From assembly GCA_019192545.1 (NCBI GenBank), contig JAHCMI010000051.1, positions 1 to 64,000 of the forward strand: 64,000 bases of DNA, in the 5' to 3' direction. Shown here piece by piece: positions 1-64,000 of this stretch (positions are counted from its first letter, which is position 1; every line of letters starts with the position of its first letter). The notes under the pieces were generated by a model. It was not told the DNA's origin, made no database searches, and saw only the letters and a program-made list of their open reading frames with translations. The DNA comes from Rivularia sp. MS3. GTDB lineage: Bacteria > Cyanobacteriota > Cyanobacteriia > Cyanobacteriales > Nostocaceae. Both the position numbers and the translations under genes were made by a program.

Positions 1-60
1 ATATTTCGGTAATTTTTATTCAGAATTTAGCATACTAACAACTGATGAGCCATAATATAT

Positions 61-211
61 ATAGGATTACTATTTGATTATTGAAAAACACGTAGGATGT
101 GTTACCGCGAAGCGTAATGCACCATTTGATAGGTTTTCGGTGCGTTAGGCTGAAGCCATAACGCACCCTACAAATACCTAATTTTTTTCAATATTCAAAA
201 CGGATTCCTAT
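61..211 (+). repeat. MITE-like dispersed repeat, copy 1 (inverted relative to 34261-34414)
   Basis: Termini ATAGGATTAC...GGATTCCTAT form an imperfect terminal inverted repeat. The reverse complement matches 34261-34414 closely over nearly the whole length. Confidence 0.75.
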
Positions 212-443
212 ATCTGTTAAATACTATTTAATATAGTTGAATTTATATTCAAATAGAGAACGTTGCCCATCATATTTAATGAAAACGAGTATTAGTAGTC
301 CATTACATAAGTTATCAGGGGTAAAACCAATTTTAGTTTTAACAAGATTAATCCTCTAAATTCTCTTCCTCTGCGCTCTCTGCGCTCTCTGCGGTTTTTT
401 AAAAGAGAGTTTAAAACTCCTCAAAAATAATGTGGTGGAGTCT

Positions 444-575
444 TAATGGTCTTTTTCATTAATTTTTATGGGTGAATAGAAAATAATTTTTTTCTACCCC
501 CTCTAGCCTATCTTCCCCCTCTACCCCCTCCCTAACCTAACCCATCATTTTTAATGGGACAGACCACTACTATTA
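444..575. repeat. Dispersed repeat with polypyrimidine core and GGGACAGACCACTA-type terminus
   Basis: tttttatgggtga...ctaccccctcc...ccatcatttttaatgggacagaccactac resembles the units at 20155-20278 and 35911-36245. Confidence 0.5.
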
Positions 576-1303
576 CTTAAAACAGCAATCCTCGAATTAA
601 TTGCCGTTGGTGCTTCTGTCGGATATCACTGCTATCTTTAACAAACTAAAGACATTTGTTTTCTACTCGGATATATTACTGGCAATGCTGGTACAGAAGC
701 ATTATCAAGTCAAACTGCTGGTTGTATTGTGGAAGAAATGCTGAATAATTCTTACCCCCTTTTTGCTACTTATTCTCAAAGTCAACCTCTGATTCTCTAT
801 TTTGCTTTTTGAAGTCCGTATGTTTTCGAGTTGTAATGCCGCATCAGGAAAATTTTCAGCTATTTATCAAAATTTCAATAGTATTACCTAGATACAAATC
901 ATACTTTTATGGGCAATATATAAAGTAAGGCTAAAGTCTTATAAACGTTTATTTGCCTTGAATCTATGTGGCTTATTGCTTTTGTAAGCTGAAAAAGTGG
1001 GTTTATTTTCTAATTTACCAACTTGTGAAAAGTTATCTGAAAGCATAAACGACAAACTGACTGTAGTTCATAACAAAAATACTTGATTTATTTTTTAGCG
1101 TTCTTGTATTGCGAGGAATGTTCCTCGTCCCTATAGTTCACTGTAATGCAATAACTTCTTAGCTAAAAAAAAGTATCCCTATTTTTCGCTGATTTGCACT
1201 GTTAATTTAGATATTTTGGCACCATATGCCATGTCGAAATAGCTAAAATCACATGTTAGTTCGGTAAAGTTCCCTATTTATGACACGCGACTTTAGTGCA
1301 TCA

Positions 1304-4099
1304 ATGAAATTTATATTAAAGCGTTTGTATCCTAGTAAATATAGGATTTCTGACGCGAGAAAAAACGGTACGATAAATTTGTGTAGTAGTTTATTTACTA
1401 CAACATTTCTTTTGAGCTTTTTGGCTATACCAGCAAAAGCCGAAGGTTCAAAAGACTTAGTGGAAAATGGTGGAGATAGACCTTATACGGAATGGTCAAC
1501 AGCTACATCTGCGGGTATTGAACGTAAAACTAGGCTCAAGGTTTTTGTTAAAAGTGGAGAAACTATAAATCTTGGCTCCAGCGTAGATAACAGTTTTGAT
1601 AATAAAGATATAGTTTTACGTAGTCCTTCGGGTATAGAACAAATTTGTGATGTTTTGATATCCGGTGAAGGGTTTATAGATACCGTAGCCAAAGAAACAG
1701 CAGGACCTTTACCCAATGTTGGAGGTTATACACCGTGTACTTTTACGGCTACAGAAACGGGAATTTATGAAGTAGAATTTCACGCTCCTAAAAATTCAGG
1801 AGATCCACCTATCAGGTCGGCAACGGCTCAATTCCCTACAGTCAATTCCCAAGGACAAGCTGTAGCTGCTTGGGACATTACGGTTCGGGATAGTGGTGGA
1901 GATGCGACAATGGGAAGGGTATTTACAAACTATGTCGCGATGAACATGGGAGGTAGCGGTCAGTCTCTCAACTCAGAATTCTTTATTCAAACTAAAGATG
2001 GTTTTTTATATAGAACTGCAATGAATGGGGTAGACCCTTTCGGTTTTATTTTCTTTGGTAACAGTAGAGGATTTATTGACAAAACTGATAATAGTACTTT
2101 ATATCATTCTGCAAATGCAGGTAAAAATAATTTTACTCTGGATTCGTTTCAAGGGAATGTTGAGGTGCAGCGTCCTGATGTTCCCGATACTCTAACCAAT
2201 ATTACTCATTTAATATTTTTCAATTCTCCCGATCCAGAAACTTTAGATGAATTAGGGATTCCCCGTACACCAGCCATACCTGCAACCCCAACGAAGTTTA
2301 AATTTACTGGTGGTAATGGTGGAAGCGGCAACCAAACTTTCGTTGGTGTTGGAGGCAATTTCAGTTTTGATTCTATTAGTGCGGGTAGCTACGAAATTAT
2401 TATTGATACGGATGAAGATGGTATTTTTGACCCAAGTAAAGATAGAGTATTACAGAATATAGCGACGGTCGGTAGTAACGTCGTATCTTGGGATGGTCAA
2501 GATGCTAACGGTAATAATTTGGGTCCTCGTGCTAATAACGACCCCTATAGTGCCAGAATCAGACTGCGGACTGGAGAATATCACTTTCCAATGTTGGATG
2601 CCGAAAGTAATCCCACTGGTTTTGTAATTGAAATGCAAAATCCACCTACCGCATTCCCGACTGGATTTAACGAATTTACTGTTTACTATGATGACGAGAA
2701 CTATACTACTAGCAATGGCATCAATGTCAGTTTAGATGGCAATGGTGCTAGCAATCCTCGTAATGCTGCTACTGGAATAGATAGTTCTACCGGAACCCAC
2801 AGATTTAGTGGAGGGTATGGTGATTTCAAAGGAATTGATACTTGGTCTTATTTTCCTAGTGAAGGAACATCTGCGAACCTGATTATTACAAACGATAAAT
2901 CAGCAAATGTACAAGGTATAAAATCGGTACGTTTTCTTGAAGACAAAGATAATAGCGGTACGGTGACTGTAGGAGATACCGTTGAATACACTATTACTTA
3001 CAGTAATAATGCTCCTGAAGCTAGCACAGACGCAAATAATTTTGTAATTCAAGATGATTTACCACCACAATTAACTTACAATTCATCTCAAATTGTTTCA
3101 CAAACAACTGGTAACGATATTCAACTGAATACAAGCTATAACGGTTCTGGTGCATTGACTAACTCTGGTACTTTAAGAGTTAACGATGAAATTACTATTA
3201 AAATTGTCGCCACAATTAACAATAGAAATAGTGGGAACCCAATTAGCAACCAAGCCAATGCAACTTTCAATACACCTGATAACCCAGCCGCAACCGGAAA
3301 CGCTTTAACCGATGCTGATTCTGCGGGAGTGATTCAAGATAATCCACCAAGCGAAGGTAATGCTTTCAAACAAATTGACGATGATAGTCAAAATACTGGA
3401 AACGACCCTTCCAATACCGGAGATGACGAATCAACTATTATTAATGTCGAAGAATCACCTGTAGTAAGTGGTTCTCCAAAAATACTTTTAGTTAAGAGAA
3501 TTACCGCTATTAATGGGGTTGATATTAACAATTTTATTGACGACCCTAACACCATTGATGATAACAACTCTAACTGGCCAGATTCTGACCCTTCGAGTAC
3601 AAATCGTAATAACTTTTTGCGTGGAGCAATTAATGGTGGTTCAGTCGCTCCTGATGATGAATTAGAATATACAATCTATTTTCTTTCAATGGGTGAGACA
3701 GATGCTAGTAAATTAAAAATCTGTGACTTAATCCCGAATCATACTACTTTTATTCCTACTGCTTTTAACGGTTCAACACCTACAGATGGTGGATTAAATA
3801 CTGCAAATTTAGGTATTGCGATTTCTTTAGATAATACTAATTTTTCTCAGAATCCTACTGCTTTTCTTACTAACATTGCCGATAGCGATAGAGGAGAATT
3901 TTTCGCTGCTGGCAAAACACTATCGATGGATTGTTCTGGTAGTAATAATGGTGTTAATAGTAATGGTGCCGTCATTGTGAATATCGTCAATAAAGACAAC
4001 GCCGACCAAGATATTATACCTACCGCAAATGTTAACCAGACACAAGCTAAACCAGCTAGTTCCTATGGCTTTATCAGATTTAAAGTCAAAGTGAATTAA
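1304..4099 (+). CDS. Secreted DUF11-like repeat protein with conserved C-terminal two-Cys domain (family member 1)
   Basis: Long ORF (939 aa from 1280). The likely start is the internal ATG giving MKFILKRLYPSKYRI, followed by a signal-like hydrophobic stretch ending AKAEG. Contains a DUF11-like segment (SVRFLEDKDNSGTVTVGDTVEYTITYSNN...). The C-terminus VKRITAING...CDLIP...MDC...SYGFIRFKVKVN is shared with the next three genes. Confidence 0.85.
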   Translation: MKFILKRLYPSKYRISDARKNGTINLCSSLFTTTFLLSFLAIPAKAEGSKDLVENGGDRPYTEWSTATSAGIERKTRLKVFVKSGETINLGSSVDNSFDNKDIVLRSPSGIEQICDVLISGEGFIDTVAKETAGPLPNVGGYTPCTFTATETGIYEVEFHAPKNSGDPPIRSATAQFPTVNSQGQAVAAWDITVRDSGGDATMGRVFTNYVAMNMGGSGQSLNSEFFIQTKDGFLYRTAMNGVDPFGFIFFGNSRGFIDKTDNSTLYHSANAGKNNFTLDSFQGNVEVQRPDVPDTLTNITHLIFFNSPDPETLDELGIPRTPAIPATPTKFKFTGGNGGSGNQTFVGVGGNFSFDSISAGSYEIIIDTDEDGIFDPSKDRVLQNIATVGSNVVSWDGQDANGNNLGPRANNDPYSARIRLRTGEYHFPMLDAESNPTGFVIEMQNPPTAFPTGFNEFTVYYDDENYTTSNGINVSLDGNGASNPRNAATGIDSSTGTHRFSGGYGDFKGIDTWSYFPSEGTSANLIITNDKSANVQGIKSVRFLEDKDNSGTVTVGDTVEYTITYSNNAPEASTDANNFVIQDDLPPQLTYNSSQIVSQTTGNDIQLNTSYNGSGALTNSGTLRVNDEITIKIVATINNRNSGNPISNQANATFNTPDNPAATGNALTDADSAGVIQDNPPSEGNAFKQIDDDSQNTGNDPSNTGDDESTIINVEESPVVSGSPKILLVKRITAINGVDINNFIDDPNTIDDNNSNWPDSDPSSTNRNNFLRGAINGGSVAPDDELEYTIYFLSMGETDASKLKICDLIPNHTTFIPTAFNGSTPTDGGLNTANLGIAISLDNTNFSQNPTAFLTNIADSDRGEFFAAGKTLSMDCSGSNNGVNSNGAVIVNIVNKDNADQDIIPTANVNQTQAKPASSYGFIRFKVKVN

Positions 4100-4800
4100 T
4101 GATTGAATCAGAAGTTTAGGCATATACTACAGTCTGTACAACTTTTGATTAATAACGGCAAAGACCCATTTTTAAAAGGGTTTGAGGAGATATAAACGGC
4201 TGAGATACTTGATTTATCTTTGTGGTTGCGTAAATCTTGGTATATTTTGAATTATTTATATTAAGTATACAGTGTTGTATTCTGATTTTTTCAACTGAAA
4301 TATTAATCTCGTATCCTGAATATTTATATATCTTTTTTGCAAAAATAATTTATTGGCGGTAAAACAGTACACAGTAAAAGCAATGGTCTTTCAGTACTTA
4401 TTATGCTATCGGAATAGTTGTTTGAAGGCATAAATAAACAGAAAAAGCCAGAAAAATAGAATCTTTGCAAAGCATAAATATTAAGAATTTTTGCTGATTT
4501 TATAGCATATTAAGAACTAATGAATAAAAATATTTTTTAATATAAATTGAAAATTACACAAAAATATCACACATTCATTAGTACAATTATTTAAATCACA
4601 ACCAGTAAATTGTAAAATCTTTTTGAATTAGCTCTGAAAAATTATTTTTATCTCGCAATTATACTGAAGTCAACCTGCAAAACTAAAAGCTTTAATTGTC
4701 AATGAATAAAATGTTTATAACACAGTTTATTTGATATTCATCTAACAATTATATTTTTCATTAATTGAAAGTAGCAATCAATAATTTTCCGATTTATATT

Positions 4801-7800
4801 ATGAAATTTATATTAAAAAAATATACAGCTATATATAAAGCTCAAAAGTTTATATTCGGAAGCAGTATTAGTATTGCAAGTGCTTTAACGCTTATAACAG
4901 CCGGTGCTGCTAATGCCCAAGTAGGTATAGATAGTTTGAATGCTACTTACCAAAATGGTACTTCTAGTAGCTACAGCACTACAGTAGGAGACCCTTGTAA
5001 TACTGGAAATTATTCAGGTGGCTGTAATAGCAACATTAATATGCAGTTTGGCGTTGGTACTACCAATGACTTGATTTTATCTGGATTCACCGCCCAAGGA
5101 GACAGCTATTCTTTAGTTAGACTAACAGACGAAGTTGTATTCCGTCGTATCGACGGGCAAGGTGCCACCGGAGAAAGAAACCTAGTATTTTTTGAATACA
5201 ACACTAATAACCAAATTCGCTCTTCTTATACCAATACAATGGCTGGAGCAATGCTTGGTACCATCATTAACCGAGGTGTGGATAATGGTTTTTCTAATGA
5301 TGATAGTGTAGCAAGTAATAATATCGAGCGGATTGACTATATTATTGCCGGAGGTATGTCGGTTCCGGGTGTTTCTGCGAATGACATTGGTTTCTTAGTT
5401 TTGGAACGTAATGGAAACGACCCATTTCAAATTGCTGCAATCACATCTTTGGATGCCAGCGGTAAACCCAATGGATTTGGTCCTTTGAGAAGGGTAAATG
5501 CAAGTACTTGGGGAGGAAGCGGTTTTAATGTACGAACTGCTGTAATGCGTCGTGAAGAGAATGAATCAAACTTTCGACCTTCACACCTGGTTGGCAATCA
5601 AGAAATACACGCTGTCTATACTTCTATTGGTTCTCTGGGCTTAACTACCGGTCAAACTTTTTATGGCTATGCTCTTTTCCCTAATGATATTGACCAAAAC
5701 AATGACTTAATTAATCTGACTGACTTTCCGACAGATACTTCTGGTGCTTCTGGTGAAGGGGGATTAGATTTAATGGCTGGTGGAGGAATTTTTATTAAGG
5801 ATGGTTTGACGACTGTTTCAGGTCGCTTATATGAAGACTCGGACGGTGACGATAATTTAGATGGTAATGAAGCAAATTTACCTGCAAATATTACTGTCAG
5901 ATTATTAGATAATAATGATAATCAAATTGCTACTGATGTAACCGATAGTAACGGTGATTATGAATTTATTGGTGTAGCTAACGGTAACTATAAAATTCAG
6001 GTAGATACCAATGATTCTGATATTCCTGCTGGATATACTTTGGGAACACCGAATGATTTGTCAATAAATGTTTTGGGTAGTCCAGTCACAAATCAAAATT
6101 TTGGCTTTGATGTCAGTAATATTGGAGGAGGTATTCCACCCGCTCCATATCCAACAAACGTTTGTTTCCCCATTGCTGACGGTGGTGGTGGAAATGGAGG
6201 AAACGATTGGCTGACTAGATTGAGTAAAATAAGCGGAAATGAAACAGCAGTCGGAACTGGAACCGGAACTAATAATATTGAGGCAAGTGCTTTACAGCCG
6301 ATTACTGGTACCTTCTATGCTGTAAATCAAAATAGATTAGGTACTATAGACTTTGAGACTGGTGTATTTACATCAGGAGCAAACAATACTGGTCGTCTTA
6401 GAGACTCATCAGGAAATCAGATCAATGCTGGCAATGTAGATATTGATGGAATGTCTTTCGACCCCACCGAAAGCTCAAATGATGTATTGTATGCTTCAGT
6501 GCGAACGGCTAATGAAGATGTTTTGATTAAGATCGATATTGCAACCGGAAGACGGGTTAGAAATGCTTTTCTTAACGGTACGTCTGATTATGTCAAAATT
6601 TCTGCAACCGATGGTTTAGCCGATATTGATGCTATAGCTGCTGGTATTGACGGTAAGCTGTACGGTGTTGCTAATCAAGGCGGTAATGGCGCTCAGCTAC
6701 TTGTAGAAATTAATAAGCAAACTGGAGCAACTACCAAAATCGGTAATATCGGTAATGGTTTAGATATCGAAGGTTTAAGTATCGATTATCAGGGTAAATT
6801 CTATGCTACCTCCGGAAATGGTCGGAAACTATACGAGCTTAATCCAGCTAATGCTCAAATTATCCAAACTTGGAATTTAGGGGTAGGAAACGATTACGAA
6901 ACCGTTGCTTGTCGGCTGTCACCTGCGGATTTGGGCATTACCAAAACTGTGGATAAACCTAATCCCAACCCATCGGAAACTATCAAATACAATCTTACCG
7001 TGACTAACAACGGACAGAGTATTGCTTCTGATGTTGAGGTGACTGATAGTCTTCCTGCTGGAGTTACTTACAGCAGTGACAATCCTAGCAAAGGCAGTTA
7101 TGATAGTAACACTGGTATCTGGAAAGTAGGTGTATTAGAAACTGGTCAGAGCGCTACCTTAGAAATTACTGCCACAGTTAATAACAATGCTAGCGGTACG
7201 ATTACTAACGATGCAACAGTCACCAATGCCGACCAGCCAGACGATAATTCGGCGAATAATACAGATAATGCAGATATTACAATTCCTTCCCCTAGCAACG
7301 ATTTGACTGTCTCCGGTACTGTTTACGAAGACTTCGGTGCGGGTGGGGATAATAATAACACCTTCGATAATGGTGAAGGAACTATCGGTAACGTTACGGT
7401 AGAATTATTTGCAGATAACAACAGTGATGGTCAACCCGATGGTGCAGCAATTAAAACTGTTGTCACCGACGCGACGACAGGAGATTATCAATTTACACAA
7501 GTTGCTAGTGGTAACTATTTAATTCGAGTTAATACCAGAGATACTGATATCCCTAGTAGCTATGCCATTGGTACTCCTAATCCTATTCAAATCAATGTTT
7601 CTAGTGATATTGTTGACCAGGATTTTGGTTTTAATACTGTATCTAAAACCTGTCCTTCCGGTAGTTTCTTACCCGAACAGACATTCCTTGATTTTCGCAA
7701 TCCACAGCTAGTATCTGGTAATGCTTTAAGTCTAGGTGCTATCTATCGATTTTCAAATGTCGCTACCGATGTTGATGCTTTAGTAGAAATCAAATCTTTT

Positions 7801-8892
7801 AATAACGCTACTTTGGCTCAAATAGACCGTAACGATTTTGGAATACAAAGCGCTTTTCAACCTGAAGTTAGAGCCAATTCTACAAATGTCGGTGAATATA
7901 GCGTTGATTTTGATATTCAGTTCGTGCAATCTGGTACTAGTACACCAGTTGAACTGAGAAAAATATTAGCTACTGGTATTGATATTGACGGAGATAATGT
8001 TAGAGTTCGAGAAGCTTCCGAGCTTGGTGGTAATAGATTTACTTCTTACGCTATTGATAGCGACTCTAGGTTAACTGCAACGGAATTAAGTTCTACCAGA
8101 GTTAAGTTTGAAAGTACCACAACCTTTAACTTAGCTAATATTACTATCAATTCTTTAAACCAAGGTAGTGCTTTCTATGACAATAGCGTTGAGAAAATAG
8201 AATACCGAGCCGGTTTAATTATTGACCCCGGTAATGCTACAAATATTGCTAATCAAAGACTTACATCTTTAGTTTTTGACTGCGTAGAATATAACCTTGC
8301 CGTTACTAATACACCAAACGTAATATTGGTTAAAAGAATTACCGCAATCAATGGCAACCGCAACCAAAACCCTAACGACGGTACTCCATTAAATCAATTT
8401 GTAGACGATACTAGTTCCCCACAACAAGGCAACGATAACTCTCCAAATTGGCCTGATAACTATCTGCTTGGTGCTATCAATGGAGGGAAAATCAAACCCG
8501 ATGATGAAATTGAATATACGATTTACTTTCTCAACATTGGTAACGGTGATGCTGCTGACGTGAGGGTTTGCGACAGAATTACTAACAATCAGAACTTTCA
8601 GCCAGATACTTACGCTGTGGGAAGAGGTATTCAACTAAAGCTGGGAAATAGCGCTCAGACTAACTTAACTAATGTTAACGATAATAGCGATCGCGCTCAA
8701 TTAATCACCCCTGGTGGTGTTGTTCCTGGCAACTGCAATATCCAGGGTGCCAACAGTAACGGTACGGTACAAATTGACATTACTGGTAATACAGGTTCAC
8801 CTTCATTAAGTACCATGCCCGGTTCGACAGGGAAAGGTACGCCGAATAATTCTTACGGCTTATTCAGATTTAGAACCAAAGTCCAACCGTAA
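4801..8892 (+). CDS. Secreted SdrD_B-like/DUF11-like modular protein with conserved C-terminal two-Cys domain (family member 2)
   Basis: Long ORF; ATG at 4801 gives MKFILKKYTAIYKAQ... and a signal peptide ending AANAQ. Two SdrD_B/Cna_B-like modules (VSGRLYEDSDGDDNLDGNE..., VSGTVYEDFGAGGDNNNTFDNGE...), a DUF11-like module (ADLGITKTVDKPNPNPSETIKYNLTVTNNG) and the shared C-terminal domain. Confidence 0.85.
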   Translation: MKFILKKYTAIYKAQKFIFGSSISIASALTLITAGAANAQVGIDSLNATYQNGTSSSYSTTVGDPCNTGNYSGGCNSNINMQFGVGTTNDLILSGFTAQGDSYSLVRLTDEVVFRRIDGQGATGERNLVFFEYNTNNQIRSSYTNTMAGAMLGTIINRGVDNGFSNDDSVASNNIERIDYIIAGGMSVPGVSANDIGFLVLERNGNDPFQIAAITSLDASGKPNGFGPLRRVNASTWGGSGFNVRTAVMRREENESNFRPSHLVGNQEIHAVYTSIGSLGLTTGQTFYGYALFPNDIDQNNDLINLTDFPTDTSGASGEGGLDLMAGGGIFIKDGLTTVSGRLYEDSDGDDNLDGNEANLPANITVRLLDNNDNQIATDVTDSNGDYEFIGVANGNYKIQVDTNDSDIPAGYTLGTPNDLSINVLGSPVTNQNFGFDVSNIGGGIPPAPYPTNVCFPIADGGGGNGGNDWLTRLSKISGNETAVGTGTGTNNIEASALQPITGTFYAVNQNRLGTIDFETGVFTSGANNTGRLRDSSGNQINAGNVDIDGMSFDPTESSNDVLYASVRTANEDVLIKIDIATGRRVRNAFLNGTSDYVKISATDGLADIDAIAAGIDGKLYGVANQGGNGAQLLVEINKQTGATTKIGNIGNGLDIEGLSIDYQGKFYATSGNGRKLYELNPANAQIIQTWNLGVGNDYETVACRLSPADLGITKTVDKPNPNPSETIKYNLTVTNNGQSIASDVEVTDSLPAGVTYSSDNPSKGSYDSNTGIWKVGVLETGQSATLEITATVNNNASGTITNDATVTNADQPDDNSANNTDNADITIPSPSNDLTVSGTVYEDFGAGGDNNNTFDNGEGTIGNVTVELFADNNSDGQPDGAAIKTVVTDATTGDYQFTQVASGNYLIRVNTRDTDIPSSYAIGTPNPIQINVSSDIVDQDFGFNTVSKTCPSGSFLPEQTFLDFRNPQLVSGNALSLGAIYRFSNVATDVDALVEIKSFNNATLAQIDRNDFGIQSAFQPEVRANSTNVGEYSVDFDIQFVQSGTSTPVELRKILATGIDIDGDNVRVREASELGGNRFTSYAIDSDSRLTATELSSTRVKFESTTTFNLANITINSLNQGSAFYDNSVEKIEYRAGLIIDPGNATNIANQRLTSLVFDCVEYNLAVTNTPNVILVKRITAINGNRNQNPNDGTPLNQFVDDTSSPQQGNDNSPNWPDNYLLGAINGGKIKPDDEIEYTIYFLNIGNGDAADVRVCDRITNNQNFQPDTYAVGRGIQLKLGNSAQTNLTNVNDNSDRAQLITPGGVVPGNCNIQGANSNGTVQIDITGNTGSPSLSTMPGSTGKGTPNNSYGLFRFRTKVQP

Positions 8893-9033
8893 TTAACGTA
8901 AAGATGCGATATATAAACAATACGTTATATTCAGCGTGCTTGCTCTTTGTATATATATCGCGTCTCTACAGGTGAATGCATCTCTTACAAATTGTCATAT
9001 CAAATTAAGTAAGAATTTTCGATCTTTAAAGTC

Positions 9034-10797
9034 ATGTCAAATTCAAAATCTTTTTCTAGTGTGTCCCGTAAAAACAAGCAAAGTCGCCGTAATAATCGTA
9101 TTTACCGCTCTTTGCTAATGACATTTGTAATTGCAGGTAGCAATTTACTATCAGCATTACCATTATTAGCTGAAACACCCGGTACAGTAATTAATAACCA
9201 AGCAACTGGTAGTTTTACAGATCCAGCTAACAACAACAACGAAGTACTGATTGAATCCAACATAGTTAAAGTAACTATTGCGGAAGTCGCAGGTATTACC
9301 GTGACTCCAGACGGTACGGAAGAAGCTCCTGCTGGAGTGAATGGTGCTGGTGAATTTCAAGGCAACGGCAAAATTAACCCAGAAGATGTAGTTTACTTCC
9401 AGTATAAAATTACTAACGTTGGTAACGACCCGACCAAATTCTTTATTCCTGGCGCTCCTAGCGGTGTTACTAACGGTGCTTTGAACGGAACCGGAACTAT
9501 AGAAGTTATAGGGTACGATCCAGATGGTAACAATCAGACAAGTATTACTCCTGAAGCTATTCCTGCTACTGGTGCCGAAACAGGAACTATTACAGGTTTA
9601 CCTAATAATGGTTCAATTGCTCCGGGTGGTAGTATAACTATCCGCGTTCCTATTAAAGTTGATACTGGATTACAAGATGGCGATAAGGTTACCGTGATTA
9701 TGGGTGATACCCCGCCAAACGATAATTCCAGCGATACCCAAAACCAAGACTATAGCGACAATGGCAACAACGGAGATATTTATACCGTAGATAACAACGG
9801 AACGGAAAATGGTGACTCAGATGGCGACCCTGTAAATGGCGTTCGTGAAGCAAGTGCCAACCAGGATGTAACGGTAACAAACGCTAACAGTATTTCCGGT
9901 ACATTGTACGAAGACGATGGTGGAGCAGATACCGGTAACGATACATTTGATAACGGTGAAACAAAGCTACCAGAAAACATTACCGTTAACTTGTATGAAG
10001 ATACTAACGGTAATGATGTTCTCGATCCTGGTGAAAACACACCCGTTCAGACTGTTGAAACCGATGCAAACGGCGATTATATTTTCCCAGACGTTGCAGA
10101 TGGCGATTACATCGTAAAAGTAGATGAAACAGATACTGATATTCCTGAATACTATACTCCAGGTACAGTTGAGGATTTACCTGTAACTGTTAATGGTGCT
10201 TCAGAAGCAGATAAAGACTTCGGATTTGATAAAAATGCTCCAGATGTAATCATGGTCAAGCGGATTACCAAGATTAACGGTCAAACAGTCAATCCCAACG
10301 ATAGCAAGCCTTTAGGTAGTTTCGTAGATGACCCTTCAGACGATAATGATACCAGTGCTAACTGGCCTACTGGTTATGTAGTTGGTGAAATCGATGCAGG
10401 TAGAGTTAGAGTCGGTGACGAAATCGAATACACTATTTACTTCCTCAATGCTGGAAAGTTCAAAGCTGAAAACTTGAGAATTTGTGACGCAATCCAAGGT
10501 CAGCAAGATTTGAAAGCCGATGCTTACGGTGCTGGTAATGACTTGCAGTTAAACGTATCAAACAACGGTGACACTAATTTAACAAGTGCAAGCGGTGACG
10601 ATCGCGCTGAATTCATAGCTGCTAACGGTACCGTTCCTGCAAACTGCAATCTTCAAGTTCCAAATGATAACGGCACCTTGGTGGTTGACGTTACAGATGC
10701 AACCTTGACCGAAATTCCCGGCTCAACAGCGCCAGGAACGGCAAATTCCTACGGCTTAATTAGATTTACAACTGTTGTCAGAGATGACAATCCTTAA
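9034..10797 (+). CDS. Secreted SdrD_B-like protein with conserved C-terminal two-Cys domain (family member 3)
   Basis: 587 aa ORF. N-terminal SNLLSALPLLAETPGTVINNQATGSFTDP, one SdrD_B-like module, C-terminal domain VMVKRITKINGQ...SYGLIRFTTVVRDDNP. Confidence 0.85.
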   Translation: MSNSKSFSSVSRKNKQSRRNNRIYRSLLMTFVIAGSNLLSALPLLAETPGTVINNQATGSFTDPANNNNEVLIESNIVKVTIAEVAGITVTPDGTEEAPAGVNGAGEFQGNGKINPEDVVYFQYKITNVGNDPTKFFIPGAPSGVTNGALNGTGTIEVIGYDPDGNNQTSITPEAIPATGAETGTITGLPNNGSIAPGGSITIRVPIKVDTGLQDGDKVTVIMGDTPPNDNSSDTQNQDYSDNGNNGDIYTVDNNGTENGDSDGDPVNGVREASANQDVTVTNANSISGTLYEDDGGADTGNDTFDNGETKLPENITVNLYEDTNGNDVLDPGENTPVQTVETDANGDYIFPDVADGDYIVKVDETDTDIPEYYTPGTVEDLPVTVNGASEADKDFGFDKNAPDVIMVKRITKINGQTVNPNDSKPLGSFVDDPSDDNDTSANWPTGYVVGEIDAGRVRVGDEIEYTIYFLNAGKFKAENLRICDAIQGQQDLKADAYGAGNDLQLNVSNNGDTNLTSASGDDRAEFIAANGTVPANCNLQVPNDNGTLVVDVTDATLTEIPGSTAPGTANSYGLIRFTTVVRDDNP

Positions 10798-10924
10798 TTT
10801 CTTAAATCTAATCATTTAGTAATAGGTTCGTAGTAAGTGATTTATCGCTTTCTTCAAAAGAGTTAAATCCTTACTAACAAACAACCTATAAGGCTACTAG
10901 TCGATTGCATAAATTTTAAAGGCT

Positions 10925-10988
10925 TATAGTAGTGCGAGCATCTTGCTCGCTAGCGGTTATTCACCGAGCAAAATGTTCGCACTATAAA
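10925..10988. repeat. Small inverted-repeat (MITE-like) hairpin
   Basis: TTATAGTAGTGCGAGCATCTTGCTC and GAGCAAAATGTTCGCACTATAA are near-complementary arms. Confidence 0.55.
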
Positions 10989-11200
10989 TACTATAAATAT
11001 TTCTCCTTAAAATGAATGCGGTGGAGTACTAATAGTCAATAGCATAAATTCTGAATATTTCGTTTTTATCTAAATAATTGGGAGACATAACATATCACGT
11101 CTCTACAATAATTATAAGAAATACAAAAATTGCAAAATAATATTTATACGGGTTTGTAATTAATAAATTAATAAATGATTTTAAATAGAAAAAAATAACT

Positions 11201-13210
11201 ATGCTAAATTATAATTTTGAATTCAAACCGCCTCGTATAAATAAACTATTAATCACATTACTATTAACTAGCAGTAATTTTTTATCAGCATTACCATTAT
11301 TAACAGCTAATGCCGGAACGGTAATTAATAACCAAGCTACGGGTGGTTATACTGACCCAAGCAATAACAATAATAATAAAGAAATTGAATCAAATAACGT
11401 AAAATCTGAGACTACTAAACCTAATACAGTTTCCGGCACTCTCTACGAAGATAGAGATAGTAATAACAATTTTAATGACACAAACGAGCCAACTTTACCA
11501 GCTAATATTACTTTAAAACTGCTGGATACTAATGATAACCTTATCAAAACAACAGTTACACAAACAGACGGTACTTACATTTTTACTGACGTAGCTGACG
11601 GTGATTATAAAATTCAGGTAGACACAACAGATACAGATATTCCTAATGAATATACTCTAGGTACAACAAACGATTTACCCATCACTGTTTCTCAGAATGC
11701 AATTACTAACCAAAACTTCGGCTTCGATGCACAAGCCGCATTTTGCAGCATTGGCGGTGGTGATGTCGATTCAGCAGTGAATCCGTATATCAGTAATGAA
11801 GTAAGAAGAAATGTAATTGCAACTCGCGATATTACAGATACTTTAGATGATGACTGGCGTGCGGCAGCTACGGGAGGAGCTTCTTCAGGTAACATAGTTC
11901 AGCCTTGGTTTGGTACCACTAATGCACCCGGAAGCGTTAGCAATTTTAATTATGTCGATCCAGCAACAGCTGCAAATACAAACACAAGTGTAGAATTAGT
12001 AGAAATTCCGATTAATGACGTTGCTTTGTGCGTAGGAGAAACAAACAATTCTGCTTCTAATCCCATTCTTGGCACTGGTAATAGTTTGCAAGCATCTTCA
12101 CCACGCCCATCGAGCTTATATAATTCCAGCAATCAACCAGCTTTCTGGAATCAAACCAATATTCCTCCATCAACTACAGATAATAAACGTTTCGCAGTCC
12201 GCTTCACCTTTGATTCTCCCGTAAAATCTTTTGGTGCTTGGTTTGGGGATTTAGAAACCCGTACCCAAGACGGAACCCCCGCATTTTTAAGACTATTAGA
12301 TGCGTCAGGAAATCGTATTGGTAAAGATATTGCGATTCAACCCAATCAAATTTCCGATGGTAATAGCACTCAAGCAGTTAACCAAAGTCAATGCGGCAAT
12401 TCAGGTAATGATACAGGTTGCGGAAACGAATCAACTCGCTGGGTAGGTTTTATTGATAACAACGCCATACCTCGCGTTAAACAAGTATTAGTTATAGTTG
12501 GTGATGATGATATCAACGATAACGGCGATACGGAAATTCTGAGTTTTATCGGTGCTAACATTGTTCAAGGCAATCCCAATGTTCTGTTGATAAAGCGGAT
12601 TACAGGGATTAATGGTGAAACAATTAACGACGGTAGGGACTTAGCTAGTTATATTAATGACTCTGAGAATCCTTATGATGATAATAAACTTGAAGGAGCA
12701 AAACCACCGAATTTTCCATCTCCAGATACAGATAAATGGCCTAATACTACCGAAGATATCAGCAGTACATTTTTAATAGGTGAAACCAACGGTGGAAAAG
12801 TCAAACCAGACGATGAAATAGAATATACAATTTACTATCTATCTACAGGTAATATCGAAGCGAAAAACGTATTATTCTGCGACAGAATACCATCCAACGT
12901 TAGCTTTGTCCCTAATAGTTTTAATGGTGAAGCGAATCAAGCCGCAGGAGGATTGCAAAATGTGGATAGAGGAATTTTATGGTTAAAAGACGGTAATATT
13001 GAATCTTTAAGTAATTCTGAAGATGGAGATTTAGCGCAATATTTTCCTCCAGGAGACGAGCCTTCGAGGGTTTATCCTAAAATTAAGTGTGATGGTGCAA
13101 ATACGAACGGTGCGATTGTAGTGAATTTAGATAATTTACCCAACGCTACTGCTCCCGGCACTCCTAATAGTTCTTATGGGTTTATTAAATTTAGGGGAAA
13201 GGTGAAGTAA
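11201..13210 (+). CDS. Secreted SdrD_B-like protein with conserved C-terminal two-Cys domain (family member 4)
   Basis: 669 aa ORF. N-terminal SNFLSALPLLTANAGTVINNQATGGYTDPSNNNNN is nearly the same as member 3. One SdrD_B-like module; C-terminal LIKRITGINGE...SYGFIKFRGKVK. Confidence 0.85.
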   Translation: MLNYNFEFKPPRINKLLITLLLTSSNFLSALPLLTANAGTVINNQATGGYTDPSNNNNNKEIESNNVKSETTKPNTVSGTLYEDRDSNNNFNDTNEPTLPANITLKLLDTNDNLIKTTVTQTDGTYIFTDVADGDYKIQVDTTDTDIPNEYTLGTTNDLPITVSQNAITNQNFGFDAQAAFCSIGGGDVDSAVNPYISNEVRRNVIATRDITDTLDDDWRAAATGGASSGNIVQPWFGTTNAPGSVSNFNYVDPATAANTNTSVELVEIPINDVALCVGETNNSASNPILGTGNSLQASSPRPSSLYNSSNQPAFWNQTNIPPSTTDNKRFAVRFTFDSPVKSFGAWFGDLETRTQDGTPAFLRLLDASGNRIGKDIAIQPNQISDGNSTQAVNQSQCGNSGNDTGCGNESTRWVGFIDNNAIPRVKQVLVIVGDDDINDNGDTEILSFIGANIVQGNPNVLLIKRITGINGETINDGRDLASYINDSENPYDDNKLEGAKPPNFPSPDTDKWPNTTEDISSTFLIGETNGGKVKPDDEIEYTIYYLSTGNIEAKNVLFCDRIPSNVSFVPNSFNGEANQAAGGLQNVDRGILWLKDGNIESLSNSEDGDLAQYFPPGDEPSRVYPKIKCDGANTNGAIVVNLDNLPNATAPGTPNSSYGFIKFRGKVK

Positions 13211-13235
13211 TAGGGAATAGACAATCGGTAATTGA

Positions 13236-14160
13236 TTACAATTTTTCAATTTCTCCCGAGCTTAAACCCGTAATTTCTGCAATTAAATTAATATCAAAAC
13301 CCCTGGCTTTCAAAGTTTTAGCCATTTCGATTTTTGCTTGATTCTCTCCTTCTTCTCTTCCTGCTTCTCTTCCTCTTAACTCTCCCGTAACTTCCGCACT
13401 TTCAATAATGCTAATTGCATATCTTCTATCTTCAAGATATTTTTGATATGCAGCTTTTTCTGCTTGTGATAAATTCTCAACTTTTAAATTATCTTTTGCT
13501 TGAGCCAGTCCTCTAGCTTGAAATTCGTCTTTGATTTCGCTATTTTTCAAGAAATATATCCACTCATCTAAACTATCTTGGGCTACATCATTAAAATTGT
13601 TAACTCTTAAAACGTAATATTCCGGGAATATTTCATAAACCTCTTCAATTTTAAATACTTCTTTCTGCAATTGCGAAGGTTCTAGTTTATCGTGAATATG
13701 CATTCCCCAAAAATCTACTCTACCTTTATAAATATAGTCTCTTCCTTGTCCGAGAGAAAAATAAACGATATTAATTGAATAAACTTTTTTAACTTTACCG
13801 TAAGCTTCTCCTTTACCAAGATATTCGCTAATTAATGCCGATACACCATGAAGCATTCGATGAAAATAATCATTTTCGGCGCTGTTTTGGACTTCTATTA
13901 ACAAAAACTCATTTTTAGTATTTTTAGCTAAAATGTCAACTCAATTTAATTTATTTTCCTCTGTAAATCGATTGCTTTCGCTTTCTAAAATCGAATCAAT
14001 TTTGATATCTTCCTTTAATAACTCGCTGATAAAACCTTCTAAAACTACGTAATTGGCTTTATCTCGCAATAGTTTTTTAATTGCCCAGTCGAAGCGGATA
14101 TGTGTTCCTGCGATGATTCTGTTTGCGATTAAAAGCGGTCTGGGTTATTTTTAGTTTTAT
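13236..14160 (-). pseudogene. Rpn family/PD-(D/E)XK_2 nuclease-like (transposase-associated) gene, interrupted by one in-frame TGA
   Basis: The ORF 13904-13236 begins in mid-domain (FLLIEVQNSAENDYFHRML, start TTG). In the same frame upstream the sequence reads LIANRIIAGTHIRFDWAIKKLLRDKANYVVLEGFISELLKEDIKIDSILESESNRFTEENKLN*VDILAKNTKNE. The upstream limit is approximate. Confidence 0.75.
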
Positions 14161-14358
14161 TGTAGAAGATTATTGACAAATTAATTTTTATAAACAGGAA
14201 TGGCCGCAATCGTCACAATACTCGGTTGGTGCGTGACATCACAACCCTTATTAATGCGTTAAAAATTTAATTAAGTGTCACAGCACCCTACGAAGAAAAA
14301 ATCGTAGTTGCGTATGTTTTCTGCTTTGCTTGAACGCTAAAACGCAACTACAAATCTC

Positions 14359-14616
14359 TTATCCGCCACTGACTGGTGGAATTAATACGACTTCATCCCC
14401 ATCATTTAGAAGAGTATCCGGTTCGACAAAATTTAAATTTATGCCAAATCTGGTTACATCTCGCCATTTTTCAAGTTCGGGATGCTTTTTGATTAAATAT
14501 TCTCTGACTTGCGATACCGGCGTGTTTTCGGGAAATTCCAGGATTAACTCTGGTTCGTTATAAGCTTCTTGATAAGCTGCGAATAATTTAACTGCGATCT
14601 TGATTGAATTAGACAT
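14359..14616 (-). CDS. MoaD/ThiS family sulfur-carrier-like protein
   Basis: 85 aa, ubiquitin-like MoaD pattern (IAVKLFAAYQEAY...NDGDEVVLIPPVSGG) with terminal Gly-Gly. Confidence 0.85.
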   Translation of the reverse strand: MSNSIKIAVKLFAAYQEAYNEPELILEFPENTPVSQVREYLIKKHPELEKWRDVTRFGINLNFVEPDTLLNDGDEVVLIPPVSGG

Positions 14617-14783
14617 GGGGGATTGAGCATCGGGGATTGGGCATCGGGCATTGTTTTGCTAATTATTATTATTATCGAAAAGAAGAACCGCAGTAGCTGA
14701 ATATTTCTTTCTAAAGATAGTGTGTTATCTCTAAAGCATCTTCTAAGGTGATAAGCTAAGTTACATAGGAAGAATTCAAGAAT

Positions 14784-14972
14784 ATGAGCGAAGATAAAGC
14801 TAAAAATCAAGCCCAAAAAAGTAATTCTAAGGAAGAAGCACCAGAATTAAGTCCGGAATTACTTGATAGAATCAAAAACCCTGCACCAATTGACAATACA
14901 ATTCTCAATCAATCCCCAGAAGAATTAAAAGGCAATCCCGCAGTATCACCTGAAATGCTCGACGATAGGTAA
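14784..14972 (+). CDS. Small hypothetical protein, 62 aa, charged
   Basis: ORF with ATG (MSEDKAKNQAQKSNSKEEAPELSPELLDRIKNPAPIDN...). Internal xxELSPELLDRIKNP / xxAVSPEMLDDR similarity. Confidence 0.45.
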   Translation: MSEDKAKNQAQKSNSKEEAPELSPELLDRIKNPAPIDNTILNQSPEELKGNPAVSPEMLDDR

Positions 14973-15095
14973 CAGTTACTAGTTAGAAGGAGCAAGTAGC
15001 AATTATTGAAAATGTAGTGGGAGCGTCTTGCTCCCTAGAAAAATATCCCTCCTTTCTCCTTTCTTCCCCCTTCATCTTCCTAATTCCCAATTTCC

Positions 15096-16019
15096 ATGTT
15101 TCCCTTAATCTACTCGGACGAATTTCTCGAACACCTTACCGGAAGAGGACATCCGGAAAAGCCGGAGCGTTTAAGTGCTGTTGTTTCAGCTTTGAAAGAA
15201 GCTGTTTTTTCCGATCGAATTGAATGGCGATCGCCGACTCCTCTTGCCCAAAATTCGCCGCTTGATTTCCTGGGGGAAATACATTCACCGCGCTATATCC
15301 GTAGAGTGCGAGATATTGCTGCTGAGGGAGGTGGCTTTTTGGATACAGATACTTATGTTTCTCCCCGCAGCTATGATGTAGCGTTGTTAGCGGTGAATGC
15401 TTGGCTTGATGGAGTGGATATTGTTTTAGAAACTGGTAAACCCGCTTTTGTTTTAGCACGTCCTCCCGGACACCATGCCGAAATAGACTATGGTATGGGC
15501 TTCTGTTTGTTTTCTAATGCCGCAATTTCTGCTTATCATGCTTTGAAAAAACCCGAAGTTAACCGCGTTGCAATTTTAGATTGGGATGTGCATCACGGTA
15601 ACGGTACTCAGGCAATAGTAGAAAATAATCCCGACATTGCTTATTGTTCGCTGCACCAATACCCTTGTTATCCGGGAACGGGTAAATCCTCAGAAAGGGG
15701 TATTAACAATAATGTATTGAATTTACCTATGCCTCCTAGCAGCGATATTAGTAATTATCAAGCAGGATTTGAAAAAGAGGTACTCCCGTTTCTATCAAAC
15801 TTTCAGCCAGATTTATTAATCGTTAGTGCCGGTTATGATGGCAACGCCGATGACCCCTTAGCAAGGATAAATTTGCAACCAAAAGACTACGGAATATTTA
15901 CTAAGTATTGCTTAAAAGTGACCGGTAAAATATTATTCGGTTTAGAAGGTGGTTACGATTTACCAACACTTTCTCAATCAGTTATAGCAACCGTTGAAAA
16001 ATGTTTAAATAGGGAATAG
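15096..16019 (+). CDS. Histone deacetylase/AcuC/AphA family protein
   Basis: HDAC motifs RPPGHHAE, DWDVHHGNGTQ, SAGYDGNADDPLA, GLEGGYDL. Confidence 0.93.
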   Translation: MFPLIYSDEFLEHLTGRGHPEKPERLSAVVSALKEAVFSDRIEWRSPTPLAQNSPLDFLGEIHSPRYIRRVRDIAAEGGGFLDTDTYVSPRSYDVALLAVNAWLDGVDIVLETGKPAFVLARPPGHHAEIDYGMGFCLFSNAAISAYHALKKPEVNRVAILDWDVHHGNGTQAIVENNPDIAYCSLHQYPCYPGTGKSSERGINNNVLNLPMPPSSDISNYQAGFEKEVLPFLSNFQPDLLIVSAGYDGNADDPLARINLQPKDYGIFTKYCLKVTGKILFGLEGGYDLPTLSQSVIATVEKCLNRE

Positions 16020-16177
16020 GGCATTGGGCATTGGTAGTTGGGGATTGGGCATAGGAGTGAGGGAGGGAGAGAGGGAGAGTGAGGGAAAAGATAACTAGTT
16101 TTACTCATTACTCATTACTCACTACTTGCTACTTGCTACTTACTACTTACTACTTATAACTGCTCGCTGTTCACTGT

Positions 16178-18112
16178 TCACTGCTCAATGCTCGCTGCTA
16201 ATTGTTCATCGATAGCGGTTTCTTTATAAAGTTCTAAATCAAACCAAAATGTAGTACCAATACCTACTTCACTGACTAAAAATACTTTGGCATGATGTTT
16301 ATCTTCAAGGATATTTCTAACAATTGATAATCCTAAACCGGTTCCTTCAAGGGTATGAACGCGGTTTTCAACGCGGAAAAAACGGTCGAAAATGGCAGCT
16401 TGATCTTCTTGAGGAATGCCGATTCCAGTATCGCCAATTTCTACACGCACGCGGGATATAGAATTATTTGAAAGTGGTTGCCCATCAATTTCGTAAGCAC
16501 GAAGCGCAACTTTACCACCGGCTTTAGTAAATTTTAATCCGTTGCCAATTAAATTAGCTAGTACTTGTAATAATAAATCGTAGTGCCCTCTTACTAAAGG
16601 CAAATTAGCAGCTATATCTTGAATTAACTCAATTCCTTTGTCTTTAGCATTTAACTTATAAATACGCAAAGTTTGTTCGATAGCTTGACTTAAATCAACT
16701 GCATCCATGCTGTAGCTACGCCCAGATTCTAATCTTGATAAATCTAGTACGTCATTGACTAAACGAGCCAGTCTATCTGTTTCATTGTTAACCGTAAGCA
16801 AAAATTCTTGTCGCTGTTCTACGTCTAAATCTTCGCCGAATTCATGTAATGTTTCTATAAAAGATTTTATATTAAATAATGGCGTTCGCAATTCGTGGGA
16901 AACGTTACTAATAAATTGACTTTTAGCTTCATTAAGTTCAACTTCGCGAGTAATATCTTGGATAGTAATTGCAATACCTTTGATACTTTCTCGTTGCTGG
17001 TTAACAACTGTAGTTAAAAGAATACGTATAGTTCTTTTTATTGGTTCCTTTATGGTAATGCGGAATTCAGCACGTTCTAATTCTCCCGCAGTCATTTTAT
17101 CTAAATAACGATTAATTTCTATCTGCATTTGTGAAGGTAAATAGTCTAAGACGCTATTACCAACAACTTCAACTTGTTCCCAACCAAAAATAGTTTTTGC
17201 TGTCGGATTGACTAATATTACGTGCATTTCGTTATCAATCAAAACAGCGCCATCGGCGATTGTAGAAACCAAAGTTTCCAATTTAGCTTTTTCAGCAGTT
17301 AATTCTTCAATATTTTGTTCTTCATAGCGCTCCAATCGTTCTGCCATTTCGTTGAAGCTAGAAATTAATTCCTTGAGTTCTCCGGAAAACTCTAGTTCAA
17401 TTCGCTGTTTAAAATTCCCTGCTGCAATTTGCTTTACTCCTACCAATAACTCTTTTATAGGTTTAGTAATAGTTAAAGCATTAATTACTCCTCCCAAAAT
17501 TACCATTACCCAAATCGAGATAAACACCGCAATTGTGACATCACGAGTAAAATTGGTAGAAATGACGGCTGTTTGATTGGGATTAATGCCAACTGCCAAA
17601 ACCCCGAGATATTTACCATTTGCTTTTAAAGGCACAAACACATCAGTAACTTCCCCATCCGGGGAATGATGGTGACGTACCATTGGTTTTTCGACATCAG
17701 CAGCATAATCTTCCGGAAGCTGAATTCTACGCTCAATAGTCAGCGAATTTCCTACCTCCGGTTCCCAAAACGGAATACCAAAAAATATTTTGCCAGTTTC
17801 ATCAGCATAAAGCATATAGCGAACGCTGGAAGTGCTGCTATAAAAGCGTTGAGAAAACTGTGCTATCTCGGTGTAATTTTCTTCAGCTAAAAACGGCGAG
17901 ACATTAGCAGCTAGCAACAAACCCAAATCCCGCCCAAAACGAGTATCGTTAAGACGTGCATCTTGCTGAATAGTGTTTACCGCCCAAAATGTTAAACCGC
18001 TCATCACCAAAGATACAACTAAAGTGACAGCTGCTAATAGCCTTGTCTGAAGATTAAAATCCGACCACCAATTAGCGATCGCGTCCCGAATTGTTTTAAA
18101 AATGGCTAGCAT
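16178..18112 (-). CDS. nblS: Membrane sensor histidine kinase, NblS/Hik33-like (HAMP-PAS-HisKA-HATPase)
   Basis: N-terminal TM, HAMP, PAS, H-box SQFISNVSHELRTPLFNIKSFIETL, G-boxes GDTGIGIPQEDQ and GTGLGLSIV. Adjacent to purD on the same strand. The symbol rests on recognition of the overall protein. Confidence 0.85.
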   Translation of the reverse strand: MLAIFKTIRDAIANWWSDFNLQTRLLAAVTLVVSLVMSGLTFWAVNTIQQDARLNDTRFGRDLGLLLAANVSPFLAEENYTEIAQFSQRFYSSTSSVRYMLYADETGKIFFGIPFWEPEVGNSLTIERRIQLPEDYAADVEKPMVRHHHSPDGEVTDVFVPLKANGKYLGVLAVGINPNQTAVISTNFTRDVTIAVFISIWVMVILGGVINALTITKPIKELLVGVKQIAAGNFKQRIELEFSGELKELISSFNEMAERLERYEEQNIEELTAEKAKLETLVSTIADGAVLIDNEMHVILVNPTAKTIFGWEQVEVVGNSVLDYLPSQMQIEINRYLDKMTAGELERAEFRITIKEPIKRTIRILLTTVVNQQRESIKGIAITIQDITREVELNEAKSQFISNVSHELRTPLFNIKSFIETLHEFGEDLDVEQRQEFLLTVNNETDRLARLVNDVLDLSRLESGRSYSMDAVDLSQAIEQTLRIYKLNAKDKGIELIQDIAANLPLVRGHYDLLLQVLANLIGNGLKFTKAGGKVALRAYEIDGQPLSNNSISRVRVEIGDTGIGIPQEDQAAIFDRFFRVENRVHTLEGTGLGLSIVRNILEDKHHAKVFLVSEVGIGTTFWFDLELYKETAIDEQLAASIEQ

Positions 18113-18450
18113 CTCAAATATAAGTTGTTAGTATAATAGTTTTTTAAATACAACCCCAACAACTAAAAGTTAACAGCTAAGTTGACAAAGAGGGATATTG
18201 TTGGGGATTGGTAATATGTAATATGTAATGGGGCATTGGGCATTGGGCATTAGGAACTGGCATTGAATTGAAAGATTTAGAACTTATTTAAAAGTTAGAA
18301 ATTCTGTATATTTATTCTCTGCATTTTAAAGGCAGTACAACCACAATCGTCGTTCCTATAGCAAAATGCTTTGCTGCCGGTACCTTGCTAAATATATATT
18401 TATATATATATTCCGATGCGTCATGCCCTATGCCCATACCTTATTAACCA

Positions 18451-19728
18451 CTACCCATTATTCATTACTCGATGTCCGATATCTCGGCGATAATACATGC
18501 CCTCAAAGTGAATTTTTTCAATACCGGCATATGCTAATTGCAAGGCTTGCTTGAAGTTATTTCCGACTCCAGTTACATTTAAAACCCGACCTCCATCTGT
18601 AATTAACTGTTGCTTTAACTCGGTTCCAGCATTAAAGACTGTGACTCCTGTTGCCTCTGCCTCGTCAATACCTGTAATTACTTTACCTTTTTCATAAGCT
18701 CCGGGATATCCACCAGAAGCAGCAACTATGGTAGCCGCAGTTCCTTGTTTCCATTCGATAGGCGGCATTTCCTCTAACCGCTGCTCAATACAGGCAAGCA
18801 TTAATTCTTCTAAAGGCGTTTCTAAGAGTGGTAATACCACTTGGGTTTCTGGGTCGCCAAAACGACAGTTAAATTCCAAAACTTTGAATTCACCCGTGGT
18901 TGTTACCATTAGCCCAGCATAAAGTACGCCTCGGTAATCAATATTTTTAGCTTTTAGGGCATTTATAGTTTTATTTAAAACTTGTTTTTGAACTCGCTCC
19001 ATTAAATTCACGGTGGCAATAGGTGTTGGTGCGTAGGCTCCCATTCCACCTGTATTTTCTCCGGTGTCTCCTTCACCGATACGTTTGTGATCTTGGGCTG
19101 GTAATAAAGCTCTAATCGTTAAACCATCCGTCAAAGCTAAAACAGATACTTCTTGTCCGGTTAAACATTCTTCAATAACTACGAATTCCCCAGCACTGCC
19201 AAACTGACCGTTAAATATAGCTTCAACCGCCTCTACTGCTTGATTTAAGCTTGTGGCGACAGTAACACCCTTACCTGCTGCTAAACCATCAGCTTTGATG
19301 ACAATGGGTACCCCGTGGTTTTTGATATAGCTTTTTGCAGGGGCTGCTCGATTAAATACCGCACTATTAGCAGTCGGAATATTAGCTTCGAGCATAAGAC
19401 TTTTTGCCCATGCTTTGCTTGCTTCTATCTGCGCTCCTGCTTTTGTCGGGCCAAATACTTTTAGCCCTTTTGACTGTAGATAATCGGTAATTCCTTTTGC
19501 TAAAGGTACTTCTGGCCCTACAACTACTAAATTGATATCTTCTTGTAGAGCAAAATTACTTATCCCCTCGAAATCATCTACCTGTAAAGAAATATTTTTA
19601 CAGCGATTCAAACTAGCCGTACCACCATTCCCCGGTACGCAGACAACTTGCTCAACTTGGCTTGATTGAAGAAGTTTCCAAGCCAGAGCATGTTCTCTTC
19701 CTCCACTACCTACAACTAAAATTTTCAC
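18451..19728 (-). CDS. purD: Phosphoribosylamine-glycine ligase (GARS)
   Basis: MKILVVGSGGREHALAWKL..., GPEVPLAKGI, IKADGLAAGKGVTVA, FNCRFGDPETQ. Confidence 0.97.
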   Translation of the reverse strand: MKILVVGSGGREHALAWKLLQSSQVEQVVCVPGNGGTASLNRCKNISLQVDDFEGISNFALQEDINLVVVGPEVPLAKGITDYLQSKGLKVFGPTKAGAQIEASKAWAKSLMLEANIPTANSAVFNRAAPAKSYIKNHGVPIVIKADGLAAGKGVTVATSLNQAVEAVEAIFNGQFGSAGEFVVIEECLTGQEVSVLALTDGLTIRALLPAQDHKRIGEGDTGENTGGMGAYAPTPIATVNLMERVQKQVLNKTINALKAKNIDYRGVLYAGLMVTTTGEFKVLEFNCRFGDPETQVVLPLLETPLEELMLACIEQRLEEMPPIEWKQGTAATIVAASGGYPGAYEKGKVITGIDEAEATGVTVFNAGTELKQQLITDGGRVLNVTGVGNNFKQALQLAYAGIEKIHFEGMYYRRDIGHRVMNNG

Positions 19729-20154
19729 TTATTATCCTCGAAGTCACCTTGATGATGGGGAGCATCCTAGATATTTGGATTCATAAATGCTTTATGAAGG
19801 AGCATATATCTTGTTTGCTCTAAATATCGAGGGAACTAAATGTCCCCGATGATGCATTTTATTTTTTTCACCAATTTTAATACTTATCGAGGTTTAACGG
19901 TATGCCTTCGATCTTGGATTTGGGGAATTCAGAATTTCTTTTGTCGCTTTATAAGATTACCAATGCTTGGGAAGGGCAGGGGGTAGAAAAAATTTATACC
20001 CGTCATATTTAATGAAAACGAGTAATAGTACTTCACCACATTCATTTTGATGACTTGATAAGACTCCTGCTCCGGTTGGGTGAAGCGTGTCCGATAGGAC
20101 ATAGCGCAACCCATCATCCGAGTTGGGTTACACTGCGTTTCACCCAACCTACTA

Positions 20155-20278
20155 GTCTGTCTCGTTAATTCTGATGGGCATATCGTAAATATAAAAAATA
20201 TTTTCTTCCCCCACTCCCCCACTCTCCCCCTCTCCCCCTCCCTGCCTTCACCCGTCAATTTTAATAAAAACGAGTACT
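20155..20278 (-). repeat. Polypurine-core dispersed repeat (inverted copy of 35911-36052)
   Basis: The reverse complement GACGGGTGAAGGCAGGGAGGGGGAGAGGGGGAGAGTGGGGGAGTGGGGGAAGAAAATATTTTTTATATTTACGATATGCCCATC matches 35939 onward almost exactly. Confidence 0.75.
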
Positions 20279-20534
20279 ATTTATTCTTCCCTTGCCCTAT
20301 AATTTTTCAAAAAACATCAGCACTTCTACTACATTTTTCTCGAATGAACTTGATTAGCTCGTAATTTTATGGATAAAAATATAATTTTTTATAGATATAA
20401 ATACGGAGATTTAAAAAATATGTTTCTATTATCTATAATGTGTAAAAAAAAGTTTCCAAAGTAGTGGCAACTACCTGTCTATAAGGATTAACCTGTGAAT
20501 ACTGAGTTAAGAAAATATCTAAATATTTAGAGAC

Positions 20535-21482
20535 ATGACTAAAAATATCGTTACTGGTGTTGCAGGTTTCATCGGTTCCCATATAGCAGAAACTCTTTTA
20601 AAAAAAGGAGAAGAAGTAATTGGCATAGATGAATTCAACGATTATTACGACCCTTTATTTAAAAACAAAAATGTAACATTTTTACGAACCTATAACAATT
20701 TTGAATTAATTGAAGCAGATATTCAGTTTGTAGACTGGAGTTCTTTGTTAAAAGACGTTGACGTAGTTTACCATCAGGCAGCCCAAGCAGGGGTAAGGGC
20801 AAGCTGGGGGCAAGGTTTCCGTTTTTACACAGAACGTAATATCAGCGCTACTCAAGTTTTGTTAGAAGCAGCAAAAGACGCAAAGAATTTAAAAAGGTTG
20901 GTTTACGCTTCTACATCGAGCGTCTACGGCGATGCGGAAACTTTACCCACAAGCGAATTAATTTGTCCTAAACCAGTGTCACCCTATGGGATCACTAAGT
21001 TAGCCGCAGAAAGATTATGCGGACTTTATCACAAAAACTTTGGCGTACCTTTTGTAGCGTTGCGTTATTTTACAGTTTACGGGCCTCGTCAGCGTCCGGA
21101 TATGGCTTTTCACAAATTTTATAAAGCTGTAATCGATGATGAAGCGATTCCAGTTTACGGTGATGGATTGCAAACCCGAGATTTTACTTTTGTCAGCGAT
21201 GCGGTTGCCGCTAATTTAGCTGCTGCTACGGTAGATGATGCTGTTGGTGAAATATTTAATATTGGTGGCGGCAGTAGGGTTGTTTTAAAAGAAGTCTTGG
21301 AAACAATGGAAGAAATTGTCGGTAAACCCATCAAGAGAAACCATATTGAAAAAGCGATGGGGGATGCTCGTCATACTGCTGCGGATGTGAGTAAAGCAAA
21401 GCGGATTTTGGGTTATCAACCTCAAGTTAGTTTGAGAGAAGGTTTGACTAGGGAATGGCAATGGGTGAAAGGGATTTACTAA
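20535..21482 (+). CDS. NAD-dependent epimerase/dehydratase (UDP-sugar epimerase-like SDR)
   Basis: Rossmann TGVAGFIGSH, YGITK catalytic motif, ALRYFTVYGPRQRPDMA, IFNIGGG. Confidence 0.93.
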   Translation: MTKNIVTGVAGFIGSHIAETLLKKGEEVIGIDEFNDYYDPLFKNKNVTFLRTYNNFELIEADIQFVDWSSLLKDVDVVYHQAAQAGVRASWGQGFRFYTERNISATQVLLEAAKDAKNLKRLVYASTSSVYGDAETLPTSELICPKPVSPYGITKLAAERLCGLYHKNFGVPFVALRYFTVYGPRQRPDMAFHKFYKAVIDDEAIPVYGDGLQTRDFTFVSDAVAANLAAATVDDAVGEIFNIGGGSRVVLKEVLETMEEIVGKPIKRNHIEKAMGDARHTAADVSKAKRILGYQPQVSLREGLTREWQWVKGIY

Positions 21483-21664
21483 TTAATAGATTTTTTGGTG
21501 TTGCTTTTAGCGAAGCTAGCAATATAAAAGTATGAATAGCCCCCTAACCCCCAACTTCCAAGCAAAAGAGAACTAAAGGAGATTTACGCGGCATACTATG
21601 ACAGAAAAAAATAAATTCTGCTTTTCAATTGGGCAACGTCAATTTTTTCATCAGTAATTATTAA

Positions 21665-21700
21665 TGTAGAGACGTTGCAGTGCAGCGTCTCTTTTAATCA
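21665..21700. terminator. Possible intrinsic terminator or small hairpin repeat
   Basis: AGAGACGTTGC-agt-GCAGCGTCTCT followed by TTTT. Similar hairpins are common dispersed repeats, so the function is uncertain. Confidence 0.35.
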
Positions 21701-21914
21701 GGAATGGTCGCAATTGTCATAATATCCGACTGGTGCCCTACATTGCTGGGTGAAAGAAGGAAGTAGTAATAAGTAAGTAGGATAGCCGACTTACTTATTT
21801 TGGGTAAAAAATAGGGAATAGGGAACAGCTAAGAATTATTTAACTCAAGGGAATTATGAAATAATTTTGTGTAAGTACTTACAGTTTTTGATTTTTGCCA
21901 AACTAATTAGCTAA

Positions 21915-22274
21915 TTAGGTCTCTGCTGCAATTGTGGCATCTATGGCAGTTAATTCATCTATAAATGATGAATTTTCTAATAAATCTTCAGCGCTGAACT
22001 CATAAGCATTATCATATTTTACTTCTAGAGTAAACGTGATAAAAACTCCGTTATCTAACTGAGTAGTTACCTCGAAAGAAGCAGTTTTCAATAGTTTTAT
22101 TTCATTAAGCTCATTATTAATTAGTTCAGCTTTGGATACGCCAAAACTTGATGCAAAACTTTCGCCTTCGTTGATAGTATCTATATTACCTGTTCGATTT
22201 GTTTGAATGAATTCAAGAATAGTTGGCTGTTCTACATAATTGTTTGGGAATTCTCCATTAGAAATAGAAGTCAT
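21915..22274 (-). CDS. Hypothetical protein, 119 aa
   Basis: Isolated ORF with ATG (MTSISNGEFPNNYVEQPTILEFIQTNRTG...); family not recognised. Confidence 0.55.
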   Translation of the reverse strand: MTSISNGEFPNNYVEQPTILEFIQTNRTGNIDTINEGESFASSFGVSKAELINNELNEIKLLKTASFEVTTQLDNGVFITFTLEVKYDNAYEFSAEDLLENSSFIDELTAIDATIAAET

Positions 22275-22597
22275 TGCTGTAATTCTCCAAGATTATATGT
22301 TGAGAGCATGTTTATATTGCTCTGCTTTGTTATCCCTATAACTTCTATGGGCTAATGTTGCGTAGAATTATGCAAAAACAGACTAAATATTCTTTATAGT
22401 TAAGATTTTGTACCACTCATATTATGTGCGTTAAATCAACTGTCATTGCGAGTGAAACGAAGCAATAGCAGTGATTGGGATTGCTTCCCTTCGCTTGCAA
22501 AAATATATTATGGGTGATTCACCGGACATCATATCACTATGCACAGCTTCCCATAGCCTTCAAGGTAGAATCTGGAAACCAATAATTTACAAGCTTT

Positions 22598-22648
22598 TAT
22601 AGCGAATTTCAGTTGAGTTTGTATTACACCCAAATGAAAACCGCTATA
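22598..22648. repeat. Short inverted-repeat element (TATAGCG...CGCTATA)
   Basis: tatagcgaatttcagttgagtttgtattacacccaaatgaaaaccgctata shares ends with 58591-58719. Confidence 0.5.
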
Positions 22649-22852
22649 TTCTCTAACTCTCTTTGTTCGGAGCGTGACAATTTTCTAACTGGTCTAATTG
22701 TATTGACCAAAATATACCGATTAGACGCAAATTAGGATATGACAATTGTGATTGTGGTATCAATATTAGCTATAAATTAGTAAATAAAATTTTTAGATTG
22801 AAGAATTAATTAGAGAAAATATGCTGCCAATCTAAAAAGGAATAAATTAAAA

Positions 22853-23329
22853 ATGGTTTGCAATCAAGAGTTAATATCAGAATTTCCCAGAGCAAAAGTT
22901 TCTTATATACCCGAGGACAATACATGGATTTTAGAAGAAGAATATTGTTATGAGGACAAGATTAAAGGAACCAAAATTTTATTGCATAAAGGTTTCAGCT
23001 TTGATTTATCTTCAATCCCCAGATTTTTATGGATAATTTGCGGAACACACGAGCTATCCCTTGAAGCACCATTAATTCATGATTTTATGTACATGAGTAA
23101 AGGTGGTAAAAAAATGTATTTCAATCAAAAAGTAATATTAGGAGATATTGAAACTAAAGGAATTCTTTATTCTAGAAAAGAAGCTGATGAACTATTTAGA
23201 AAAATGATGCAAGAAGCTCGCGTGCGTAAGTGGCGCAGATTCTTTGGTTATATGGGTGTTAAGTTATTTGGTTCGATGTATTGGAAGCCAGGTAAGAAGG
23301 TGGTTGATAATTTGACTGTGTCCTGTTAA
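22853..23329 (+). CDS. DUF1353-like protein
   Basis: GFSFDLSSIPRFLW...APLIHDFMY...SRKEADELFRKMM pattern typical of the DUF1353 (phage-associated) family. Confidence 0.7.
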   Translation: MVCNQELISEFPRAKVSYIPEDNTWILEEEYCYEDKIKGTKILLHKGFSFDLSSIPRFLWIICGTHELSLEAPLIHDFMYMSKGGKKMYFNQKVILGDIETKGILYSRKEADELFRKMMQEARVRKWRRFFGYMGVKLFGSMYWKPGKKVVDNLTVSC

Positions 23330-23476
23330 CTAATGATTATTAATTATTCTTTTGATTGAGAAGATTATTAATAAGAATTTGTAGAGAATATTTAAAATTA
23401 CCTAAGTTAAATATTAAACCTACCTTACGGTAGGCTTTGTATGTATAGGCGAGTTAATCGGGTTTAAAAACACACC

Positions 23477-26320
23477 TTACTTATTATCTTCATTCACTGT
23501 CTGCTTTAATGTCTGCAATAATTCATACTCGTTGTAGGGTTTAGTTAAATATACTGCTGCTCCTAACTGCATTGCTAGCTGGCGATATTTTCCGGTGGTG
23601 CGGGAGCTTAACATGATGACGGGAATATTTTGCAGATTTTCTTGAGACTTGAGACGGATAAGAAAGTTGTAACCATCGAGGCGAGGCATTTCGATATCAC
23701 AAATTATGCTTTCTACTTCTAAGCCACTTTGTAATTTAATCAGTGCGTCTTGTCCGTCTTTTGCTTGTTCTACAAAATATCCGGCTCTTTCAAGGGTTAG
23801 TGCTAAAAAGCGCCGCACGTTGATGGAATCGTCAACTATTAATATAGATTTTTTACTGGTTTTAGGTGATAGAAATGCAGTTGAAGATAAAGGTTGAGAG
23901 TTAGAATTTAAAGTATCCTTTTTTGCAATTACATTTAATAGCTGTGCCGAACTTACTAAGGGAACAATACGACCGTTATCTAAAATAGTGCAGTTATTAA
24001 ATCCTTCTGGTAAAGGGATGCTGCCTTCTACTCGACGAATGGCTACTTCTTGTTCGTCCCAACAGCGGTCTGCTTTGATTGCAATTAATTTATTGCCAGT
24101 ACCGATAATTAATACTATTTTGTCTTCTATTCTCGGTGGAATTTCTTGGATTGATGAGGTAGAACGAATATTATTAAAATGCAAATAATGGCTGATATTA
24201 ATTAACTCCACTAAGGAATCGTGCCAGTTAATTAATTCACCATTTGAGCCTGGTAAAATCTGCTGATTTTCTAATAGACATATTTCGTGTATTGCCTCGG
24301 TAGGAAAAGCTAAGGGTATGCCGTTGCTTTCCACTAAAACGATTCTGGCAACAGAAAGTGTAAAGGGAACTGATAGAGTAAAAGTAGTTCCTTTGCCACA
24401 GATGGAATCAACTGTTATTTCTCCATTAATTAGTTCGAGATTGTTACGAACTACGTCCATACCGACACCACGCCCGGATAATGTCGTGACTTGCTCGGAT
24501 GTACTAAATCCAGGTTCAAAAATCAAACTTAATAAATCGTCGTCGCTGGCATTCGCTAACATTTGGGCATCTAAACCCATCTTTTGTGCCCGATTGCGAA
24601 TCTTTTCTATGGGTATGCCGTTGCCGTCGTCACTGATGGTAATAATAGTGCGATCGCCTTTATGAACTGTTTTGATTGCGATTAGCCCCTGTTGAAGTTT
24701 TCCGGCTGCAATTCTAGTTTGATTATCTTCGATTCCATGATCGAAAGCGTTTCTAAGCAAATGCATTAAAGGTTCGTTTAAGGCTTCTAATATACCCCGC
24801 TCCATCAAGGTATCTGCACCTTCGATTTGTAAGCGAACGTTTTTACCATATTCTGCATTTAAATTGTGCAAAGCTCTGGGTAGACGCTCTAATATTTCGG
24901 AAAGGGGGCGCATCCGAACTTTAGTTAGAGAGTTTTGAATTTTTCTCGATGTTCTATTGAGAAGATGATTTACTTGTTCTGTATCTTCTAAATTAAGAGT
25001 TATATCGCCAGTAATTTCTTGAATTTTAACTATATTTTCCATCACTGTTTGAGACAGTGTATGCAGTTGGCTATAGCGCTCTAATTCTAAAACATCAAAT
25101 TTATTATTAGAATTACTAGTACCAGGAATATGTTCTGCGGGGTGCCATTCCCAGTTTTTTTTGGTTTGATAATATTTTGGCTTTAAGGTAGATAACTGTA
25201 AGGAAAATTTTTCGTAAGATAAACGCAATTCGTGATTTTCGCGTTCGAGAGTTTTTAAGCGGATAGCAAGATTACGAATTAATTTACTGATTCTTTCTAA
25301 CTGTAATTTTAAAGTATTGCGTCCGATTGTTAGCTCTCCAAATAAATCGTTGATTTGTTCTAGTTGTTTGCTGGGAACTCTTACTGTATGTTCTTGATTG
25401 TCTCTTTTGGTTACAGGGCTAAATTCTGGTGAGCCTTGAATAATTTCTTCTAAATTAGGAGCAAAGTTATTTACTACGTTTAATTCTTGACTAATTGTAA
25501 GTTGATCGCAATTTTTGGCTTTATTATCTTTAATTGTAGTAGGTAAATTATCTACTTGACCTGCAAGCAATAAAATTTGAGTATTTCGCCATGATTGCAA
25601 CCCTAAATTGGCAATTTCTTTAACTTCTGCATCAGAAACGGCAGTAGATAAGCTGTGAATTATTGACTCGCACAGCTTAGTAAAATCTGAAATTTGTAAC
25701 ATTTCCCCTAAGCCGCCTAATTGAGAAGACATTGTTATCATTTCTTCCCGCAGTACAGAAGCATCTTTTTGTTTTAATAAAGATTCCAAACGTTGTAAAT
25801 AAGTTTCAACTTCTGTTTTAAATAATAAAGATGTAATTTCTTGTGGATTGTCTTCCGGAGAAAGAATTGTCATTGCATCTTCTGGAGCCGGTTCTCCCAA
25901 AATCTCGCGTAATTCTTCAAATACCGGGTAACAAAAAGTAGTTATCCACTCTTCATTCACATCATGCCCGACTGATATTGATTCTACAATTTGCCGCAAC
26001 CAATCAATTGCAGACAGCAGTAAACTTTGTAGAGAACTATCAAGTTCTAAAGTATTTTTACTAGTTTTTAAAACTTTAAAAGAATCTTCAAGCAGATGAG
26101 ACAAATTACTTAAAGGATGAAACCCCATAATAGCCGCACCACCTTTAATTGAATGGGCGGCTCGAAGTGCAGCATTAACTTTTTGTAAATCAACTTTACG
26201 ATTATTTTGAGCTTCAGCAATCACATTTTCTAAAGTATTAATATGCTCGGTAGCTTCCTCTAGAAACTGCATTTTTATTTCTAATTCTTTTTGCGAAGAT
26301 ATGTTGTTGGACATGGGCAC
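23477..26320 (-). CDS. CheA-type hybrid histidine kinase with N-terminal Hpt and C-terminal receiver (PixL/HmpE type)
   Basis: Hpt AAHSIKGGAAIMGFH; HATPase LLRNAFDHGIED and GRGVGMDVVRNN; CheW-like domain; receiver ILIVDDSINVRRFL...CDIEMPRLDGY. Confidence 0.93.
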   Translation of the reverse strand: MPMSNNISSQKELEIKMQFLEEATEHINTLENVIAEAQNNRKVDLQKVNAALRAAHSIKGGAAIMGFHPLSNLSHLLEDSFKVLKTSKNTLELDSSLQSLLLSAIDWLRQIVESISVGHDVNEEWITTFCYPVFEELREILGEPAPEDAMTILSPEDNPQEITSLLFKTEVETYLQRLESLLKQKDASVLREEMITMSSQLGGLGEMLQISDFTKLCESIIHSLSTAVSDAEVKEIANLGLQSWRNTQILLLAGQVDNLPTTIKDNKAKNCDQLTISQELNVVNNFAPNLEEIIQGSPEFSPVTKRDNQEHTVRVPSKQLEQINDLFGELTIGRNTLKLQLERISKLIRNLAIRLKTLERENHELRLSYEKFSLQLSTLKPKYYQTKKNWEWHPAEHIPGTSNSNNKFDVLELERYSQLHTLSQTVMENIVKIQEITGDITLNLEDTEQVNHLLNRTSRKIQNSLTKVRMRPLSEILERLPRALHNLNAEYGKNVRLQIEGADTLMERGILEALNEPLMHLLRNAFDHGIEDNQTRIAAGKLQQGLIAIKTVHKGDRTIITISDDGNGIPIEKIRNRAQKMGLDAQMLANASDDDLLSLIFEPGFSTSEQVTTLSGRGVGMDVVRNNLELINGEITVDSICGKGTTFTLSVPFTLSVARIVLVESNGIPLAFPTEAIHEICLLENQQILPGSNGELINWHDSLVELINISHYLHFNNIRSTSSIQEIPPRIEDKIVLIIGTGNKLIAIKADRCWDEQEVAIRRVEGSIPLPEGFNNCTILDNGRIVPLVSSAQLLNVIAKKDTLNSNSQPLSSTAFLSPKTSKKSILIVDDSINVRRFLALTLERAGYFVEQAKDGQDALIKLQSGLEVESIICDIEMPRLDGYNFLIRLKSQENLQNIPVIMLSSRTTGKYRQLAMQLGAAVYLTKPYNEYELLQTLKQTVNEDNK

Positions 26321-26534
26321 TGGAGATGGGGAGAGGGGGAAGGGGAGAGGGGGAGGAGAGGGAATACAATTATTAACTCGCTATTTATTACTCATAACTT
26401 TTAATTCCTAAATTGTAACTTTTAATAATTAACTGATAACTACTCATTCCTAACTGTTCACTGATAACTGCTCACTGTTAACTGTTCACTGATGATCCAC
26501 ACCCTCCGAGTGAACAACTGTTCACTGCTCACTG

Positions 26535-29102
26535 TTAACTGACTTTGAAAGCATCTACACTGGCGGCTAATTTCTGGGAAATATCTACGGTTTTTTGTAA
26601 AGATAAAGAAATTTCTTGAGAAGAGTTTCCGGTGTTTTCAGATATTTTGGCAATGTCTTTCATTAAATTAGTGACTTGTTTGGAAGTTTTAACTTGAATG
26701 ACTGTAGCGGCAGAAATTGATTCAACTAAGCCGTCAATTTGATGGCTAACGTTAAGAATTTCGTTTAAACTTTCTTTGGTATCTTCAATTAAACGAGTTT
26801 CTTTTACTACTTGGGTAATCCCTAATTCCATCGCTTTGACTACCTCGCTGGTTTCTCGCTGAATGCTGGCTACAATATCTTCAATCTCTGCGGTTGCATC
26901 GCTGCTACGATTTGACAAAGCGGCTACTTCTTCTGCCACTGAGGCAAAACCCTGCCCTTGCTCTCCGGCTCGGGTAGCTTCGATACCAGCGTTGATAGCT
27001 AGCAAGTTGGTTTGCATGGCTATCTGGTTTATTAATGAGACAACGTGAGAAATTTTTTGGGAAGATTCCCCTAGCAGCTTGACTTTTTTCGCAGTATCGC
27101 CGATAGTTTCCCGTAAATAATGGATGTTTTCTACCGTCAAATCCATTGCCGCACCACCATCTTGAGCAGTATGAAAAGCCTTGCTAGCTACATTTGCAGC
27201 TTTTCTTGCACCTTTAGCAATCGACTTAATTGAAGCCCTCATTTCTTGTACGGCTTCTAAAGTACGATTAATTTCTACAGCTTGCTCGTTAGCGTCAATG
27301 CTCAACTGATTAATTGCATTTCCATCACTGGCGATAGCAGTGTTAACTTCGGAGGCTGTCAGTTTAACTTGGGTGACAATTTCACGCAAGTTTTCGATGA
27401 TAGAGTTGAAAAAATCTGCAACAGTGCCAATTTCTCCGGAAGTTACTTCCGCACGCACGGTTAAATCACCTAAACTGACTGCTTCAATATTTTCGATTAA
27501 ACTGACAATTTGCTGTTGCAATACTTCTTTTTTTTCTAATTGCTGTTGCGACAACTGCTGAACTTCAAAAATATTATTGACTCGCCCCAAAGCTTCTTTG
27601 ATAATTACAGTAGATTCATCAACTAACTGTATTTCTGATTGTTGCCAAAGATGAGTATGAGAACATTGAGCAGCTATTAAATAACCGAATAATTTTTCAT
27701 CTTGATTTAAAGGTACAATTAAAGTTGCCTTGATATTTAGTGCTTCTAGCTGTTTAACTAAAGACTGTGGTAAACCAGCCTGGTAAATATCGTTAATTGC
27801 AATAATACCATCGACCTTAAGGTCAGAAAAATCAAATTTGTTACCTAAAGCCGAAGGTAAGTCACCGTTACTTGATTCGGCAATGAAACTTTCTGCTTCC
27901 GATGAATCAAATTTGTAAATTAGCGTTCTTTCAACTTTTAAAGATTTGCGGATATTTTCAACCGCTAGATGATAAATTCCTTGATGATTGACAGATTCGG
28001 ATAAACTGATTGCTAATTTTTGAATTGCTTGAGTTTTTTCTACATCAGTCAACTTTTCTAAACTTAAACCAACTTGAATCGATAATTGTTTTAATAAGTT
28101 GATTTCAAATGCCTGCCAAAAATGTGGATTCCAGCAGTGATGTGCTATCAAAAAACCGAAAATTTTGTTATTAGCAAAAATAGGAGTTAACAAAACTGCT
28201 TTAATTTTCAAGCGTTTCATTAACTGCAAATGTTCGCTGCTCAATCCGGCTTCATCAACATTATTAATCGCTAAAACTTCGGATTTGGTATAAATTTCGG
28301 TAAGTTCCTTAGCTAAAGAAATATCTTCTATAGTTTCGCCAAAAGTGATAGGTAAACCAGGAGCAATTTCTTCAGCAATAACTTCTCCTTCACCATTAAC
28401 ATTACAATGATAAATAACGACTCGATGCGCTCCTAAAGTTTGTCTAACTTCTTTTACAGTTCGATTGAATAAATCTTCGCGGTTAAGAGATTGAGAAATT
28501 GAAATAATAGTATCTGATAGTAATTTAGCTTGTTCGCTTTCGACTCTTTCTTCAAAGAGTAGCTCTTGTAATTGTTCGACAATTAAATTAACATTCCGAC
28601 TTAAAGCTGCAAACTCATCTTTACCTTTGATGGGAATGCGGCTATTAAGATTGCCGTTTGCTAGTTTTTTAACTGCTAAATTAGCAGCATAAATCGGTAT
28701 AACTAAACGGCGAGCAAGAGTTGCAGCACTGATGCCCGCAAGCAAAGCAGCAGCTAAAGTACCCATTTGCAACATTAATAGTAGCTGTCTTTGGGATGCT
28801 TCTAGCTGCTCTAAAGAATCATTATCCGTATCGCTAACAACTTCAGCCGAAATTATTTCACTACCTAAATGATAAGATAAGGCTGTAATACCGACTGTGG
28901 GTAAACTGCAAATAGCCAGAGACAACATTACAGCCTTACCGTTTAAACTAGTCCGATTTAAAACAGAATAAACTTGTTGAAAAAAACTGTTTGGCGATTG
29001 TTTCGCTTGACTATTAAGATATTTAGGAAAATTTGATTCTGGTTGCGTAATACTATTTTTTTTTGTTTTTTGAGTTTGATTCTGTTTTAGTTTCTTCATC
29101 AT
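26535..29102 (-). CDS. Methyl-accepting chemotaxis protein with HAMP and two GAF domains (PixJ/HmpD type)
   Basis: TM + HAMP (RRLVIPIYAANLAVKKLANGNLNSRIP), two GAF domains, MCP signalling hairpin INQIAMQTNLLAINAGIEATRAGEQGQGFASVAEEVAALSNRS. Confidence 0.93.
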   Translation of the reverse strand: MMKKLKQNQTQKTKKNSITQPESNFPKYLNSQAKQSPNSFFQQVYSVLNRTSLNGKAVMLSLAICSLPTVGITALSYHLGSEIISAEVVSDTDNDSLEQLEASQRQLLLMLQMGTLAAALLAGISAATLARRLVIPIYAANLAVKKLANGNLNSRIPIKGKDEFAALSRNVNLIVEQLQELLFEERVESEQAKLLSDTIISISQSLNREDLFNRTVKEVRQTLGAHRVVIYHCNVNGEGEVIAEEIAPGLPITFGETIEDISLAKELTEIYTKSEVLAINNVDEAGLSSEHLQLMKRLKIKAVLLTPIFANNKIFGFLIAHHCWNPHFWQAFEINLLKQLSIQVGLSLEKLTDVEKTQAIQKLAISLSESVNHQGIYHLAVENIRKSLKVERTLIYKFDSSEAESFIAESSNGDLPSALGNKFDFSDLKVDGIIAINDIYQAGLPQSLVKQLEALNIKATLIVPLNQDEKLFGYLIAAQCSHTHLWQQSEIQLVDESTVIIKEALGRVNNIFEVQQLSQQQLEKKEVLQQQIVSLIENIEAVSLGDLTVRAEVTSGEIGTVADFFNSIIENLREIVTQVKLTASEVNTAIASDGNAINQLSIDANEQAVEINRTLEAVQEMRASIKSIAKGARKAANVASKAFHTAQDGGAAMDLTVENIHYLRETIGDTAKKVKLLGESSQKISHVVSLINQIAMQTNLLAINAGIEATRAGEQGQGFASVAEEVAALSNRSSDATAEIEDIVASIQRETSEVVKAMELGITQVVKETRLIEDTKESLNEILNVSHQIDGLVESISAATVIQVKTSKQVTNLMKDIAKISENTGNSSQEISLSLQKTVDISQKLAASVDAFKVS

Positions 29103-29286
29103 TCTACCATCTCAAATATTTTGCAGAGTGCTTGTATGCTATGGGATTGTAAATGTGGATAGAGCAAGTAAAATTGGCAGTTATAGCAACATAAATATCT
29201 TTGTATTAGGGAATGAGGAACGAAAAACAGAGAAATTTATTTGAAATATTCGCTAGTACTGTAATTTACATTTAGATAAGTAAAAC

Positions 29287-29778
29287 TTACTTAACGTGAA
29301 GAAATGAAGATTTTAAAATAGCTTGTATATTCAAAATTAAATTTAATTCATCCTCATGCTGAATACATCCACTTAAATAAGGAACTATATGATTATCTTG
29401 ATTGTTAGAAGATTGAATAGCCGCAGAGTTAAATCTTACAGTACCTCGGATTTGTGGAACCATTAAACCGATAGTTTCTTTTTGATGACTAATCACAATA
29501 ATATTGCACTGTCGCATTCCATATAATTGTGATTCAAAACCTAATATTTTTGGTAAGTCAACAACCCAAATAATTCGATTGCGCCAACTCATTAACCCCA
29601 AAATTGACTCAGATGTATTTGGAATTGAAGTTATCGATCCTAAAGGTAATACAACTACTTCTTGAATAAAGTTTACCAGCAAAACAGCAGCAGTATTTTG
29701 ATTTAACTCAAATTGAAGATAGCCATCCCCCAAATTTTGTTGGGGTTGGGTTCGTAACTTGATATTAGATGCATTCAT
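29287..29778 (-). CDS. CheW-like adaptor
   Basis: ILGLMSWRNRIIWVVDLPKILG...IGLMVPQIRGTVRF CheW pattern; position within the che cluster. Confidence 0.88.
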   Translation of the reverse strand: MNASNIKLRTQPQQNLGDGYLQFELNQNTAAVLLVNFIQEVVVLPLGSITSIPNTSESILGLMSWRNRIIWVVDLPKILGFESQLYGMRQCNIIVISHQKETIGLMVPQIRGTVRFNSAAIQSSNNQDNHIVPYLSGCIQHEDELNLILNIQAILKSSFLHVK

Positions 29779-29811
29779 ATTTAATAAAAACTGATTTCCG
29801 ATATCTAAAAA

Positions 29812-30189
29812 TTATGCAAAAACTGATTGAATTGTATTAAGTAACTGCTCGCGAGTATAGGGTTTTGTCAAATAAGCGCTAGCGCCTTGCCTGATTCCCC
29901 AAAATTTATCGATTTCTTGATTTTTAGAAGTGCAAATAATTATAGGTATTTTTTGGGTTATGGGATTTTTTTTGAGAAGCCTGCATAACTCAAAGCCGCT
30001 CATTTCCGGCATTACTACATCAGTCACAATCACATCAATATTATTTTTCAATGCTATATCAAAAGCTTGCTGAGCGCTGTTAGATTTAACAATTTTGTAA
30101 TCACCATTATCAAGATAATGACTCATCAACTCTAATTCACTTAAAGAATCTTCAACAATGAGTACAGTAATTAAAGAACAACTAATCAA
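29812..30189 (-). CDS. CheY-like response regulator
   Basis: VLIVEDSLSELELM...VIVTDVVMPEMSGFELCRLLKK...KPYTREQLL. Confidence 0.93.
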   Translation of the reverse strand: MISCSLITVLIVEDSLSELELMSHYLDNGDYKIVKSNSAQQAFDIALKNNIDVIVTDVVMPEMSGFELCRLLKKNPITQKIPIIICTSKNQEIDKFWGIRQGASAYLTKPYTREQLLNTIQSVFA

Positions 30190-30289
30190 CTTATATTCTC
30201 CTTAATTTGGTAATTGGGCATTGGGCATTTATAATTAACATTGATAAATTAATTTTCTTCAAAAACTGCTAACTGCTCGCTGCTCACTG

Positions 30290-31381
30290 TTACAGTAAGT
30301 GCTGAAAAATTATCTTCAATAATTCACTTTGATTGAAGGGCTTTGTTAAATAACCGCTAGCTCTAACCATCTTTGCTTTTGCTCTATCAATAAAACCTTT
30401 TCTTCCCGTTACCATAATTACAGGTACATCCTTGAAATAAGAATGCTTGCGTAAAAGCGAACATAATTCATAACCATCTAAATTTGGCATTTCTACATCT
30501 AGCAAAATCAAATCGGGATTTGTGCGTAGAATTTGCATCAAAGCTTTTAAAGGCTCGCTAAAACCAACCACACTAAAAATTTGTTCATCTAAGAAAGATT
30601 CAATAGCTGTCAGTACCGTAGGGCTATCATCAATACAGACGATGGTATAAACTTTTTTACGGTAATTCTGGTAATTTTGTCTGTAAAGACGCTGACGGCT
30701 GTTGTAAGAATGATCTGTTGATGGGTTGCTGACTTGACTAATACCTGCTTTCGGCAAAGGTTTCTGAATAGGTATTTTAGTTTCCGATGATGCTTGATTC
30801 AAGTATTGGGAAGGTGGAGTTGCGATAGCTTGTTTAACTTCATTTTCTTGATTCTTTGACTTTTTTTCGCAGTTTTCTATTAATACATTCATATCCAAGC
30901 TGCAAAATTTCGGCATATCCTGCATAAAACTTTCTGTAGTAAATTCATAACTCCCTTGTTTAACAGCGAGAAATGAGCTTAAAACTTCCGCAGCCAATTC
31001 TTTAATCAGAATCTTTGCTTGAGCCGGAGTAATTAGCTTTTGATTAACTAACCAGCAAATAGCTAAATAATCCGGATTAAGTATCGCTTGATTATCAATG
31101 CCTTTTTGAAAAATTACTCGTAACTGCTGATAAACTTTTTTTTGAGCGAGTGCGGGAATTTGCTTACTATATTGTTGCAATTTTTCATAAATTAAGGCGA
31201 ACATTTTATCCGTACAAGAAGCATAGACTAGCTTGCTATTCTCGAAATAAAATGACCAAGAATCTGAGGTGGTAAAAACTTGTAAACACCCGGTAACAGG
31301 TTTATTTGTAATTTTTGTAAGAAGTGAAACAGGCTGTATTCGCTGAAAAAATCTATATCTATTAATAGGAAGGATTTTCAT
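30290..31381 (-). CDS. PatA-type response regulator (DUF4388-like N-terminus plus receiver; PixG/HmpA type)
   Basis: N-terminal LLTKITNKPVTGCLQVFTTSDSWSFYFENSKLVYAS; C-terminal receiver TYTIVCIDDSPTVLTAIESFL...DVEMPNLDGYELC...TKPFN. Confidence 0.88.
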   Translation of the reverse strand: MKILPINRYRFFQRIQPVSLLTKITNKPVTGCLQVFTTSDSWSFYFENSKLVYASCTDKMFALIYEKLQQYSKQIPALAQKKVYQQLRVIFQKGIDNQAILNPDYLAICWLVNQKLITPAQAKILIKELAAEVLSSFLAVKQGSYEFTTESFMQDMPKFCSLDMNVLIENCEKKSKNQENEVKQAIATPPSQYLNQASSETKIPIQKPLPKAGISQVSNPSTDHSYNSRQRLYRQNYQNYRKKVYTIVCIDDSPTVLTAIESFLDEQIFSVVGFSEPLKALMQILRTNPDLILLDVEMPNLDGYELCSLLRKHSYFKDVPVIMVTGRKGFIDRAKAKMVRASGYLTKPFNQSELLKIIFQHLL

Positions 31382-32271
31382 GTTCTGTGGCTTTTAGTTT
31401 ACTACAGAGATACCGCAAAAAAAAGAACTTTGGTAATAGCGAATGTAGGAGCCGCATACCAATTTACAGGCAATATTTTTTTAAATTGTTCTCGTACAGA
31501 ACATGACAACGTATTGTCTCTATCTTTCGCTAATACCGTAGATGCAGCTATTTTTAGAACTTGCACAATTACAAACAAAAAGAGAATTTGTAGCAATACT
31601 ATGCAGCGATGGTTAGTGAGCAATTTACAACAACACCATTTCTCTACGAGAATCGTCATCGTGGGATATTGTCTAATCTTGAAGAAGCACTAACTGACAG
31701 CCTAACCAGCAAAGAGAGCGTCAGCTAGGTGGTAGATGACAAGCAACTAACTTACTAACTTTTAGATTACTCTAATGTAGCAGAAAACTTAAAAGATGTA
31801 TGAAAGTTTTTATTGGCAAGTAAAGCTAATATTAAAACCAAATATCGTGAATGGCAAATGTTTTTTTAGGAATAATTAATTATTGTTTTTGGGTTCTTAT
31901 ACTCAATAAACTCTGTCTGTAGAAGCGATAACAGTTTATTTGTATATTTATAATAAAATTAATTTAGGTGGAGTTTTGTTTGCTTTTTTTCCGGATATTT
32001 ATATATTAATAAAATTGTTAGCTATTGAGTTAGTAGTAACTTGGATTTTTTATCGTTTTTAATACCGCTCGGGGTTGGGAATTTTGAGGTAATAACAAAA
32101 AATCACCCTTTGGCTTACAAGGCGTAAATTTGGGCTTAACGATAACAGTGCAAGATTGAAGATAAAACGAACTAACGTGCAGGTAAAAAACTGACAACAG
32201 ATAACCACTCCCCCCTCCTCCCCCTCTCCCCTATCCCTAACCTCACTCGTCAATTTTCATAGCACAAACCA

Positions 32272-32961
32272 CTATCCCCTTAACCTCTCCCTCTTCAAAG
32301 ACTCCAAGGAATTATTAATCGACTTAACAACTTGCGGAGAAATCTTATAATCTGACTTTCTTATAACTTCTAATGTCTTCTCTAAATCCTTAATTACTTG
32401 ATTTAATTCCTTTGTTTTCAAACTACGTGACTGTGTTTGTATGTTTAATGCAAAGTTACTCAAAGCAGAAGCGGCATCGTTACGAATCCACTTCGATTCA
32501 TTTTGTAAAGCTTCCTGCAACAAAGGTAAAGCGGATTTAGTATCTCCACCAATATTTGCTAAAGCAGTCGCGGCGGTGTAGCGTACCTTAGACTCGTTAT
32601 CATTCAAGGCTACCATCAAAGCTGGCTCGGCTATCTTGGCTTGGATTCCCATTCCACCTAATGCACGCGCAGCATTAACCCTAGCTTCCGTATCCTTACT
32701 CCGCAATATTTGAATTAAGGTAGATACTATATCCCTGATACTTACAATACCTGTTTGTTGAATCCCATTTTCGCTTGTTTGCGCTGATGCTGCGGTGATA
32801 TTAAGTATCAGTGGTGAGAAGTACAGCAATATTATAGAAGTTGTAGAAGCAAACCTATAACTAAAAATTTTTGCGAATTTTAACCAGAAGTTTGAGTAAT
32901 TACTTTTCATAAAGCCTTTGCATAACATTATCAGTACTGTTATACACTTAACATTCAGCAA
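32272..32961 (-). CDS. Exported HEAT-repeat protein
   Basis: Hydrophobic N-terminal region plus HEAT repeats (DTEARVNAARALGGMG..., ESKVRYTAATALANIGGDTK..., SKWIRNDAASALSNFA). Confidence 0.75.
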   Translation of the reverse strand: MLNVKCITVLIMLCKGFMKSNYSNFWLKFAKIFSYRFASTTSIILLYFSPLILNITAASAQTSENGIQQTGIVSIRDIVSTLIQILRSKDTEARVNAARALGGMGIQAKIAEPALMVALNDNESKVRYTAATALANIGGDTKSALPLLQEALQNESKWIRNDAASALSNFALNIQTQSRSLKTKELNQVIKDLEKTLEVIRKSDYKISPQVVKSINNSLESLKRERLRG

Positions 32962-33059
32962 ACTGCATTGCAGTATAAATACTGAGAGAGAGAAATATGC
33001 TTGGTGTTTAATCTTTTAGCTTTACTACTCGTATTTTTTCTATAGCTTCCGATGGCGAA

Positions 33060-33818
33060 TTAGACGATGTATTTAAAAATCACTTTCAGTAAATCTTTTT
33101 TCTGAAAAGGTTTCGTAATGTAATCCGACGCTTTTACCATTTTAGCTTTGACTCTATTAATAATTCCTTTTTTCCCCGTCACCATAATTATCGGTGTTTC
33201 TTTCAAAGCAGAATGCTTCCGCAGCAGAGAACATAATTCATATCCATCTAATGTTGGCATGGTTATATCTAATAAGATTAAATCTGGTTTCAAACGCACA
33301 ACCTGCATTAGAGCTTTTAATGGATCGTTTATCCCAACTACGCAAAATATATTATCGTCTAAATACATTTTGATGGCATTAACTACTGCCCTACTGTCAT
33401 CTATACAAACTATGGTATAAGTTTTAAGATTTTCCTCCTGTTGATAATCGCTATAACGGTGACTTTTATTTTCTATAGCATTTTGTTGAGAAACTGCGAT
33501 TTCTGCTTTTTTGATGAAATTTAGATAGTGAATTTCATCATCATTTTCATCGTCATCATCATCGTAATGAACTGTCGAATTTAAAAAGCTATTTTGGTTA
33601 TCATATAAAGTTTCATCAAAATCTGGTTCTTCATAAGGTTGAGATAAATTTAAATTAGCATCATCTAAATCTTGATTTTGCACGTCAAATTCTGCATACT
33701 TTTGATTAAAGTAATTATCATCATCCTTGAAATCATTTGAATCAACATCTTCTGTTTGATATCCGTCGTCAAAATTAAACAGAAGATACTGCTGTAAAGA
33801 AGAGTGATTATTTTGCAT
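33060..33818 (-). CDS. CheY-like response regulator with long acidic N-terminal extension
   Basis: The receiver TYTIVCIDDSRAVVNAIKMYLDDN...DITMPTLDGYELCSLLRKHSALKETPIIMVTGKKG is close to the receiver of 30290-31381. The ~130 aa N-terminus is Asp/Glu/Asn/Gln-rich. Confidence 0.88.
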   Translation of the reverse strand: MQNNHSSLQQYLLFNFDDGYQTEDVDSNDFKDDDNYFNQKYAEFDVQNQDLDDANLNLSQPYEEPDFDETLYDNQNSFLNSTVHYDDDDDENDDEIHYLNFIKKAEIAVSQQNAIENKSHRYSDYQQEENLKTYTIVCIDDSRAVVNAIKMYLDDNIFCVVGINDPLKALMQVVRLKPDLILLDITMPTLDGYELCSLLRKHSALKETPIIMVTGKKGIINRVKAKMVKASDYITKPFQKKDLLKVIFKYIV

Positions 33819-34260
33819 ATCGGATAAATTTAGTTTCCAGTTATTAACAAGCGTGTTTTAACCAAATAAAGAAAAGTAATAAATGTCTAATAAACAGTCA
33901 ACTCAATTCCTTAAATAGTTGTTAACCACCAATTGCGCGTTCCTTATCGCGTTGTTAGTTAAATAGTAGAACACTTTCTAACGTATCTTCTAGCCGAATC
34001 ATATAGGGAAACTGGAAAACTTCAGAATATCTGTTGAATTCTGAAGCTATATCACTAGAACTCATTGTAGGTTCTTAATAATATCGTATTAGTCAGTAAT
34101 TATACAAGAGGCTAGATATTTTATTTACGAATTATAAATAAATAGGCTTTCATTAATCATTCCAAAATAAATCTAATTATAAAATTTGGTGCTACCTAAT
34201 ACGAAAACCTTTTATTTCGTGTTTTACTTAGATATAACCTCCAAATATTTTATTAAATAT

Positions 34261-34414
34261 ATAGGAATCCGGTTTGATTTCTGAATAGAATTAGGTATTT
34301 GTAGGGTGTGTTACGGCTTTAGCCTAACGCACCGAAACCAATACCCAAAGGTGCGTTGCGCGCAGCAAGCAACACACCCTACGTATTTTTCAATAATCTG
34401 CGGAGTAATCCTAT
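34261..34414 (-). repeat. MITE-like dispersed repeat, copy 2
   Basis: ATAGGAATCCGG...GTAGGGTGTGTTACGGCTTTAGCC...GTAATCCTAT; reverse-complement match to 61-211. Confidence 0.75.
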
Positions 34415-34716
34415 ATTAACTGCGACATATTGACATAGCTATATGCTAGCCAAATATAAAAAAATGTTTTATTTTTGCTTCTAGTGTAACTCAAATAAAA
34501 GTTAGCTTTCTACCTAATTAGCTACGATAGAATATTGAATAATGTATCATTAGTTACTTACTGTTGATATTGAACCGATGGTTATAGTTATTAAAGACAA
34601 TTAACGTGCTTACAAAAGTTCCGACAAGCCTGGTACTCTACCGAAGCAATTTTTTTGGCAACTTTAAGTAATAGAGTGCCGATAGTAAATTCCTAATTAC
34701 GCCTTATTTATAAAAA

Positions 34717-35646
34717 ATGATATCAAGTCAATCAATATCTTTAGAAGTAGAACAAAATAGTTCGCGTTTGGATAGTTATCTTTCTCAGAAAAAGCTTGAT
34801 TTATCTCGTTCGAGAATTCAGCAATTGATTGAACAAGGGCATGTCAAACTTAATGGTGAAATTTGTCACTCCAAAAAAAATTCTCTTAAGCAGGGAGATT
34901 TGATTGTTGTTGAAATACCAATAGCCGAACCTTTAGAATTACAGCCGGAAGATATACCTTTAGAAATTCTGTACGAAGACGAACAAATACTGATTTTAAA
35001 TAAACCAGCCGGTTTAGTTGTTCATCCGGCTCCAGGGCATCCGAATGGGACTTTAGTTAATGCAGTTTTAGCCCACTGTCCGAATTTACCAGGAATTGGC
35101 GGCGTGCAGCGTCCCGGAATCGTTCATAGACTAGATAAAGATACCACCGGAGCAATTGCGATCGCGAAAACAGAATTAGCACATCACAGCTTACAAGCGC
35201 AGCTAAAAGCCAAAACAGCCAGAAGAGAATATTTAGGTGTAGTATACGGTACAACTAAGAAACAATCAGGCTGCATAAATTTACCTATAGGTCGTCATCC
35301 TAAAGAACGCAAAAAAATGGCAGTTGTTCCCGTAGAGAAAGGCGGAAGAGAAGCCGTAACTCACTGGCAAATTAAGGAGCGACTTGGAAATTATACATTA
35401 ATGCACTTTCAGTTAGAAACCGGACGTACTCATCAAATTCGCGTTCATAGCGCTCAAATCGGTCATCCTATCGTCGGAGATTCTGTTTATAGTTCTGGTC
35501 GTTCGGTAGGAGTGAACTTACCCGGACAAGCTTTACATGCTTGGAAACTTCAGCTAAAACATCCGGTAGATAACAATTTAGTTGAAGTTATTGCACCTCT
35601 TCCTCAAGTCTTTTCAACTCTGTTAGAAGTTTTAAGACGACGCTAG
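34717..35646 (+). CDS. RluD-type 23S rRNA pseudouridine synthase (S4 + PseudoU_synth_2)
   Basis: S4 domain SRLDSYLSQKKLDLSRSRIQQLIEQGHVKLNG; catalytic GIVHRLDKDTTG; ETGRTHQIRVHSAQIGHPIVGD. Confidence 0.95.
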   Translation: MISSQSISLEVEQNSSRLDSYLSQKKLDLSRSRIQQLIEQGHVKLNGEICHSKKNSLKQGDLIVVEIPIAEPLELQPEDIPLEILYEDEQILILNKPAGLVVHPAPGHPNGTLVNAVLAHCPNLPGIGGVQRPGIVHRLDKDTTGAIAIAKTELAHHSLQAQLKAKTARREYLGVVYGTTKKQSGCINLPIGRHPKERKKMAVVPVEKGGREAVTHWQIKERLGNYTLMHFQLETGRTHQIRVHSAQIGHPIVGDSVYSSGRSVGVNLPGQALHAWKLQLKHPVDNNLVEVIAPLPQVFSTLLEVLRRR

Positions 35647-35910
35647 CAAATCTAAAAAAAAGTCAAAAAAATATTAATTAGATTTATCATTTTTTAGAAT
35701 TCATCTTTACATAAATAAATTATTTTCAAAACATTGTATTGATTGAAAGTTTTAGTAACGATTCCAGTGACGGTAAGATTTTCGCCAAATATTAGCATAA
35801 TCCAATTTTAACTATATATTTTGATAGATACTGAGGTCTTTTAAAGTAATTTATGCAACTAAAGTACATTAAATAATCAATCGCGAATTTGGCTTTAATT
35901 TTAAAGGGTT

Positions 35911-36245
35911 CGTAGTAGTGGTTTGTCCTATTAATAATGACGGGTAAGGGCAGGGAGGGGGAGAGGGGGAGAGTGGGGGAGTGGGGGAAGAAAATATTTT
36001 TTATATTTACGATATGCCCATCAAAACTAACGGGACAGACCAGTAGTTCATTTCATTAGTTTTGACGGGTAAAACAAAAAAACTGAAAAAATTCTCCCCC
36101 ATTCTCCCGCTCTCCCACTCCTAACCCTAACTCGCCAATTTTAATGAAAACGAGTAGTGAGTGAGTGGTCTGTCCCATTAATAATGACGGGTAAAACGAA
36201 AAGACTAAAAAAATTATTCCCCACTCTCCCCCTCCTAACCCTCAA
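35911..36245. repeat. Cluster of polypurine/polypyrimidine-core dispersed repeats (about three units)
   Basis: Three GACGGGTAA-bearing units (near 35939, 36071, 36186) with GGGACAGACC / GGTCTGTCCCATTAATAATG ends. Confidence 0.7.
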
Positions 36246-36734
36246 CCATGATAATTTCCGGTAAAATATCGGTTTACTAACAATACAAAATAAAGTTTAT
36301 ATACTTAAAAACAAAATATCCTAGTTATACTTTTTACTAAAATACTTGCAGCAAATATAAAATGTAAATCAGAATTAAGAAAAGTATCTAAATATAAAGC
36401 ATTTTTATTAAAATTGTCTTCTAAAGCTTTACGCACAGAGAGCTAGAGGAGATTAGATGAATATATTTTTTTGTTAATAAACTTAATCTAAAAAAAGTTC
36501 AAGCAATATATACAATACGAACAAGGTTTTGCAAGCAATTACAAATTAAGCAAAAAAATAAAGTCTTTCTGGATGGCTGATTTGCACGAAGCAACGCAGT
36601 TAACTATTGCCAAGAGCGTAAAAGTTACCAGATATCGGCTAAATTTTTGCTGAAAAATTGAACTGCTCCTAACCGATTTACAGTCAATAAACAAGCTTGA
36701 AATAGCTGCAATAAACTTGAGGAGATAATAAAAA

Positions 36735-37253
36735 ATGCTTGATGCTTTTTCTAAAGTTGTTGAACAAGCTGATAAGAAAGGTTCTTACCTCAGTAACGAC
36801 GAAATCAATGGATTATCAGCAATGGTTGCTGATAGCAATAAGCGTTTAGATATAGTTAACAGACTTAGCAGTAATGCTTCTTCAATCGTGGCAAACGCTT
36901 ACCGTGGTTTAGTTGCAGAGCGTCCGCAAATCTTTAATGCTGGTGGTGCTTGTTTCCACAACCGCAATCAAGCTGCCTGCATTCGTGATATGGGATTTAT
37001 TTTGAGGTATGTTACCTATTCCGTACTTTCTGGAGATACCAGCGCAATGGACGATCGCTGCTTGAACGGTTTGAGAGAAACTTATCAGGCTTTAGGTACC
37101 CCCGGTGATGCAGTAGCTTCGGGAATCCAAAAAATGAAAGATGCTGCTATCCAAATTGCTAATGATTCTAACAACATTACCAAAGGTGATTGCAGTCAAT
37201 TAATGTCCGAACTAGGAAGCTACTTTGACCGTGCTGCTTCTGCTGTAGTCTAA
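36735..37253 (+). CDS. pecB: Phycoerythrocyanin beta subunit
   Basis: Phycobiliprotein beta chain with [18 protein letters not shown] and [20 protein letters not shown]. It precedes pecA and the PecE/F lyases. Confidence 0.92.
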
Positions 37254-37390
37254 TAGACTGACTCTGAATAAAACTTTTTTTGAGAGCGATTTCAAGTCAT
37301 TCGTAACGACAAATCGCAATAGGTTGTGTAATCGAAAAATACACGCAGATTTTTTTACAGACTCCACCCAAATAAAGGAATACTTGAATT

Positions 37391-37879
37391 ATGAAAACAC
37401 CTTTGACTGAAGCAATATCAACCGCAGACGTTCGCGGTTCTTACCTAAGCAACACCGAAATGCAAGGTGTATTCGGTCGTTTTAACCGCGCCAAAGCAGG
37501 TTTAGAAGCAGCCAAAGCGTTTTCGCAAAATGGTCAAAAATGGGCAGAAGCAGCAGCAAATCACGTATATCAAAAGTTTCCCTACACTACCCAAATGCAG
37601 GGACCGCAGTATGCATCTACCACCGAAGGCAAAAACAAGTGCGTGCGCGATATCGACCACTACCTACGCACTATCAGCTATTGCTGTGTGGTTGGCGGTA
37701 CAGGTCCTTTGGATGAATACGTTGTGGCTGGATTAAGCGAATTAAATGCCGCTCTAGGTTTATCTCCTAGCTGGTATGTAGCTGCTTTAGAATTCGTCCG
37801 CGATAATCACGGTTTGAGTGGAGATGTTGCTGGAGAAGCCAACATTTACATCAACTATGCAATTAATGCTTTGAGTTAA
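37391..37879 (+). CDS. pecA: Phycoerythrocyanin alpha subunit
   Basis: [31 protein letters not shown]..., [31 protein letters not shown]. Confidence 0.92.
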
Positions 37880-37951
37880 TAGTCTTAAGTTAATAGTCTT
37901 GAGTTAAGACAACCCTGCTTATTTATCCCCAAGCTCCGATTGCGAAACATT

Positions 37952-38018
37952 GAAAACCTGGTTTCTTCGAGATTAAGAAAGCGGATATTGCTTAATAATT
38001 TCTAGAAATCAGGTTTCC
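37952..38018. repeat. Inverted repeat in the pecA-pecC intergenic region
   Basis: GAAAACCTGGTTTCTTCGA ... TCTAGAAATCAGGTTTCC are imperfect complementary arms. Confidence 0.5.
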
Positions 38019-38169
38019 TTTATAAGCTTACGTAAGACAGGTTAGGACATTGAAGACTCAAAGCTATCAGGACTTAAACTTTTAACCTTCGCTTAGCCAT
38101 AATCCTCCAAGACAATTAAATTTTCAACGCCCAATAGAAAACTTGTAAGAAAAAGGAAAAACTGTAAAT

Positions 38170-39006
38170 ATGACTAGTTCGGTTGCAGAAAGATTAGCAA
38201 TTAGAGATGCAGTTGAGAATAAAGTAGAACTGCGTCAAAATTGGAATGAAGAGGATTTGCAGCTAGTTTTTAAAGCTGCTTACACTCATATTTTTGGTCG
38301 CCAAGGAGTATATGCTAGTGAAAAATTTACTAGCGCCGAGTCTTTATTGCGTAACGGTAAAACAAACGTGCGGCAGTTTATAGAAACCTTAGCCAAATCT
38401 GATTTTTACAAAGAATGCTTTTTTCAAAGTAATTCACAGGTAAGGTTTATTGAATTAAACTACAAACACTTGCTCGGACGTGCCCCTTACGATCAGTCAG
38501 AAATCGCCTATCATACAGATATTTACGCCGCTAATGGCTACGATGCAGATATTGAATCATATATCTATAGTACGGAATACGAAAACGCCTTCGGAAATTA
38601 TACTGTTCCTTATTACCGTGGATTTAGTTCAATTCCCGGCATGAAAACCGTAGGTTACAACCGTATATTTGCATTACATAGGGGATTTAGTAACAGCGAT
38701 AACGCCCAATACGGCGGTAAAAATTCACGCTTGCGAGGACAAATTTCCAAAAATCAAGCAAACATGATCGTACCGCCAACTTCTCCAGCTTCAAGCTTTA
38801 CATCCACAGCACCAACCTTAATTAGCTCCGCAGCCCGAGGTGACAATCGCATGTTTGTCATTGAAGCAATAGCAGGCGGACGTAATACCAAAGTCGCAGT
38901 ACGTCGCAGCAGACAAGTCTACACCGTACCCTACAGCCGTCTTTCTGAAACATACCAAGAAATTCACAAACGCGGCGGTAAAATAACCAAAATTTCACAA
39001 GCTTAG
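38170..39006 (+). CDS. pecC: Phycoerythrocyanin-associated rod linker
   Basis: PBS linker domain ([27 protein letters not shown]...[12 protein letters not shown]) plus C-terminal CpcD-like domain ([10 protein letters not shown]...[23 protein letters not shown]). Confidence 0.92.
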
Positions 39007-39149
39007 AAATTAATGGAGGAGAAGGGGAAGAGTCGGGAGAGGGAGAAGAATACACAATTATTACCAATTACCAATCCTCTATTCCCTATTCCCCATTCCC
39101 TATTCCCTATTCCCTATTCCCCATTCCCCATTCCCCATTCCCAATTTTT

Positions 39150-39920
39150 ATGACTGCGACTTACTCTAACGAACCAATATTTTCTGCGGAAGCGGCACAA
39201 ACAGCTTTGCAAAGTGAAGATAATCAAATCCGGTATTATGCTGCATGGTGGTTGGGAAAGCATCAAGTGCAAGAAAGCTGTACAGCTTTATGTGAAGCTT
39301 TGTTTGACGAGCGCTACCGCATCCCTTCAGGAGGATATCCCCTTCGTCGCCAAGCTGCACGAGCATTAGGACAATTAAAGAATCCTCAAGCTGTAGAATC
39401 ATTAATCAAAGCTTGCAATTGCGATGATTTTCGATTGCGAGAAGCAGCGATTCAAGCTTTAGCTGCCATAGGTGATAAAAGAGCTATAAATCCTTTATTA
39501 GAAATGATGCAATCCAATCAAAAACAGCCCTATGAGGCTTTGATTGAAGCATTTGCAACTTTAGAAGTTGATGCAGCCGATTCTTTAATTAGACCTTATT
39601 TAAATGATTCTTCTGAAAGAATACAGTGTGCCGCAGCGCGATATTTTTATCTTATGACTCAACAGCCACAATATCTTCAACGCATTCTCAAATACCTCAA
39701 TCATGAAAACATGTACGTGCGCTGGGCTGCGGTTTTTGATTTAGGTGCAGTTGCACGCTATCAAGCAGTAGAAGCTATTCTCAATGCTACAGTTCCGTCG
39801 AGTTTAAAACTGCTAAATCTGAAGCGAATTTTAGAAACTCTAATAGATAGCAATACACCCGAAAAAGAAACATCTCAAATAGTTTTTCAAGCAATTGATA
39901 ATTTATTAATTCAACTTTAA
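39150..39920 (+). CDS. pecE: Phycoerythrocyanin alpha lyase-isomerase subunit PecE (HEAT-like)
   Basis: CpcE-like sequence RYYAAWWLGKHQVQ...SGGYPLRRQAARALGQL; located directly after pecC. Confidence 0.9.
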   Translation: MTATYSNEPIFSAEAAQTALQSEDNQIRYYAAWWLGKHQVQESCTALCEALFDERYRIPSGGYPLRRQAARALGQLKNPQAVESLIKACNCDDFRLREAAIQALAAIGDKRAINPLLEMMQSNQKQPYEALIEAFATLEVDAADSLIRPYLNDSSERIQCAAARYFYLMTQQPQYLQRILKYLNHENMYVRWAAVFDLGAVARYQAVEAILNATVPSSLKLLNLKRILETLIDSNTPEKETSQIVFQAIDNLLIQL

Positions 39921-40046
39921 TATTGGGGATTGGGCATTGGTAATTGTTAATTGGTAATTTTAACTTGCTACTTACTACTTGCTACTCGCTACTCACTACT
40001 TGCTACTTCTCACTGTTCACTGTTAACTGTTCACTGCTCACTGTCA

Positions 40047-40597
40047 TGAATACCGAATCTTCAGATATTTTTACAACAAGTGCTTTTATTGAATCTTTAA
40101 AACATCACAATCCTAATATTAGTTCTGCTGCGGTTGAAAAGTTAGTTCAATCTACCCCTCAAACAGTACAGCCGCTGATTGATGCTTTTTATAATTCTAC
40201 CGACCAAAGCGTACAAGCATACATAATTCAAGCATTGGCTCAAATTGCTAATCCCCAAGCCTTGGATTTGCTAGCTGAAGTTGTGGGTACCGAAGTTGCC
40301 AATCATTGTCAAGGAAACGTGCGGCGCATCGCTGCAAGAGGGCTTGGACTTATCGGCAGCACCTCAAGCAACCCAAAAATTCTTCGGCGTGCTTTAGAAA
40401 AGTTGAATTGGGCTTTAACTACTCCCCAAGATTGGGGTTTGCGTTATGCTGCTGCCGTTTCCTTAGAAGAAATTGCTACCCCCGAAGCCAATATTGCTTT
40501 ACAGCAAGCATTAAAACAAGAACCCGACAAAGTTGTACAAGCTCGAATCGCAGCAGGCATAAGTAGTAAACAGTTACAAATCCCAACAGTGAGTTGA
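40047..40597 (+). CDS. pecF: Phycoerythrocyanin alpha lyase-isomerase subunit PecF
   Basis: HEAT-like protein with the NHCQGN motif (VGTEVANHCQGNVRRIAARGLGLIG). The likely start is the internal ATG (MNTESSDIFTTSAF) because the upstream ORF part is repeat-derived. Confidence 0.9.
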
Positions 40598-40599
40598 TC

Positions 40600-40665
40600 T
40601 AGCTTTTAGCTTTTAGTTTTTAGTTTTTAGCTTTTAGCTTTTAGCTGTTAGCTTTTAGCTGTTAA
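40600..40665. repeat. Heptameric short tandem repeats ((C/T)TTTTAG type)
   Basis: agcttttagcttttagtttttagtttttagcttttagcttttagctgttagcttttagctg. Confidence 0.7.
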
Positions 40666-41639
40666 GTAAGTCGGCAGAAAAAAACAGAACTACATAACAA
40701 AATGTAAATTAGCCTTAAACCCTTATTCCCACTGCCGACTGCCGACTGCCTTGCCCTAATTACAATTTTCAACGCCTATCTACTTAGCGGGTTTAATTGA
40801 GTTCCCCAATAAGCACGTTAGTGCAGCGTCTCTCCCCCGTTCACCTTTATGTGTCGCTAGTTTGGAGGAAGATGTTCTTCCCCCCAACATCTCAACTCGA
40901 AGCCGCAGGCTTTCTCTGTGAGTGCAACTGGCGTGCTTAAATCCCCATTCAATTGCCAGCTAAGAACCAATAGCTAACAGCTAATAGCTTTTATTACTCC
41001 TCATCTCGAATAATTAACTGTTCGTTGAGAACTTTTTCCTCAATCCACTACCAAATGGGCTTTTATAAGTTTTTTGGACTTCGCTGCCATCAAAAAATTT
41101 TCAAAAATTTACATTTCAAATACGTGGCTTTTTGTAAACAACTATTAAGTAGGACATCGTCAAGCATTTTTGTATCACAGTATTCAAAAGCTTGTCTAAC
41201 AAAGCTTTTTGCAATAGTTAAGATAATCTAAAGTTAAACCAAATTAAAGCTTTTTAGCTAGTTAATGAAGTTTTGTAACTAAAAATGTGGGTTTAATTAA
41301 GGCAAAAATCTTATATGTAAAGGATTTGAGGTTTTTCTTATTCCAGGATTGCATTTATTAATATTTTGTAACAAAATCTGTCCTTAAGGCGGTGTATAAA
41401 CATAATCTGGAGGGGTTAAAAAACAGGCAGAATTAAAAAAAGACGGTCAGTTTGAAAAGATTGTCGTTTTCTCATAAAATAAGCCTGGATTCTCATATTC
41501 CCGATTCTAAATCGATGAATCAGGAAGTTGAGATAACAAAAAGGCAGTTAAAACAAAATCTGTTATATCCCATCCATTCATAAAAAGCTGCCATTTTTAT
41601 CAAGGCAATTAAAAACTAAGCAATCAGGAGAAAAAGTCG

Positions 41640-42158
41640 ATGTTAGATGCATTCGCAAAAGTAGTTTCTCAAGCCGACTCCAGAGGTGAATTCTTGAGCA
41701 ACGATCAGTTAGATGCTTTGAGCAACATGATCAAAGACAAGAATTCTCGTTTGGATACCGTAAACCGCATCACCAGCAATGCTTCTCAAATCGTTACCGA
41801 TGCTGCTCGTGCATTATTTGAAGAGCAGCCCCAGTTGATTGCTCCTGGTGGTAATGCTTATACCAACCGTCGCATGGCTGCTTGCTTGCGCGATATGGAA
41901 ATCATCTTACGTTATGTTACCTACGCTATGTTAGCTGGTGACGCTAGCGTATTAGATGACCGTTGCTTGAATGGTTTGCGCGAAACTTACCAAGCTTTGG
42001 GAACTCCCGGTTCTTCCGTAGCAGTAGGCGTTCAAAAAATGAAAGATACTGCTATCAAAATTGCTAACGACCCCAACGGTATCACCAAGGGCGATTGCAG
42101 CCAGTTGATGTCTGAATTAGGTGGCTATTTTGACCGTGCTGCTGCTGCGGTTGCTTAA
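41640..42158 (+). CDS. cpcB: C-phycocyanin beta subunit
   Basis: [31 protein letters not shown]..., [40 protein letters not shown]. Confidence 0.97.
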
Positions 42159-42247
42159 TTAAGAAAACACTTTTTAAGCATTCATCGCCCGGAATTAAAC
42201 AGGGTATATAGGCAAAAAAGAACAAAAAATAAAGGAGATTGTGAAAC

Positions 42248-42736
42248 ATGAAAACACCAATTACCGAAGCAATTGCATCTGCTGATACTCAAGGTCGTTT
42301 CTTAAGCAACACCGAATTACAAGCTGTAAACGGTCGTTTTGACCGTGCTGTTGCAAGCATGGAAGCTGCTCGTAGCTTAACTTCTCAAGCTCAGCAGTTA
42401 ATCGATGGTGCGGCTCAAGCTGTGTATCAGAAGTACCCTTACACCACTCAAATGCAGGGACCTCAGTTTGCTGCTGATTCTCGTGGTAAGTCCAAGTGCG
42501 CTCGTGACATCGGTCACTACCTACGCATGGTAACTTACTGCTTAATCGCTGGTGGTACAGGTCCTATGGATGAGTACTTGATTGCAGGTTTGGATGAAAT
42601 CAACCGTTCTTTTGATTTGTCTCCTAGCTGGTATGTAGAAGCTTTGAAGCACATCAAGAGCAGCCACGGTTTAAGTGGTCAAGCTGCTAACGAAGCTAAC
42701 ACCTACATCGATTATGCAATCAACGCTTTAAGCTAG
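42248..42736 (+). CDS. cpcA: C-phycocyanin alpha subunit
   Basis: [31 protein letters not shown]..., [30 protein letters not shown]. Confidence 0.97.
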
Positions 42737-42746
42737 TAAGCGTTTA

Positions 42747-42820
42747 GCCCGGAGAGGGATGCAAGTGCTGGATGGGGTTTGTCACCTAGCAGTTGTATCG
42801 GTCTCCGGGCATTGTTTTTT
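42747..42820 (+). terminator. Intrinsic terminator/attenuator between cpcA and cpcC
   Basis: Perfect 9-bp stem GCCCGGAGA / TCTCCGGGC followed by ATTGTTTTTT. Confidence 0.75.
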
Positions 42821-42892
42821 AAAAGTAAATAAAAAAATTTATCAAAAAGCGCTGCCAAAATTAGGAGCGTGAAAATAAAGGGGATAATAGCA

Positions 42893-43753
42893 ATGGCGAT
42901 TACATCAGCAGCATCCAGATTGGGAACGGAAGCCTTTGATGAATTACCAAGAGTTGAATTACGCTCTAACGCCACAAAGGAAGATATAGAAGCTGTAATT
43001 CGTGCGGTATATCGGCAGCTTTTGGGAAATGATTATTTGATGGCTTCGGAAAGGCTTAAGAGTGCGGAGTCACTTTTGCGCGACGGCAACATGAGCGTCC
43101 GCGAGTTTGTCCGTGCCGTAGCTAAATCGGAATTGTATAAGAGTAAATTTTTCTATAACAATTTCCAGACTCGATTTATTGAACTCAACTACAAGCATTT
43201 ACTAGGCCGCGCTCCTTATGATGAGTCAGAAGTGAGCTATCACAACGATCTATATCATAATGAAGGGTATGACGTTGAAATAGACTCTTATATAGACTCT
43301 CAGGAGTACACTGAAAATTTCGGTGATAGCATTGTACCATTTTATCGTGGATTTGCAACTCAATCAGGGCAAAAAACTGTAGGTTTTAACCGCATGTTCC
43401 GTTTATACCGGGGTTATGCCAACAGCGATCGCGCTCAGGTAGAGGGAAGCAAGTCGCGTTTAGCAAGGGAATTAGGAACCAACAGCGCATCTTCGATTGT
43501 GGGACCATCGGGTAACAACAGTAACTGGAATTACCGCGCAACTAACGATGTATCCCCGAGAAGAAATATAGGTAATGCAGTAGGAACAGGTGACCGTTCG
43601 TATCGCATCGAAGTAACAGGTCAGCTTTTTCCAAAATACCCTAAAGTCAGACGTAGTAGCTACGCAATTGTGGTACCTTACGAACGCTTATCGGATAAGA
43701 TGCAGCAAATTCTGCGTCAAGGCGGAAAAATTGTAAGTGTAACACCAGCTTAG
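42893..43753 (+). CDS. cpcC: Phycocyanin-associated rod linker
   Basis: [50 protein letters not shown]...; PBS linker and C-terminal CpcD-like domain. The provided ORF begins 24 nt upstream at 42869. Confidence 0.93.
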
Positions 43754-43981
43754 AAAATAGGGGATGGGGCATAGGACATAAGGGGCAAGGAGACAAGGAG
43801 ACAAGGGGAATATATGAAAATAAAACTCCTAATTCCGTCTTGGAAAGTTTTGGGTAACCGGAAGCCGACACCCCAAACTTCCCGCTAACTGATAACTCCT
43901 AACTACTCTTCAACCCAATGCCCAATGCCCAATGCCCAATTACCAATCCGAAATCCAAAATCCTAATAGGGGAGTAAATTA

Positions 43982-44257
43982 ATGTACGGACAAACAACAG
44001 TTGGTACTAATGGAATTTCTAGTGCTAGCAGCAGAATGTTTCGTTATGAGGTTGTAGGTATTCGTCAGAACGAAGAAACCGATAAAAACAATTACCAAAT
44101 CCGTCGTAGTGGTAGCGTGTACATGACGGTGCCATATAACCGCATGAACGAAGAAATGCAGCGGATTACCCGCATGGGCGGTAAAATAATCAATATTGAG
44201 CAGGTTACTGCTGAGTCTGCACTAAAGCCTGATAGCGAATCAAAATCGCAAAATTAA
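43982..44257 (+). CDS. cpcD: Phycobilisome rod-capping linker
   Basis: 91 aa CpcD domain MFRYEVVGIRQNEETDKNNYQIRRSGSVYMTVPYNRMNEEMQRITRMGGKIINI. Confidence 0.93.
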   Translation: MYGQTTVGTNGISSASSRMFRYEVVGIRQNEETDKNNYQIRRSGSVYMTVPYNRMNEEMQRITRMGGKIINIEQVTAESALKPDSESKSQN

Positions 44258-44263
44258 TAGAGG

Positions 44264-45094
44264 GTGATGATTGAACCGAGTGCAGAACAATATACGGCAG
44301 AGAATGCACCTCCGTTAACTCCAGAGCAAGCAATTGTTAATCTAAAATGTTCGGATTTGAGTCTCCGCTACTATGCTGCTTGGTGGCTGGGTAAGTTCCG
44401 TGTAAACAGCCCGGAAGTTGTTGAGGCATTAATTCTAGCTTTAGAAGATGAGGAAGATCGCACCGAATTAGGAGGTTATCCTTTACGGCGTAATGCCGCA
44501 AGAGCCTTGGGAAAACTAAGCGATAACCGAGCCGTACCGGGTTTAATAAAATGCTTGGAATGCTCGGATTTTTACGTGCGTGAAGCTGCTGCTCAATCCT
44601 TAGAAATGCTTAAAGATACGAGAGCAACTCCCGCGTTGCTAAAGCTGTTAGAGGGGGGTGTTGCAGCAGCCGTAAAAGTGCCTGGAAGACCTCATTTAAT
44701 TCAGCCTTATGAAGCAGTATTAGAAGCTTTAGGAGCAATTGGTGCTACTCATACTAAAGATGTAATTCGACCATTTCTCGAACATTCTGTAGTTAGAGTA
44801 CAGTGTGCCGCAGCAAGAGCAATGTATCAGTTAACCAGCGAACCAGAATATGGAGAGCGATTGGTACAAGTATTGCAAAATGGCGATTTGAAACTGCGTC
44901 GTATGGCGTTGAGCGATTTGGGTGCGGTGGGGTATATCCATGCCGCAGACAAAATTGCATCTGCCTCAGTTGAAAACAGCTTTAAGCTGATAGCCCTTAA
45001 AGGATTGCTAGAGAATCAATTTCACGACAAAGATGCGATCGCGCTCGATGACGAGACTATCAAATTGATGCAACTAATGGATTCACTCTTGTAA
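44264..45094 (+). CDS. cpcE: Phycocyanin alpha phycocyanobilin lyase subunit CpcE
   Basis: HEAT-like LRYYAAWWLGKFRVNSPEVVEALILALEDEEDRTELGGYPLRRNAARALGKL; position in the cpc operon. Confidence 0.95.
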   Translation: MMIEPSAEQYTAENAPPLTPEQAIVNLKCSDLSLRYYAAWWLGKFRVNSPEVVEALILALEDEEDRTELGGYPLRRNAARALGKLSDNRAVPGLIKCLECSDFYVREAAAQSLEMLKDTRATPALLKLLEGGVAAAVKVPGRPHLIQPYEAVLEALGAIGATHTKDVIRPFLEHSVVRVQCAAARAMYQLTSEPEYGERLVQVLQNGDLKLRRMALSDLGAVGYIHAADKIASASVENSFKLIALKGLLENQFHDKDAIALDDETIKLMQLMDSLL

Positions 45095-45548
45095 TTTTTA
45101 GTTGGTAATCTATATCCTATTCTTAGAAAACTCTTTGAGGGAACGGCTGAAATTGTAAGTGAAAATCAGTTGTATCTAACCGAACAGCACTATTTTCAAG
45201 AAGCCCAAGTATCAGCTTGTTTGTCGTGAAAACATTATCATGTCGCTATGAAGCAAAAAAGAAACCGGGTTTCTGACACTGCTGCAAGATATGAATTTGT
45301 ATCAGACGTAGCACTGCTGCGTCTTATCTACTATCTGAGAAAGGGCATGAATGCTCCGCAGTCGCTACAACGGAACATTAGTTTGCTCAAACAAGAGAAT
45401 TTGCTCGAGCCGCAAGTTTTGAGGGAATGGGTTTGTTAACTTTTTATTCGGCAAAGAGAATAAAAACGTTTTCACTCATAATTCTTAACTTTTAACTCCT
45501 AAACTATTAACTTCAAACTCTTAAAAATATTTTTCCGTCCCAAAATCT

Positions 45549-46166
45549 ATGAACACCGACACTCAAAAATTAATTCGTGCCGTCACAGAAGCTGATACCT
45601 CAGCGCGAATGGTGTCTGCTGTAGAGAATTTGGTAGCAGTTAAAGATACAGCAGCAATACCTACATTAATTGCCGTATTTGGATACAATAATCCCGCAGC
45701 AGCAGTCATAGCAGTTAAAGGATTAATAGAATTAGGAGATGCAGCAGTACCACAACTGCTAGAACAAATTGACGATTACAACTATGGTGCAAGAGCTTAT
45801 TCAATTCGTACTTTAGCTGCCATAGGTAATCCCCAAGCCTTAGAGTTATTATTAGAAGCAGCTGCAACCGACTTTGCTCCAAGCGTGCGTCGCGCAGCAG
45901 CAAAAGGGCTGGGCTGCTTGCGATGGCAAAAACTTGAGGATTCAGAACGAATTGAGGCTCAAAAAAAAGCACTTGCGACATTGTTCTCAATTACTCAAGA
46001 TGCAGACTGGGCAATTAGGTATGCTGCTGTTGTCGGCTTAGAGGAATTAGCAAAAATTCCTGATTTACAGCAGGATATTGAAGCGAAGTTTTCTCAAATG
46101 CGTATAGAAGACGCTGCAATTGCCGTTCGTGCCCGCGTAGCCTTAGCTCAACAAGTTGCCAGTTAA
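45549..46166 (+). CDS. cpcF: Phycocyanin alpha phycocyanobilin lyase subunit CpcF
   Basis: HEAT-like YGARAYSIRTLAAIGNPQALELLLEAAATDFAPSVRRAAAKGLGCLRW; position after cpcE. Confidence 0.93.
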   Translation: MNTDTQKLIRAVTEADTSARMVSAVENLVAVKDTAAIPTLIAVFGYNNPAAAVIAVKGLIELGDAAVPQLLEQIDDYNYGARAYSIRTLAAIGNPQALELLLEAAATDFAPSVRRAAAKGLGCLRWQKLEDSERIEAQKKALATLFSITQDADWAIRYAAVVGLEELAKIPDLQQDIEAKFSQMRIEDAAIAVRARVALAQQVAS

Positions 46167-46195
46167 GAGATGTCCAACTACATAAAATAACCAGA

Positions 46196-47038
46196 ATGTC
46201 AATTCCAGTACTTGACTATAAACCCAGTTCTCAAAACCAGCGTGTCGATGGCTATGAAGTGCCTAGCGAAGACACGCCAATAATGTATAGATTGCGTGAC
46301 GCAACTTCAGACCAAAATATTGATGAAATAATTTGGGCTGGTTATCGTCAAATCTTCAGCGAACATTTGATATTAGAGACATACCGTCAACCCTTTTTAG
46401 AATCACAAATGCGAAATCGGGCGATTAGCGTCAGGGATTTTATTCGGGGATTAGGGAAAACGGACGTTTATCGCGAAGAAGTGGCAGAAACTAATTCTAA
46501 CTATCGCTTAGTTGATATCAGCTTCAAGCGGTTTTTAGGACGTGCAACCTATAACAAAAAAGAGCAAATAGCTTGGTCAATTATCATTGCCACCAAAGGC
46601 TTGCATGGATTTATCGACGCTTTGGTAGATAGTGAAGAATATCGTCAAAACTTCGGTAACGATATCGTACCCTATCAACGTCGTCGCTACAAAGGCAGAC
46701 CATTTAACTTAGTAAATCCTCGCTACGGTGCAGACTTCCGCAACCGTCTGGCTATGAGAAATTTGGGTGGTAGTTCTTACTATACCGCCCGCACTTCCGG
46801 GGGATACGCAACCAAAGAAGAAATTCGCAAAGTTATTCCCAGTAACTTTATGTCAATGGCTAGTAAAGTCTCAACAGACGAGCGGAACTATCAAAGAACC
46901 GTTGCCAGAGTTACTTCTCAGGTGAGAAACATGGAGATTCCCGACATGACACGCGAATCTACCACACCTCAACCCAGCGTTAAGCCAGTAGAAGTTGCTT
47001 TACCTTATCGCTACGTACCCGGAAGAAAGACTACTTAA
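46196..47038 (+). CDS. cpcG1: Phycobilisome rod-core linker CpcG, copy 1
   Basis: MSIPVLDYKPSSQNQRVDGYEV...IWAGYRQIFSEHLIL...RRRYKGRPFNLVNPRY. Confidence 0.93.
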   Translation: MSIPVLDYKPSSQNQRVDGYEVPSEDTPIMYRLRDATSDQNIDEIIWAGYRQIFSEHLILETYRQPFLESQMRNRAISVRDFIRGLGKTDVYREEVAETNSNYRLVDISFKRFLGRATYNKKEQIAWSIIIATKGLHGFIDALVDSEEYRQNFGNDIVPYQRRRYKGRPFNLVNPRYGADFRNRLAMRNLGGSSYYTARTSGGYATKEEIRKVIPSNFMSMASKVSTDERNYQRTVARVTSQVRNMEIPDMTRESTTPQPSVKPVEVALPYRYVPGRKTT

Positions 47039-47172
47039 CAGATGGGGAGATAGGGACATGGGGGAAAAGGAGACAAGGAGACAAGGGGAAATAATAATTA
47101 ACTCCTAACTCCTCACTCCTAACTCCTAACCTTTGACCTTTAACCTTTGACCTTTGACCTAATTTTAAAATC

Positions 47173-47913
47173 ATGTCAATTCCACTATTACAATACAAAC
47201 CCAGTTCTCAAAACCAGCGCGTTGAAGGCTACGAAGTTTCTAGCGAAGAAACCCCTAGAATCTATCGTATGGAAGATTCTCCTACCTACAGCGATATTCA
47301 GCAATTAATTTGGGCGGGATATCGTCAAGTATTCAGCGAACACGAAATACTAAAGTTCTATCGTCAAGAAAACCTTGAATCTCAATTGAAGAATCGGGCG
47401 ATTACCGTGCGTGACTTCATTAGAGGCTTGGCAAAATCCGAAGCATTTCGGCGTTTGGTAGTCGAGACAAATTCCAACTATCGCATTATCGAAATCTGTC
47501 TCAAACGTCTTTTAGGACGTGCGCCTTACAATAAAGACGAAGAAATTGCTTGGTCAATTAAGATTGCTACCTTGGGTTGGGGTAATTTTGTTGATGCACT
47601 GATTGATTCGGAAGAATATTTAACTAACTTTGGTGAAAATACGATTCCTTATCAACGTCGTCGCTATAAAGGCAGACCATTTAATCTTGTAACTCCTCGC
47701 TACGCCGACTATTGGCGGGATACCCAAGATAAAAATCGTCATAAATGGGGTGATATTAACAATTTCATGGATATGGCCAGTGCGGCTTCCATTAGGACAG
47801 TTGAATATCGTCCAGTTAGCACCGCTAACATCAATATTCCCGACATGACAAAAGAAAGCGAACCAAAAGGAATTCCGGTTTCTATCAGCCCTACACCGAG
47901 TTTCCCTTTGTGA
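47173..47913 (+). CDS. cpcG2: Phycobilisome rod-core linker CpcG, copy 2
   Basis: MSIPLLQYKPSSQNQRVEGYEV...[16 protein letters not shown]. Confidence 0.93.
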   Translation: MSIPLLQYKPSSQNQRVEGYEVSSEETPRIYRMEDSPTYSDIQQLIWAGYRQVFSEHEILKFYRQENLESQLKNRAITVRDFIRGLAKSEAFRRLVVETNSNYRIIEICLKRLLGRAPYNKDEEIAWSIKIATLGWGNFVDALIDSEEYLTNFGENTIPYQRRRYKGRPFNLVTPRYADYWRDTQDKNRHKWGDINNFMDMASAASIRTVEYRPVSTANINIPDMTKESEPKGIPVSISPTPSFPL

Positions 47914-47990
47914 TCGTTGCCTAATTGTCACCTCAATAGGGGAAAATAAATAAAAGTATTCACTCACTTAATAAAAGAGGATAATTGCAG

Positions 47991-48749
47991 ATGGCATTGC
48001 CATTACTTCAATACAAACCCACAACTCAAAATCAAAGAGTAGAAAGCTTCGGAAAAGCTGACAGGGACGAAGATACACCATATATCTATCGTTTAGAAGA
48101 CGTAAGCTCTTACACCGATATTCAAAACATTATTTGGGCTGGATATCGCCAAGTTTTCAGCGAACATGAAATTCTTAGCTTCAACCGGCAAAAGAATTTA
48201 GAATCTCAGTTGAAAAACGGTTCGATTACAGTACGCGACTTTATTCGTGGTTTAGCTCAGTCTGAAGCTTTCTATCGCATAGTGGTAGAAGTTAATAATA
48301 ACTATCGCTTAGTTGATATCTGTCTCAGACGTTTATTAGGTCGTAAGGCTTACAACAAAGACGAAGAAATTGCTTGGTCAATCAAAATTGCGACTTTAGG
48401 TTTTAACGGTTTTGTTAATGCTCTGGTTGATAGTGAAGAATACACAAATAGCTTTGGTGATAACACCGTACCTTACCAGCGCAAGCGCATGGAAGGTCGT
48501 CCTTTCAACTTAGTAACTCCTCGCTACGACGAAGACTTTCAAGAAACTGCTGGAACTGTCAGAACAGATTGGCGTTTTACCTTGGAGAAATTCTACTCCG
48601 AAAAAGCCAAAACTCAGCGACTTTCTGAAGGCGACCCCCGTAAATATGCGGACATGGCAGCTTCTGTTAGTGGAAAAGGCAACTATGCTCAAAACATCAG
48701 CGCCTCCAGTTTAGATTACATGAATTTAGTGCCTTCTCGTACTCGTTAA
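47991..48749 (+). CDS. cpcG3: Phycobilisome rod-core linker CpcG, copy 3
   Basis: [62 protein letters not shown]... Confidence 0.93.
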
Positions 48750-48950
48750 GGCAGCGATTCCAACAGAATAACCTTTATACTGGGTTTAATTTTTATCTTA
48801 GTACAGCAAGTATTTAATAATTACTTAGTAATTATTTTTTGAATAGTTGTTGTATTGAGTAGAAATTAAGCCCAGTAATTTTATCAGCGAACAGTTAGCA
48901 GTTAGCAGCAAAAAAAGACTATATAAATAATTTAAAATCTCAAGTTGTAA

Positions 48951-49616
48951 ATGCCTAACTATCAAAAAATTACAGCTAAACTATTCCACAACTGGTTGCA
49001 ACTTCTGCAAAATTTCGATATTAACAAAGCTGCTGCGGGAACAACTTTTTCTCAAATAGTTGAAAGTTACTCTCATCCAAATCGCTACTATCACAACTTA
49101 GAACATATTTACCACGTTTTAGAAGTAACTCAAACTTTAAAATGTCAAACAGAATATTGTGACATCAAAACTGTTCAACTTGCTGGTTGGTTCCATGACA
49201 TAGTTTACGATACCAAAGCAAAAGACAACGAAGAAAAAAGTGCTGAATACGCCGTTAAATTGCTGTCATCATTATCAATACCTTCTAATGTTATTGAAAA
49301 CGTTAAAAAATTAATTTTAGCGACCAAAAATCATCAAATGTTGAATTATGATATAAATGCTCAAATATTATTAGATGCTGACTTAGCAATTTTAGGTAGC
49401 AATCCTGACGAATATAATAGATATGCCCGAGCAATTCGTCAAGAATATATCTGGGTACCGGAATTAGAATACCGTGCAGCTAGAAAGCAAATATTGCAAC
49501 ATTTTTTACAGCGTAGAAATATTTACTTTACCCAAATAATGCAGCAGGTAAAAGAGACATCTGCACGAAATAATTTAAATACAGAAATAGAATTAGAGTT
49601 AAAGGTTAAAGGTTAA
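48951..49616 (+). CDS. HD-superfamily metal-dependent hydrolase-like protein
   Basis: YYHNLEHIYHVLEVTQTL...QLAGWFHDIVYDTKAKDNEEKSAEYA...LDADLAILGSNPDEYNRYARAIRQEY. Confidence 0.85.
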   Translation: MPNYQKITAKLFHNWLQLLQNFDINKAAAGTTFSQIVESYSHPNRYYHNLEHIYHVLEVTQTLKCQTEYCDIKTVQLAGWFHDIVYDTKAKDNEEKSAEYAVKLLSSLSIPSNVIENVKKLILATKNHQMLNYDINAQILLDADLAILGSNPDEYNRYARAIRQEYIWVPELEYRAARKQILQHFLQRRNIYFTQIMQQVKETSARNNLNTEIELELKVKG

Positions 49617-49624
49617 AGGTTAAA
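49600..49624 (+). repeat. Heptameric short tandem repeat (GGTTAAA)n
   Basis: ttaaaggttaaaggttaaaggttaaag, overlapping the 3' end of the HD-protein ORF. Confidence 0.75.
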
Positions 49625-49649
49625 GTAATAAGGTATTTTTTTACAACTA

Positions 49650-50267
49650 CTAACTACTAACTCCCAATAATAAATCTGTCAAACTATCTGTTAAACGATG
49701 ACTTTCCATTGGTAAAACATCTGCACCATGCATCATTTTCTGAGTCATTACATAGTGAACTAATGAACCAACGATAATTCTTGCTGTAGCTTCTGGATCT
49801 GATATTCTCAATTCGGGATGTGATGATAAATAATCATGAATAGTATCTACAGCCGGTTTTACCAAACTCGCAACGCAAAATTGAGCAATTTCTGGGAAAC
49901 GCCCTGATTCTCCAATTAGTACTCGCATAAATGCCATATATTCATCATCGTCAAGCATTTCCTGTAATGCTTTGCCCGTTAATTCTTGCAGTACTTGCTT
50001 GGGTTCTCCTACTAATTTGTCACTGCCAAAAACTGATTTAAATCTTTCTTTTGCTAATTTTTCTACTAATGCTTTGAAAAGTGCTTGTTTATCTTGAAAG
50101 TGACTGTAGACAGTTGCTTTTGATACACCCCCCGACGCTGCAACTCTATCCATGCTCGTACCAGCATAGCCATGCACCAAAAATTCTTGCATCGCTCCTT
50201 TCAGAATCTGCTCTACTTTGCTTTTTGAATTTTCGGTGTGAGTTTCGCTTAGTTTTAATAGTTTCAT
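49650..50267 (-). CDS. TetR/AcrR family transcriptional regulator
   Basis: HTH ILKGAMQEFLVHGYAGTSMDRVAASGGVSKATVYSHFQDKQALFKALVEKLAKERF. Confidence 0.95.
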   Translation of the reverse strand: MKLLKLSETHTENSKSKVEQILKGAMQEFLVHGYAGTSMDRVAASGGVSKATVYSHFQDKQALFKALVEKLAKERFKSVFGSDKLVGEPKQVLQELTGKALQEMLDDDEYMAFMRVLIGESGRFPEIAQFCVASLVKPAVDTIHDYLSSHPELRISDPEATARIIVGSLVHYVMTQKMMHGADVLPMESHRLTDSLTDLLLGVSS

Positions 50268-50497
50268 TTTTAACCTATTCTTAAATTGAGCGATCGCATC
50301 TCTGGTAAAGTAAACACAAACTAAAAACTATATAAAACAAAATTGGCATACCTGATGCATTAAAAATTTATTCTTCACGCTCGTCTATTTACTAAAAATA
50401 TGTATATTTTCCGAAAAAAATCGTAATAGATTTAGTGACATAAATAAGGTATTTTCATACGTATTAATTAATATATCTGTGAAGTTTACCTGAAAAC

Positions 50498-50521
50498 AAA
50501 CTAAACTAGTCGGTTTAGTTT
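50498..50521. promoter_or_regulatory. Candidate TetR operator palindrome
   Basis: AAACTAAAC-TAGTCG-GTTTAGTTT, perfect 9-bp inverted repeat, in the intergenic region between the divergent tetR and the exporter genes. Confidence 0.65.
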
Positions 50522-50572
50522 AATTGTATTATAAATTAATAATAATAAAATTTAAGTATTTCTTGGGATACC

Positions 50573-51991
50573 ATGTTAGACAATCTTAGACTAGAAAATT
50601 CACCGTCTCCAGAACTAGCTCGTCCATCAAGGTTAGTTCTAACGGTGGCGGCTTTTGCTATGGGTGGAGCTAGTATTTATACGCTGCAACTGTTAAAAGG
50701 TGGTAAGGTAGCGCAAAACCCACAGGTACCTGCTCCAGCAATTCCAAAAATAGAAACAGTCACAGCATTAGGGCGACTCGAACCGAAAGGAGAAGTGATT
50801 CAACTATCTGCACCAGCAATGGGAGCAGAAGGGAGTCGAGTAGAAAAATTACTTGTAAGCGAAGGAGACAATGTCAAAGCAGATCAAGTAATAGCAATTT
50901 TAGATAGTCGCGACAAACTTATGGCTGCTTTTAAAGAAGCAAAAGAAGCCGTAAGAGTAGCGCAAGCAAATCTTGCATTAGTAAAAGCTGGGGCAAAAAA
51001 AGGAGATATTGAAGCTCAAAAAGCAAGTGTTTCCCGTCTGCAAGCTGAAAAAAATACGGAAATTAAAGCACAGCAGGCAAGTATCAATCGATTGCAGGTT
51101 GAACGAAATACAGAAATTAGAGCGCAACAAGCAACTATCAATCGATTGCAAGCCGAAAGAGCAAGAGAAATAGAAGCACAAAGAGCAACTATCGCTCGTT
51201 TAGAAGCAGAGCTAGAAAATGCTCGATTGGAATACCAGCGCTATCAGAGTTTGTATAAAGCAGGAGCTATATCTGTATCTTTGAGAGATAGCAAAAATTT
51301 AGTTTTACAAACAGCAAAAGAGCAATTAGCAGAAGCGAGAGCCAATTTAGGGCGTATCAAAGCGTCGAAAGAACAGCAATTAGCAGAAGCGCGAGCCAAC
51401 TTAGAACGCATCCAATCTTCTAAAGAACAGCAAATAGCACAGGAAAAAGCTAATTTAGAACGCATTCAATCATCTTTAAAACAGCAAATAGCACAACAAA
51501 AAGCAACTTTAGAAAGTGTTTCAGAAGTTCGTTCGGTAGATGTATTAGTGGCTCAAGCAGAAGTTAACCGGGCTGTAGCAGCGATGAATCGAGCCGAAGC
51601 AGATTTAAAGCAAGCTTACGTGCGTTCTCCACAAAGCGGTCAAATATTTGACATTAATACTCGCCCTGGGGAAAAAGTATCAAATGAAGGTATAGTCGAA
51701 ATCGGCCAAACAAGCGATATGTACGCCATAGTCGAAGTTTACCAAAGCGACGTTAATAAAATACGTTTGGGACAAGAAGTAGAACTTGTAGCAGATGCAG
51801 TACCCGGTAAATTAAGCGGTATTGTAGACCAAATTGGCTTGCAGGTACAAAAACAAAATGTAGTTAATAGTGACCCTTCTACAAATATAGATTCCCGAGT
51901 AGTAGAAGTCCACGTGCGTTTAAATGAAGAATCCAGTCAAAAGGCGGCAAGATTCACTAATTTACAAGTAAAAGCAGTTGTTGAAATTTAA
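50573..51991 (+). CDS. devB: DevB-like HlyD-family membrane fusion protein
   Basis: N-terminal TM, lipoyl-like VEKLLVSEGDNVKADQVIAILDSRD, long coiled-coil hairpin, YVRSPQSGQIFDINTRPGEKV. Followed by DevC- and DevA-like genes. Symbol denotes family, not orthology. Confidence 0.9.
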   Translation: MLDNLRLENSPSPELARPSRLVLTVAAFAMGGASIYTLQLLKGGKVAQNPQVPAPAIPKIETVTALGRLEPKGEVIQLSAPAMGAEGSRVEKLLVSEGDNVKADQVIAILDSRDKLMAAFKEAKEAVRVAQANLALVKAGAKKGDIEAQKASVSRLQAEKNTEIKAQQASINRLQVERNTEIRAQQATINRLQAERAREIEAQRATIARLEAELENARLEYQRYQSLYKAGAISVSLRDSKNLVLQTAKEQLAEARANLGRIKASKEQQLAEARANLERIQSSKEQQIAQEKANLERIQSSLKQQIAQQKATLESVSEVRSVDVLVAQAEVNRAVAAMNRAEADLKQAYVRSPQSGQIFDINTRPGEKVSNEGIVEIGQTSDMYAIVEVYQSDVNKIRLGQEVELVADAVPGKLSGIVDQIGLQVQKQNVVNSDPSTNIDSRVVEVHVRLNEESSQKAARFTNLQVKAVVEI

Positions 51992-52195
51992 AATTAGTGG
52001 TTAGTAGTTATTAGTTGGTAATTAGTAGTTAGTAATTAGTAGTTAATATTTCTCTTTAAACAAACAACCTATTTAAGCGAACGAATCTAATAACTTTTCC
52101 CAAAACTAAAAATTCTTAACTGCTAACTGTTCGCTGTTCGCTGTTCGCTGCTCACTGCTCGCTGCTCACTGTTTACTGTTAATTCTAAAATATAT

Positions 52196-53377
52196 ATGAT
52201 TGGATTTATCCAACAATTACAAAGAAGAACTCCTCTAGGTTGGTTGCAACTAACTCGTCAAAAAGGACGCTTATTAGTAGCAATATCGGGCGTAGCTTTT
52301 GCCGATTTACTAATGTTGATGCAGCTTGGTTTTCAAAGTGCATTATTTAATAGTGCTACCCGTCTTCATGATAGTTTAAAAGCAGATATCGTATTGTTGA
52401 ATCCGCAAGCACTCAACTTACAGGATTTATCTACTTTTACCCGCAGACGGCTTTTTCAGGCTATGGATGTACCGGGGGTAGCAACCGCAGAACCAATATA
52501 CAACAGCCTGGTGACTTGGAAAAATCCCCAAACTCTTAAGAAAACACAGGTGATGATTATCGGCTTTAATCCCGATCGACCAGCCTTCGACTTACCAGAA
52601 GTTAATCAAAATCTTAACGTCATAAAACTACCAGATACTATTTTATTTGATGAAGCAACTAGAGGAGAATACGAAGAAGTAATTGCTCGGATAAAGCAAG
52701 GCGAAGAGGTTAAAACAGAAATTCAAGGAAGAACAATTACTATTGCCGATTTATTTACAGTCGGGGCATCTTTTGCCGCTGATGGAACTTTAATGACCAG
52801 CGACCAAAACTTTTTAAGACTATTTCCCAGGCAAGATGCAGGCAGCGTTAATTTAGGTTTAATTCGTTTAAAACCAGGTTACGAAGCCGAAAAAGTAGCA
52901 GAAGAATTAAAATATCATCTGAGGGATGCCGATGATATCAAAATATTAACAAAAGAAGAATTTATTGAATTTGAAAAAGCTTACTGGCAAACAAATACAC
53001 CAATTGGATTTATTTTTAGTTTGGGTGCAATGATGGGTTTCATTGTAGGAGTAATTATTGTTTATCAAGTACTTTCTACAGATGTTAACGCCCATATTAA
53101 AGAATACGCGACTTTTAAAGCGATGGGATATAAAAACTTCTTTTTATTAAGCGTAGTTTTTGAAGAAGCGATAATTCTTGCTTTACTCGGTTTTATTCCT
53201 GGGGCGGCAATTTCAACGGGATTATACGCACTGACTCGCAATGCAACCAATTTACCGCTTTATATGACGCTAGCCAGAGCTATCCAAGTACAGGTAATGA
53301 CGATTATTATGTGCATGATTTCCGGTGCTGTAGCAACTCGCAAAGTACAGTCAGCCGATCCAGCAGATATGTTTTGA
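52196..53377 (+). CDS. devC: DevC-like ABC transporter permease
   Basis: MIGFIQQLQRRTPLGWLQLTRQKGRLLVAISGVAFADLLMLMQLGFQSALFNSATRLHDSLKADIVLLNPQ...; C-terminal FtsX-like TM region. Confidence 0.92.
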   Translation: MIGFIQQLQRRTPLGWLQLTRQKGRLLVAISGVAFADLLMLMQLGFQSALFNSATRLHDSLKADIVLLNPQALNLQDLSTFTRRRLFQAMDVPGVATAEPIYNSLVTWKNPQTLKKTQVMIIGFNPDRPAFDLPEVNQNLNVIKLPDTILFDEATRGEYEEVIARIKQGEEVKTEIQGRTITIADLFTVGASFAADGTLMTSDQNFLRLFPRQDAGSVNLGLIRLKPGYEAEKVAEELKYHLRDADDIKILTKEEFIEFEKAYWQTNTPIGFIFSLGAMMGFIVGVIIVYQVLSTDVNAHIKEYATFKAMGYKNFFLLSVVFEEAIILALLGFIPGAAISTGLYALTRNATNLPLYMTLARAIQVQVMTIIMCMISGAVATRKVQSADPADMF

Positions 53378-53490
53378 CAGTGAGCAGTTAACAGTGAGCA
53401 GTGAACAGTAAATGCTTAATCCCCTATGCCCTATGCCCAATCCCCTATGCCCAATTACCAATTACCAGTTACTAGTTAATTAATGTTTTT

Positions 53491-54207
53491 ATGGATTCTG
53501 TTATTTCTGTCCGCAATCTCAATCATTTTTTCGGGAAAGGGCAACTTCGCAAGCAGGTTTTATTTGATATCAATTTAGATATAGCTGCTGGTGAGATTAT
53601 TATTATGACTGGCCCTTCTGGTTCCGGTAAAACGACTCTGCTGACTTTGATTGGTGGATTGCGTTCGGCTCAAGAGGGAAGTTTGCAGGTTTTAGGTAAA
53701 GAACTTTGTGGTGCTAAAGCTAAACAGTTAGTTATGGCACGACGCAACAACGGCTATATATTTCAAGCTCATAATTTACACGAAAGCTTGAGTGCCGTAC
53801 AGAATGTCCGTATGGGTTTAGAGGTGCATGGAAATATTTCACCCAAAGAAATGTATACCCGCTCTGTTGCAATGCTGGATTTAGTTGGGTTGGGCAATCG
53901 TATCAATTATTATCCCGATGATTTATCCGGAGGTCAAAAACAAAGAGTAGCGATCGCCAGAGCTTTGGTAGGACATCCCAAGATTGTATTAGCAGACGAA
54001 CCAACAGCAGCCTTAGACAAAAAATCTGGTAGAGATGTTGTGAATTTGATGCAATCTTTAGCGAAAGAACAAGGCTGTACGATTCTTTTGGTAACTCACG
54101 ATAATCGTATTTTAGATATAGCCGACCGCATTGTATACATGGAAGATGGTAAATTGGCTCAAAATCCTGCCGAAGCTGATATCCCTACGGTGGTTGTTAG
54201 CGAGTAG
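53491..54207 (+). CDS. devA: DevA-like ABC transporter ATPase
   Basis: Walker A GPSGSGKTTLL, signature LSGGQKQRVAIARAL, Walker B IVLADEPTAALD. Confidence 0.93.
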   Translation: MDSVISVRNLNHFFGKGQLRKQVLFDINLDIAAGEIIIMTGPSGSGKTTLLTLIGGLRSAQEGSLQVLGKELCGAKAKQLVMARRNNGYIFQAHNLHESLSAVQNVRMGLEVHGNISPKEMYTRSVAMLDLVGLGNRINYYPDDLSGGQKQRVAIARALVGHPKIVLADEPTAALDKKSGRDVVNLMQSLAKEQGCTILLVTHDNRILDIADRIVYMEDGKLAQNPAEADIPTVVVSE

Positions 54208-54242
54208 TAGGGTGCCCTGACGGTTACGATAACTCACAACCC

Positions 54243-54459
54243 ACAACCGTCGGGATAAGAATTTACCGTCACGCACCATTATCAATAAATTGGTGCGTGA
54301 GCGCATTTTGATGGTTATTTCGTTAATTAAGTTGTAGGTTGGGTTACACTCCGTTTCACCCAACCTACGGAACTCACCCACAATCGTCGGGATAGCAATT
54401 TACCGTCACGCACCATTATCAATAAATTGGTGCGTGAGCGCATTTTGATGATTATTTAG
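54243..54459. repeat. Two direct copies (~80 bp, ~137 bp apart) of a hairpin-bearing repeat
   Basis: ACAACCGTCGGGATAAGAATTTACCGTCACGCACCATTATCAATAAATTGGTGCGTGAGCGCATTTTGATGGTTATT at ~54243, and a near-identical copy at ~54380. Each contains TCACGCACCA...TGGTGCGTGA. Confidence 0.75.
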
Positions 54460-54592
54460 TAAATCAAGATAAATTATTTTAGCCCTCACAGCACCCTACA
54501 AAAGCGCACCGTAACCTACCAGATAAATTTAAAAAGACGTAGCACTTAGTACTACGCCTCTACATTAATTTCTATTTCTTATAGAGATGCTA

Positions 54593-54796
54593 TTAGTATC
54601 CAACAATGTGAAGGATATCGCGAACAACACTATAACCAGCTAAATCCCAAGCTAAGTAAGCAACAAAACCAATCATTGCTAAACGTCCGTTCCATAATTC
54701 GGCTTGGGGGTTAAAACCGAAAAGAAAAGAGTTACGGTCTTTACCGTTGTATGCAGGCGCTACTGGTGGTAAGTCGGTTTTTGTAGGAGATTGCAT
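54593..54796 (-). CDS. High-light-inducible (HLIP/SCP) CAB-like protein
   Basis: NPQAELWNGRLAMIGFVAYLAWDLAGYSVVRDILHIVGY, single-helix Chl-binding motif. Confidence 0.88.
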   Translation of the reverse strand: MQSPTKTDLPPVAPAYNGKDRNSFLFGFNPQAELWNGRLAMIGFVAYLAWDLAGYSVVRDILHIVGY

Positions 54797-55316
54797 AATT
54801 ATTGCGGTTAAATTTAGTTTGCTTGTTGTTTCTAATTTAACGATTGATAAAAGAACCTGTTTCTGTCAAAAGATACAAATGCTTTACATTTCTTCATGCT
54901 GATAAATCTGCCTAAAGATGGTGAACAAACAAGTTTGCCTAAACATATATTACGAAAGCATGACATGCTGCAAAAATAATGATATGTAAACTGGCAGTTT
55001 TTCAAAGCAGTAAATTAAGCAAAACTATTACGTGCTAAAGGTTTCGCCAATTTAAAATTGAAATAATTTCACTAATTTTAGATATGGCGATCGCTAAATT
55101 AGTTGTAGGTAATAGGCTTAAGCAAAAAAACTTCTATCTAATGCCCGATGGCTTTAGAAGAATGTTTCTCACTTACGAGAGATGCCTAAAAGGGCTATAT
55201 TGCTGGATTCTAAGCTTAGCAACTGGTTATTGCATGAATAAGTAAAATTGATTTTTGCATTAATTCTAGTTTTTGTTCTCCCCACACCAAAAGTTAGCCT
55301 AGAGGAAGTTATTAGG

Positions 55317-58300
55317 ATGATTGAAAGTACGCATATAACGCCTTTGCTATCCAACTCTATGACTTGGATAGCGCAGATTTTAGTAGAGCCGCCAGAACCT
55401 TTATCACCATCGGAAGCTTCTGTTGCTTTTTCCGGACCTAAGTTTTTTATCGCTTTAATCGCCGGTATTATCCTAGCTTTCGCCGCTCAATTGGTATTAA
55501 CAAATTTAGCAGTGGCTGCTGGTTTATCTTTTTTAGGCGGTTCATCTAATTCAAGCTCGAATTCAAGTAGCGATAATCAAAACGAAAGTTTGGGTAGCAC
55601 TATTAATAAAATAGGTACCGCTGTTGGAATTGGAACATTACTTTCGGTAACTGTTTCCCTTTTCTTTGCTTGCTTCTTAGGAGTAAAACTCAGCTTATTA
55701 TCTTTAGATGTAGGCTCCGGAGCAATTTTAGGATTAGTAATTTGGGCAGCGTATTTTTGTTTGCTGGTGTGGGTTAGTTCAACAGCGGTTGGTTCTTTAA
55801 TTGGTAATGTTGTTAGTTCGGCAACTTCCGGACTTCAAGCGATTGCAGGAACAGCTACCGCTGCATTGGGAGCAAAAGCTGTAAACAAGCAGGTTGTAGC
55901 TACAGCAGAAGCCGCAGCATCAGCGGTGCGTCACGAAATAGGCAATGCCATCGATCCCGAAAGTATTAAAGAAAATTTAGAAGATTACTTAGATACAGTT
56001 CGTCCTAAAGATTTAGATTTACAAGGGATACGTAAAGAATTTGAAAATATCCTTTCAGACGCACAGCTTGATTCTTATGCAGGGGCTGCGGAGCTGCGGA
56101 ATATTGACAAACAAAATTTTGTAGAATTAGTTAGCAGTCGTACCGATCTTTCTAAAAAAGAAGTTAGAAGAATTGCCGATACTTTATATGATGTGTGGAG
56201 GCAAACGGTAGGATCTCAACAAGCTAGTTTAGGTAGTAGTGGTAACGGTTTAAGCGAACTTGTTGACTATCTTAAAACTGTTACACCCGGACAAAGCAAA
56301 ACTGACGAACTTGAAGCTAAGTTAGATAGAGTTATCAGTGAAATGCGTTCCCAGAAAGAGCATGTTCGGGATGCGAAGAAAACAGCCAAAGAAGAATCTG
56401 TAGGCCCGTTGCAGATGTCTATGCAGCAAGCTTTTACCACTCTTGGTAGCGTGGTTATGGGCAGAACCGATCTTTCCGATTTGGATGCGGAAAAAATCCT
56501 CGGCAGTATAAACAAAGCTAAAGATAAAGCTACCGAACAAGCAGATAACATGGGGCTTCCCACACCATCACAGCCTTACAGTACCGTTCGTGCTGATGTC
56601 GAAAATTATCTTTACAATACTTACGCTTGGCAGTTTAGCAACGAAAAAGTTCGTCAAGAATTTCGCGATGTACTTTACGATCAAGCCGCAGATCCAGGCG
56701 CTGTACGTCGGGAATTGGAAAAGCTAGATCGCAGCGATTTTGTAGACATTCTCAAACAACGCGGTTTATTAACTCAAACCCAAATCAAGCAAATTGCTAA
56801 CGACTTAGAAGCAGTTCGTAAAGGCGTATTAGTTCAGGTAAGGGCTGAAGAAGAAAAAGAAATAGTCCAAGATTTGCAGCGTCGAGTAGAAAGCTATTTG
56901 TTAGTAGCTTCCAAATCAGATTTAACTTCTGAAGGTATCAAACAAAATTTCAAGCCGATTTTGGAAGATTCCGATGCCGACTACGAAACATTAGCTATGC
57001 GCCTGTCTCGATTCGATCGGGCACAAATGCGAGCAGTACTCGCACAGCGTAATGATATTTCCGCAGGAGAAATTGAGCCAATTCTCGATGAATTAGAGAA
57101 ACAGCGCGACCAAGTTTTAGTCGAGTCCAAAGGAATTGCAGATCGAGCTAAGTATGAAGCAGAAACCTTGTGGTTAAACTTAGAACAGTATCTGCGTAAT
57201 ACCGGCAAAGAGCAACTTAACCCCGATGCAATTCGTGGTGAATTGAAAACCTTGTTAAATGACCCCCAAGCGGGAATGTCAGCAATTCGAGCGCGGTTAA
57301 CACGTTTTGACCGAGATACTTTGGTACAGCTACTTAATCAACGCCAAGATTTGAATGAAAGCCAAATCAATGACACCATTGATACCGTAGAACAATCTTG
57401 GAACAGCGTCCGTCACGCCCCTGGCAAAGTTGTAGATAAAGCCAAAGCTGAGTACGACAATGTAACTACAACAATCGCCGATTATCTCCGCAACACTGGT
57501 AAATCGGAACTTAACCCCGAAGGCATTCAAAGAGACTTGAATAAGCTGTTTGAAAATCCCCAGGAAGGCGCGATTGCGTTACGTAACAGATTGTCTCAAA
57601 TTGATAGAGATACCTTAGTAAAACTACTAAGTCAACGCCGCGACATGAGCGAAGATGAAGTTAACCGCACAATTGACTCCGTACAGTCTTCAATTCGTCA
57701 AATTGTTCGCACACCCAGACGTATGGTTACTCGTACTCAACAAAGAGTACAAGACTTCCAAACCTATTTAGAAGAGTATCTTCGTCAAACCGGCAAACAG
57801 GAACTCAATCCTGAAGGTATCAAACGCGACGTTAATCTGTTGTTAAACGACCCCCGAGTGGGAATGGAAAGCTTAGGCGATCGCCTTTCTAAATTTGACC
57901 GCTCCACTATTGTTGCTTTATTGAAAATTCGCGGAGACATTAGCAACCAGGAAGCCGAGCAAATCGCCGATAATATCATGTCAGTACGCGAGCAATTTGT
58001 AGCTCAAGTTAGAGGAATTCAGCGCCGAATTCAAGATACAATAGATAGTATATTCGACCGAATTCGCTACTACCTCAATTCCTTGGATCGTCCAGAACTA
58101 AATTACGATGGCATCAAGCGAGATGTTCGCCAATTATTCTACGATCCACAAGCAGGATTTGAAGCTTTACGCGGTAGACTATCATCTTTCAACCGAGATA
58201 CTTATGTCGCATTAATGAGTTCTCGCGATGATATTTCTGAAAGTGATGCAAATAAAGTCATCGATCAAATCGAAAACGCCCGTAACAGCGTATTGCGAAG

Positions 58301-58487
58301 AGCAGAAAGAATCCAAGAAGAGGCACAGCGACGTTTAGAAGAAGTTAAATATCAAGCCCAGAAGCAAGCCGAGGAAACCCGTAAAGCAGCAGCATCAGCA
58401 GCTACGTGGTTACTAGCAACAGCAGTTGTATCCGGTGCAGCCTCTGCAATTGCCGGAGCTTTAGCTGTCACAAGCAATGCACCCTAA
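55317..58487 (+). CDS. Large membrane protein with seven tandem ~80 aa helical repeats
   Basis: N-terminal TM segments, C-terminal TM (AAASAATWLLATAVVSGAASAIAGALAV). Repeats of form YLRxTGKxELNPEGIKRDLxxLLxDPQxGxxALRxRLSxFDRDTxVxLLxQRxDISExExNxxID. The provided ORF opens at 55248; ATG at 55317 is a plausible start. Confidence 0.85.
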   Translation: MIESTHITPLLSNSMTWIAQILVEPPEPLSPSEASVAFSGPKFFIALIAGIILAFAAQLVLTNLAVAAGLSFLGGSSNSSSNSSSDNQNESLGSTINKIGTAVGIGTLLSVTVSLFFACFLGVKLSLLSLDVGSGAILGLVIWAAYFCLLVWVSSTAVGSLIGNVVSSATSGLQAIAGTATAALGAKAVNKQVVATAEAAASAVRHEIGNAIDPESIKENLEDYLDTVRPKDLDLQGIRKEFENILSDAQLDSYAGAAELRNIDKQNFVELVSSRTDLSKKEVRRIADTLYDVWRQTVGSQQASLGSSGNGLSELVDYLKTVTPGQSKTDELEAKLDRVISEMRSQKEHVRDAKKTAKEESVGPLQMSMQQAFTTLGSVVMGRTDLSDLDAEKILGSINKAKDKATEQADNMGLPTPSQPYSTVRADVENYLYNTYAWQFSNEKVRQEFRDVLYDQAADPGAVRRELEKLDRSDFVDILKQRGLLTQTQIKQIANDLEAVRKGVLVQVRAEEEKEIVQDLQRRVESYLLVASKSDLTSEGIKQNFKPILEDSDADYETLAMRLSRFDRAQMRAVLAQRNDISAGEIEPILDELEKQRDQVLVESKGIADRAKYEAETLWLNLEQYLRNTGKEQLNPDAIRGELKTLLNDPQAGMSAIRARLTRFDRDTLVQLLNQRQDLNESQINDTIDTVEQSWNSVRHAPGKVVDKAKAEYDNVTTTIADYLRNTGKSELNPEGIQRDLNKLFENPQEGAIALRNRLSQIDRDTLVKLLSQRRDMSEDEVNRTIDSVQSSIRQIVRTPRRMVTRTQQRVQDFQTYLEEYLRQTGKQELNPEGIKRDVNLLLNDPRVGMESLGDRLSKFDRSTIVALLKIRGDISNQEAEQIADNIMSVREQFVAQVRGIQRRIQDTIDSIFDRIRYYLNSLDRPELNYDGIKRDVRQLFYDPQAGFEALRGRLSSFNRDTYVALMSSRDDISESDANKVIDQIENARNSVLRRAERIQEEAQRRLEEVKYQAQKQAEETRKAAASAATWLLATAVVSGAASAIAGALAVTSNAP

Positions 58488-58536
58488 ATAACTTCCAAGA
58501 TTCAATTAATTTAAATTGTCTTCGCTAAATTACTAA

Positions 58537-58563
58537 GTCTCTCATTACGAGAGGCTTTTTTTT
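58537..58563 (+). terminator. Intrinsic terminator downstream of the 7-repeat membrane protein
   Basis: GTCTCTC-attac-GAGAGGC followed by TTTTTTTT. Confidence 0.8.
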
Positions 58564-58590
58564 GCACTAACCACTCAAAAGCAAAATTAA

Positions 58591-58719
58591 TATAGCAGTT
58601 TTCGGTTCAGTGCAATACACCCGAAACCTCACCCCGTCTTCCGGATACTCCTCTCCAAGTTATCGGAGAGGGGAAGGGGAGTAGTTTCGTGTATTTCATC
58701 CAACTGAAAACCGCTATAT
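58591..58719. repeat. MITE-like inverted repeat element (TATAGCAGTTTTC...)
   Basis: Arms TATAGCAGTTTTCGGTTCAGTGCAATACACCCGAAAC and GTTTCGTGTATTTCATCCAACTGAAAACCGCTATA are largely complementary. Confidence 0.7.
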
Positions 58720-58939
58720 AATAGCCCGCAGCAGTAAAAAGCTGGGGCTAAAATATAGCTTTAAATTAAAGCTGGAAATATGACAATATTTTAGGAGTAT
58801 TTTTCTTTGTCTAAATAAAGCTTCCTAATCAGCAATATTGTTTACGTATTTTTATTCAAAAAAAGTACCACAATACAAATTGTCATATAGAAATTGGCAA
58901 TCAATAAGCATATTTATGTTGATGCAAGTAGACGGATTT

Positions 58940-58985
58940 TGACACTCCCCGGCGTTAAACGCACGGGGATTCTTTGATCTACGAG
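58940..58985 (-). ncRNA. Putative omegaRNA (reRNA) 3' end adjoining tnpB
   Basis: In tnpB orientation GAATCCCCGTGCGTTTAACGCCGGGGAGTGTCAAAA, a stable terminal hairpin directly past the tnpB stop codon. Only the 3' hairpin is identified. Confidence 0.5.
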
Positions 58986-60169
58986 CCAACTTGCTCAGAC
59001 TGGATTTCTCCAACAGGAGTAGAGGTCGATTCTCCCAAAGCGTTGCTCATGTCTAGCATGAAGGTTCCGGTATGCCCTACCGTACCCAATCCTCGACTAA
59101 GGATGTTTTTAGCAGCGTTTTCATCCCGATCCATCTTAGTGCCACACAAACATATATGGGTTCGAGTAGATAAGGCTTTTTTTACAATTGCACCGCAGCT
59201 AGTGCATTCCTGGCTAGTGCCCACAGGATTAACTGCAACCGTGACACGTTTAAATACTTTTCCGAAATATTCAACCCATACACGGAACTGATACCAAGAT
59301 GCATCATTAATAGACTTAGCTAGACAGTGATTTTTCACCATATTTTTAATTCTCAAATCTTCGTAGGCTATCAAATCGTTAGATTGAACTACGCACCGTG
59401 CTAACTTCACAGCATGGTCTTTACGTTGTCTACTTATTTTAAGGTGGCGCTTAGCTAAAATATGTCTAGCTTTGTTTCTATTCTTTGAACCTTTTACTTT
59501 CTTTGATACTCGGCGCTGAGCGCGTTTTAATACTTTTTCCCCCTTACGCAAAAAGGTTGGATTTTTAACTACCTCTCCGTTTGAGTCGGTGTAGTATTCT
59601 TTTAACCCAACATCTAACCCAATTGTTTTTCCGGTTGGTGTGATATTCTCGCGACGTTCTGAATCAATACAAAATTGAACATAAACACCGTCTGCACGTT
59701 TGACTAATCGAACTCGTTTAATCTGGTTAATTTGAAAAAAGTGCAGGTCACGAGTACCTTTTAGCTTTAATCTCCCAATGCCTTTTTTATCAGAAAAAGT
59801 GATCGATTTACGGTCTTGAGCTAACTTCCAACCTGTAGTTTTATATTCAACAGAGCGGCAGTTTTTTTGAAATGAAGGAAAACCCTTCTTAAGAGCTACT
59901 CCTTTTTTACAATTCTCATAAAAACGATTAATAGATGACCATGCTCTTTCTGCACTGGCTTGTCTAGCCATTGAGTTGAGTTCAGAAGCAAAGGGAAACT
60001 GTTTAGCTAGCACGGAGCAATATTTCTGCAAATCAGCCTTGCCCGTACCTTTATTGTCCATCCATAACCTTATACAGCTATTGCGGACAAATTGAGCAGT
60101 ACGAATTGCTTCATTAACTGCTTGAAACTGTTTTAGTTTTGCGTATGCTTTGAACTCAAAAACCAACAT
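58979..60169 (-). CDS. tnpB: TnpB (OrfB) RNA-guided nuclease/transposase-associated protein
   Basis: RuvC motifs GLDVGLKEYY, YEDLRIKNM, DRDENAAKNIL; zinc-ribbon ECTSCG...CLCG. All catalytic residues appear intact. Confidence 0.93.
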   Translation of the reverse strand: MLVFEFKAYAKLKQFQAVNEAIRTAQFVRNSCIRLWMDNKGTGKADLQKYCSVLAKQFPFASELNSMARQASAERAWSSINRFYENCKKGVALKKGFPSFQKNCRSVEYKTTGWKLAQDRKSITFSDKKGIGRLKLKGTRDLHFFQINQIKRVRLVKRADGVYVQFCIDSERRENITPTGKTIGLDVGLKEYYTDSNGEVVKNPTFLRKGEKVLKRAQRRVSKKVKGSKNRNKARHILAKRHLKISRQRKDHAVKLARCVVQSNDLIAYEDLRIKNMVKNHCLAKSINDASWYQFRVWVEYFGKVFKRVTVAVNPVGTSQECTSCGAIVKKALSTRTHICLCGTKMDRDENAAKNILSRGLGTVGHTGTFMLDMSNALGESTSTPVGEIQSEQVGS

Positions 60170-60641
60170 GGTATTGCCTCATTTGGTCTTATACTAGCAC
60201 AGTTAGTATAAACATTATGGATAAAATAAAAAGTCGTCCTATAAGGACGAGGCTTTAAACCCAATATTTTCGGTAATCACAAAATACTAAGATACAGCAG
60301 TTTGCAACTAAATGAGGTACAGATTAAAAAATCAAAATCTTGTGGGATGGGCATCCCTGCCCGTCCAAATGTACTTCACCAACCTGAAATATGCTGTAAG
60401 TTTGCTCTGAATTCATCGGTAAAACTCTTAGCTTACGGTTTCTTAAATCGGGTTCCAAACCTAAGCTAAGTAGGTGGGTGAAAAAAATTATAACTACGTC
60501 ATTGCGAACGGAACGAAGTGGAGTGAAGCAATCGCAACAAGGAAGTTCATACTGTGTTGGAGGAGGCGTTACGCTAATGTTGGATGCCTTAATTTCTGAC
60601 ATGGCTGCACGCGAAAAAGCTAATTCATACAACAAAGCGAG

Positions 60642-61346
60642 TTAAAGCTTCATTATCATCATTAAAACCACAGCAATCGGCAAACCTGCACCGTAAGCCA
60701 AATAACCAACGCCCATAGGATTAACGCCGCCGGGAACATTTAAACTGCCGATACCGTAAAGTAACTGTTGCACATACCACCATAAACAGTAGAAAAAAGC
60801 CGGTAGTTCGACTGGTATATACAAAATCACCAACGGTAAAATAGAGTCAATTTTTACTTTGGGAAATTTATAAACATATGCTCCCAAAATAGATGTAACA
60901 ACACCATTGGTACCAACCAAAGGTATGCTCAAACCCGGCTCAACGACAATTTGCACTATCCCGGTCAAAAAACCGCAAAATAGATAAAATAATAAAAAAC
61001 GTCCGTTGCCAATGATTTTTTCTAAAGTATTGCCGAAAACCCACAAAAATATTAAATTACTAACAATTTGACTGTAGCTAGCATGAACGAACATTCCCGA
61101 AAATATTGACAGCAAACCCCAAAATACAACTAACCAAGCTGCCGGATTTCCCGCGATCGCGCTATAAAATGACGCACTGACTCGCTCTGGAATCAAACCC
61201 CAATGATTGACAAAACTAGCTAATTCACCATTAATCTCTAATTTTACTTCCCATAAAAATACAGCAATATTTATACCAATCAAAAACCATACTACTAAAG
61301 GTTTTTTATTTGTTAGAAGAAACAGTTTATCGCCGATAGGAATCAT
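60642..61346 (-). CDS. Rhomboid-family membrane protein, probable pseudoprotease
   Basis: Rhomboid fold pattern (GMFVHASYSQIVSNLIFLWVFGNTLEKIIG...). The GxSG motif reads GTNG and the AHxGG-like motif reads AYGAG. Confidence 0.8.
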   Translation of the reverse strand: MIPIGDKLFLLTNKKPLVVWFLIGINIAVFLWEVKLEINGELASFVNHWGLIPERVSASFYSAIAGNPAAWLVVFWGLLSIFSGMFVHASYSQIVSNLIFLWVFGNTLEKIIGNGRFLLFYLFCGFLTGIVQIVVEPGLSIPLVGTNGVVTSILGAYVYKFPKVKIDSILPLVILYIPVELPAFFYCLWWYVQQLLYGIGSLNVPGGVNPMGVGYLAYGAGLPIAVVLMMIMKL

Positions 61347-61429
61347 AAATAAATTAGGAGTTAGGAGTTAGAAGTTAGGAGTCAGAAATTCGCAATTCGC
61401 AAATAAAAAATAAATTAAATAATAATAAA

Positions 61430-61545
61430 TGTTAACTGTTCACTGCTCACTGCTCACTGTTAACTGTTTACTGCTCGCTGACGATCCACACCCTCCGGAT
61501 GAAAACTGCTCGCTGTTCACTGCTCACTGATTACTGTTAACTGTA
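61430..61545. repeat. Heptameric short tandem repeats (CACTGTT/CACTGCT type) with embedded non-heptameric module
   Basis: gttaactgttcactgctcactgctcactg...gacgatccacaccctccggatgaaa...ctgctcgctgttcactgctcactg. Confidence 0.75.
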
Positions 61546-61550
61546 TAACA

Positions 61551-63713
61551 ATGTTGGGAAATACACTTGTTGGAAGATACCAAATAATAAGTAATTTGGG
61601 AGGTGGAGGATTCGGCGAAACCTTTGTAGCTTACGATACGCATTTGCCTGGTTCTCCAAAATGTGTTGTTAAAAAACTTAAACCGCAAGCCAACGATCCT
61701 ACCACATTGCAAACAGCAAGACGTTTGTTTGATACAGAAGCACAGGTTTTATATAGATTAGGAATACACGAACGTATTCCTCAGCTTTTAGCTTATTTTG
61801 AAGAAAATCAGGAATTTTATTTAGTACAGGAATATATTTACGGTCATGATTTAAATGAAGAAATAAAACCCGGACAACCCATAAGTGAAAACCAAGCTAT
61901 TTCCCTTTTAAAAGAGATACTAGAAATTTTAGAATTTGTCCATCAGCAAAAGGTAATTCATCGAGATATAAATCCGAGGAATATTCTTAGAGATGATAAA
62001 GATGGAAAATTGGTTTTAATTGATTTTGGTGCGGTTAAACAAATTACTACTCAGGTAGTTTCTGCGGGGAATCAAACTCAAATTACCGTAGCTATTGGTA
62101 CTCCAGGATATATTCCCGGCGAACAAGCTCAGGGGGAGCCAAGATATAGCAGCGATATTTATGCTCTAGGGATAATGTGCATTACGGCACTCACGGGATT
62201 ATCTCCTGAAGAGTTAGAAAAGGATGACGATACCAATGAAATTATTTGGCAGCAATATGCCCAAGTGACTCCGCAGCTAGCTTCCATTTTAGATAAAATG
62301 GTGCGTTATGATTTTCGAGTGCGTTATGCTTCGGCAACTCAAGCATTAGAAGCACTGGAAATATTAAATAAACCATCCGTTTCTAACACGATGGTATTGA
62401 ATGTTGCACCTTATTCTCAAACTTTCAAACCTCCTAAGAAGATACAATTTAAAAAAATAATTTATAAAGCCTTGATGGCAGTGTTGTTAACCGGGATGGG
62501 GGCAACAGCATCTATATTTATCATTAACAGTATTAATTCTGCTAACGCTGGCGATTTATATAAAAAAGCAAATACATTTTACGAACTACAGCGCTATGAA
62601 GATGCGTTGGATAATTACAAACAAGCCATAGAAATTAAACCAGAATACGCTCAAGCATGGAACGGACAAGCAAAAGCACTTTACGAATTGAATTCACACC
62701 AAGAAGCTTTATCGGCATATGATAAAGCAATTGAAATTGAGCCAAACTACCAAGAATCTTGGAGAGGTAGAGGGTTTGTCTTAAATAAATTAAAGAGATA
62801 TCAAGAAGCAATTTACTCTTTTGATAAAGCTTTGAAATTAAAGCCAGAATCTCCCAAAGTTTTGAATGCTAGGGGAAAAGCTTTAAGTAATTTGAAGAGA
62901 TATGATGAAGCGATACAGTCTTACGACAAAGCAGTAGAAATACAGCCAGAATATGACCAAGCCTGGTATAACAAAGCTTGGGTTTTATATAATTTAAAAC
63001 GCTATAAAGATGCCCTGGCAACTTACGAACAGGTGATTCGATTAAAGCCCAATAACGAGCGTGCTTGGTACAACAGCGGTAATGCTTTAGTTAATTTAAA
63101 TCGCCAAAGAGATGCTTTGAAAGCTTATTCCAAAGCAGTACAGTACAAACCTAGTTTTTATCAAGCTTGGTTATCAAGGGGAAACATACTCATAACTTTA
63201 CGTCGCTATCCCGAAGCATTTGAATCTTTTCGAGAAGTGTTGAAATATCAACCCAATAATTTTGATGCACTCTACTCCCAAGGTTGGGCACTGCATCAAA
63301 TGCAGCGCTACGAACAAGCAGTAGCATCATACGATAAAGCGATCGCGCAACGAAGAAGCAACTACAAAGTATGGTATTCTCGCGGCAATTCACTTTACAA
63401 CTTGCAGAAATATCCAGAAGCCTTATCAGCTTACAATCGCGCCATTCGCTACAAAAAAGACCATTCTCAAAGTTGGTACAGCAAAGGTAATACTTTGTTT
63501 AATTTAGGAAAAGATAAACAAGCACTAGCAGCCTACAATACAGCAATTAAATATAATCCAGATTACCGCGAAGCCATCAAAGCCAGGAAGAATATAGAAG
63601 AATTATTAGAAGACAAAGAAAAAGAAAAACAAAAAGAGCAACAAGAAGAAGGTAAAGAGCAAGAAGAAGACAAAGATAAAAAATCTAGATTTTGGAATTT
63701 TTTGAGAAGGTGA
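61551..63713 (+). CDS. Ser/Thr protein kinase with C-terminal TPR repeats
   Basis: GRYQIISNLGGGGFGETFVAYD, VIHRDINPRNIL, LIDFGAVKQ; single TM; about nine TPR repeats (YEDALDNYKQAIEIKPEYAQAWNGQAKALYEL...). Confidence 0.95.
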   Translation: MLGNTLVGRYQIISNLGGGGFGETFVAYDTHLPGSPKCVVKKLKPQANDPTTLQTARRLFDTEAQVLYRLGIHERIPQLLAYFEENQEFYLVQEYIYGHDLNEEIKPGQPISENQAISLLKEILEILEFVHQQKVIHRDINPRNILRDDKDGKLVLIDFGAVKQITTQVVSAGNQTQITVAIGTPGYIPGEQAQGEPRYSSDIYALGIMCITALTGLSPEELEKDDDTNEIIWQQYAQVTPQLASILDKMVRYDFRVRYASATQALEALEILNKPSVSNTMVLNVAPYSQTFKPPKKIQFKKIIYKALMAVLLTGMGATASIFIINSINSANAGDLYKKANTFYELQRYEDALDNYKQAIEIKPEYAQAWNGQAKALYELNSHQEALSAYDKAIEIEPNYQESWRGRGFVLNKLKRYQEAIYSFDKALKLKPESPKVLNARGKALSNLKRYDEAIQSYDKAVEIQPEYDQAWYNKAWVLYNLKRYKDALATYEQVIRLKPNNERAWYNSGNALVNLNRQRDALKAYSKAVQYKPSFYQAWLSRGNILITLRRYPEAFESFREVLKYQPNNFDALYSQGWALHQMQRYEQAVASYDKAIAQRRSNYKVWYSRGNSLYNLQKYPEALSAYNRAIRYKKDHSQSWYSKGNTLFNLGKDKQALAAYNTAIKYNPDYREAIKARKNIEELLEDKEKEKQKEQQEEGKEQEEDKDKKSRFWNFLRR

Positions 63714-64000
63714 GAATTAGGAATTAGGAATTGGGCATTGAGCATTGGGCATTGGGCATTGGGCATTAGCGTTTGCAAAATGCTTGTTAAATCTCTCCCC
63801 CTCTTCCCCATCTCCCTCCTCTCTAACCTCACCTGTCAATTTTTATAGATAAACCACTAACCTCTACTCGGGTAATTCATACTGCTCAACAATCCGTTTT
63901 GCAAACTCAGGAACGTGATTTTCCAACTTTTCGGGATGATTCCGCTTTGTATATAAATAATTCCGCGTAAAGTGGGAATCTATAGAAAAGCGAGCATATT

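Follow-up and report, generated by a model that had tools for sequence, protein, structure and literature searches.

Why four consecutive exported proteins with differing N-terminal halves should all close with the same domain is the question raised by the analysed window, a stretch of 64,000 nucleotides from Rivularia sp. MS3. P1 to P4 are four consecutive open reading frames (ORFs) on the forward strand, each of which ends in a common C-terminal domain (CTD) of 185 to 211 amino acids (AA) with two cysteines. This tandem arrangement, described in an earlier note on this DNA, was confirmed. The explanation that we consider probable is that the CTD is the acceptor of a naturally split DUF11/CLIPPER domain, that the N-terminal strand of a partner protein completes it in trans, probably with a Lys-Asn isopeptide bond, and that the coupled proteins are anchored by two further proteins, D and A. 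The features of the window are given below, with donor, acceptor and the resulting classes as predicted roles.

1280–4099, + strand: P1, 939 AA, exported; putative acceptor CTD, without N-terminal donor strand, 'tip' class
2951–3286, + strand: complete internal DUF11 domain of P1, with Pfam DUF11, TIGR01451 and TIGR04226 isopeptide-domain matches
3476–4096, + strand: CTD of P1 (putative split-DUF11 acceptor), with Lys739 at 3494, Cys815 at 3722, Asp816 at 3725 and Cys885 at 3932
4765–8892, + strand: P2, 1375 AA, exported; SdrD_B and complete DUF11 modules; putative acceptor CTD
8314–8889, + strand: CTD of P2, with Lys1190 at 8332, Cys1269 at 8569, Asp1270 at 8572 and Cys1324 at 8734
9034–10797, + strand: P3, 587 AA, exported; putative donor strand and acceptor CTD, 'adaptor' class
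9172–9216, + strand: putative donor strand of P3, mature N-terminus ETPGTVINNQATGSF, candidate isopeptide Asn55 at 9196
10240–10794, + strand: CTD of P3, with Lys409 at 10258, Cys484 at 10483, Asp485 at 10486 and Cys538 at 10645
11201–13210, + strand: P4, 669 AA, exported; putative donor strand, SdrD_B (11441–11632) and putative acceptor CTD, 'adaptor' class
11315–11350, + strand: putative donor strand of P4, mature N-terminus GTVINNQATGGY, candidate isopeptide Asn44 at 11330
12575–13207, + strand: CTD of P4, with Lys465 at 12593, Cys560 at 12878, Asp561 at 12881 and Cys630 at 13088

Two of the CTD starts in the earlier note were correct, whereas those at 3477 and 12574 are one base out of frame, and position 1304, taken there as the start of the first ORF, is the second ATG of a reading frame that opens at 1280. 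The ORF of P2 opens with TTG at 4765, and its translation probably starts at the ATG at 4801. The upstream halves do differ as described: DUF11 occurs in P1 and P2 (complete module of P2 at 6928–7278) and SdrD_B in P2, P4 and, weakly, P3. The N-terminus of P1, EGSKDLVENGGDRPY, is as in many Nostocales single-CTD genes, and its ortholog in Calothrix parasitica NIES-267 has 79% identity. In that genome, the P1 ortholog is followed by a gene matching window positions 13236–13904, and P2 to P4 (window positions 4765–13210) have no positional counterpart. This suggests that tips and adaptors were recently gained or shuffled in this lineage.

The CTDs of P2 to P4 are 35–45% identical to that of P1, and a search of the same genome with the P3 CTD returned the other three at E = 6e-51, 1e-15 and 4e-13, which excludes a chance likeness of the four. 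Both cysteines are kept in all of them, as had been read by eye, and the Lys of the (V/I)KRIT motif and the C-D pair proved to be invariant as well. Beyond the window, a full CTD was found in 136 distinct ORFs drawn from 80 named cyanobacterial loci and further genomes. In 136 of 136 it ends 0 to 5 residues before the stop, with one copy per ORF that is never internal or repeated, so that the expectation of an always C-terminal position was borne out. This is not a selection effect, since motifs within the CTD, and not its position, served to find the loci. Divergent members are also terminal and show the pattern G(F/Y)(I/V)RFRV(K/R)V followed by the stop. Signal-peptide-like N-termini were present in 88 of 93 complete CTD ORFs, under a loose rule that was also passed by 89 of 192 control ORFs. 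Among 81 non-redundant CTDs (70% set), Asp77 is kept in all 81, Cys76 and Cys141 in 80 each, Lys7 in all 78 that are ungapped there, and Asn145 is 91% conserved. A plasmid search for the CTD gave matches in cyanobacteria only. The layout described earlier, in which differing exported N-termini share one fixed domain at the C-terminus, is thus upheld by all 136 ORFs and agrees with the anchoring or polymerising role proposed in the note.

The comparison with DUF11 indicates what kind of domain this is. DUF11, renamed CLIPPER, is a Lys-Asp-Asn isopeptide domain with a solved structure (9IFR), in which the isopeptide bond joins Lys715 and Asn806, Asp748 is presumed to be catalytic and the Asn lies near the domain end (PMC12617251). 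Isolated CTDs reached 12.6–20.1 bits against Pfam DUF11, below the cut-off of 24.6, and TIGR01451 (DUF11-type repeat) was above its cut-off at the P4 CTD. The CTD has an insertion of about 36 AA after the Lys strand and a Cys-loop insertion, and whole-domain HMM alignments are therefore ambiguous at the C-terminal end. Whole-domain HMM and hhalign comparisons, which found the core and were ambiguous beyond the insertions, were replaced by block-wise scoring. Here, DUF11 profiles cleaned of CTD and G2 sequences (G2 being a neighbouring gene, see below) were used because our first DUF11 profile had absorbed CTD sequences. The blocks of the CTD are collinear with DUF11: the Lys strand matches columns 2–8, the PGDE..CD.IP core columns 15–43, the NGAVVV strand columns 60–71 and the final CTD strand columns 74–84, with Lys and Asp at columns 6 and 40. 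The CTD stops near column 84, and the N-x-A last strand with the Asn at column 94 is missing. The match of the core block is strong and that of the last strand moderate, its score being equalled by 10 of 500 permuted tails. AlphaFold modelled the CTD of P3 with a pLDDT above 90 over most of its length and the rest of the protein poorly, and Foldseek matched this CTD model to 9IFR (prob 0.97, TMt 0.51, with a weak E-value of 0.08) and, also with a weak E-value, to the isopeptide pilin RrgB.

Judged by its sequence, the CTD is a divergent domain of the DUF11/CLIPPER superfamily rather than an unrelated new fold, and it keeps two of the three isopeptide residues, Lys and Asp. The earlier view that it belongs to no named family is hereby revised, and neither is it an ordinary DUF11 repeat, being terminal only and missing the final strand. 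With CLIPPER domains (PF01345, TIGR01451; 9IFR; PMC12617251) it has in common the superfamily, the Lys and Asp columns, a probable Ig-like fold, SdrD_B neighbours and the occurrence in exported surface proteins. Descriptions of CLIPPER domains, however, show them whole, mostly internal and in tandem, with the bond formed within one chain, whereas the CTD occurs at the terminus alone, is without the Asn strand and carries the insertion after the Lys strand and the Cys loop.

A strand of the kind that the CTD lacks is found at the mature N-termini of other proteins, including two in the window. In sequence, the mature N-termini ETPGTVINNQATGSFTDP of P3 and GTVINNQATGGYTDP of P4 resemble the closing part of a DUF11 domain, and their strands scored 7.8 and 11.3 with a donor PSSM, for which the 99% background is 3.2. 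This PSSM was derived from internal DUF11 last strands of the first profile (CTD sequences included), with the D proteins left out, and its consensus, ANATGTITNTATVTGP, corresponds to ordinary DUF11. The motif N-x-[AG] occurs among the first 24 residues of the mature protein in 34 of 36 D and 6 of 6 G1 proteins, the products of two cluster genes listed below, compared to 17 of 138 other signal-peptide-like ORFs; with a stricter donor motif, the numbers are 30/36 for D and 4/138. The donor list in the block scoring was hand-aligned on N-x-A, which makes its register circular, and an unaligned PSSM scan served as the independent test. It ranked the N-termini of D (p = 2.5e-16) and G1 (p = 7e-5) above a background that includes cytosolic ORFs passing the crude signal-peptide rule. 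Some D donors carry N-x-G, which counts against the split-domain explanation. The same type of scan did not find a clear donor strand at the N-terminus of P2, and only a minority of CTD proteins has one. These donor-bearing proteins follow a two-gene rule: 12 of 13 are from loci with at least two CTD genes, compared to 11 of 87 without such a strand (p = 1.5e-8, with locus kinship ignored), and the thirteenth is P4 itself, which lies in a short stretch. In the monomeric AlphaFold model of P3, which had few donor rows, its own donor strand was not docked in its own CTD, an observation against the split-domain explanation, which predicts pairing between molecules.

Alternatively, the CTD could be a DUF11-type stalk domain that is complete in itself, carries an additional disulfide loop and is terminal by descent, any isopeptide bond being internal via Asn145. 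The superfamily similarity, the conservation of Asn145 and the high-confidence model of the CTD are in line with this. The final CTD strand, however, fits best at columns 74–84, so that Asn145 and Asn147 fall near DUF11 column 60 and not 94, the domain is never internal or repeated, unlike DUF11, and both the donor motifs and the two-gene rule of the adaptors would be left unexplained. This alternative is considered very unlikely.

The split-domain explanation requires partner proteins, and a gene cluster with the conserved order G1-G2-D-A-B-CTD, of which some loci lack some parts, contains candidates for them:

G1: DUF7925 protein of 835–915 AA with a putative donor strand and an acceptor-like end
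G2: protein of about 190 AA with an acceptor-like end
D: DUF11 and SdrD_B protein directly upstream of A, with a putative donor strand and no acceptor end
A: Ig and large outer-membrane barrel protein of 1200–1900 AA
B: beta-helix and OmpA-domain protein of about 700 AA
CTD genes: one to seven, after B

In the genome of Rivularia sp. MS3, these genes are distributed over four contigs: G1, G2, D and the beginning of A are on C11, B and the remainder of A on C46, three CTD genes on C27, and P1 to P4 on C121, the contig of the window. They probably form one cluster, because Calothrix parasitica NIES-267 has counterparts of the C27 genes (39–86% identity) and of P1 (79%) in the same order. This upstream operon, the three additional CTD genes on C27 and the donor strands of P3 and P4 go beyond the earlier note. 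The genome holds two further A systems. More than a third of the sampled cyanobacterial genomes have the CTD, and its occurrence is tightly coupled to that of A: of 194 genomes, 70 have both, eight the CTD only, three A only and 113 neither (Fisher p = 1.6e-39). In the same scan, D was found with A in 72 of 73 cases. A CTD variant without A or D was found in six picocyanobacteria-like genomes, which counts against the split-domain explanation. In the small-genome cyanobacteria L125, L128, L129, L155 and L156, a variant ending in IRFEV.. occurs without A or D, in L156 near a VWA-domain gene, and may belong to a different partner system using the same domain.

Among the scanned operon proteins, no chaperone or usher family was found, the matches being DUF11, SdrD_B, DUF7925, porin-like, OmpA and beta-helix. 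The AlphaFold model of A has a mean pLDDT of 52.5, with most of the barrel half at 60–87. Foldseek related it to outer-membrane barrels (SlpA/SDBC, TonB-receptor-type) with low TM-scores, and a search of solved structures with A gave no match. Due to these low TM-scores, A is named only a barrel here. In this genus, A (L142 8471–14158, L188 3079–7182 and L189 3–974) carries near its N-terminus tandem copies of a unit of about 25 AA (NGNYVLALEPFLNEQKPQEFPI), and the present assembly breaks within this protein (C11/C46).

The linkage to, and co-occurrence with, a large outer-membrane barrel, together with the strictly C-terminal position and the signal-peptide-like N-termini in 88/93, would also be compatible with a C-terminal secretion or sorting signal. 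In such a type IX-like system, A with B would recognize the folded CTD, and the N-x-A strands would be unrelated. The type IX secretion CTD (Por_Secre_tail, PF18962) is likewise a C-terminal Ig-like domain on varied exported proteins with a large barrel partner. However, PF18962 had no match in the genome, the sequence of the CTD derives from DUF11, and SprA_N (PF14349) had no match there either, which is a weak argument as the control was also without a match. A sorting signal would further leave unexplained why a DUF11 domain is cut before its Asn strand with the Lys and Asp invariant, why D, G1 and the adaptors carry donor strands, and why the stalk and D form one chain in some Proteobacteria. 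The classical secretion-sorting option of the earlier note is hence unlikely, and less likely than split-domain coupling.

The Proteobacteria in question are Pelagibacterium and Eleftheria (Alphaproteobacteria), in which a long DUF11-type chain and a D-type end form one polypeptide beside a barrel gene. This is the fused counterpart that is expected if the split parts join. A plasmid of Acinetobacter haemolyticus carries a similar cluster. Its homolog of A, 2008 AA long, is fused to D and has GQIIQNIAYASYQ in the mature N-terminus. Next come an OmpA gene and a protein of 978 AA whose start (IQRSFLNLGFE) resembles that of some cyanobacterial tips and which has an acceptor-like end with Lys, Asp and QESLYFGIKLN before the stop. 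A G1-like gene on this plasmid (L190 9840–12043) is annotated as several short ORFs and is probably broken.

For split-domain coupling, the following mechanism is proposed. The subunits would be exported by Sec, and the donor-only D, made beside the barrel A, would act as the base that offers a donor strand. An acceptor CTD would take up this strand (motif I-x-N-x-A), which would restore the whole DUF11 fold and place the Lys and Asp of the CTD and the Asn of the donor for an enzyme-free, autocatalytic isopeptide bond. Such a bond is probable, since the catalytic-type Lys and Asp are kept in the CTD and the Asn comes with the donor. Proteins with donor and acceptor (G1, and P3 and P4 in the window) would lengthen the chain, and acceptor-only CTD proteins (P1, P2 and most others) would cap it as variable tips. 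For the resulting structure, we infer an adhesive or sheath function.

A sub-case of this mechanism is donor-strand complementation that is solely non-covalent, without the isopeptide bond. It draws on the same complementarity, on the G2 sequences read here, which are without the Asp and yet end in the same strand as the CTD (a point that also weighs against the main explanation), and on the fact that known donor-strand fibres are mostly non-covalent. Without a bond, it would be difficult to account for the Lys in 78/78 and the Asp in 81/81 CTDs and for the Asn that nearly all D donors carry, and the purely non-covalent case is therefore regarded as improbable. The most far-reaching version of split-domain coupling, a natural sortase-free covalent system in cyanobacteria and Acinetobacter that builds head-to-tail Lys-Asn fibres with outer-membrane anchoring and exchangeable tips, is put forward tentatively, as a possibility that falls somewhat short of even chances.

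Several known systems resemble parts of the proposed one. In SpyTag/SpyCatcher and DogTag/DogCatcher, the predicted logic is the same, with a terminal strand bearing the partner residue and the Lys in the other half. Those pairs, however, are laboratory splits, whereas here a CnaA-like DUF11 would be naturally split, with the Asn on the donor. In chaperone-usher, type V and archaeal thread filaments, the N-terminal strand of one subunit completes the fold of the next, as proposed here, and for the archaeal threads an intermolecular isopeptide bond has also been proposed (PMC9715654). Here, too, there is a free strand at the N-terminus that fits the one missing from the acceptor, but the folds of those fibres are others and the subunits here are large mosaics. 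The single-chain fibrillar adhesin B9T28_05395 of Acinetobacter silvestris also combines an adhesive N-terminus, a CLIPPER stalk and OmpA-type anchoring. It is one polypeptide, whereas here the tip, the linker, the base, the barrel and the OmpA protein are each encoded by a gene of their own, with products that are proposed to be joined via split domains. In the open-access literature, subscription papers aside, no description of a split or intermolecular DUF11 was found.

If the proposed coupling holds, Gram-negative bacteria would naturally use a tag/catcher-type reaction that has so far been laboratory-made by splitting isopeptide domains, and would assemble modular fibres on their surface with neither sortase nor usher. 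A large number of proteins now annotated as hypothetical or DUF11 would gain a function, the arrays in which variable exported proteins share one constant end would be explained, and non-pathogenic organisms would become a source of new orthogonal tag/catcher pairs.

Some further observations concern the surroundings of these genes. An ORF of 1079 AA at window positions 55248–58484 (+ strand) had no Pfam match at 1e-5. The CTD array is bordered at 13239–13904 (- strand) by a PD-(D/E)XK family transposase-like gene (PF12784), which has a homolog at the same place in the relative's genome. On the plasmid of Synechococcus sp. NIES-970 (L194, AP017960.1), positions 4586–20456 hold G1-G2-D-A-CTD in this order, with all genes annotated as hypothetical protein.
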